From an uncultured Nocardioidaceae bacterium (lineage in GTDB: Bacteria > Actinomycetota > Actinomycetes > Propionibacteriales > Nocardioidaceae), in NCBI GenBank assembly GCA_902805845.1, contig CADCUI010000049.1, forward strand, positions 1 to 33,093: DNA of 33,093 bases, written 5' to 3'. Positions 1 to 33,093 of the stretch are shown here, in pieces. The position numbers and the translations under genes were made by a program. The notes under the pieces are model-generated. The model had not been told where the DNA came from and did not search any database. It saw only the letters and a program-made list of their open reading frames with translations. Position 1 is the first letter of the stretch. Each line of letters begins with the position of its first letter.

Positions 1-69
1 GTCTACGAGGCCGAGGCCGCCGCCCTCAACGCGACGCCCACCTCCGACATGCCCGGGCTGCTGCGATGA
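1..69 (+). CDS. nuoB: NADH-quinone oxidoreductase subunit B, C-terminal end only
   Basis: Only the last 22 codons and the TGA stop lie in the window; frame 1 ends in [10 protein letters not shown]. The call rests on position (immediately before nuoC, with an ATGA overlap) and on the resemblance of this ending to the C-terminus of actinobacterial NuoB, the subunit carrying cluster N2 next to the quinone site. The cysteine motifs lie upstream of the window and cannot be checked. Confidence 0.75.
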
Positions 70-842
70 GCCCTGAGGACGGCCCCAAGGCGCCGGGTGA
101 GTTCGACGAGGTCACCCCGGGCACCGAGGACGACTCCACCGACAAGATGCCGGAGAACACCCTCCCGGTGACCCCCGAGGCGCTGAGTCCCGAGGTGATC
201 GACCGGCGCCAGGGCATGTTCGGTGTGCAGGGCTCGGGTGACACCTCCGGGTACGCCGGCGTCGTCCGCCCGGTCACCATGCCCGGCGGGACCCCGCCGC
301 CGTACGGCGGTTGGTTCGACGAGGTGGCCACCGGACTGGAGTCGGCACTCGGCCGCGACCAGATGAGGGGCGCGATCGAGAAGGTCGTCGTCCACCGTGG
401 CGAGATCACCTTCTTCGTGCGCCGATCCAGCCTGCTCGCCGTAGCGGAGAACCTCCGCAACGACCCGGCGCTCCGCTTCGAGTTCTGCTCGGGCGTGTCC
501 GGTGTCCACTACCCCGGTGACCGGGGACGCGAGCTGCACGCGGTCTACCACCTGCTCTCGATGACCCACAACCGCCGGATCCGGCTCGAGGTGACCTGCC
601 CCGACGCCGACCCACACATCCCCTCGGTCGTCTCGGTGTACCCGACCAACGACTGGCACGAGCGCGAGACCTACGACTTCTTCGGCATCATCTTCGACGG
701 GCACCCCGCGCTGACGCGGATCGAGATGCCGGACGACTGGCCCGGCCACCCCCAGCGGAAGGACTACCCGCTCGGCGGGATCCCCGTGGAGTACAAGGGC
801 GCCACCATCCCGCCGCCGGACCAGCGGAGGTCCTACACCTGA
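66..842 (+). CDS. nuoC: NADH-quinone oxidoreductase subunit C (30 kDa)
   Basis: This is a peripheral-arm subunit of complex I that packs against NuoD and helps form the quinone-reaction module. The 258-residue product carries the family signature [16 protein letters not shown] near residue 199, running into the conserved R-K-D-Y-P-L-G-G element near 232-238. About 90 N-terminal residues are polar and proline-rich, longer than in single-domain NuoC of enterobacteria, and look disordered. The ATG overlaps the nuoB stop as ATGA, and the stop overlaps the nuoD start as TGATG, so translation is probably coupled on both sides. NuoC and NuoD are separate genes here rather than fused. Confidence 0.95.
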
Positions 843-2203
843 TGAGCACTTCGATGGGCACCCCGACAGACCCCTACGCTCCGCAGGCCGGGGTCTCGGA
901 CACCACGAGCGGCAAGGTCTTCACGGTCACCGGCCAGGACTGGGACACCGTCGTCTCCGGCGTCGCCGAGGAGAACGAGGAGCGGGTCGTGGTCAACATG
1001 GGCCCGCAGCACCCCTCCACCCACGGCGTGCTTCGGCTGATCCTGGAGCTCGAGGGGGAGACCGTCACCGAGGCCCGCGCAGGGATCGGCTACCTGCACA
1101 CCGGCATCGAGAAGAACATGGAGTTCCGCAACTGGGTGCAGGGAGTCACCTTCTGCACCCGGATGGACTACCTGTCACCGTTCTACAACGAGGCCACCTA
1201 CTCGCTGGGCGTCGAGCGGCTGCTCGACGTGGAGGACAAGATCCCCGAGAAGGCCACCGTGATGCGGGTGCTCCTGATGGAGCTGAACCGGATCTCCTCC
1301 CACCTGGTGGCGATCGCGACCGGCGGGATGGAGATCGGCGCGCTGACGGTGATGACGATCGGCTTCCGCGAGCGCGAGCTGGTGCTCGACCTCTTCGAGC
1401 TGATCACCGGACTCCGGATGAACCACGCCTTCATCCGGCCGGGCGGTGTTGCCCAGGACATGCCGCCGGGCGCGCTCGACGAGATCCGGGACTTCGTGGC
1501 ACTGATGCGGAAGCGGCTTCCCGAGTACGCCGACCTCTGCAACGCGAACCCGATCTTCAGGGCACGGCTGGAGGGGGTGGGCCACCTGGACCTGTCCGGC
1601 TGCCTGGCACTCGGCATGTCAGGGCCGGTGCTGCGTTCCACCGGGTACGCCTGGGACCTGCGCAAGACCCAGCCTTACTGCGGCTACGAGGACTACGACT
1701 TCGAGGTGATCACCCGCGACAGCGCCGACGCCTACGGACGGTTCCGGATCCGCGTCGACGAGATGTGGGAGTCGCTGAAGATCGTCGAGCAGTGCGCCGA
1801 TCGGCTTGCCGGCCTCGAGGGAGCGCCGGTGATGATCGCGGACAAGAAGATCGCCTGGCCGAGCCAGCTCGCGATCGGGCACGACGGGATGGGCAACAGC
1901 CTCGACCACATCCGGCACATCATGGGTGAGTCGATGGAGGCGCTGATCCACCACTTCAAGCTGGTCACCGAAGGCTTCCGGGTGCCCGCCGGGCAGGCCT
2001 ACGTCCCAGTCGAGTCGCCCCGCGGGGAGCTCGGCGCCCACGTGGTCTCCGACGGAGGCACCCGGCCCTTCCGCGCCCACTTCCGCGACCCGTCGTTCAC
2101 GAACCTGCAGGCCACCTCCGTGATGAGCGAGGGCGGCATGGTCGCCGACGTGATCGTCGCGATCGCCTCGATCGACCCGGTGATGGGAGGTGTGGACCGG
2201 TGA
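842..2203 (+). CDS. nuoD: NADH-quinone oxidoreductase subunit D (49 kDa)
   Basis: NuoD forms the quinone-binding pocket of complex I with NuoB. The 453-residue product has the conserved [10 protein letters not shown] loop at about residues 53-62, whose histidines line the quinone cavity, and ends in the family-typical D-P-V-M-G-G-V-D-R. The whole [NiFe]-hydrogenase-derived large-subunit fold is present without a break. The first 45 or so residues are a polar extension. The ATG at 842 shares one base with the nuoC stop; an in-frame ATG 12 bp further on is an alternative start. The stop overlaps the GTG of nuoE. Confidence 0.96.
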
Positions 2204-3057
2204 CAGAGGCCGTGGACGGCGCGCGCTTCGACGAGAAGACCTATGCCGAACTGCAGGAGATCGTGGCGCGGTACCCGCAGCCTCGCTCGGCGCTGCTGCC
2301 GATGCTTCACCTGGTGCAGAGCGTCGAAGGGCGGGTCACCGCACGCGGGATCGAGACCTGCGCGTCGATCCTGGGGATCTCCGCCGCCGACGTCTCCGGC
2401 GTGGCGACCTTCTACACGATGTACAAGCGCCGCCCGGTCGGCGACTACCACGTCGGGGTCTGCACGAACACGCTGTGCGCGGTGATGGGGGGCGACGAGA
2501 TCTTCGAGCGGCTCAAGGACCACCTCGGCGTCGGGAACGACGAGACGACCGCGGACGAGGGCACCGGCAAGACCATCACGCTGGAGCACCTCGAGTGCAA
2601 CGCCGCCTGCGACTACGCGCCGGTGATGATGGTGAACTGGGAGTTCATGGACAACATGACGCCCGGGTCGGCCACCGATCTCGTCGACGACCTGCGAGCG
2701 GGCAAGCAGGTGCGTTCGACGCGCGGGCCTCGGGTGTGCTCCTGGCGGGAGGCGGAGCGGATCCTCGCCGGCTTCCCCGACGACCGTGCCGACGAGGGGC
2801 CGGCCGGCGGGCCGCCGACGATGTTGGGTCTCCAGATCGCCCGCGAGAACGGCTGGACGGCGCCTGACCCACAGCGGCAGCCGCAGCCGGGACAGGACGC
2901 GGCAGAGCAGCGCGAGCCGGGTCCGACCCAGAAGCAGGCAACCGAGGACGCCGGCACTCCCGAGGCGGAGGGCGATGTCGCCGTGGATGAGGCGCCGGTC
3001 GAACGCAAGGGCGGCAAGGGGTCGGCGGAGGCCGACGGGAAGGACGCGAGCAGGTGA
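2200..3057 (+). CDS. nuoE: NADH-quinone oxidoreductase subunit E (24 kDa)
   Basis: NuoE is a thioredoxin-like [2Fe-2S] subunit of the NADH dehydrogenase module and holds cluster N1a beside NuoF. The four ligands are visible as C88 and C93 (C-T-N-T-L-C) and C133 and C137 (C-N-A-A-C). The N-terminal helical bundle includes the ATFYTMY motif. The core ends near residue 215. The remaining 70 residues are rich in Q, E, P, G and K and should be disordered; E. coli NuoE is about 166 residues. GTG start and stop overlap nuoD and nuoF by 4 bp. Confidence 0.95.
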
Positions 3058-4379
3058 CCGACACGTTGACGCCGGTGCTCTCCGACACCTGGGACGCGCA
3101 GCGCCCGTGGACGCTGCCGGCGTACCGGGACGCCGGGGGGTACCAAGCCCTCGACACCGCTCTCGAGATGGAGCCGAGCGCGGTCATCGACCTCGTCAAG
3201 GAGTCCGGGCTGCGCGGGCGCGGTGGTGCCGGCTTCCCGACCGGGATGAAGTGGGGGTTCATCCCGCAGGACCCGGAGAAGTCCGGAGGCGACAAGCCGA
3301 AGTACCTCGTGGTGAACGCCGACGAGTCCGAGCCGGGGACCTGCAAGGACATCCCGCTGATGATGGCGAACCCGCACGTGCTCGTCGAAGGGGTGATCAT
3401 CTCCTCGTACGCGATCCGGGCCAACCATGCCTTCATCTACGTCCGAGGTGAGGTGCTGCACGTCGTACGCCGACTGCAGCAGGCCGTCCGGGAGGCCTAC
3501 CGTGCCGGCCACCTCGGGACGGACATCCACGGCAGCGGCTACGACCTCCAGGTGACCGTGCACGCCGGCGCCGGCGCCTACATCTGCGGTGAGGAGACCG
3601 CGCTTCTCGACTCGCTCGAAGGCCTGCGAGGGCAGCCGCGCCTGCGACCGCCGTTCCCCGCCGTCGCCGGGCTGTACGCCGCCCCGACGGTGATCAACAA
3701 CGTGGAGAGCATCGCGAGCGTGGTGCCGATCGTGAAGAACGGGGCGGAGTGGTTCGCCAGCATGGGCACCGAGAAGAGCAAGGGCATGACGCTCTACTCG
3801 CTGTCGGGACACGTGGCGCGCCCAGGACAGTTCGAGGCCCCGCTCGGGGTGACCCTGCGCCAGCTTCTCGACCTCGCAGGAGGTGTGCGAGCAGGGCATC
3901 GGCTCAAGTTCTGGACGCCCGGCGGCTCGTCGACGCCGATCCTCACCGACGAGCATCTCGACGTGCCCCTCGACTACGAGGCGGTCGGCGCCGCGGGGTC
4001 GATGCTCGGCACCAAGGCGCTGCAGATCTTCGACGAGACGACCTGTGTCGTGCGTGCGGTGCTGCGGTGGACCGAGTTCTACAAGCACGAGTCGTGCGGC
4101 AAGTGCACCCCGTGCCGCGAAGGGACCTGGTGGCTGGTGCAGACACTGGCCCGCCTCGAGGCCGGGCGAGGCAGCGAGCAGGACCTCGAGACGCTGCTCG
4201 ACCAGTGCGACAACATCCTCGGCCGTGCGTTCTGCGCGCTCGGTGACGGCGCGACCAGCCCGATCACCTCGTCGATCCAGTACTTCCGCGGCGAGTACCT
4301 CGCCCACCTCGAGCAGGGTGGCTGCCCCTTCGACCCGGCGGCATCGACGCTCTTCGCGCGCGAGGCGGCGATGGCATGA
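3054..4379 (+). CDS. nuoF: NADH-quinone oxidoreductase subunit F (51 kDa; FMN, NADH site)
   Basis: NuoF binds NADH and FMN and carries cluster N3, the entry point for electrons. In the 441-residue product the nucleotide/FMN-binding glycine loop GRGGAG is at 55-60, NADESEPGT at 88-96 and CGEET at 178-182. The N3 cysteines are C348, C351 and C354 (C-G-K-C-T-P-C) plus C394 (F-C-A-L-G-D). Length and motif spacing are normal. The GTG start overlaps the nuoE stop by 4 bp, and its TGA overlaps the nuoG ATG by 4 bp. Confidence 0.97.
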
Positions 4380-6883
4380 GCAGCGCCGTCTCGGATGTGT
4401 CTGCTCCTCCGTCCACCAGGGAAGACCTGGTCACGCTCAGCATCGACGGCGTCGAGGTGTCGGTCCCGAAGGAGACCCTGGTGATCCGCGCGGCCGAGCA
4501 GATCGGCGTGCAGATCCCGCGGTTCTGCGACCACCCGCTCCTGGAGCCGGTAGGAGCCTGTCGGCAGTGCCTGGTCGAGGTGGTCGACGCCGGCAACGGC
4601 CGGCCGATCCCCAAGCCGCAGGCGTCGTGCACGCTGACGGTGGCCGAGGGAATGGTGGTGAAGACCCAGGCCAGCTCCCCGGTCGCCGACAAGGCCCAGC
4701 AGGGCATCATGGAGTTCCTGCTGGTCAACCACCCGCTCGACTGCCCGGTCTGTGACAAGGGCGGTGAGTGCCCGCTGCAGAACCAGGCGATGTCCAACGG
4801 CCGCGGCGAGACCAGGTTCGTCGAGCACAAGCGCACCTTTCCGAAGCCGATCAACATCTCCGCCCAGGTCCTCCTCGACCGCGAACGCTGTGTGCTCTGC
4901 GCTCGTTGCACCCGCTTCTCCGAGCAGATCGCTGGGGACCCGTTCATCGCGTTGATCGAACGCGGGGCCTTGCAGCAGGTCGGCATCTACGAGAAGGAGC
5001 CGTTCGAGTCGTACTTCTCCGGCAACACCATCCAGATCTGTCCCGTGGGGGCACTGACCTCGGCGTCGTACCGCTTCCGCGCGCGACCCTTCGACCTGGT
5101 GTCCACCCCTTCGGTGTGTGAGCACTGCGCCTCCGGGTGTGCCCTGCGCACCGACCACCGCCGCGGCAAGGTCACCCGCCGGCTCGCCGGTTTCGACCCC
5201 GACGTCAACGAGGAGTGGAACTGCGACAAGGGCCGGTTCGGCTTCACGTACTCCCGCCAGGACGATCGGCTGACCCATCCGCTGGTCCGGGACGAGGAGG
5301 ACGGCGAGCTACGTCCGGCGTCGTGGATCGAGGCGTTCGCGGTGGCCGCTCGCGGCCTGCGGGCGGTGGACGGTTCGGTGGGGGTGCTCACCGGGGGCCG
5401 ACTCACGACCGAGGACGCCTACGCCTACTCGAAGTTCGCGAGGGTCGCGCTCCACACCAACGACATCGACTTCCGCGCTCGCCCCCATTCGAGGGAGGAG
5501 GCGGACTTCCTCGCCTCGTCGGTCGTCGCCCGGTTCCGGGAGGTCACCTACGCCGACCTCGAGCGTGCTCGCAAGGTGGTGCTGGTCGGGTTCGAACCCG
5601 AGGACGAGTCCCCGATCGTGTTCCTGCGCCTGCGCAAGGCGACCCGCAGACAGACCCGGGTGTACTCGGTGGCGCCGTTCACCTCGCGTGGCCTGGACAA
5701 GATGCGCGGCACCCTGCTGCGGGCTGCTCCCGGCGAGGAGCCGTCGGTGATCGAGGACCTTGGCCGCGGTGGCCAGGGCGCGCTCGGCTCGACGCTCGAC
5801 AGTGGCGACGTGATCCTCGTGGGGGAGCGGATGGCGACGGTGCCGGGTGCGCTGTCCGCGCTTGCCTCGCTGGCGGGTACGACGGGGGCGCGACTGGCCT
5901 GGGTGCCTCGGCGTGCGGGGGACCGGGGCGCACTCGAGGCGGGCTGCCTGCCCACCCTCTTGCCCGGTGGCCGGCCGGTCTCCGACGTGACCGCCCGGGT
6001 GGACGCCGCGGCAGCCTGGGGAGTCTCGACGTTGCCGGACCGCCCCGGTCGGGACACCGGCGAGATGGTCCGTGCCGCCGCCGCGGGCGACCTACGCGCG
6101 CTCCTCGTCGCCGGTGTGGAGCTCAGGGACCTGCCGGACCCGGCCCTGGCGAAGGCCGCCGTGGAGACCGCTCAGTTCGTGGTCAGCCTGGAGGTCCGCG
6201 CCAGTGAGGTGAGCGAGGTCGCCGACGTCGTGCTGCCCGTTGCCCCGGTCACCGAGAAGGCCGGGAGCTTCGCCGACTGGGAGGGGCGCGTCCGACCCTT
6301 CGACAACGTGCTCCGGCTGCCCGGCTCGCTGCCCGACCTGCGGATCCTCGCTGGGATCGCGGAGGAGATGGGCGTGCATCTCGGCTTCCGCACCGTCGAG
6401 GAGGCCCGTCGGGAGATGAGCGACTTCGGTCCCTGGGACGGGGAGCGGCTCCCGGCCCCGGCCGTCTCGCCCAGCCCCGGCGACCAGACCGCCGCGAGCA
6501 CGTCTGCGCCCGTGTCCAGTGCGTCCGGCGCGTCCAGCGTGTCCAGCGTGTCCGGTGCGGGAGTCCCGCTGACGGCGAGGCTCGCCACCTGGAAGCTGCT
6601 CATCGACGACGGGCGGATGCTCGATGGCGAGCCCTACCTCAAGGCGACGGCACGTGCTGCGACGGCGCTGGTCTCGGCAGGGACACTCGCCCGGCTGCAG
6701 CTGAATGCGGGTGAGCCGGTCACGATCCGCAAGGGGGATCGGTGGGTGCGGTACCTGGTGACGGCTGCCGACCTGCCGGACGACGTGGTCTGGGCACCCG
6801 CGAGCTCCGGCGGCGTCTCGCTGCTGGGTGACCTCGGAGCAGACTCCGGCGACGTGGTGCAGCTCGAGGGAGGACGGCCATGA
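4376..6883 (+). CDS. nuoG: NADH-quinone oxidoreductase subunit G (75 kDa Fe-S subunit)
   Basis: NuoG conducts electrons from NuoF towards NuoI. All cluster ligands are visible in the 835-residue product: [2Fe-2S] N1b at C51, C62, C65 and C85; N5 at H119, C123, C126 and C132; N4 at C172, C175, C178 and C222. The extra off-path cluster N7, found only in some bacteria, is present as C248, C251, C255 and C283. A molybdopterin-oxidoreductase-like domain without evident catalytic residues follows. A Ser/Ala/Val-rich linker encoded by a 9-bp repeat lies near residues 713-727, before the C-terminal domain. ATGA overlaps occur at both ends. Confidence 0.96.
6512..6556 (+). repeat. Five imperfect 9-bp tandem repeats inside nuoG
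   Basis: Five consecutive 9-mers read GTGTCCAGT, GCGTCCGGC, GCGTCCAGC, GTGTCCAGC and GTGTCCGGT. They stay in frame and encode Val/Ala-Ser-Ser/Gly triplets in the interdomain linker of NuoG. Units differ at only a few positions, so slippage could change copy number without breaking the frame. Confidence 0.85.
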
Positions 6884-8172
6884 CCGGGTCAACGACGATT
6901 CTCGCCTCCGAGGACCTGTCCGCGTTCGGGCAGGACCCATGGTGGCTGGTGATGATCAAGGCCGTGCTGATCTTCGTGGTCCTGGTGCTGCTGACGCTGT
7001 TCAACATCTGGTTCGAGCGGCGCGTCGTGGCCCGGATGCAGCACCGGCCCGGCCCGAACGTGCACGGCCCGTTCGGGCTGCTGCAGAGCCTCGCCGACGG
7101 CGTCAAGCTGGCGTTGAAGGAGGACATCATCCCCAAGGCGGCCGACAAGGTCGTCTACCTGCTGGCACCGGTGGTAGCGGTCATCCCCGCATTCCTCGCT
7201 TTCGCGGTGATCCCGTTCGGGCCGGTGGTCGACGTCCCGTTCACCGACCGGGTGACCCCGCTGCAGCTGACCGACATGCCGGTGGCGGTGCTGTTCATCC
7301 TGGCGATCGCCTCGATCGGCATCTACGGCATCGTGCTCGGCGGTTGGTCCTCGGGATCCACGTACTCGCTTCTCGGCGGCCTGCGCAGCTCCGCGCAGAT
7401 GATCTCCTACGAGGTCGCGATGGGGCTGGCGCTGGTGGCGGTGTTCCTGTACGCCGGCTCGATGTCGACCTCGGAGATCGTCCGAGCGCAGGAAGAGCTG
7501 TGGTTCGGTCTGATTCTGATCCCGTCCTTCGTGATCTACATGATCGCGATGGTCGGTGAGACCAACCGCGCGCCCTTCGACCTTCCCGAGGCCGAGGGTG
7601 AGCTGGTGGGCGGCTTCCACACCGAGTACAGCTCGCTGAAGTTCGCGTTGTTCTACCTCGCCGAGTACATCAACATGGCCACGGTCTCGGCCCTGGCCAC
7701 GACCTTGTTCCTCGGCGGCTGGCAGGCGCCGTACCCGCTGGGCGGCCCGATCTGGGAGGGCGCCAACGAGGGCTTCTGGCCGGTGCTGTGGTTCCTCGGC
7801 AAGGTCGTCGCATTCATCTTCGTCTTCATCTGGCTGCGCGGCACCCTGCCCCGGCTGCGCTACGACCAGTTCATGCGGTTCGGCTGGAAGCGGCTGATCC
7901 CGATCGCGCTGGTCTGGATCGTCGCCGTGGCGACAATCCGATCGATCAGTACCAGTGACGGCTTCGACCGCACCTACCTGCTGGCTGCCATCGCCGTGAT
8001 CGCGGTCCTCTTCGTCGGCCTGTTCTTCTTCGGCAGCGACGAGGAGGCGGCCGAGGAACCAGCGGCGGACGTCGGAGCCGATGCGGACGGTCATGACTTC
8101 GACGCGTTCGCCGGCGGCTACCCGGTCCCACCCATGTCGAGCGCGACGCCCACCCGCGCGAAGGAGCGATGA
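6880..8172 (+). CDS. nuoH: NADH-quinone oxidoreductase subunit H (membrane, quinone entry)
   Basis: NuoH anchors the peripheral arm to the membrane arm and helps form the quinone tunnel. The 430-residue product is a multi-pass membrane protein with the conserved [17 protein letters not shown] loop and the acidic loop [19 protein letters not shown], both near the quinone chamber. After the last membrane helix there is an acidic tail of about 50 residues ([10 protein letters not shown] and onward) absent from E. coli NuoH. The ATG overlaps the nuoG stop by 4 bp. The ribosome site for nuoI (AAGGAG, 8161-8166) lies within its last codons. Confidence 0.96.
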
Positions 8173-8178
8173 GCCGAG

Positions 8179-8736
8179 ATGCCCACCCTGAAGGAACAGT
8201 TCTGGGACCCGGTCGCCGGCTTCGGCGTGACCTTCCGGACCATGTTCAAGAAGACGGTGACCTACCAGTACCCGTTCGAGAAGCGTCCCACCGCCCCCCG
8301 CTTCCACGGACGCCACCAGCTCAACCGCTGGCCGGACGGGCTGGAGAAGTGCATCGGCTGCGAGCTCTGCGCATGGGCGTGCCCGGCGGACGCGATCTAC
8401 GTCGAGGGCGCGTCCAACACCGTCGATGCAAGGTACTCACCCGGGGAGCGCTACGGGAGCGTCTACCAGATCAACTATCTGCGCTGCATCCTGTGCGGGC
8501 TGTGCATCGAGGCCTGCCCGACGCGCGCACTGACGATGACCAACGAGTACGAGCTCGCGGACAACAACCGGGCCGACCTGATCTATGAGAAGAAGGACCT
8601 GCTGGCACCGCTGCTGCCGGGGATGGAGCAGCCGCCGCATCCGATGTACCTCGGTGACGACGAGACCGACTACTACCGTGGGTCGTTCAAGTCCAACCCT
8701 GCCGGCGACGCCGCCGCGGCGAGGGAGGCGACGTGA
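8179..8736 (+). CDS. nuoI: NADH-quinone oxidoreductase subunit I (2x[4Fe-4S])
   Basis: NuoI is an 8Fe ferredoxin-like subunit carrying N6a and N6b and passing electrons to N2 in NuoB. In 185 residues there are two C-x2-C-x2-C-x3-C-P motifs: C58, C61, C64, C68 and C103, C106, C109, C113. The amphipathic N-terminus suits membrane-surface attachment to NuoH. The gene follows nuoH after 6 bp; AAGGAG at 8161-8166 is its likely ribosome-binding site. The stop overlaps the nuoJ GTG. Confidence 0.97.
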
Positions 8737-9629
8737 TCGGCTTCTGGATCCTTGCCCCGGTGATGGTGGCCGCGGCGCTCGGGGTGCTGTTCGCCCGCAA
8801 GGCTGTCCACGCCGCCTTGCTGCTCGCGGTGGTGATGATCGGGCTGGCGATCATGTACGCGATCCAGGACGCACCGTTCCTGTTCGCCGTGCAGATCATC
8901 GTCTACACGGGCGCGATCTTGATGCTGTTCCTGTTCGTGCTGATGCTCGTCGGCGTCGACGCCTCGGACTCGGTGGTGGAGACCATCAGGCGCCAGCGGG
9001 TCCTGTCGATCCTCGTCGGCGTGCTGTTCGGCGTGGTGCTCGCGCTGGGCGTGGCCCAGGTGTCGGTGGGTGCGGTGACCGGCCTGGACGGGGCGCAGCC
9101 CGAAGGCAACGTACCTGCCCTTGCGCAGCTGCTCTTCTCCCGCTACGTGTTCGCCTTCGAGGCGACCAGCGCGCTGCTGATCACTGCCGCGATCGGCGCC
9201 ATGGTGCTTGCCCACCGCGAACGGGTCGAACCGAAGGTGGGTCAGCCCGAGCGTGCCGCTCAGCGCATGCGCGAGTACGCCGAGCACGGCCGGTCGCTGA
9301 CCCCGATGCCCACCCCCGGTGTGTTCGCCCGGCACAACGCGGTCGACACACCCGCACTGCTGCCCGACGGCACCGCTGCCGAGGGCTCGGTCTCCCGGGT
9401 GCTGGTCGCTCGGGGGACCATCCGTTCCGCACCCGGCCTGGTCGACGACGTCGCCGTGGTCAGCGGCTCGGTCGGCGGACGCGAGGAGACCACCTCCGGA
9501 GTGAAGCCGGCCGAGGCGGGGGGAGGCCCGAGCGGGCCGATCGCCGGCGACCCCAGTAGCCTGCGGCCCGACGACGAGACCATCGACGAGCAGGGGCTCG
9601 GCGACCAGCGTCGAGGAGACCGCGGATGA
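8733..9629 (+). CDS. nuoJ: NADH-quinone oxidoreductase subunit J (membrane)
   Basis: NuoJ is a small membrane subunit between NuoH and NuoK/N. Roughly the first 160 of 298 residues hold five hydrophobic helices, including the conserved [19 protein letters not shown] segment. The rest is a hydrophilic tail of about 130 residues containing [20 protein letters not shown], then Gly/Ser/Asp-rich sequence. E. coli NuoJ is 184 residues; from memory, actinobacterial homologues share such a tail. GTG start and stop overlap nuoI and nuoK by 4 bp. Confidence 0.95.
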
Positions 9630-9925
9630 GCGCCACACCTTTCCTGGTGCTGTCCGCCATCTTGTTCACCATCGGCTGCGTGGGCGTGCTCACCAGGCGC
9701 AACGCGATCGTGGTGTTCATGAGCGTCGAGCTGATGCTCAACGCCGCCAACCTGGCCCTGGTCACCTTCGCGCGTGTGCACGGCAACCTCGACGGCCAGA
9801 TAGCCGCCTTCTTCGTGATGGTGGTCGCCGCCGCCGAGGTCGTCGTCGGACTCGCGATCATCATGACGATCTTCCGCACCCGCCGCTCGGCCTCGGTCGA
9901 CGACGCAAGCCTCCTGAAGTACTAG
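9626..9925 (+). CDS. nuoK: NADH-quinone oxidoreductase subunit K (MrpC-like)
   Basis: NuoK is a three-helix membrane subunit related to MrpC antiporter subunits and takes part in proton translocation. The 99-residue length is exactly typical. The conserved glutamates of helices 2 and 3 are visible in [13 protein letters not shown] and [13 protein letters not shown]. The ATG overlaps the nuoJ stop by 4 bp; nuoL follows after 17 bp, the largest gap inside the nuo operon in this window. Confidence 0.96.
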
Positions 9926-9942
9926 GACGAGGAGCGAATCCG

Positions 9943-11889
9943 GTGGTCTCGAGAACCGCGGCGCACGTTCTCCTGCAGGAGAGCGTGCCAGTCGTGGAAC
10001 CGGCTGCGGCTGACGGCGTGTTCACCTTGCTGTGGCTGATCATCGCCCTGCCTGCGCTCGGTAGCGCGATCCTCCTCGTGGGCGGCAGACGCACCGACCC
10101 CTGGGGGCACCTGCTCGGCTGCGCCACCGTGGCTGCCTCGTTCCTGGTCAGCCTGGTCGCGTTCGTCGCGCTGCTCGGTCGCGACGCGGAGGACCGGTCC
10201 GTGCAGCAGCACCTGTTCACCTGGATCGACGTGTTCGGCTTCCAGGTCGATGCCGGGCTCCTGCTGGACCCGCTCTCCGCGCTGTTCCTGCTGCTGGTCA
10301 CCGGAGTGGGCGGGCTGATCCACGTCTACTCGATCGGCTACATGGCGACCGATCCCCGCCGCAGACGCTTCTTCGGCTACCTCAACCTGTTCGTGGCCGC
10401 CATGCTGGTGCTGGTGCTGGCCGACAGCTACCTGGGCATCTTCCTCGGCTGGGAAGGCGTGGGCCTCGCGTCGTACCTTCTGATCGGGTTCTTCCAGCAC
10501 AAGCCGTCGGCCGCCGTCGCCGCGAAGAAGGCGTTCGTGGTCAACCGGGTCGGCGACATCGGGATGGCGCTCGGTGTCATGCTGCTGTTCGCCACGTTCG
10601 GCACCACCGCGATCCCGGCGATCTCCAGGGTGAGCGCCGAGGCGTCCGACGGGGTGCTCACCGCCCTCGGCCTGCTGCTGCTGCTGGCTGCCTGCGGGAA
10701 GTCGGCGCAGTTCCCGCTGCAGTCGTGGCTGCTGGACGCCATGGAGGGCCCGACCCCGGTCTCCGCGCTGATCCACGCCGCGACCATGGTGACTGCTGGG
10801 GTCTACCTGATCATCCGCTCGAACTTCATCTACGAGAACGCCCCGGTCGCGCAGACGGCAGTGGTGGTCGTCGGGGCGGTCACCCTGCTGTGGGGCGCGG
10901 CGATCGGGTGCGCCAAGGACGACATCAAGAAGGTGCTTGCCGGCTCGACGATGAGCCAGATCGGGTACATGATGCTGGCGGCGGGCCTCGGTGTCGCCGG
11001 CTACGCGTTCGCGATCTTCCACCTGCTCACCCACGGCTTCTTCAAGGCCAACATGTTCCTCGGTGCCGGGTCGGTGATGCACGCGATGGACGACGACGTC
11101 GACATGCGCCACTACGGCGCGCTGCGCAAGGCGCTGCCGGTCACCTTCCTCACCTTCGCGATGGGGTACCTCGCGATCATCGGCTTCCCCGGCTTCTCGG
11201 GGTTCTGGTCCAAGGACAAGATCATCGAGACCGCGTTCGACCAGAACCTGTACGCCGGGCTCGCCGCCCTTCTCGGAGCCGGGATCACCGCGTTCTACAT
11301 GACCCGGCTGATGATCCTGACCTTCCTCAGCGAGAAGCGGTGGGCCGCCGAGGTCCACCCCCACGAGTCGCCGGCGACGATGACCGTGCCGCTCGTCGTC
11401 CTGGCGGCGCTCTCCGTGCTCGGCGGCGTCCTGCTGCTCGGTGACTGGATCACCGAGTGGCTCACCCCGGTGGTCGGCAGCGAGGAGCACGGCGAGCTGC
11501 CCCTCCCGGCCATCGTCTACACGCTCATCGTGGTCGCGGTCGTGGTGGTCGGCGTCGCCGCCGCGGTCCTCCTCGTGGCCAGGCGCGACATCCCGCGCGA
11601 GCAGCCGCAGCAGGTCAGCCTCGCGACGAGGTTCGCGCGCAACGACCTCTACGGCGACCGGCTCAACGAGGCGCTGCTTATGCGGCCCGGGGACTCGGTG
11701 GTGAGGTCCATGGCGGACTTCGACGACCGCTTCGTCGACGGCGCGGTCGACGGCAGCGGGATCGCCGCGGCCGGCATGTCCAACACGTTCCGACGGGTGC
11801 AGACCGGCTACGTGCGCAGCTACGCGCTCTCCCTGTTCGCCGGCGCCCTGCTCGTCGTCGCGGCCCTCCTGGCGGTGAACCTCGCATGA
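9943..11889 (+). CDS. nuoL: NADH-quinone oxidoreductase subunit L (proton-pumping)
   Basis: NuoL is the distal antiporter-like proton-pumping subunit with a long lateral helix. The 648-residue product has [17 protein letters not shown] and [20 protein letters not shown], which hold the key Glu and channel residues, and a C-terminal membrane helix after the lateral-helix region. GTG at 9943 is preceded by GAGGAG (9929-9934) at an 8-nt spacing. It gives an N-terminus of about 25 non-membrane residues, so in-frame GTGs at 9985, 9994 and 10018 are alternatives. The TGA overlaps the nuoM ATG by 4 bp. Confidence 0.95.
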
Positions 11890-13454
11890 CCACCGTGAAC
11901 GACTTCCCCTTCCTCACCGCCGCGATCCTGCTGCCGCTGCTCGGGGCAGCGGTCCTCATGGGGCTGCCGCGGCGCTCGGGGCGCGACCTCCCGCAGGTCG
12001 TCGCGCTGGGGGTCTCCCTCGTGACGCTGGCGCTGACCGCGGTGATGGCGGTCCGCTTCGACCCCGGCGGCGGCTTCCAGTTCAACGAGCAGCACACCTG
12101 GATCGCCGCGTTCGGCGCGCACTACGCCGTCGGCGTCGACGGCATCGGGCTCACGCTGGTGATGCTCACCACGATCCTCACCCCGGCCGTCATCGGTGCC
12201 TCCTGGCGCGACGGCGACCCGGGCCGGTGGTCCACCAACAGCTTCTTCGCCTGGGTGCTGGTGCTCGAGGCCCTGGCGATCGGGGTCTTCGCCGCCACCG
12301 ACGTGTTCTTGTTCTACGTCCTCTTCGAGGCCACGCTGCTGCCGATCTACTTCCTCATCGGCGGGTTCGGCGGCGCCCGGCGGTCCTACGCGGCGATCAA
12401 GTTCCTGCTCTACTCGCTGCTCGGCGGGCTGGTCATGCTGGCCTCGGTCATCGGGCTCTACGTCGAGTCCTCGCGCGCCGGCGCCCCGACGTACCTCCTC
12501 AGCGAGCTGAGCGAGATCATGGCCGACGTCGACACGGCCACCGGCCGCTGGCTCTTCGTCGGGTTCTTCATCGCCTTTGCGATCAAGGCGCCGATGGTGC
12601 CGGTCCACACCTGGCTCCCCGACGTCGCCGACGAGGCGACACCCGGCACCTCGGTGCTCCTGGTGAGCATCCTGGACAAGATCGGCACCTTCGGGATGAT
12701 CCGGTTCTGCCTGGGGCTGTTCCCGGAGGCGTCGACGTGGGCGACGCCAGTAGTGCTGGTCCTCGCCGTCGTCAGCGTGCTCTACGGCGGCCTCGTCGCC
12801 ATCGCGCAGGACAGCATCCCGCGGCTGATCGCCTACACCTCGGTCTCGCACTTCGGGTTCATCGTGCTCGGGATCTTCGTGCTGAACAGCCAGGGCCAGA
12901 CCGGCTCGACGCTCTACATGTTCAACCACGGCCTCTCGACCGGGCTGCTCTTCCTGGTGTCGGGCTTCCTCATCGCTCGCCGCGGCTCCCGCTACATCTC
13001 CGACTTCGGCGGCGTGCAGAAGGTGGCGCCGGTCCTCGCGGGCATCCTGCTGGTGGCCGGCCTGTCGTCGCTGTCGCTGCCGGGGCTGTCGCCGTTCGTC
13101 TCTGAGTTCCTCGTCATGCTCGGCGCGTTCCTGCACCACTACCTCTACGCCGTCTTCGCGGTGTTCGGCATCGTGCTGTCGGCGCTCTACATCCTGCTGA
13201 TGTACCAGCGCACGATGACCGGCCCGGTGCGCCCGGAGGTCGAGGGGATGCGCGACCTCGGGTTCCGCGAGGTCGCGTCGCTCGCGCCGCTGCTGGCGCT
13301 GGTGGTCGCGCTCGGCTTCTTCCCCGGGCCGCTGCTCGACGTCATCGAGCCGGCTGTCGCCAGCACGCTCGAGCACGTCGGGGCCGAGGACCCCGGGCCG
13401 ACGATCGAGGACGCCGCAGCCGACGCAGAGCCCACCGAGGGAGGCGACGAGTGA
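11886..13454 (+). CDS. nuoM: NADH-quinone oxidoreductase subunit M (proton-pumping)
   Basis: NuoM is the middle antiporter-like subunit. I take ATG 11886, which overlaps the nuoL stop as ATGA and begins [20 protein letters not shown] directly before the first helix, giving 522 residues. The open frame continues upstream to 11457, but that part only shadows nuoL. Hallmarks are [20 protein letters not shown] with the conserved Glu, and [18 protein letters not shown]. The tail after the last helix is acidic. The stop overlaps the nuoN GTG by 4 bp. Confidence 0.96.
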
Positions 13455-15055
13455 TCGCGCGAATGACCACCACGGAGTTCGAGGCGCCGCAGGTCGAGTA
13501 CGGCACGGTCTCCCCGCTCCTCATCGTCTTCGGCGTGGCGCTCCTCGGCGTCCTCGTCGAGGCGCTGGTGGACCGCAGGCGTCGCTACCTCGTCCAGTCG
13601 GTGCTCTCGCTGGCAGGACTCGCGGGGGCCTTTGCGGCGACGGTCGTCGTCGCCACGGGGCTGACCGGCCGTGCCGACGGCGCCGCCCACGGGTCGGTCG
13701 TCGCGGAGGGTGCCATCGCCGTCGACGGTCCGTCGGTGTTCCTGTGGGGGACGCTGCTGGCGCTGTCCTTCACCAGCGTGCTGCTCTTCGCCGAGCGCCG
13801 CGTCGACGGCGGCGTCACGGCCTTTGCCGGCCAGGCCGCGGCGCTTCCCGGCACCGAGGCCGAGCGGCAGGCGTCGACCCGCGGGCTGGAGCACACCGAG
13901 GTCTACCCGCTCATGCTGTTCGCGGTCGGCGGGATGATGCTGTTCGCCGCCTCCAACGACCTGCTGACGATGTTCGTCGCCCTCGAGGTGCTGTCGCTGC
14001 CGCTCTACCTGCTGTGCGGGCTCGCCCGGCGGCGCCGGCTGCTCAGCCAGGAGGCCGCGCTCAAGTACTTCATGCTCGGTGCCTTCAGCTCCGGCTTCTT
14101 CCTCTACGGCGTCGCCCTGGTCTACGGGTACGCCGGCTCGACGAACCTCGCAGCGATCGCGCAGGCCGTCTCGGGGCGGATCGGCAGCCAGGGGCTGCTG
14201 CTCGGCGGCATCGCCCTGCTCGCCGTCGGCATGCTCTTCAAGGTCGGCGCGGCGCCGTTCCACGCCTGGACACCGGACGTCTACCAGGGAGCGCCGACCG
14301 CGGTGACGGCCTTCATGGCGGCCTGCACCAAGATCGCGGCCTTCGGGGCGCTGCTCCGGCTGTTCTACGTCGCCTTCGGCGGGGCGCAGCGCGACTGGGC
14401 ACCGATGATCTGGATCATCGCCGTCCTCACGATGGCGGTGGGCTCGCTGTTCGCGCTCACCCAGTCCGACATCAAGCGGATGCTCGCCTACTCCTCGATC
14501 GCCCACGCCGGCTTCCTGCTCGTGGGCTTCGTGGGGCTGCAGCAGGCCGCCGACGGCTCGACGATCTCCTCGCTCCAGTCGGTGCTCTTCTACCTCGTCA
14601 CCTACGGGTTCATGACCATCGGCGCCTTCGGGGTCGTCACGCTCGTGCGCGACGCGGGCGGCGAGGCGAACCACCTCTCGCGCTGGGCCGGGCTCGGCAA
14701 GGAGTCACCGGTGGTGGCCGGCGTCTTCGCGTTCTTCCTGCTGGGAATGGCCGGGATCCCCCTCACCAGCGGGTTCACCGGCAAGTGGGCGGTGTTCACC
14801 TCGGCGGCGCAGGGCGGCGCCTGGCCGCTGGTCGTTGTGGCGGTGCTGTTGAGCGTCGTTGCGGCGTTCTTCTACCTGCGGGTCATCGTGCTCATGTACT
14901 TCTCCGACCCCGTCGGTGAGGGCCCGACGGTCGCCGTCCCCAGCATCCTCACCACTGCGGTCATCGCGGTCGCCGTCGCCGCCACGCTGGTGCTGGGCGT
15001 GCTCCCCGGCCCGGTGCTCGACCTCGCGGGCACGGCCGGCGCCTTCGTCCGGTGA
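13451..15055 (+). CDS. nuoN: NADH-quinone oxidoreductase subunit N (proton-pumping)
   Basis: NuoN is the antiporter-like subunit nearest the peripheral arm. The 534-residue product has FVALEVLSLPLYLLCGLARR with the channel glutamate, KVGAAPFHAWTPDVYQGAP, and the lysine-bearing DIKRMLAYSSIAHAG. GTG 13451 overlaps the nuoM stop (GTGA); an in-frame ATG lies 12 bp later. The TGA overlaps the next gene, a polyprenyl diphosphate synthase, so the transcript evidently runs on past complex I. Confidence 0.96.
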   Translation: MIARMTTTEFEAPQVEYGTVSPLLIVFGVALLGVLVEALVDRRRRYLVQSVLSLAGLAGAFAATVVVATGLTGRADGAAHGSVVAEGAIAVDGPSVFLWGTLLALSFTSVLLFAERRVDGGVTAFAGQAAALPGTEAERQASTRGLEHTEVYPLMLFAVGGMMLFAASNDLLTMFVALEVLSLPLYLLCGLARRRRLLSQEAALKYFMLGAFSSGFFLYGVALVYGYAGSTNLAAIAQAVSGRIGSQGLLLGGIALLAVGMLFKVGAAPFHAWTPDVYQGAPTAVTAFMAACTKIAAFGALLRLFYVAFGGAQRDWAPMIWIIAVLTMAVGSLFALTQSDIKRMLAYSSIAHAGFLLVGFVGLQQAADGSTISSLQSVLFYLVTYGFMTIGAFGVVTLVRDAGGEANHLSRWAGLGKESPVVAGVFAFFLLGMAGIPLTSGFTGKWAVFTSAAQGGAWPLVVVAVLLSVVAAFFYLRVIVLMYFSDPVGEGPTVAVPSILTTAVIAVAVAATLVLGVLPGPVLDLAGTAGAFVR

Positions 15056-16074
15056 CCAAGCACCCCGCCTCGCCTGCGCCGGCCGGGTCGGCGCTGGCGC
15101 TGCCGGTGCTCGACCCGGTCCTCGAGGCGCGGCTGCGGGACCGGATGACCGAGGTGGAGGAGCGGCTCGAGACCGAGATCCGGTCCGAGGCCGACTTCAT
15201 CACCGAGGCGTGCCGCCACCTCATGCATGCCGGCGGCAAGCGGTTCCGGCCGCTGCTGGTCCTGCTGGCAGCAGAGCTCGGCGACGGTGACCCCGAGCAG
15301 GTCCTCACCGCGGCGTGCGTGGTGGAGCTCACCCATCTCGCGTCGCTCTACCACGACGACGTGATGGACGAGGCGGCGTTGCGCCGCGGCGCGGTCTCGG
15401 CGAACGCCCGCTGGGACAACCACGTGGCGATCCTCGCGGGGGACTGGCTGTTCTCGAAGTCCTCGGAGCTGACCGCCCGGCTCGGGCCGGAGGCGGTGCG
15501 GATCCAGGCCAAGACCTTCACGCGCCTGGTCGAGGGCCAGATCCTCGAGACGCTGCCACCGCCGGACGGGGGCGACCCGCTCGCGCACTATCTCCGCGTG
15601 GTGGCGGGCAAGACCGGCTCGCTCATCGCGACGTCGGCGCGCTACGGCGCGATGTTCGGCGCCACGCCACCGGCGACGGTCGCGGCGCTGACGGCGTACG
15701 GGGAGAAGGTGGGGACCGCCTTCCAGCTCTCCGACGACATCCTGGACGTGGGCAGCGACTCCACGGAGTCGGGGAAGACCCCCGGGACCGACCTCCGCGA
15801 AGGCGTCCCGACGCTGCCGGTGATGCTGGCGCTGCGCTCCGCCCGGCCCGAGGACGCGCGGCTGCTCGAGCTGCTGCACGGGCCGTTGACCGACGACGAC
15901 CGGCACGCGGAGGCGCTGGAGCTGCTCCGCGCCCACCCCGCGATGACCGAGGCCCGCGACCACGTGCGCCAGCTCGCGGAGGAGGCGGCTGCCCTGCTGG
16001 ACGAGGTCCCCGAGGGGTCGGTCAAGGACGCCCTGGTCGCCTTCGCCGACCTCATCGCCACCCGCACGTCCTGA
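15052..16074 (+). CDS. Long-chain polyprenyl diphosphate synthase (menaquinone side chain likely)
   Basis: This is a trans-isoprenyl diphosphate synthase that extends allylic diphosphates with isopentenyl diphosphate. The 340-residue protein has GGKRFRP at 61-67, the first Asp-rich motif DDVMD at 102-106 and the second, DDILD, at 228-232. The two residues before the first motif are L99-Y100-H101 without bulky aromatic blocks at both positions, which suits a long-chain product. The GTG start overlaps nuoN by 4 bp, and the position behind complex I suggests it makes the tail of menaquinone, the quinone reduced by this complex in actinobacteria. Chain length (hepta-, octa- or nonaprenyl) cannot be read from the sequence, so no symbol is given. 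Confidence 0.9.
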   Translation: MTKHPASPAPAGSALALPVLDPVLEARLRDRMTEVEERLETEIRSEADFITEACRHLMHAGGKRFRPLLVLLAAELGDGDPEQVLTAACVVELTHLASLYHDDVMDEAALRRGAVSANARWDNHVAILAGDWLFSKSSELTARLGPEAVRIQAKTFTRLVEGQILETLPPPDGGDPLAHYLRVVAGKTGSLIATSARYGAMFGATPPATVAALTAYGEKVGTAFQLSDDILDVGSDSTESGKTPGTDLREGVPTLPVMLALRSARPEDARLLELLHGPLTDDDRHAEALELLRAHPAMTEARDHVRQLAEEAAALLDEVPEGSVKDALVAFADLIATRTS

Positions 16075-16096
16075 CCCGGGCCCGGCAGCCGCGGGA

Positions 16097-16163
16097 ACGG
16101 GCAGCTCGGGCACCACGCCGGGGTCCTCGCGTCGGATCCAGGGAGGCTGCCCGTCGGCGTGGT
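16097..16163. repeat. Two perfect 9-bp inverted repeats in crossing order
   Basis: In the 97-bp gap between the convergent polyprenyl synthase and GntR genes, ACGGGCAGC (16097-16105) is complementary to GCTGCCCGT (16146-16154), and ACCACGCCG (16112-16120) is complementary to CGGCGTGGT (16155-16163). The order A-B-A'-B' cannot form two simple nested hairpins together. As RNA it could form an H-type pseudoknot or two alternative stems. A further GGCAGCC at 16084-16090 competes for GGCTGCC at 16145-16151. It may serve as a bidirectional transcription stop, but no T-run follows on either strand. Confidence 0.6.
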
Positions 16164-16171
16164 TGCGTGCG

Positions 16172-16936
16172 TCAGGTGAGGAGGTTGATCTCGAACGCGT
16201 AGCGGCTGGCCGCGTAGAGGTGCGTGCCGTACTCGACGACCGACCCGTGGTCGTCGTAGCTGACCCGCTGCACCGTCAGCAGGGCGGCCCCTCGGCCCTC
16301 GTTGAGCAGCGCCGCCTCCGCCGGCGTCGCGGAACGGGCGCCGACGGTCTGGGTGGCGGAGTGGAGCTGGACGCCGTGGACACGGAGCAGCTCGTAGAGC
16401 CCGTGCTCGGCGAGCTCCGCCTCCCCGAACCGGACGACGGCGGGCGGGAGGAGGTTGGTGAGCTTGGCGATGGGGAGCCCCTGGGCGGAGCGGAGCCGCT
16501 CGATCCTCACCAGCTCGGTCCCCGCGGCGACCCCGAGCTGACCCGCGACCTCCTCGTCCGCAGCGACGTGCTCGAAGCCCAGCACCCGCGTCGACGGTTC
16601 CTTGCCGGTGCCGGCGAGGTCGTCGTAGAGGCTCGTGAGCTGCAACGGGCGGCGGACCTTCGGCTGCACGACCCGCGTCCCCACCCCGCGCCGGCGCACG
16701 ATCATGCCCTTGTCGACCAGGTGCTGCATCGCCCGGCGCATCGTGGGGCGCGACAGCCCGAGCTGGTCGGCGAGGAGGATCTCGTTGTGGAACAGCGTCC
16801 CCGGCGGGATCTCCCCGGACGCGATCGCGTTCTCGAGGTGCTGGGCGACCTGGAAGTAGAGCGGCACGGGGCTGCTCCGGTCGATCCGCAGCGCGCGCAG
16901 GGAGGCGTCCGGGGAGCCGGTGGCCACCGTCGTCAT
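16172..16936 (-). CDS. GntR-family (HutC/UTRA) transcriptional regulator, probable inositol-operon regulator
   Basis: The 254-residue protein has an N-terminal winged helix-turn-helix (about residues 20-92; PLYFQVAQHLENAI, then LSRPTMRRAMQHLVDKGMI with the recognition helix, then the wing RRRGVGTRV). A UTRA effector domain from about residue 110 ends in EYGTHLYAASRYAFEI. UTRA domains bind small ligands such as sugar phosphates. It is divergent from the inositol operon with a 138-bp shared control region, so it most likely represses that operon and perhaps itself. The ATG beginning MTTVATG is used. The inducer is unknown. Confidence 0.88.
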   Translation of the reverse strand: MTTVATGSPDASLRALRIDRSSPVPLYFQVAQHLENAIASGEIPPGTLFHNEILLADQLGLSRPTMRRAMQHLVDKGMIVRRRGVGTRVVQPKVRRPLQLTSLYDDLAGTGKEPSTRVLGFEHVAADEEVAGQLGVAAGTELVRIERLRSAQGLPIAKLTNLLPPAVVRFGEAELAEHGLYELLRVHGVQLHSATQTVGARSATPAEAALLNEGRGAALLTVQRVSYDDHGSVVEYGTHLYAASRYAFEINLLT

Positions 16937-16946
16937 GGGGCGGAGT

Positions 16947-16974
16947 ATGTCACGACAATATGCAGCGATATATT
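16947..16974 (+). promoter_or_regulatory. Candidate promoter of the inositol operon
   Basis: ATGTCA (16947-16952) and TATATT (16969-16974) are separated by 16 bp and fit a housekeeping-type promoter (4/6 and 5/6 matches to TTGACA/TATAAT). The block is strikingly AT-rich against a roughly 70% GC background. The predicted start near 16981 would give a leader of about 95 nt before the first gene. AATAT...ATATT (16957-16974) is symmetric, so the same tract could also serve the regulator on the other strand. Confidence 0.45.
16948..16957. promoter_or_regulatory. Candidate regulator site TGTCACGACA
   Basis: TGTC-AC-GACA is a perfect small palindrome overlapping the putative -35 box of the inositol promoter. 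It matches 9 of 10 positions of KGWCHTRACA, which I recall as the consensus of the GntR-type IolR of Corynebacterium glutamicum. No binding data exist for this regulator. Confidence 0.35.
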
Positions 16975-16976
16975 AC

Positions 16977-16993
16977 GTCCTAATGTAAGGACA
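16977..16993. promoter_or_regulatory. Candidate operator GTCCT-N6-AGGAC at the inositol operon start site
   Basis: A perfect 5-bp inverted repeat with a 6-bp centre (16977-16992) sits a few bases after the putative -10 box, where a bound repressor would block transcription. Read on the - strand, TGTCCTTACA (16993-16984) also matches 9 of 10 positions of KGWCHTRACA. It is the most symmetric element in the divergent region between the GntR gene and the operon it probably controls. Confidence 0.45.
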
Positions 16994-17074
16994 AACAGTT
17001 GACAGCCTTCCTCCCGGCGTACGACGCTGTCCTCACCGCCCCCTGCCCACCCGCCGGACGAAGGAGCCCGCCGC

Positions 17075-17962
17075 ATGCCCCCGACCGCTCCCGAGGTCGA
17101 CCTCTCGCGCGTCGCCGGTGCCCCGATCTCGTGGGGGGTGTGCGAGGTGCCGGGCTGGGGTCACCAGCTCGACGTCGAGCGCGTGCTCGCCGAGATGAGC
17201 CAGCTGGGGCTCACCGCCACGGAGTTCGGGCCCGACGGGTTCCTCCCCGCCGGCGCCGAGCAGCGGCTCGCGCTGCTCGACGCAGCCGGGCTCCGCGCGC
17301 TCGGGGGCTTCCTGCCGGTCGTCCTGTTCGACGACCACGACCCGCTCCCCGAGGTCGACGCCTTCCTCGACGACGCGCGAGCGGTCGGCGCCGACGTGCT
17401 GGTGCTGGCTGCCGCGACGGGTCAGGACGGCTACGACACCCGGCCCGAGCTCACCGAGGACCAGTGGGGCGTGCTGCTGGCCAACCTCGACCGGATCACC
17501 GCCCGCGCCGCCGAGCGGGGCGTCACCGCGACCCTCCACCCCCATGTCGGCACCCTCGTCGAGAACGGCGACGAGGTCGACCGCGTCCTCACCGGCTCCG
17601 GCATCGCACTCACCCTCGACACCGGTCACCTCCTCGTCGGCGGCAGCGACCCGGTCGCCCTGGCGCGCCGCGTCCCCGACCGCGTCGCCCACGTCCACCT
17701 CAAGGACGTCGACGCCCGGACGGCGGCCGAGGTGACCGCCGGTCGGCAGAGCTACTCCGACGCCGTCCGCGCCGGGATGTTCCGCCCACTCGGACAAGGT
17801 GACGTCGACGTCGCGACGCTCGTGGCGGCGCTGGAGGGAGCGGGCTACCGGGGCTGGTACGTCCTCGAGCAGGACGTGATGCTCGACGGTGAGCCCGACG
17901 GCGAGGGTCCCGTCGCTGACGTCAGGTCCTCGCTCGCCCACCTGCTGGAGCTCGGCTCGTGA
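17075..17962 (+). CDS. IolE/IolI-type TIM-barrel protein, probable inosose dehydratase
   Basis: A 295-residue AP-endonuclease-2-like TIM barrel of the sugar phosphate isomerase/epimerase superfamily. APISWGVCEVPGWG at about 16-29 marks the inositol branch. Putative metal and substrate residues are E50, H155 and H157, D182 and H185, H206 and H208, and E265. Inosose dehydratase (IolE) converts scyllo-inosose to a trihydroxycyclohexanedione, the substrate of IolD. As the only barrel of this kind in an otherwise complete set it best fills that step, but inosose isomerase (IolI) or IolH has the same fold. GAAGGAG near 17060-17066 supports ATG 17075. It overlaps iolC by 4 bp. Confidence 0.75.
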   Translation: MPPTAPEVDLSRVAGAPISWGVCEVPGWGHQLDVERVLAEMSQLGLTATEFGPDGFLPAGAEQRLALLDAAGLRALGGFLPVVLFDDHDPLPEVDAFLDDARAVGADVLVLAAATGQDGYDTRPELTEDQWGVLLANLDRITARAAERGVTATLHPHVGTLVENGDEVDRVLTGSGIALTLDTGHLLVGGSDPVALARRVPDRVAHVHLKDVDARTAAEVTAGRQSYSDAVRAGMFRPLGQGDVDVATLVAALEGAGYRGWYVLEQDVMLDGEPDGEGPVADVRSSLAHLLELGS

Positions 17963-18909
17963 CAGGTCCGTTCGACCTCGTCGCGCTCGGCCGGCTCGGC
18001 GTCGACCTCTACCCGCTCCAGGTCGGCGTCGGGCTCGAGGACGTCGAGACCTTCGGCAAGTACCTCGGTGGCAGCGCCGCCAACGTCGCGGTCGCGACCG
18101 CGCGCTACGGCCACTCGGCCGCGCTGCTCAGCGGCGTGGGCGCCGACCCGTTCGGCCGCTACCTCCTGCGCCAGCTCGAGGAGTACGCCGTGAGCAGCGC
18201 CCTGGTCCGCGAGGTCCCGGACCTCCCGACGCCGGTGACCTTCTGCGAGATCTTCCCGCCCGACGACTTCCCCCTCTACTTCTACCGCCGGCCCTCGGCA
18301 CCGGACCTGCAGATCACCCTCGACGACGCCGGCCGAGCGGCCTGCACCGGCGCCCGGGTGCTCTGGGCAACAGGCACCGGGCTGTCCCAGGAGCCCAGCC
18401 GGGGCACGACCCTCGAGGCGCTCGCGCTCCGCACCGCCGACCAGCTCACCGTCCTGGACCTCGACTACCGGCCGATGTTCTGGGCAGACCCGGCCGAGGC
18501 GACCCAGTGGGTCCGCAAGGCGCTCGCCCACGTGACGGTGGCCGTGGGGAACCTCGACGAGGTCGAGGTGGCCGTCGGCACCCGTGACCCCCGGGAGGCC
18601 GCGCAGCGGCTGCGGGACCTCGGCGTGCGGCTGGCCGTGGTCAAGCAGGGGCCGCGCGGCGTCCTCGCTGTCGACGACGACGGCGAGGTCGAGGTCCCGC
18701 CGGTCCCCGTCGAGGTGGTCAACGGGCTGGGAGCCGGGGACGCCTTCGGCGGCGCGCTCTGCCACGGGCTCCTCGAGGGCCTGCCCACCGCGGACGTCGT
18801 GCGCAACGCCAACGCCGCCGGCGCCATCGTGGCCGGCCGGCTGGCCTGCGCGCCCGCCATGCCGACCCAGGCCGAGGTCGACCTGCTGCTCGCCGGAGGC
18901 GCGCCGTGA
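17959..18909 (+). CDS. iolC: 5-dehydro-2-deoxygluconokinase (PfkB family)
   Basis: IolC phosphorylates 2-deoxy-5-keto-gluconate at O6 using ATP. The 316-residue product has the PfkB substrate motif GGSAANVAVATARYG in the N-terminal third and the anion-hole/catalytic signature NGLGAGDAFGGALCHGLL near the C-terminus, where the Asp of GAGD is the base. The early segment GRLGVDLYPLQVG is characteristic of IolC among PfkB kinases. Some homologues are fused to a C-terminal aldolase-like domain (DUF2090); here it is a single domain and the next gene supplies an aldolase. GTGA overlaps on both sides imply coupled translation. Confidence 0.9.
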   Translation: MTGPFDLVALGRLGVDLYPLQVGVGLEDVETFGKYLGGSAANVAVATARYGHSAALLSGVGADPFGRYLLRQLEEYAVSSALVREVPDLPTPVTFCEIFPPDDFPLYFYRRPSAPDLQITLDDAGRAACTGARVLWATGTGLSQEPSRGTTLEALALRTADQLTVLDLDYRPMFWADPAEATQWVRKALAHVTVAVGNLDEVEVAVGTRDPREAAQRLRDLGVRLAVVKQGPRGVLAVDDDGEVEVPPVPVEVVNGLGAGDAFGGALCHGLLEGLPTADVVRNANAAGAIVAGRLACAPAMPTQAEVDLLLAGGAP

Positions 18910-19781
18910 GCACCACCACGACGCTGCAGCTGACCCGGCTCCGCGCCGAGCAACCCGGGCTGATCCGCGTCCGGGCGCAGGAGCGGCCGCGGCCCTCCTC
19001 CCTGCTCGGCGCCTCCGGGCGGCTCATGGTGATCGCCGCCGACCACCCGGCGCGCGGCGCGCTGGGCGCAGGCGCGGACCCGCTGGCGATGGCCGACCGC
19101 CAGGACCTGCTCGGCAGGCTCGTGGCGGCGCTCGCGCGCCCCGGCGTGAACGGCTTCCTCGGCACCGCCGACCTCGTGGAGGACCTGCTGCTGCTGGGAG
19201 CGCTGGACGGCAAGGTCGTCTTCGGCTCGATGAACCGCGGCGGCATCGCGGGGACCAGCTTCGAGATCGACGACCGGTTCACCGGCTACGACGCCGCCAG
19301 CATCGAGGCCTCCGGCATGGACGGCGGCAAGATGCTGCTGCGGATCGACCCCGACGACCCGCTGACGGCGCCCACGCTGGAGGCGACCAGCCGCGCGGTG
19401 AGCGACCTTGCCGGGCGCGGGCTGGTGGCGATGGTGGAGCCGTTCATGAGCCTCCGGGTCGACGGCCGGCTCCGCAACGACCTCTCCCCGGAGGCCGTCA
19501 TCCGGTCGATCGCCATCGCGGCCGGTCTCGGCGCCACCTCGGCGTACACCTGGCTGAAGCTGCCGGTCGTCGACCGCATGGAGGCGGTCCTGGCCGCCTC
19601 GACGCTTCCGACGCTGCTCCTCGGCGGGGAGGTGAGCGCCGACCAGGACCTGATGTTCGAGCGCTGGCGCGCTGCGCTGGCCCTGCCGACGGTCGTCGGG
19701 CTGACCGTCGGCCGCTCCCTGCTCTACCCGCCCGACGGCGACGTCGCCTCGGCCGTCGACACCGCCGTCAGCCTGCTCTGA
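18906..19781 (+). CDS. Cgl0159-type (beta/alpha)8 aldolase, probable 6-phospho-5-dehydro-2-deoxygluconate aldolase
   Basis: The 291-residue protein resembles the Cgl0159-like class-I aldolase group found in actinobacterial inositol clusters. Notable segments are LMVIAADHPARGALG, GSMNRGGIAGTSFEIDDRFTGY and YTWLKLPVVDRM, whose lysine (in the WLKLP context) is a plausible Schiff-base residue. In the pathway the phosphorylated deoxyketogluconate is split into dihydroxyacetone phosphate and malonate semialdehyde, the role of IolJ in Bacillus. That role is inferred from the missing step and tight coupling to iolC (GTGA overlap), not from a motif unique to it. Confidence 0.78.
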   Translation: MSTTTTLQLTRLRAEQPGLIRVRAQERPRPSSLLGASGRLMVIAADHPARGALGAGADPLAMADRQDLLGRLVAALARPGVNGFLGTADLVEDLLLLGALDGKVVFGSMNRGGIAGTSFEIDDRFTGYDAASIEASGMDGGKMLLRIDPDDPLTAPTLEATSRAVSDLAGRGLVAMVEPFMSLRVDGRLRNDLSPEAVIRSIAIAAGLGATSAYTWLKLPVVDRMEAVLAASTLPTLLLGGEVSADQDLMFERWRAALALPTVVGLTVGRSLLYPPDGDVASAVDTAVSLL

Positions 19782-19824
19782 CGCGTCGCCCCCTCGAACC
19801 CCCGCACCTCATCGGAGGACCCTC

Positions 19825-21324
19825 ATGGACACCGTGCAGCACTGGATCGCCGGCCGGCACACCGCTGCCGGCTCGACCCGCACGTCGCCGGTCTACGACC
19901 CGGCGACCGGGGAGCAGCAGGCCGAGGTCCTGCTCGCGAGCCGCGACGACGTCGGCACCGCCGTCGCGGCGGCCCGGGAGGCGTTCACCTCCTGGTCCCA
20001 GAGCTCGCTCAGCGTCCGCACCAAGGTCCTGTTCGCCTTCCGTGAGCTCGTCAACGCCCGGATCGACGAGCTCGCCGAGCTCATCAGCGCCGAGCACGGC
20101 AAGGTCCTCGCCGATGCCCGCGGCGAGGTCCAGCGAGGGCTCGAGGTCGTGGAGTTCGCCTGCGGGATCCCGCAGCTGCTCAAGGGGGACTACTCCGACC
20201 AGGTCTCCAACGGGATCGACGTCTTCTCGTTCCGCGAGCCGCTCGGGGTGGTCGCCGGCATCACGCCCTTCAACTTCCCCGCGATGGTCCCGATGTGGAT
20301 GTACCCCGTCGCCATCGCCTGCGGCAACACCTTCGTGCTCAAGCCCAGCGAGCGCGACCCCTCCGCCTCTGCCCTGGTTGCCCGGCTGTGGGCGGAGGCC
20401 GGGCTGCCCGAGGGCGTGTTCAACGTGGTCAACGGCGACAAGGAGTCGGTCGACGCGCTGCTCGACCACCCCGACGTCGCGGCGGTCTCCTTCGTCGGCA
20501 GCACCCCGATCGCGCGCTACATCCACGAGCGGGCGACCGCGACCGGCAAGCGGGTGCAGGCACTCGGCGGCGCGAAGAACCACGCGGTCGTGCTCCCCGA
20601 CGCCGACCCCGAGTTCGCCGCCAACCACCTCGTGTCCGCCGCGTTCGGCTCGGCCGGGGAGCGCTGCATGGCGATCTCCGCGGCCGTCGTCGTCGGGCGC
20701 GACGGCGACCGGCTCCTCGACCTGGTCAGCAAGAAGGCCGGCGAGGTCCGGGTCGGGCCCGGCCGGGACGCCGGCAGCGAGATGGGTCCGGTCATCACCG
20801 CCCAGGCGCGCGAGCGCATCGTCGGGCTCATCGGCACCGGTGAGCAGCAGGGCGCCCGGATCGCCGTCGACGGTCGCGGACTGGTCGTCCCCGGACACGA
20901 GAACGGCTTCTTCGTCGGCCCCACGGTGATCGACCAGGTGACGACCTCGATGGACGTCTACCGCGAGGAGATCTTCGGTCCCGTGCTCTCGGTCGTCCGC
21001 AGCAGCGACGTCGACGAGGCGATCGCGCTCGTCAACGCCAACCCCTACGGCAACGGCACCGCCATCTTCACCTCCAGCGGGGAGGCTGCCCGCCGGTTCC
21101 AGCGGGGGGTCACGGTCGGCATGATCGGCATCAACGTGCCGGTCCCGGTCCCGATGGCCTACTACTCCTTCGGCGGGTGGAAGGACTCCCTCTTCGGCGA
21201 CAAGCACGTGCACGGGCCCGAGGGCGTCGCGTTCTACACCCGGGCGAAGGTGGTCACGAGCCGGTGGCCGCACGTCGAGGCCGACGACGGCCGCGTGCAG
21301 CTCGCCTTCCCGACCTCGAGCTGA
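19825..21324 (+). CDS. iolA: (Methyl)malonate-semialdehyde dehydrogenase, CoA-acylating
   Basis: IolA/MmsA oxidises malonate or methylmalonate semialdehyde with NAD and CoA, releasing CO2 and acetyl- or propionyl-CoA. The 499-residue ALDH-fold protein has N150 in TPFNFP and the nucleophile C281 in GERCMAIS. At the place of the usual ALDH general base it reads GGAKNH (about 248-253) instead of E-L-G-G-K; absence of that Glu is typical of CoA-acylating MMSDH. GGAGG near 19815 precedes ATG 19825. It lies 43 bp after the aldolase gene, within the same operon, and finishes the pathway. Confidence 0.93.
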   Translation: MDTVQHWIAGRHTAAGSTRTSPVYDPATGEQQAEVLLASRDDVGTAVAAAREAFTSWSQSSLSVRTKVLFAFRELVNARIDELAELISAEHGKVLADARGEVQRGLEVVEFACGIPQLLKGDYSDQVSNGIDVFSFREPLGVVAGITPFNFPAMVPMWMYPVAIACGNTFVLKPSERDPSASALVARLWAEAGLPEGVFNVVNGDKESVDALLDHPDVAAVSFVGSTPIARYIHERATATGKRVQALGGAKNHAVVLPDADPEFAANHLVSAAFGSAGERCMAISAAVVVGRDGDRLLDLVSKKAGEVRVGPGRDAGSEMGPVITAQARERIVGLIGTGEQQGARIAVDGRGLVVPGHENGFFVGPTVIDQVTTSMDVYREEIFGPVLSVVRSSDVDEAIALVNANPYGNGTAIFTSSGEAARRFQRGVTVGMIGINVPVPVPMAYYSFGGWKDSLFGDKHVHGPEGVAFYTRAKVVTSRWPHVEADDGRVQLAFPTSS

Positions 21325-21358
21325 CCAGCCCCGCCACGACCACCGCAGGAGCCAATGC

Positions 21359-22348
21359 ATGTCCCACCCCCGGTCCGACCCGCTCCGGGTCGGTGTCATC
21401 GGCACCGGCGCCATGGGCCGCGACCACATCGCAACCCTGGACCGCTACGTCGCCCGCGCCCGCGTGACGGCGGTCCACGACCGCGCGACCGAGCTGGCGG
21501 ACAAGGTCGCCGCCCCCGTCGGCGCACGCGTGCTGGCGACCCCGGACGCCCTCATCGACGCCGAGGACGTCGACGCGGTGCTCGTCTGCTCACCCGACCC
21601 CACCCACCTCGAGCTCGTCCTGCACTGCCTGGAGGCCGGGGTGCCGGTGCTCTGCGAGAAGCCCCTCGCGGTCACCGCCGACGGGACCGCCCAGGTCGTC
21701 GCCGCGGAGACGGCACTCGCGCAACGGCGCGGTGGCGGCCGGCTGGTGCAGGTGGGCTTCATGCGCCGCTACGACCCGGCGTACGTCGAGCTCAAGCGTG
21801 ACGTCCACGACGGCAGCCAGGGCGACCCGGTGCTGCTCCACTGCGTGCACCGCAACCCCAGCAACCACACCGGGATGACCCCCGAGCAGGTGGTGGGCAA
21901 CGCGATGGTGCACGAGCTCGACATCGCCCGGTGGCTGCTGGAGGACGAGGTCGTCTCGGTGAGCACGCGCACCGTCCGGCGGGGCGGGACCTGGCAGCCC
22001 GGCGACCCGGTGGTGGCCTGGCTCGACACCGCTGCCGGGGCACTGGTCGAGGTCGAGGTGTTCGTCAACGCCGGCTACGGCTACGACGTCCGCTGCGAGG
22101 CGGTCGGCAGCACCGGCCGCTCCGCCCTGCCCGACCTCGTCGGGCCGGACTTCCAGACCCGGTTCGCCGACGCCTACCGCCTGGAGCTCCAGCAGTGGAC
22201 CGAGGCGGTCCTCGCCGGCGAGCCGACCGGGCCGTCGGCCTGGGACGGCCACCGAGCGACGGTCGTCGCCACCGCCTGTGTGGAGTCGCTGCGCACCGGC
22301 CGCCCGGTGGAGGTCCCCACCGAGCCTCGCCCGGCGCTCTACGCATGA
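21359..22348 (+). CDS. iolG: Myo-inositol 2-dehydrogenase (Gfo/Idh/MocA family)
   Basis: IolG performs the first step, NAD-dependent oxidation of myo-inositol to scyllo-inosose. In 329 residues the Rossmann loop GVIGTGAMGRDHI is at 12-24, the family motif CEKPLAV at 99-105 has catalytic K101, and HELDIARWLL begins at H185 with the conserved His/Asp pair. GCAGGA (21345-21350) is a suitable ribosome site for ATG 21359; the out-of-frame ATG at 21355 is not used. It overlaps iolB by 4 bp. Activity on other inositol isomers cannot be excluded, because paralogues have shifted specificity. Confidence 0.9.
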   Translation: MSHPRSDPLRVGVIGTGAMGRDHIATLDRYVARARVTAVHDRATELADKVAAPVGARVLATPDALIDAEDVDAVLVCSPDPTHLELVLHCLEAGVPVLCEKPLAVTADGTAQVVAAETALAQRRGGGRLVQVGFMRRYDPAYVELKRDVHDGSQGDPVLLHCVHRNPSNHTGMTPEQVVGNAMVHELDIARWLLEDEVVSVSTRTVRRGGTWQPGDPVVAWLDTAAGALVEVEVFVNAGYGYDVRCEAVGSTGRSALPDLVGPDFQTRFADAYRLELQQWTEAVLAGEPTGPSAWDGHRATVVATACVESLRTGRPVEVPTEPRPALYA

Positions 22349-23328
22349 GCGCGCTGCACCGCCCGTACGCCGGCGCCGCCATGCCGGAGGGGCCAGGGGA
22401 GGGGGCCGTCGTCGAGCTCACCCCGCAGGACGCGGGCTGGGAGTGGACCGGGCTCACCGTGCTCTCGCTCGCGCCCGGTGCTCGCCGCACCGTCAGCACC
22501 GGCCCCTCCGAGGTGTTCGTGCTGCCGCTCGCAGGCGGCCTGGAGGTGGAGGCGCGGGGGACCGCAGCCGGCCGGACCACGCAGGAGCTGACGCTCGCCG
22601 GCCGCGACAGCGTGTTCACCGCGGTCACCGACTTCGCCTACGTCGGCCGGGACAGCGAGCTGGTCCTCACCAACCCCAGTTCCGAGCGGGTCGCGGAGGT
22701 CGCCCTCCCGTCGTCGCGGTGCACGCGTGCCCTCCCGCCGGCGTACGGCCCGGCGGCCGACGTCCCGGTGGAGGTGCGGGGCGCAGGGAACGCGACCCGG
22801 CAGGTGACGAACTTCGGGGTGCCCGGCGTCTGGGACCACGCCGAGAAGCTGGTCTGCTGCGAGCTGCTCACGCCGCCGGGAAACTGGTCGAGCTACCCGC
22901 CGCACAAGCACGACCGCAGCGCGGCCCCCGAGGGCCAGGAGTGCCCGGTGGTGAACGAGGAGATCTACTACTACCGGATCGCGGGGGAGGACCAGGTCAC
23001 GCCGGACCGGACCGGGTTCGGCTACCACCGCACCTACACCGGGCCGGAGCACCCCGAGGCCGGGCTGGCGCCGCTCGACGAGCTCGTCGAGGTGCGCGAC
23101 CACGACGTCGTGCTGGTCCCGCACGGCTACCACGGGCCCTGCATCGCCGCCCCGGGCTACCCGATGTACTACCTCAACGTCATGGCGGGCCCGGGCCAGG
23201 AGCGCGCGCTCGCGTTCTGCGACGACCCGGCGCACGGCTGGGTCCGCGCCACCTGGGACGACCTGGCGCCCGACCCACGCTGCCCGCTGACCTCCGCGCA
23301 CGGCCCCGTCCCGAGGAGAACCCGATGA
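22345..23328 (+). CDS. iolB: 5-deoxy-glucuronate isomerase
   Basis: IolB isomerises 5-deoxy-glucuronate to 2-deoxy-5-keto-gluconate. The product is 327 residues from ATG 22345, which overlaps the iolG stop as ATGA; the frame extends further upstream only as a shadow of iolG. It is a two-part cupin: the metal-binding histidines appear in SSYPPHKHD, followed by the Glu of NEEIYYYRI and the histidine of VPHGYHGPCIAAPGY. This pattern is specific for the KduI/IolB family and, with its neighbours, for IolB. The stop overlaps the iolD start. Confidence 0.93.
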   Translation: MSALHRPYAGAAMPEGPGEGAVVELTPQDAGWEWTGLTVLSLAPGARRTVSTGPSEVFVLPLAGGLEVEARGTAAGRTTQELTLAGRDSVFTAVTDFAYVGRDSELVLTNPSSERVAEVALPSSRCTRALPPAYGPAADVPVEVRGAGNATRQVTNFGVPGVWDHAEKLVCCELLTPPGNWSSYPPHKHDRSAAPEGQECPVVNEEIYYYRIAGEDQVTPDRTGFGYHRTYTGPEHPEAGLAPLDELVEVRDHDVVLVPHGYHGPCIAAPGYPMYYLNVMAGPGQERALAFCDDPAHGWVRATWDDLAPDPRCPLTSAHGPVPRRTR

Positions 23329-25226
23329 CCGACACCGTCCGGCTCACGACCGCCCAGGCCCTGGTCCGGTGGATGGTGGCGCAGCGCTCGGAGCTGCTCG
23401 ACGGGACCGTGGTGCCGCTCTTCGCCGGCGTCTTCGGGATCTTCGGCCACGGCAACGTCCTGGGGCTCGGCACCGCCCTCCACGAGGTGGCCGACGAGCT
23501 CCCGACCTGGCGCGGGCAGAACGAGCAGGGCATGGCACTGGCCGCCGTCGCCCACGCCCGCGCCACCGACCGTCGCCAGGTGATGGCCGCGACCTCCTCG
23601 ATCGGGCCGGGGGCGCTCAACATGGTGACCGCTGCCGGGGTGGCGCACGCCAACCGGCTGCCGGTGCTGCTGCTCGCGGGCGACACCTTCACCGGACGAG
23701 GCCCCGACCCGGTGCTGCAGCAGGTCGAGCACTTCGGCGACCCGACGGCGACGGTCAACGACGCCTTCCGCCCGGTCGCCCGCTGGTTCGACCGGATCAC
23801 CCGTCCCGAGCAGCTCCTGGGCACGCTGCCGCAGGTCGCCCGGGTCCTCACCGACCCCGCGGACGCCGGTCCGGTGGTGCTCGCGCTGCCGCAGGACGTC
23901 CAGGTCGAGGAGCACGACTTCCCCGCGGCGCTGTTCGAGCCCCGGGTGCACCGCGTGCCTCGTCCGCGACCGGACACCGCCGCCCTGGCGGAGGCCGTCG
24001 ACGTCCTGCGGACCGCCGAACGGCCGCTGCTCGTGCTCGGCGGTGGGGTGCGCTACTCCGGCGCCGCCGCGGAGGTGCTGGCCCTCGCGGAGCGGCACGA
24101 CGTCCCGGTGGTCGACACCGTGGCGGGCAGGACGCTGCTGCCGCACACCCACCGGCTGTACGGCGGGCCGCTCGGCATCGTCGGGTCCACCTCGGCCAAC
24201 GTGCTCGCCGAGGCGGCCGACGTCGTGCTGGCCGTCGGCACCCGGCTCCAGGACTTCACGACGTCGTCGTGGACCGGCTTCGCGCACGACGTGCGTTTGG
24301 TCCACGTCAACGCGGCCCGGTTCGACGCGGTCAAGCGGGGAGCGCACGCGGTCGTCGGCGACGCGCGGGCGACGCTCACCGAGCTCGACGCGGCCCTGGG
24401 TGACTGGCAGGCGGCCGGTGGCTGGGCCGCCCGAGCCGCCGAGGAGCGTGGCACCTGGGACGAGCACGTGGACCGGCTGCGTCAGGGAGCGGCACCGCAC
24501 GGCCTCAGCTACGCCCAGGTGGTCGGGGTCGTCAACGACGCCAGCACCCCGGACGACTACGTGCTCGGCGCGTCCGGCGGCATCCCCGGAGAGCTGCACG
24601 GCGGCTGGCGCACCGGGGACGTCAAGCACGATGCGGGACCCACCTCGGGAGCCACCATGGACCTCGAGTACGGCTTCTCCTGCATGGGCTACGAGATCGC
24701 CGGGCCGTGGGGCGCGGCGATGGCACGCCGGACCACCCACCCCGAGGGCCTCGTGACGTCGCTGTTCGGGGACGGGTCCTGGATGCTGCTCAGCAGCGAG
24801 ATCTTCTCCGCGGCGTTCTCCGGGCACCCGTTCGTGGCGGTCCTCTGCGACAACGACGGCTACGCGGTGATCCACCGGCTCCAGACCGGCCAGGGCGCCG
24901 AGGGGTTCAACAACCTGCTGTCCGACGCGCGGGGACCCGGCGCGGACGGCTCCGTGCGGGTCGACTTCGCCGCCCACGCCGCGGCCATGGGGTGCGCCGT
25001 CGAGGACGTCCCCGCCGGAGCCGGGCTCGAGGAGCTGCGCGCGGCGTACCTCCGGGCCCGGCAGACGGCTCGCGACACCTCACGACCGGTGGTCGTGGTC
25101 TGTCGCGTGCACCCCGGCTCCTGGACCGAGGCGGGTGCCTGGTGGGAGACCGGGGTGCCCGCGTCGCTGTCGGGCCGCGACGCCTACGTCGAGGGCAAGG
25201 ACCGTCAGGTCCGGTGGCTCTCCTGA
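23325..25226 (+). CDS. iolD: 3D-(3,5/4)-trihydroxycyclohexane-1,2-dione acylhydrolase (ThDP-dependent)
   Basis: IolD opens the cyclohexanedione ring to 5-deoxy-glucuronate. The product is 633 residues from ATG 23325 (ATGA overlap with iolB); the longer upstream open frame shadows iolB. It has the three-domain ThDP-enzyme layout. The cofactor-activating glutamate E67 lies in RGQNEQGMALAA, the IolD-typical segment DTFTGRGPDPVLQQVEHFGD follows, and the ThDP/Mg motif runs from GDGSW (about residue 481) to CDNDGYAVIH (about 505-515). It is the last gene of the operon; the convergent wrbA-like gene begins its 3' end 24 bp later. Confidence 0.93.
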   Translation: MTDTVRLTTAQALVRWMVAQRSELLDGTVVPLFAGVFGIFGHGNVLGLGTALHEVADELPTWRGQNEQGMALAAVAHARATDRRQVMAATSSIGPGALNMVTAAGVAHANRLPVLLLAGDTFTGRGPDPVLQQVEHFGDPTATVNDAFRPVARWFDRITRPEQLLGTLPQVARVLTDPADAGPVVLALPQDVQVEEHDFPAALFEPRVHRVPRPRPDTAALAEAVDVLRTAERPLLVLGGGVRYSGAAAEVLALAERHDVPVVDTVAGRTLLPHTHRLYGGPLGIVGSTSANVLAEAADVVLAVGTRLQDFTTSSWTGFAHDVRLVHVNAARFDAVKRGAHAVVGDARATLTELDAALGDWQAAGGWAARAAEERGTWDEHVDRLRQGAAPHGLSYAQVVGVVNDASTPDDYVLGASGGIPGELHGGWRTGDVKHDAGPTSGATMDLEYGFSCMGYEIAGPWGAAMARRTTHPEGLVTSLFGDGSWMLLSSEIFSAAFSGHPFVAVLCDNDGYAVIHRLQTGQGAEGFNNLLSDARGPGADGSVRVDFAAHAAAMGCAVEDVPAGAGLEELRAAYLRARQTARDTSRPVVVVCRVHPGSWTEAGAWWETGVPASLSGRDAYVEGKDRQVRWLS

Positions 25227-25250
25227 CCCTCGGCTGAGGTCGGGCCGGGG

Positions 25251-25919
25251 TCAGGCGGCGGCCTGGTTGTTGCCGGCCGCGTTGGCGCCCTGGTCCTCGA
25301 CCGCGGGCTGCCCGCCCGAGGACCCGGCGAGGAGGTCGCCGACCTTGAGGACGCGGGACACGAGGTGGTCGAGCGCCTGGAGCTCCGCGTCTCCCACGTT
25401 GCCCGGGCCGGAGGCGCCACTGACCTGGGAGACGCCGTAGGGGTTGCCGTCGTTGAACTTCAGCTGGTCGGTGTAGCCGGGCGGCACGATGATCCCGCCG
25501 AAGTGGTAGATCGAGTTGTAGAGCGCCAGCAGCGTCGACTCCTGGCCGCCGTGCGCGGTCGAGCTGGAGGTGAAGCCGGAGTAGGCCTTGTCGGCGAGCT
25601 CGCCGCGGCTCCACTCGCCGCCCAGCGTGTCGAGGAACTGCTTGAGCTGGCTGGCGATGTTCCCGTAGCGCGTGGGTGACCCGAAGATCACCGCGTCCGC
25701 CCAGGTGACGTCGTCCGCGGCGGCCTTCGGCTCGTCCCTGGTGGCGTCGTGGTGCTGCTGCCACCCGTCGTTGGCCGCGATCGCGGACTCGGGCGCGAGC
25801 TCGGCGACCTGGCGCAGCCGGACCTCGGCGCCCTGCTTCTCGGCGGCCTCCGCCGAGCGGCGGGCCATCGCGTCGACGGTGCCGGTGGAGGAGTAGTAGA
25901 TGATCGACAGCTTGGTCAT
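25251..25919 (-). CDS. wrbA: WrbA-type NAD(P)H:quinone oxidoreductase (flavodoxin fold)
   Basis: WrbA proteins bind FMN and carry out two-electron reduction of quinones, avoiding semiquinone radicals. The 222-residue product begins MTKLSIIYYSSTGTVDAMA, the phosphate-binding loop, and has GSPTRYGNIASQLKQFLD and FTSSSTAHGGQESTLLALY, both WrbA hallmarks. About 20 residues rich in Ala, Gly and Asn are added at the C-terminus. I choose the start at 25919, with GAGAGG upstream on the - strand; the frame stays open far beyond but without motif support. It is divergent from the SDR operon, and both start sites have stress-type promoters. Confidence 0.9.
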   Translation of the reverse strand: MTKLSIIYYSSTGTVDAMARRSAEAAEKQGAEVRLRQVAELAPESAIAANDGWQQHHDATRDEPKAAADDVTWADAVIFGSPTRYGNIASQLKQFLDTLGGEWSRGELADKAYSGFTSSSTAHGGQESTLLALYNSIYHFGGIIVPPGYTDQLKFNDGNPYGVSQVSGASGPGNVGDAELQALDHLVSRVLKVGDLLAGSSGGQPAVEDQGANAAGNNQAAA

Positions 25920-25955
25920 GCGAGGCCTCTCGTCGGGGTGCGGGACAGCGGCCCC

Positions 25956-25980
25956 GTACCCGACCATTGGCGCTTCAACC
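25956..25980 (-). promoter_or_regulatory. Candidate sigma-B/F-type promoter of the wrbA-like gene
   Basis: On the - strand GGTT (25980-25977) is followed after 15 bp by GGGTAC (25961-25956), matching the GNNT-N14-16-GGGTAY consensus of the sigma-B family in Streptomyces and the sigma-F type in mycobacteria. The implied start near 25948 gives a leader of about 30 nt. It faces the equivalent element of the SDR gene 50 bp away. Confidence 0.6.
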
Positions 25981-26030
25981 TTCGTCGAGTGCCGACGTGA
26001 CGCGACCCACTCGGGGAGCCGGCGGTGTCC

Positions 26031-26055
26031 GTTTCCACCCGAGGGCCCTGGGTAG
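26031..26055 (+). promoter_or_regulatory. Candidate sigma-B/F-type promoter of the SDR-oxidoreductase operon
   Basis: GTTT (26031-26034), 15 bp and GGGTAG (26050-26055) form a near-perfect sigma-B/F-type promoter. Only 9 nt separate the -10 box from ATG 26065, so the mRNA should start at or within a couple of bases of the start codon and carry no Shine-Dalgarno sequence. Confidence 0.7.
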
Positions 26056-26064
26056 TGCACTCGC

Positions 26065-27102
26065 ATGCGACTCCCCACGGTCGGCCTCGGTCCGCTCACC
26101 GAGCGCATCATCGACCGGCTCGGCCTGCAGGGGCAGCCGTCGGCAGGACCGTCGGACCAGGCCCGTGTCATCGTCGTGACCGGCGCGACGAGCGGCATCG
26201 GCCGGGCCGTCGCCCACGAGGCCGCGTCACAGGGCCAGCACCTCGTCCTCGCCTCCCGCAGCGGCGAGTCGCTCGAGGAGGTCCGGCGGGAGTGCGCCGA
26301 GCGCGGTGCGCTCTCGGCATCGGTCGTCGTCACCGACGTCGGTGACGACGACGAGGTCGCGGCCCTGGTCGAGAAGACCCTCGCCGAGCACGGCCGCATC
26401 GACGCCGTCGTCAACTCCGCGGGCGTCGTGGCCTACGGCCAGGCCGAGGAGGTGCCCCGCGAGGTCTTCGACGGGGTGCTGCGGACCAACCTCACGGGGT
26501 CGGCCAACGTCGCCCGCCACGTGCTGCCGGTGCTGCGCCGCCAGGGAGCGGGCACGCTCGTGCTCGTGGGCTCGGTGCTCGGCCACCTCGCGGCGCCGAA
26601 GATGACGCCGTACGTCGTGAGCAAGTGGGGCGTCCGCGGCCTGGCCCGTCAGCTGCAGGTGGAGAACCGCGACGTCCCGGGCGTCCACGTGTGCCACCTC
26701 TCGCTCGGTGGCGTGGACACGCCGATCTACGACCAGGGAGCCAACTACACCGGGGCCCCCGGTCAGCCGCCGCCGTCGGTGAGCCCGGAGTACGCCGCGC
26801 GCCGGGTGCTGCGCCACATCGACTCCCCACCACCGGAGCTCCAGGTCGGGATCGGCAACGACGTCATGCGCTTCGGCTTCACGTTCCTCCCGCGTGCGTA
26901 CGACGCCCTGGTCGGCCCGTTCTTCGGCGTGGTCGGTCTCGACCCCAGCCGCAGCCGCGCGGTGGACGACGGCAACGTCCTGGAGCCGCGCCACCACGGC
27001 AACGCCGTCCACGGCGGGTACCAGAGCGTCGTCCACCGCGTCGGCCGCGCGCTGCTGCTCCGGGCCCGGGCGGCGACCGGCACCGGCCCGGGTCGACCGT
27101 GA
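26065..27102 (+). CDS. Short-chain dehydrogenase/reductase
   Basis: A classical SDR of 345 residues. The cofactor loop TGATSGIG is at 39-46, NSAG at 117-120, and the catalytic residues are N142, S170, Y183 and K187 (Y-V-V-S-K). Both a 34-residue N-terminal extension and about 90 extra C-terminal residues (from DSPPPELQVGIGNDVMRFG on) exceed the usual 250, placing it among the longer membrane- or lipid-associated SDRs. The substrate is unknown. It overlaps the following FAD oxidoreductase by 4 bp (GTGA), so the two probably act together. ATG 26065 is supported by promoter geometry rather than by a ribosome site. Confidence 0.88.
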   Translation: MRLPTVGLGPLTERIIDRLGLQGQPSAGPSDQARVIVVTGATSGIGRAVAHEAASQGQHLVLASRSGESLEEVRRECAERGALSASVVVTDVGDDDEVAALVEKTLAEHGRIDAVVNSAGVVAYGQAEEVPREVFDGVLRTNLTGSANVARHVLPVLRRQGAGTLVLVGSVLGHLAAPKMTPYVVSKWGVRGLARQLQVENRDVPGVHVCHLSLGGVDTPIYDQGANYTGAPGQPPPSVSPEYAARRVLRHIDSPPPELQVGIGNDVMRFGFTFLPRAYDALVGPFFGVVGLDPSRSRAVDDGNVLEPRHHGNAVHGGYQSVVHRVGRALLLRARAATGTGPGRP

Positions 27103-28709
27103 CCGAGAAGCGCTACGACGCCGTCGTCGTGGGTGGCGGGCCGAACGGGCTCGTCGCCGCCAACCACCTCGTCGACGCGGGCTGGTCGGTGCTGGTCCTG
27201 GAGGCGCAGCCGGACGTCGGCGGCGCCGTCCGCAGCGACCGCGAGCTCCATCCCGACTTCGTCCACGACACCTTCAGCGCCTTCTACCCGCTGGCAGCAG
27301 CGTCGGAGACGATCCAGTCCTTCCGGCTCGAGGACCACGGGCTGAGGTGGGTCCACGCACCCGCGGTGCTCGGCAACCCGCTGCCGGGCGGTGAGTGGGC
27401 CCTGCTGCACCGCGACCGCGAGGTCACGGCTGCCTTGGCTGAGGCTGCCCATCCCGGCGACGGCGAGGCGTGGCTGCGGTTCGTCGGCCTGTGGGACGTC
27501 ATGGGCGACTCCGTGGTCCGGGCACTGATCACGCCGTTCCCCCCGGTGCGGGCGGGGCTGTCAGCCCTGCGGCGACTCCCGTCGGCCGGCGGGCTGGACT
27601 TCGTCCGGATGATGCTGACGCCGGTGACCGACATCGGCCGGCAACACTTCGGTGGCGAGGCGCCGCGCATCCTGCTCGCGGGCAACGCCGGCCATGCCGA
27701 CATCCCGCTGGACGCCACCGGCTCCGGCGTCCTCGGGGTGCTGCTGTGCATGCTCGGACAGACCGTCGGCTTCCCCGTGCCGCAGGGCGGCGCCGGGATG
27801 CTGGCGCACGCTCTCGCCGACCGGCTACGGGCCGAGGGCGGGGAGATCCGCTGCGACGCCGAGGTGACCCGCATCGACGTCGAGGGCGGCCGGGCGGTCG
27901 GGGTCCGCGTGGGGGACGAGCGGTACGCCGCGGACCGTGCGGTGCTCGCCGATGTCGTCGCGTCGAAGCTCTACGGCGGCCTGGTGCCGGACGAGGACCT
28001 CCCCGACAAGGTCCGCAAGCAGATGCGGGTCTTCCAGCTCGACCCGGGGACGGTCAAGGTCGACTGGGCCCTCGACGGGCCCGTGCCGTGGGCGTCGCCG
28101 CCGGCCCACGACCCCGGCACGTTCCACGTCGCGGACTCCGTCGAGCAGATGAGCGAGTCCCTGGCACAGGTCACGGCCGGTGCCGTCCCGGCCAAGCCCT
28201 TCCTGCTCGCCGGCCAGATGACGACCTCGGACCCGACACGATCGCCTGCCGGGACCGAGTCCCTGTGGGCCTACACCCACGTGCCGCACCGCTCGGCGTA
28301 CGACGCCGGCGCCGAGGGCGGGGAGGTCCGCGGGGTGTGGGACCGCGACGACTGCGAACGGTTCGCCGACAGGATGCAGGCTCGGATCGAGGAGCACGCC
28401 CCCGACCTCGCCTCGCGGATCGTCGCCCGGCGGGTGCTCGGGCCGCGGGAGATGGAGGCGCGGGACGCCAACCTCGTCGGCGGCGCCGTCAACGGCGGCA
28501 CCGCCAACCTCCACCAGCAGCTGGTCTTCCGTCCGGTCACCAGCAGCTGGGGCCGTGCGGAGACGAGGATCGGGAGCCTCTACCTCGCCTCGGCCTCCGC
28601 GCACCCGGGTGGCGGTGTCCACGGCGCCCCGGGCATGAACGCCGCCCGAGCTGCTCTCGCCCACCACCGCCTGCGTGCGGTGACCCGCCGGACCTCTTCA
28701 CCGCGCTGA
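27099..28709 (+). CDS. Phytoene desaturase-like NAD(P)/FAD-dependent oxidoreductase (COG1233 type)
   Basis: The product is 536 residues from GTG 27099, overlapping the SDR stop; the longer open frame upstream shadows the SDR. The N-terminal dinucleotide-binding fold VVVGGGPNGLVAANHL has the acidic ribose ligand in LVLEAQ, followed by the family GG doublet VGGAVRS. The C-terminal FAD motif is LYLASASAHPGGGVHGAPG. Relatives desaturate, saturate or isomerise carotenoids, retinoids and other polyprenyl or lipid chains. No carotenoid genes are nearby, so a carotenoid role is not supported. With the coupled SDR it may modify a lipid or isoprenoid under stress; that is inference. Confidence 0.85.
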   Translation: MTEKRYDAVVVGGGPNGLVAANHLVDAGWSVLVLEAQPDVGGAVRSDRELHPDFVHDTFSAFYPLAAASETIQSFRLEDHGLRWVHAPAVLGNPLPGGEWALLHRDREVTAALAEAAHPGDGEAWLRFVGLWDVMGDSVVRALITPFPPVRAGLSALRRLPSAGGLDFVRMMLTPVTDIGRQHFGGEAPRILLAGNAGHADIPLDATGSGVLGVLLCMLGQTVGFPVPQGGAGMLAHALADRLRAEGGEIRCDAEVTRIDVEGGRAVGVRVGDERYAADRAVLADVVASKLYGGLVPDEDLPDKVRKQMRVFQLDPGTVKVDWALDGPVPWASPPAHDPGTFHVADSVEQMSESLAQVTAGAVPAKPFLLAGQMTTSDPTRSPAGTESLWAYTHVPHRSAYDAGAEGGEVRGVWDRDDCERFADRMQARIEEHAPDLASRIVARRVLGPREMEARDANLVGGAVNGGTANLHQQLVFRPVTSSWGRAETRIGSLYLASASAHPGGGVHGAPGMNAARAALAHHRLRAVTRRTSSPR

Positions 28710-28755
28710 TCGGTTCAGCAGCTCGAAGTACGGATTGCGTGCCGGGTCACACTGC

Positions 28756-28780
28756 GATTGTGAAAGACGGCGGTGGGTAG
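28756..28780 (+). promoter_or_regulatory. Candidate sigma-B/F-type promoter of the DUF4383 gene
   Basis: GATT (28756-28759), 15 bp and GGGTAG (28775-28780) fit GNNT-N14-16-GGGTAY except for the last base of the -10 box. The predicted start falls at 28787-28790, inside an inverted repeat TGGTGG...CCACCA (28784-28789 and 28796-28801). Confidence 0.6.
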
Positions 28781-28783
28781 GAA

Positions 28784-28813
28784 TGGTGGGCTAGTCCACC
28801 ACCTTTTGAAAGG
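28784..28813 (+). promoter_or_regulatory. Two small inverted repeats in the DUF4383 leader
   Basis: TGGTGG (28784-28789) pairs with CCACCA (28796-28801), with an extra G-T pair and a CTAG loop; it straddles the predicted start site and could be an operator. Next, CCTT (28802-28805) can pair with AAGG (28810-28813), part of the likely ribosome site AAAGGA for ATG 28823. Neither is long enough to be certain. Confidence 0.35.
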
Positions 28814-28822
28814 AAGCCACGA

Positions 28823-29308
28823 ATGGCTTATTCCGCATCCTCCACCGGAGGCATCGACTCGGGCGCCGACAAGGCAGCGAAATTCGTCCGAAGCATGGCC
28901 GGCCTCGTCGGGGCCGTCTTCCTCCTCGTCGGGATCCTCGGGTTCATCCCGGGCATCACCTCGAACTACGGTTCGATGGAGTTCCTCGGCAACGACAGCA
29001 AGGCCAAGCTCCTCGGTCTCTTCCAGGTGTCGATCCTGCACAACATCGTCCACCTGCTGTTCGGCGTGGCCGGCCTCGCCATGGCGAAGGCCACCAAGTC
29101 GGCGACCACCTACCTCATCGGTGGCGGCATCATCTACCTGGTCCTCACCGTCTACGGTTTCGTCGTCGGTCAGAACACCGCTGCGAACTTCGTTCCGGTG
29201 AACACCGCGGACGACTTCCTCCACCTGGTTCTCGGTGTCGGCATGATCGCGCTCGGCCTCCCCGGACGCCGTGCGGTGGACGCCAACGGCGCCAGGACCG
29301 TCGCCTGA
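28823..29308 (+). CDS. DUF4383 four-helix membrane protein
   Basis: The 161-residue protein has four hydrophobic stretches: GLVGAVFLLVGILGFI, HNIVHLLFGVAGLAMA, YLIGGGIIYLVLTVYGFVV and FLHLVLGVGMIALGL. Two H-x2-H-L elements (HNIVHLL, and DDFLHLVLG) are hallmarks of the DUF4383 family, common in actinobacteria and of unknown function. The polar N-terminus with a Ser/Gly/Asp run probably faces the cytoplasm. It is monocistronic, with its own stress-type promoter and a very strong terminator. AAAGGA 10 nt upstream supports the ATG. Confidence 0.88.
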   Translation: MAYSASSTGGIDSGADKAAKFVRSMAGLVGAVFLLVGILGFIPGITSNYGSMEFLGNDSKAKLLGLFQVSILHNIVHLLFGVAGLAMAKATKSATTYLIGGGIIYLVLTVYGFVVGQNTAANFVPVNTADDFLHLVLGVGMIALGLPGRRAVDANGARTVA

Positions 29309-29316
29309 CGGCTGGA

Positions 29317-29341
29317 CCACCACCACGCACCACGCACCACG
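29317..29341 (+). repeat. Short tandem repeat of CACCACG units
   Basis: After the DUF4383 stop, CACCACG or close variants occur about three times in a row before the terminator stem. It is non-coding, with no visible function. Confidence 0.5.
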
Positions 29342-29375
29342 CAGAAGGGCGCCTCCTCCGGGAGGCGCCCTTCTG
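29342..29375. terminator. Strong hairpin terminator, 15-bp perfect stem
   Basis: CAGAAGGGCGCCTCC (29342-29356) is fully complementary to GGAGGCGCCCTTCTG (29361-29375) around a TCCG loop. On the + strand TCGTCTTGCC follows, a weak U-tract as often seen in high-GC genomes. It lies between the convergent DUF4383 and SRPBCC genes and could stop transcription from both sides. Confidence 0.85.
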
Positions 29376-29401
29376 TCGTCTTGCCCCGTTGTGGCCTTCG
29401 G

Positions 29402-29863
29402 TCAGTGGGCCTCGCGCGGCGTCCTGCCCTCGACCCGCCCCTCGCAGAGGAACGCCAGCCTGCGGAGCGTCTCGGAGTTGCGCCACGTCATGACCGGGGC
29501 GCGGACGACGCCGGGAACCAGGCGGCCCGGGCCGGTCGCGGCGTCCTCACGGATCCGCACCACGGTCTGGTCCCCGGCCGGCTCGACCTCGATGACCACG
29601 TCGGCCTCGCCCAGCGGCCACCCCTTGGCCCGCAGCTGCATGCGGCGCTGCGGCTCGACGGAGACGACCCGGGTCTCGTCGTTGACGACGACGGGCCACA
29701 CCCCTGCGGAATGGTGGAGCCGCGAGCCCGCGGCAGGCCAGTCGGCGTCGACGTCGCGCATCCGGGTGGCGCCCACGACCCACACCGGGTAGAGCCACCC
29801 GTCGCTCAGCACCTGCCACACCGCCTCGGGGGAGGCCTGCACCGTCCTCTCGTTCACGCTCAT
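29402..29863 (-). CDS. SRPBCC-family (START/Bet v1-like) protein
   Basis: The 153-residue protein begins MSVNERTVQASPEAVWQVLS, the usual first strand and helix of the SRPBCC hydrophobic-pocket fold, and includes PAAGSRLHHSAGVWP and a C-terminal helix with SETLRRLAFLCEG. Members bind lipids, polyketides or other hydrophobic ligands, and many are uncharacterised stress proteins. There is no signal peptide. It sits 50 bp behind the TetR gene on the same strand but has its own sigma-B/F-type promoter in that gap. ATG 29863 is set by the promoter, 9 nt from the -10 box, with no ribosome site. Confidence 0.8.
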   Translation of the reverse strand: MSVNERTVQASPEAVWQVLSDGWLYPVWVVGATRMRDVDADWPAAGSRLHHSAGVWPVVVNDETRVVSVEPQRRMQLRAKGWPLGEADVVIEVEPAGDQTVVRIREDAATGPGRLVPGVVRAPVMTWRNSETLRRLAFLCEGRVEGRTPREAH

Positions 29864-29872
29864 GCCGTGGAC

Positions 29873-29898
29873 CTACCCGGCGCCCGACGCCGCGACAC
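29873..29898 (-). promoter_or_regulatory. Candidate sigma-B/F-type promoter of the SRPBCC gene
   Basis: On the - strand GTGT (29898-29895), 16 bp and GGGTAG (29878-29873), then 9 nt to the ATG. Spacer and -10-to-ATG distances are identical to those before the PRC-barrel gene at 30749. It lies wholly between the TetR stop and this start codon. Confidence 0.65.
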
Positions 29899-29913
29899 GG
29901 GAGACGACCACCC

Positions 29914-30621
29914 CTACTGGCTCAGCTCCCGGTCGAGCCGGTCGAGCAGCGCCTCCAGCGACCTCTCGAACTCGGCCGCCGCGTCGTGCGTTGCCAGCGG
30001 GCCCTGCAGCCGCAGGACGGTCGGAGTGGTGTCGAGGTCGAGCCGGGTGTCGTTGCGGGGGACGTCGTCACGCGCCACGGCGGCGCCGCCCTCGTCGAGG
30101 GGCTCGTCGGGAGGGCCGCTGTCGGCACCGAGCTGGGACACCTCCAGCAGCAGGTGACCGAGGAGGAAGCTCGTGAAGACCTTGTAGACCTCGACCGCAG
30201 CCTCGTCAGGCAGGCCGCGGCTGACCAGGCCGCCGAGGAAGTCCTCGACGAGCTGCAGGCTGCGCAGCGGGGGGCGCAGCCACGGCGCCGCGGGCGGGTG
30301 GGTCGCCATGAGCGGGAAGAGGTTGGGGTGCGCGGTCGCGACGGTCCTGACCTCGTGAGCCACGTGCAGGAGGAAGGCCTGCCAGCCGTCGGCCGGGCCG
30401 AGCCTCTCCGCGGCCGGCAGCCGCACGTTCGCCACGACCTCGGCCACCATGCCCTCCAGCAGGTCCTCCCGGCCGTTGACGTGGTGGTAGAGCGACATCG
30501 CCTCCACGCCGAGGACCTGCCCGAGCTTCCGCATCGTCAGCGCGGTCAGCCCGTGCTCGTCGGCGTACGCGACGGCCGTCCGCAGGATCGCCGCGCGCGA
30601 CAGCGGCTCACGTCCGGTCAC
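29914..30621 (-). CDS. TetR-family regulator with TetR_C-type ligand domain
   Basis: The helix-turn-helix is clear: SRAAILRTAVAYADEHG, then LTMRKLGQVLGVEAMSLYHH with the recognition helix. The C-terminal domain (GWQAFLLHVAHEVRTVATAH onward) matches the classical tetracycline-repressor type of ligand domain. I prefer GTG 30621 (235 residues) because homology starts at once and GAGG lies upstream. Frames from 30750 or 30768 would add a Pro/Gly-rich stretch and run through the PRC-barrel promoter. It is divergent from the PRC-barrel gene; target and ligand are unknown. Nearby genes with their own stress promoters need not be its targets. Confidence 0.82.
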   Translation of the reverse strand: MTGREPLSRAAILRTAVAYADEHGLTALTMRKLGQVLGVEAMSLYHHVNGREDLLEGMVAEVVANVRLPAAERLGPADGWQAFLLHVAHEVRTVATAHPNLFPLMATHPPAAPWLRPPLRSLQLVEDFLGGLVSRGLPDEAAVEVYKVFTSFLLGHLLLEVSQLGADSGPPDEPLDEGGAAVARDDVPRNDTRLDLDTTPTVLRLQGPLATHDAAAEFERSLEALLDRLDRELSQ

Positions 30622-30713
30622 GTGCCTGTCTACCTCGCTGCACACGTCCCTGCCAAGGGCCGTCCACGCCCGGGGCGGAGGCGGCCCGCTCGGGTCCGCG
30701 CCGTCGGGCCCAG

Positions 30714-30739
30714 GTGTCGGCCGAGCTCCGCCCGGGTAG
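30714..30739 (+). promoter_or_regulatory. Candidate sigma-B/F-type promoter of the PRC-barrel/GlgC-like operon
   Basis: GTGT (30714-30717), 16 bp and GGGTAG (30734-30739), then 9 nt to ATG 30749. The GTGT box, 16-bp spacer and 9-nt distance equal those of the SRPBCC promoter, and the first two equal those of the second PRC-barrel gene. Confidence 0.68.
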
Positions 30740-30748
30740 GTCCCGCTC

Positions 30749-31567
30749 ATGATCGACACCCAGCACATCGACCGGATCGAGGGCTCGACGGCGTACGACG
30801 CCGCAGGTGAGAAGGTCGGGCGCGTCGGCCAGCTCTACCTCGACGACCAGAGCGGGACCCCCAGCTGGATCACCGTGGCCACGGGGTTCTTCGGCACCGC
30901 CGAGACGTTCGTGCCACTCGAGGGAGCCTCCTTCGACGGTGAGGACCTGCGGCTGGCCTACAGCAAGGACACGATCAAGAACGCGCCGCGGTTCGACACC
31001 GACGAGCACCTCGACCAGGGCGAGGAGGCCGAGCTCTTCCGCTACTACGGCCTCGGTGGTGTCGGTGGCGCCGAGACCACCGAGACGACGCAGACCGCCC
31101 ACAGCACCACCGAGTCCGTGCACACCGCTCCGACCGCGACGACCGGCACCACCCACGCAGGCCTGAGCACGGGAACCACGGCGGCGACCGGTGACGACGC
31201 CACGGTGACCCTGTCGGAGGAACGGCTCGACATCGGCAAGGCCGAGCAGGTGGCCGGGCGGGTGAGGCTGCGCAAGTACGTCACCACCGAGACCGAGACC
31301 ATCACGGTGCCGGTCCGCAAGGAGAAGCTCGTCGTCGAGCGGGTCCCCGTCGCCGACACCGCCACGGACCCGATCACCGAGCCTGACGGCCACACCGAGA
31401 TCCTCGAGGAGGTCACGCTGCGCGAGGAGCGCGTGATCGTCGGCAAGGAGACCGTGGCCGTGGAGCAGGTCCGCGTCGGCAAGCAAGAGGTGACCGAGGA
31501 GCAGGAAGTCACCGAAGAGGTACGCCGCGAGCGCGCGGACGTCGACCACGACCGGCCGACCCACTGA
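30749..31567 (+). CDS. PRC-barrel and DUF2382 domain protein
   Basis: The 272-residue protein has a PRC-barrel at about residues 1-85 (GSTAYDAAGEKVGRVGQLYL, then WITVATGFFG), a Thr/Ala/His-rich linker at about 105-150, and a DUF2382 domain from about 152 with repeated charged strands such as RLRKYVTTETETITVPVRKE and LEEVTLREERVIVGKETV. No signal peptide or membrane helix is seen, so it is probably cytoplasmic. Such proteins are widespread in actinobacteria and often annotated as stress-response proteins; no biochemical function is established to my knowledge. The first 35 residues are clearly related to the gene at 32989. Confidence 0.88.
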   Translation: MIDTQHIDRIEGSTAYDAAGEKVGRVGQLYLDDQSGTPSWITVATGFFGTAETFVPLEGASFDGEDLRLAYSKDTIKNAPRFDTDEHLDQGEEAELFRYYGLGGVGGAETTETTQTAHSTTESVHTAPTATTGTTHAGLSTGTTAATGDDATVTLSEERLDIGKAEQVAGRVRLRKYVTTETETITVPVRKEKLVVERVPVADTATDPITEPDGHTEILEEVTLREERVIVGKETVAVEQVRVGKQEVTEEQEVTEEVRRERADVDHDRPTH

Positions 31568-31604
31568 GGTCGTCCGTGGGGAGCCTGCCGGGCGGGGGGC
31601 TGCG

Positions 31605-32849
31605 GTGAGCAGGGACGTCCTGGCGCTCGTGCAGGCCGGCGGTCAGGGCGGCCGGATGGACGTCCTGACGCGGGAACGCGCGAAGCCGGCGCTGCCGTTC
31701 GGGGGCGTCCACCGACTGATCGACTTCCCGCTGTCGACCTTCGTCCACGCCGACGTCCGGGACGTCTGGGTCAGCGTGGAGTACCAGGTGGCGTCGATCG
31801 ACCAGTACCTCTCGGGCGGTCGGCCGTGGGACCTCGACAGCAGCCGCGGCGGCTTCCGCCGGATGGTGCCGCAGACCGGCAGTGGCCCGGCGACCGAGGA
31901 CAAGTTCGCGCACGGCAACGGCGACCTGCTGCTGCGGCTCGCGCGGGACATCGAGACGCACGGCGCGACCACGCTCGTGGTCTCGAGCTCCGACCACGTC
32001 TTCGCCGCCGACCTGGACCCGGTGATCGCCGAGCACCGGGCCGCCGGGCTGGCGGCGACGGTGCTGACCGCGGAGGTCGAGCCCGGCGAGGCCTCCAACA
32101 ACGTCACGGTCCTCCAGGAGGACGGGCTCGTGACCGGGCTCGAGGAGAAGCCCGACGAGCCCCGCACCGGCACGGTGCTGACCGAGGTCTTCGTCTACGA
32201 GGTGCAGCCGCTGCTCGCCGCCCTGCGCGAGCTCCGGGCCGAGCTCTCGGCCGAGGCTGACGGCGACGACAGCGGGATCGGCGACTTCGCCGACCACCTG
32301 CTGCCCCGCCTGGTCGACCGACGCCAGGTCAGAGCCGTCCCGCTGACCGGCTACTGGCGCGACCTGGGCCGCCCCTCGGCGTACCTCCAGGGCCACCGTG
32401 ACCTGCTGGCGGGACGGATCGACGCGTTGACCGTCCCCGACCGTCCGGTCATCAGCAACTGGCAGGACCGGGCCGCCGCCCGGGTGCGGCGTGGTGCCGT
32501 GCTCGACGACAGCCTGGTCTCGCCGGGCTGCGACGTCGCGGGGGAGGTGGTCCGCAGCGTCCTCGGGCCCGGGGTCGTCGTCGAGGCCGGTGCCCGCGTC
32601 ACGGACTGCGTGCTCCTCCAGGACGTCGTGGTACGTCGCGGCGCCACCGTCACGACCACCCTGGTCGACGAGCGGTGTGTCATCGGGGAGGACGCCACCG
32701 TCGGGCCGTCGCCGGACCAGCAGGACGAGCAGTCCTGGAGCCGGACGCCCGAGGACGGGGACATCACCATGCTCGGGCTGGACTGCACCGTGGGCCGAGG
32801 CGTGAGGCTGGCCGCCGGCTCCCGGCTCGAACCCGGGACGACCGCGTAA
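31605..32849 (+). CDS. GlgC-like sugar-1-phosphate nucleotidyltransferase
   Basis: The 414-residue protein has the ADP-glucose pyrophosphorylase architecture: an N-terminal nucleotidyltransferase domain with AGGQGGRM (11-18) and RAKPALPFGGVHRLIDFPLS (25-44), catalytic SSDHVF, the sugar-phosphate lysine in GLEEKP, and GYWRDLGRPSAYLQGHRDLL. A C-terminal left-handed beta-helix of hexapeptide repeats (VVRSVLGPGVVVEAGARV) follows. It departs from canonical GlgC in the glycine loop and where GTADAV is expected, reading TEDKFAHGNGDLL. The substrate may therefore not be ADP-glucose. The GTG start lies 37 bp after the PRC-barrel gene, so both are likely co-transcribed. Confidence 0.8.
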   Translation: MSRDVLALVQAGGQGGRMDVLTRERAKPALPFGGVHRLIDFPLSTFVHADVRDVWVSVEYQVASIDQYLSGGRPWDLDSSRGGFRRMVPQTGSGPATEDKFAHGNGDLLLRLARDIETHGATTLVVSSSDHVFAADLDPVIAEHRAAGLAATVLTAEVEPGEASNNVTVLQEDGLVTGLEEKPDEPRTGTVLTEVFVYEVQPLLAALRELRAELSAEADGDDSGIGDFADHLLPRLVDRRQVRAVPLTGYWRDLGRPSAYLQGHRDLLAGRIDALTVPDRPVISNWQDRAAARVRRGAVLDDSLVSPGCDVAGEVVRSVLGPGVVVEAGARVTDCVLLQDVVVRRGATVTTTLVDERCVIGEDATVGPSPDQQDEQSWSRTPEDGDITMLGLDCTVGRGVRLAAGSRLEPGTTA

Positions 32850-32855
32850 AAACCG

Positions 32856-32950
32856 ACGGCCTTACGCGATAAGGGGTGTAACCCCGAGAGCCCCCGGGTA
32901 GGTGCTTCCCCGGCGGGGGCCGTACGACGGCCCCGAAGACTTAGCAAGTC
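32856..32950 (+). promoter_or_regulatory. Cluster of overlapping hairpins before the second PRC-barrel gene
   Basis: Perfect complementary pairs: CCTTA/TAAGG (32860-32864, 32870-32874), GGGGT/ACCCC (32873-32877, 32881-32885), GCCCCCG/CGGGGGC (32890-32896, 32914-32920), GGGGCCGT/ACGGCCCC (32916-32923, 32927-32934) and GACTT/AAGTC (32938-32942, 32946-32950). CGACGGCC occurs twice (32854-32861, 32925-32932), and either copy can pair with the single GGCCGT at 32918-32923, giving mutually exclusive structures. It matches no riboswitch class I can recognise. It may be an end-of-operon structure, a leader element or both. Confidence 0.45.
32876..32901 (+). promoter_or_regulatory. Candidate sigma-B/F-type promoter of the second PRC-barrel gene
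   Basis: GTGT (32876-32879), 16 bp and GGGTAG (32896-32901) repeat the geometry of the first PRC-barrel promoter. Here the ATG is 87 nt beyond the -10 box, so a leader of about 80 nt with two hairpins would be made. The boxes overlap hairpin arms, so the match could partly reflect the structured element instead. Confidence 0.55.
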
Positions 32951-32988
32951 GTCAGTCACCAGCCACCACCTACCAACCAGGAGGCAAC

Positions 32989-33093
32989 ATGCTTGACGCC
33001 CAAGACGCCCGCAGCATCATGGGGGCCACGGCGTACGGCAGCGACGGGGACAAGATCGGCAAGGTCGGTCAGGTCTACCTCGACGACCAGTCC
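32989..33093 (+). CDS. PRC-barrel protein, N-terminal part only (window edge)
   Basis: Thirty-five codons are visible from ATG 32989, preceded by a strong AGGAGG (32979-32984). The sequence contains GATAYGSDGDKIGKVGQVYL, which aligns without gaps to GSTAYDAAGEKVGRVGQLYL of the gene at 30749, and both continue D-D-Q-S. It is therefore a paralogue of that PRC-barrel/DUF2382 protein. Whether it has the DUF2382 half lies outside the window. Unlike the first copy it has a conventional ribosome site and a long leader. Confidence 0.85.
   Translation, partial: MLDAQDARSIMGATAYGSDGDKIGKVGQVYLDDQS

Follow-up and report, generated by a model that had tools for sequence, protein, structure and literature searches.

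The window analysed here is a whole contig of 33,093 bases from an uncultured Nocardioidaceae bacterium, and the starts of seven transcription units lie in its stretch from 25.9 to 32.9 kb. The first unit encodes a WrbA-type NAD(P)H:quinone oxidoreductase (25254..25919, − strand; NF002999 157.2 bits and TIGR01755 152.0 bits, both above cut-off). An SDR (short-chain dehydrogenase/reductase) gene (26065..27102, + strand; PF00106 145.6 bits) comes next, its stop overlapped by the start of a gene for a CrtI/CrtO-like FAD-dependent oxidoreductase (27099..28709, + strand). The score of this FAD enzyme for NF045689, the CrtO beta-carotene ketolase model, is 214.7 bits and does not reach the cut-off of 1000; its nearest solved structure by sequence is 4dgk, a phytoene dehydrogenase (E 9.1e-10). 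The DUF4383 gene (28823..29308, + strand; PF14325 156 bits) probably codes for a membrane protein: its AlphaFold2 model consists of four long helices (mean pLDDT 86.8), and a Foldseek comparison of this model with known folds gave no significant match (best E 0.13). DUF4383 is also present in 26 plasmid records. Two genes on the − strand follow, one for an SRPBCC/polyketide-cyclase-like protein (29402..29863; PF10604 43.1 bits) and one for a TetR-family regulator (29914..30621; PF02909 47.6 bits).

The next unit, on the + strand, starts with a gene for a PRC-barrel protein with a C-terminal YsnF/AvaK domain, DUF2382 (30749..31567; PF09557 93.7 bits, PF05239 31.4 bits, and TIGR02271 63.0 bits, above the cut-off of 49.75). 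Located 37 nt 3' of it is a gene for a GlgC-like nucleotidyltransferase (31605..32849, + strand). An earlier note on this DNA had predicted a sugar-nucleotide enzyme here; the protein is a divergent GlgC paralogue that, at about 188.5 bits, does not reach the TIGR02091 cut-off of 424.9, and the genome's main GlgC, above that cut-off (457.7 bits), sits on another contig, C70. The last gene is a second PRC-barrel gene, truncated by the contig end, so that its start only is present (32989..33093, + strand; 57% identical to residues 1–35 of the PRC protein); the island may continue beyond.

Scanning the whole window for GNNT-N15/16-GGGTA(C/G), a SigB/SigF-type promoter pattern, returned exactly six matches, all at transcription-unit starts. 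On the − strand, they precede the WrbA gene (25956..25980; GGTT-N15-GGGTAC, 36 nt from the ATG) and the SRPBCC gene (29873..29898; GTGT-N16-GGGTAG, 9 nt). On the + strand, they precede the genes for SDR (26031..26055; GTTT-N15-GGGTAG, 9 nt), DUF4383 (28756..28780; GATT-N15-GGGTAG, 42 nt), PRC (30714..30739; GTGT-N16-GGGTAG, 9 nt), and the second PRC-barrel protein (32876..32901; GTGT-N16-GGGTAG, 87 nt). Five of the six boxes end in GGGTAG, the WrbA box being GGGTAC. For WrbA, we kept the ATG at 25919, from which the protein aligns with the WrbA profile starting at residue 1 and with which the motif stays intergenic, and rejected the first gene-finder call, a GTG at 25967 that overlaps the motif. 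The boxes and spacers that the earlier note had listed are all there, base-exact, and the seventh start, that of the TetR gene, is the one without a motif, as it had also stated. A looser pattern, GNNT-N14-17-GGGTA, added four matches (250, 3139, 10964, and 27288); since all of them sit within coding sequence, the gaps of the nuo and inositol regions are free of the motif, in agreement with the note.

SigB/SigF stress regulons are already known in Streptomyces, Mycobacterium, and Bacillus, and no study of such a regulon in Nocardioidaceae was among the matches listed in our literature search. The SigB-homologue promoters described for S. coelicolor have a −35 element beginning with GNNT and a −10 element GGG(T)A, with GGGTAG mapped, for example, at SCO1276p (PMC8346170). 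The window boxes match these mapped promoters, and both genomes carry several SigB homologues; S. coelicolor has nine of them whereas two are found here, its promoters were mapped by a two-plasmid system in E. coli, and no cassette like the present one appears among the promoters described in the available part of that paper (PMC8346170). The boxes equally match the targets of M. smegmatis SigF, reported as GTTT-N14-19-GGGTA promoters, many of them 8–11 nt from the start codon; MSMEG_1768-MSMEG_1804 is a dense run of listed genes that includes dehydrogenases and conserved hypothetical proteins (PMC4694148). The gene content described in the available part of that paper differs from ours, and SigF dependence was measured there with a sigF mutant, whereas for the window it is inferred by comparison (PMC4694148). 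In another phylum, the B. subtilis SigB regulon includes ysnF (PMC7824861); our PRC protein shares the YsnF/AvaK domain, above cut-off, and differs by its additional N-terminal PRC barrel and its GlgC-like operon neighbour.

Could the boxes be chance matches, or a mere habit of intergenic sequence, with the genes expressed from ordinary housekeeping promoters? The GNNT element is loosely defined, and the motif shows no excess over its mirror image across the whole genome, the reversed pattern being the commoner (515 matches versus 329 for GNNTN{14,17}GGGTAS). The motif stands out by the location of its matches rather than by their genome-wide number. The earlier note had proposed comparing intergenic with coding matches; we determined the background on 600 kb of the same genome, a non-random sample of less than one fifth of it with genes called by a simple script, and deemed a match to be in promoter position if it lies at most 200 nt upstream of a start on the same strand. 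Half of the matches fall outside promoter position and half within it (17/34), versus 87/1,872 for the 19 permuted pentamers used as control boxes (13/271 for the best single one), so that a match has odds of promoter position some 20-fold higher than a permuted box. Noncoding DNA, 8.75% of the sample, holds 18 of the 34 matches. When the three stretches with the sigma genes or the second cassette described below are left out, the figures are 13/27 versus 78/1,672. Six sites in 6.9 kb correspond to a Poisson P of 6.8e-8, or about 3e-5 after correction for the number of such windows. As for housekeeping promoters, reading GGGTAG as part of a sigma-A TANNNT −10 element was ruled out, none of the six boxes having a T at the sixth place, and a sigma-70 scan of 25900-33093 gave one site only, within the second PRC gene. 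Given, in addition, that the motif is kept across genera before the DUF4383, SRPBCC, and PRC genes and not before the TetR gene, we regard the chance explanation as very improbable.

This conservation was examined gene by gene. Upstream of DUF4383, the motif is found at 19 of the 30 loci of relatives, a set that includes the two copies present in the genome studied here (17/28 without them) and a few rows that begin within the protein. It also precedes DUF4383 class-wide at 19 of 29 new loci, chosen as the best-scoring ones from 54 genomes that gave a match; four of the 29 belong to the window's own family. For PRC genes, the count is 14 of 28 usable loci (12/26 without own copies), two rows whose upstream flank is cut by a contig end, one of them with the motif, having been dropped from an initial count of 15/30. 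The SRPBCC gene is present in 13 of the 14 named loci and is preceded by the motif in eight of these 13; one locus, L118, is the contig of the same-genus genome G004, and its row is therefore not independent of the G004 result given below. TetR homologues have the motif at one locus in 27 (own copy included, three partial matches excluded from an initial 30, two of the 27 cut by contig ends). SDR homologues have it directly upstream at 3/29 loci (out of 30, own copy included), near the background given by permuted boxes (mean 1.5). Operon heads were inspected at seven of the 14 named loci. WrbA loci of relatives have it in 3 of 15 cases (permuted mean 0.7), two of them at the usual distance; these 15 remained of 21 once the window's own gene and five matches that were weak and partial had been set aside. 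The motif also lies upstream of SigB/F-type sigma homologues at 10 of 30 loci (permuted mean 1.7), a count that includes the own copy and four rows cut by contig ends. The Fisher tests used denominators of 24 for TetR and 25 for sigma. The case is weaker for WrbA, for the SDR-proximal site, and for the second PRC gene.

A conserved core emerges that comprises the SDR, the CrtO-like FAD enzyme, DUF4383, SRPBCC, the PRC/YsnF-domain protein, and the GlgC-like enzyme; the WrbA gene is outside it. This core is repeated in the same order on contig C2 of the same genome, with 54-78% identity, and the exact motif is found there before DUF4383, SRPBCC, and PRC, while the SDR promoter, GTTT-N16-GGATAT, is a one-base variant of the −10 pentamer. 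It is also whole or nearly whole in two genomes of the same genus, where most of the corresponding genes are again preceded by the motif: in G003, before SDR (GTTT-N16-GGGTAG), DUF4383, SRPBCC, and PRC; in G004, which has no PRC gene in its cassette, before DUF4383, SRPBCC, and the GlgC-like gene. The motif is absent upstream of the G004 SDR gene and of the TetR genes of both genomes. As the genes and their promoters recur in a second copy and in related species, the island looks like a real inherited stress module; judged from sequence, it is a cassette that has been conserved and duplicated, and not a chance gathering.

Two sigma genes of the SigB/F type are present in the genome, the first on C2 (302 bits, above the TIGR02980 cut-off) and the second on C86 (233.9, just below 234.35). 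Directly upstream of the C2 gene lies a gene for a 140-aa protein that is weakly RsbW-like, with both scores below cut-off (PRK04069 RsbW 47.4 bits versus 145; HATPase_c_2 24.9 versus 27.4); the motif was not found just upstream of it. The C86 gene has GTTT-N17-GGGTAG 82 nt upstream, a possible sign of autoregulation. In 7 of 25 genomes, an SDR homologue lies at most about 20 kb from a SigB/F-like gene, where about 0.5 would be expected.

That there are two such sigma genes leaves room for another explanation, in which the promoters are real and are read by at least two SigB/F-type sigma factors that answer to different signals, with WrbA and the second PRC gene especially on a different programme; the island would therefore not be one co-induced set. 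The promoter choice of the S. coelicolor homologues is reported to overlap only partly (PMC8346170), WrbA lies beyond the conserved core, and the window has GGGTAG in five boxes out of six where the C2 cassette has GGGTAT, GGGTAC, and GGGTAG. No feature of the boxes, however, cleanly splits two classes, and in G003 the cassette genes keep the motif together; we hold this explanation to be rather unlikely. A GGGTAG sub-class specific to the island was ruled out, the C2 copy and the relatives having mixed C, T, and G at the last base. Strong support for the earlier claim of a SigB/SigF-type promoter set comes from promoter-position enrichment, clustering, conservation of the boxes, the negative result for TetR, and the two sigma genes.

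It could also be asked whether the cassette is primarily biosynthetic, with the SRPBCC, SDR, and CrtO-like FAD proteins acting on a carotenoid or another polyene under stress control. CrtO is the best NCBIfam model for the FAD protein, and the three genes are grouped in named Nocardioides and Aeromicrobium genomes, among them Nocardioides terrigena and Aeromicrobium sp. Root344; on contig C67, a gene of the phytoene/squalene synthase family precedes one that encodes a FAD-protein homologue (27% identity), and a SigF-dependent crt locus is described in M. smegmatis (PMC4694148). Against this stand the CrtO score, far under its cut-off, and the solved structures, which come from distant relatives only; DUF4383, PRC, and GlgC-like genes are, moreover, ill-suited to a pigment pathway. 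Unlike the crt locus targeted by SigF in M. smegmatis (PMC4694148), the C67 stretch, on another contig than the island, is without the motif outside genes, and a crt-locus reading was rejected. We consider a primarily biosynthetic role unlikely.

The reading that we prefer, and consider very likely, is that these genes form a general-stress cassette, conserved in Nocardioidaceae, with several separate SigB/SigF-type promoters. Upon stress, a sigma factor of the SigB/F family would be freed from an RsbW-type anti-sigma factor, presumably by partner switching, and RNA polymerase with this sigma factor would start at GNNT-N15/16-GGGTA(C/G) before six units: WrbA, SDR-FAD, DUF4383, SRPBCC, PRC-GlgC-like, and the second PRC. 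Their products comprise quinone/flavin redox enzymes, PRC/YsnF-domain proteins, a GlgC-like enzyme, and a small protein of four helices. They may serve to tune the redox state, the envelope, and the carbohydrate stores of the cell, each protein's task being our suggestion. Both the dependence on sigma and the induction by stress are inferred.

The distance from motif to ATG adds a prediction on translation. In the window, it ranges from 9 to 87 nt with spacers of 15-16, and the distances are of two kinds: 11 of the 52 motifs in relatives lie at 9–10 nt, and none follows until 26. Of permuted boxes, 8/181 lie 8–11 nt from the ATG, versus 11/52 motifs. With promoters ending 9 nt before the ATG of the SDR, SRPBCC, and PRC genes, these mRNAs are expected to begin at or beside the start codon and are predicted to be leaderless, while those of WrbA, DUF4383, and the second PRC gene would have leaders of roughly 30-80 nt.

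More tentatively, a core SigB/F stress regulon with DUF4383 among its hallmark genes may be common to the class Actinomycetes, and Nocardioidaceae may have packed it into a duplicated cassette where almost all genes have retained a promoter of their own, with about half of these promoters giving leaderless mRNAs. Under microaerophilic conditions, the M. avium DUF4383 gene MAV_3060 is reported to be induced by 5.02 log2 and to be insensitive to the loss of DosRS (PMC11876180); it behaves as expected for a gene under a second stress regulator and fits such a class-wide role, with the difference that the available text of that paper assigns it no sigma factor (PMC11876180). Shared induction of the units, leaderless starts about 9 nt past GGGTAG, and the class-wide role of DUF4383 are the predictions that follow. 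The cassette would place several uncharacterised families, namely DUF4383, PRC/DUF2382, the CrtO-like FAD enzyme, and the divergent GlgC, under a single type of regulator, and, if the leaderless reading is true, stress proteins would be made without a ribosome-binding site upon release of the sigma factor.

We scanned the whole window for GNNT-N15/16-GGGTA[CG], the SigB/F-type promoter boxes that the earlier note had placed at six of the seven unit starts of the island at 25956-32901, and obtained exactly six matches in 33,093 bases, at the places named and with the spacers claimed (15, 15, 15, 16, 16 and 16, in order); the observation is exact. The boxes precede the genes for a WrbA quinone oxidoreductase (profile score over the cut-off; box ending 36 nt before the start codon), an SDR (9 nt), a DUF4383 protein (42 nt), an SRPBCC protein (29402-29863; 9 nt), a PRC barrel protein with a YsnF/AvaK (DUF2382) domain (9 nt) and a second PRC protein (87 nt), the last gene being truncated because the window is an entire contig (C49) of this 3.28 Mb, 91-contig assembly. 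Allowing spacers of 14-17 and any sixth base added four matches in the window, every one within coding sequence; the pattern scan found no motif upstream of the window's TetR gene. The island also holds a CrtI/CrtO-like FAD oxidoreductase (its best-scoring model, CrtO, gives 214.7 bits where the cut-off is 1000) and a presumed sugar-nucleotide enzyme, for which the GlgC-like match stands but the GlgC cut-off is not reached (188.5 versus 424.9 bits); a GlgC above the cut-off sits elsewhere in the genome, on contig C70 (457.7 bits). The DUF4383 protein is predicted, with good confidence, to form four long helices, and a structure search with this model returned no significant fold match. The SRPBCC protein's only NCBIfam match is to the Rv0910-like toxin-antitoxin family (30.4 bits, cut-off 100), taken here as distant fold kinship only.

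As background, we used 600 kb of stretches from the same genome, with genes called by a simple codon-usage gene finder. GNNT-15/16-GGGTA occurs 34 times in this sample and, in the intergenic-versus-coding comparison that the earlier note had proposed, 18 of the 34 matches are noncoding although noncoding DNA makes up 8.75% of the sample. Seventeen of the 34 precede a start on their own strand by at most 200 nt, versus 87/1,872 for the 19 permuted orders of the letters of GGGTA (Fisher P 1e-13), the best single one, GGTGA, reaching 13/271; without three stretches picked for sigma genes or bearing a second cassette, the counts are 13/27 versus 78/1,672. Given a density of 17 sites per 600 kb, the Poisson P for at least six within 6,946 bases is 6.8e-8, or about 3e-5 after multiplication by the number of stretches of that length in the genome. 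Genome-wide, the loose motif has 329 matches versus 515 for the reversed pattern; the signal is where matches fall, not how many there are.

A second, paralogous cassette lies on contig C2 (7.4-13.4 kb; 7361-13351 of stretch L020), with SDR, FAD, DUF4383, SRPBCC (reverse), PRC and GlgC-like genes in the same order as in the window, protein identities of 54-78%, and neither TetR nor WrbA. Exact motifs precede its DUF4383, SRPBCC and PRC genes; upstream of its SDR gene stands GTTTCCAC, followed at spacer 16 by GGATAT replacing GGGTAG. Among same-genus genomes, G003 has SDR-FAD-DUF4383, SRPBCC, TetR, PRC and GlgC-like genes, with motifs upstream of SDR, DUF4383, SRPBCC and PRC; G004 has SDR, FAD, DUF4383, SRPBCC, TetR and GlgC-like genes, lacks PRC at the locus, and carries motifs upstream of DUF4383, SRPBCC and the GlgC-like gene, with none upstream of SDR. 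No motif precedes TetR in either. We further compared 14 named loci from Nocardioides, Aeromicrobium and relatives, a fifteenth (a partial match from an unrelated phylum) being set aside; they share a core of SRPBCC, SDR and FAD, of which some loci have only part within reach. The motif is upstream of SRPBCC in 8 of the 13 named loci having that gene, and in L117 and L125 it instead precedes the first gene of the co-directional run (run heads were inspected in 7 of the 14). The distance between the SRPBCC promoter and the start is 9 nt in the window, 10 nt in G003, 49 nt in C2 and 46 nt in G004; shifted yet intact, the promoter thus seems to have been retained as a promoter rather than as residual sequence identity.

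Searching GNNT-N14-17-GGGTA gene by gene, we found it upstream of DUF4383 in 19/30 loci of relatives (17/28 once both copies of this genome are excluded; 0.03 per locus for each permuted box) and in 19/29 further loci, the top matches among those drawn from across the class. Permuted boxes there average 1.5 of 29, the highest being GGTAG with 10, which overlaps GGGTAG shifted by one base. The spacer is exactly 15 in 18 of these 19 class-wide promoters (L238-L266), unlike the own-genome sample, where it peaks at 16. The motif also recurs before PRC (14/28 loci; permuted mean 1.9 of 30) and sigma homologues (10/30; permuted mean 1.7). Thus, among the five claimed members compared (WrbA, SDR, DUF4383, SRPBCC and the first PRC gene), the DUF4383, PRC and SRPBCC motifs recur in relatives, whereas WrbA (3/15 loci, two of them at a usual distance; permuted mean 0.7) and the SDR-proximal site (3/29, barely above permuted boxes, with mean 1.5 and highest 4) are the least conserved, the latter being scarce because SDR usually lies within a run that begins with another gene. 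TetR, rightly singled out as the exception, is at background elsewhere too (1/27; permuted mean 0.9). At about 11.8-13.2 kb of L139 (G056:C1), a SigB/F-like sigma gene directly follows a DUF4383 gene, with the motif upstream of both; DUF4383 homologues are also present in 26 plasmid records, of which 18 are from Rhodococcus.

Three window promoters end exactly 9 nt from the start codon. Initiation occurs some 7-10 nt past the -10 box; transcription would therefore begin at or next to the ATG, and leaderless mRNAs are predicted. Among 52 matches upstream of called starts in relatives (G004 taken once), the distance is 9 nt in nine and 10 nt in two, the next being 26; the own sample gives 9, 10, 10 and 11, then a gap until 27. 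This 8-11 nt class holds 11/52 motif versus 8/181 permuted matches in relatives (Fisher P 5e-4), and 4/30 versus 9/348 in the own sample. Two other genes of this genome, encoding a DUF445 protein (L022 1922-3184) and a DnaJ-domain protein (L150 18948-19745), have GTGT-type boxes ending 10 nt before the ATG and may be further leaderless members. Distances of 8-11 nt are often found among the M. smegmatis SigF targets of Table 1 in PMC4694148, and leaderless mRNAs are frequent in that species (PMC6448022).

A TIGR02980 profile search of the genome gave one gene over the cut-off (C2:68449-69117, 302 bits), a second just under it (C86:21280, 233.9 versus 234.35 bits) and four other matches, all at most 131.5 bits. 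The C2 sigma gene is preceded by an RsbW-like gene scoring below the model cut-offs, and both share a same-strand run (L008 8428-10347) with a nickel superoxide dismutase gene. The C86 sigma gene has GTTT-N17-GGGTAG 82 nt upstream. In the same stretch (L009 4910-9948), a zinc alcohol dehydrogenase gene on the opposite strand carries GGTT-N16-GGGTAC; the gene after it is phosphoketolase-like by eye alone. Some 13 kb away from this sigma gene on C86 (L134 7412-9907), a third PRC/DUF2382 gene has GTGT-N16-GGGTAG, and the operon divergent from it has GTTT-N15-GGGTAA; the mechanosensitive-channel helix domain of that operon's second gene fits osmotic stress. Counted by hand among the matches listed, at least 7 of the 25 relatives that have an SDR homologue (at least 200 bits) carry it no more than about 20 kb from a SigB/F-like gene (at least 150 bits), with about 0.5 expected.

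The boxes resemble known ones: promoters mapped for S. coelicolor SigB homologues have GNNT and GGGTA, GGGTAG included (PMC8346170), and those of M. smegmatis SigF read GTTT-N14-19-GGGTA, with a dense gene run among the targets (PMC4694148); GGGTA is also found in 56 promoters that low oxygen induces in M. smegmatis (PMC6448022). The M. smegmatis crt locus is SigF-controlled, whereas the crt-like stretch here (contig C67, L133 9887-14495) lacks the motif; it comprises a phytoene/squalene synthase family gene, then an FAD-protein homologue and four further genes. The PRC/YsnF genes parallel B. subtilis ysnF, which PMC7824861 places in a SigB core set tied to germination and outgrowth and which did not turn up in another SigB paper's main text (PMC9847131); a literature search for PRC-barrel combined with DUF2382 found no paper. 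By name, DUF4383 was found in one paper alone, which reports that a DUF4383 gene of M. avium rises by 5.02 log2 in low oxygen and that loss of DosRS leaves this gene unaffected (PMC11876180).

Taken as a SigB/F-type stress promoter set, as the earlier note proposed, the stretch is well supported by sequence comparison as a stress cassette; sigma dependence, the choice between the two sigma factors and the roles of the proteins are inferred. The analysis adds the duplication of the cassette, the footprint of DUF4383 across the class and the prediction of leaderless starts.
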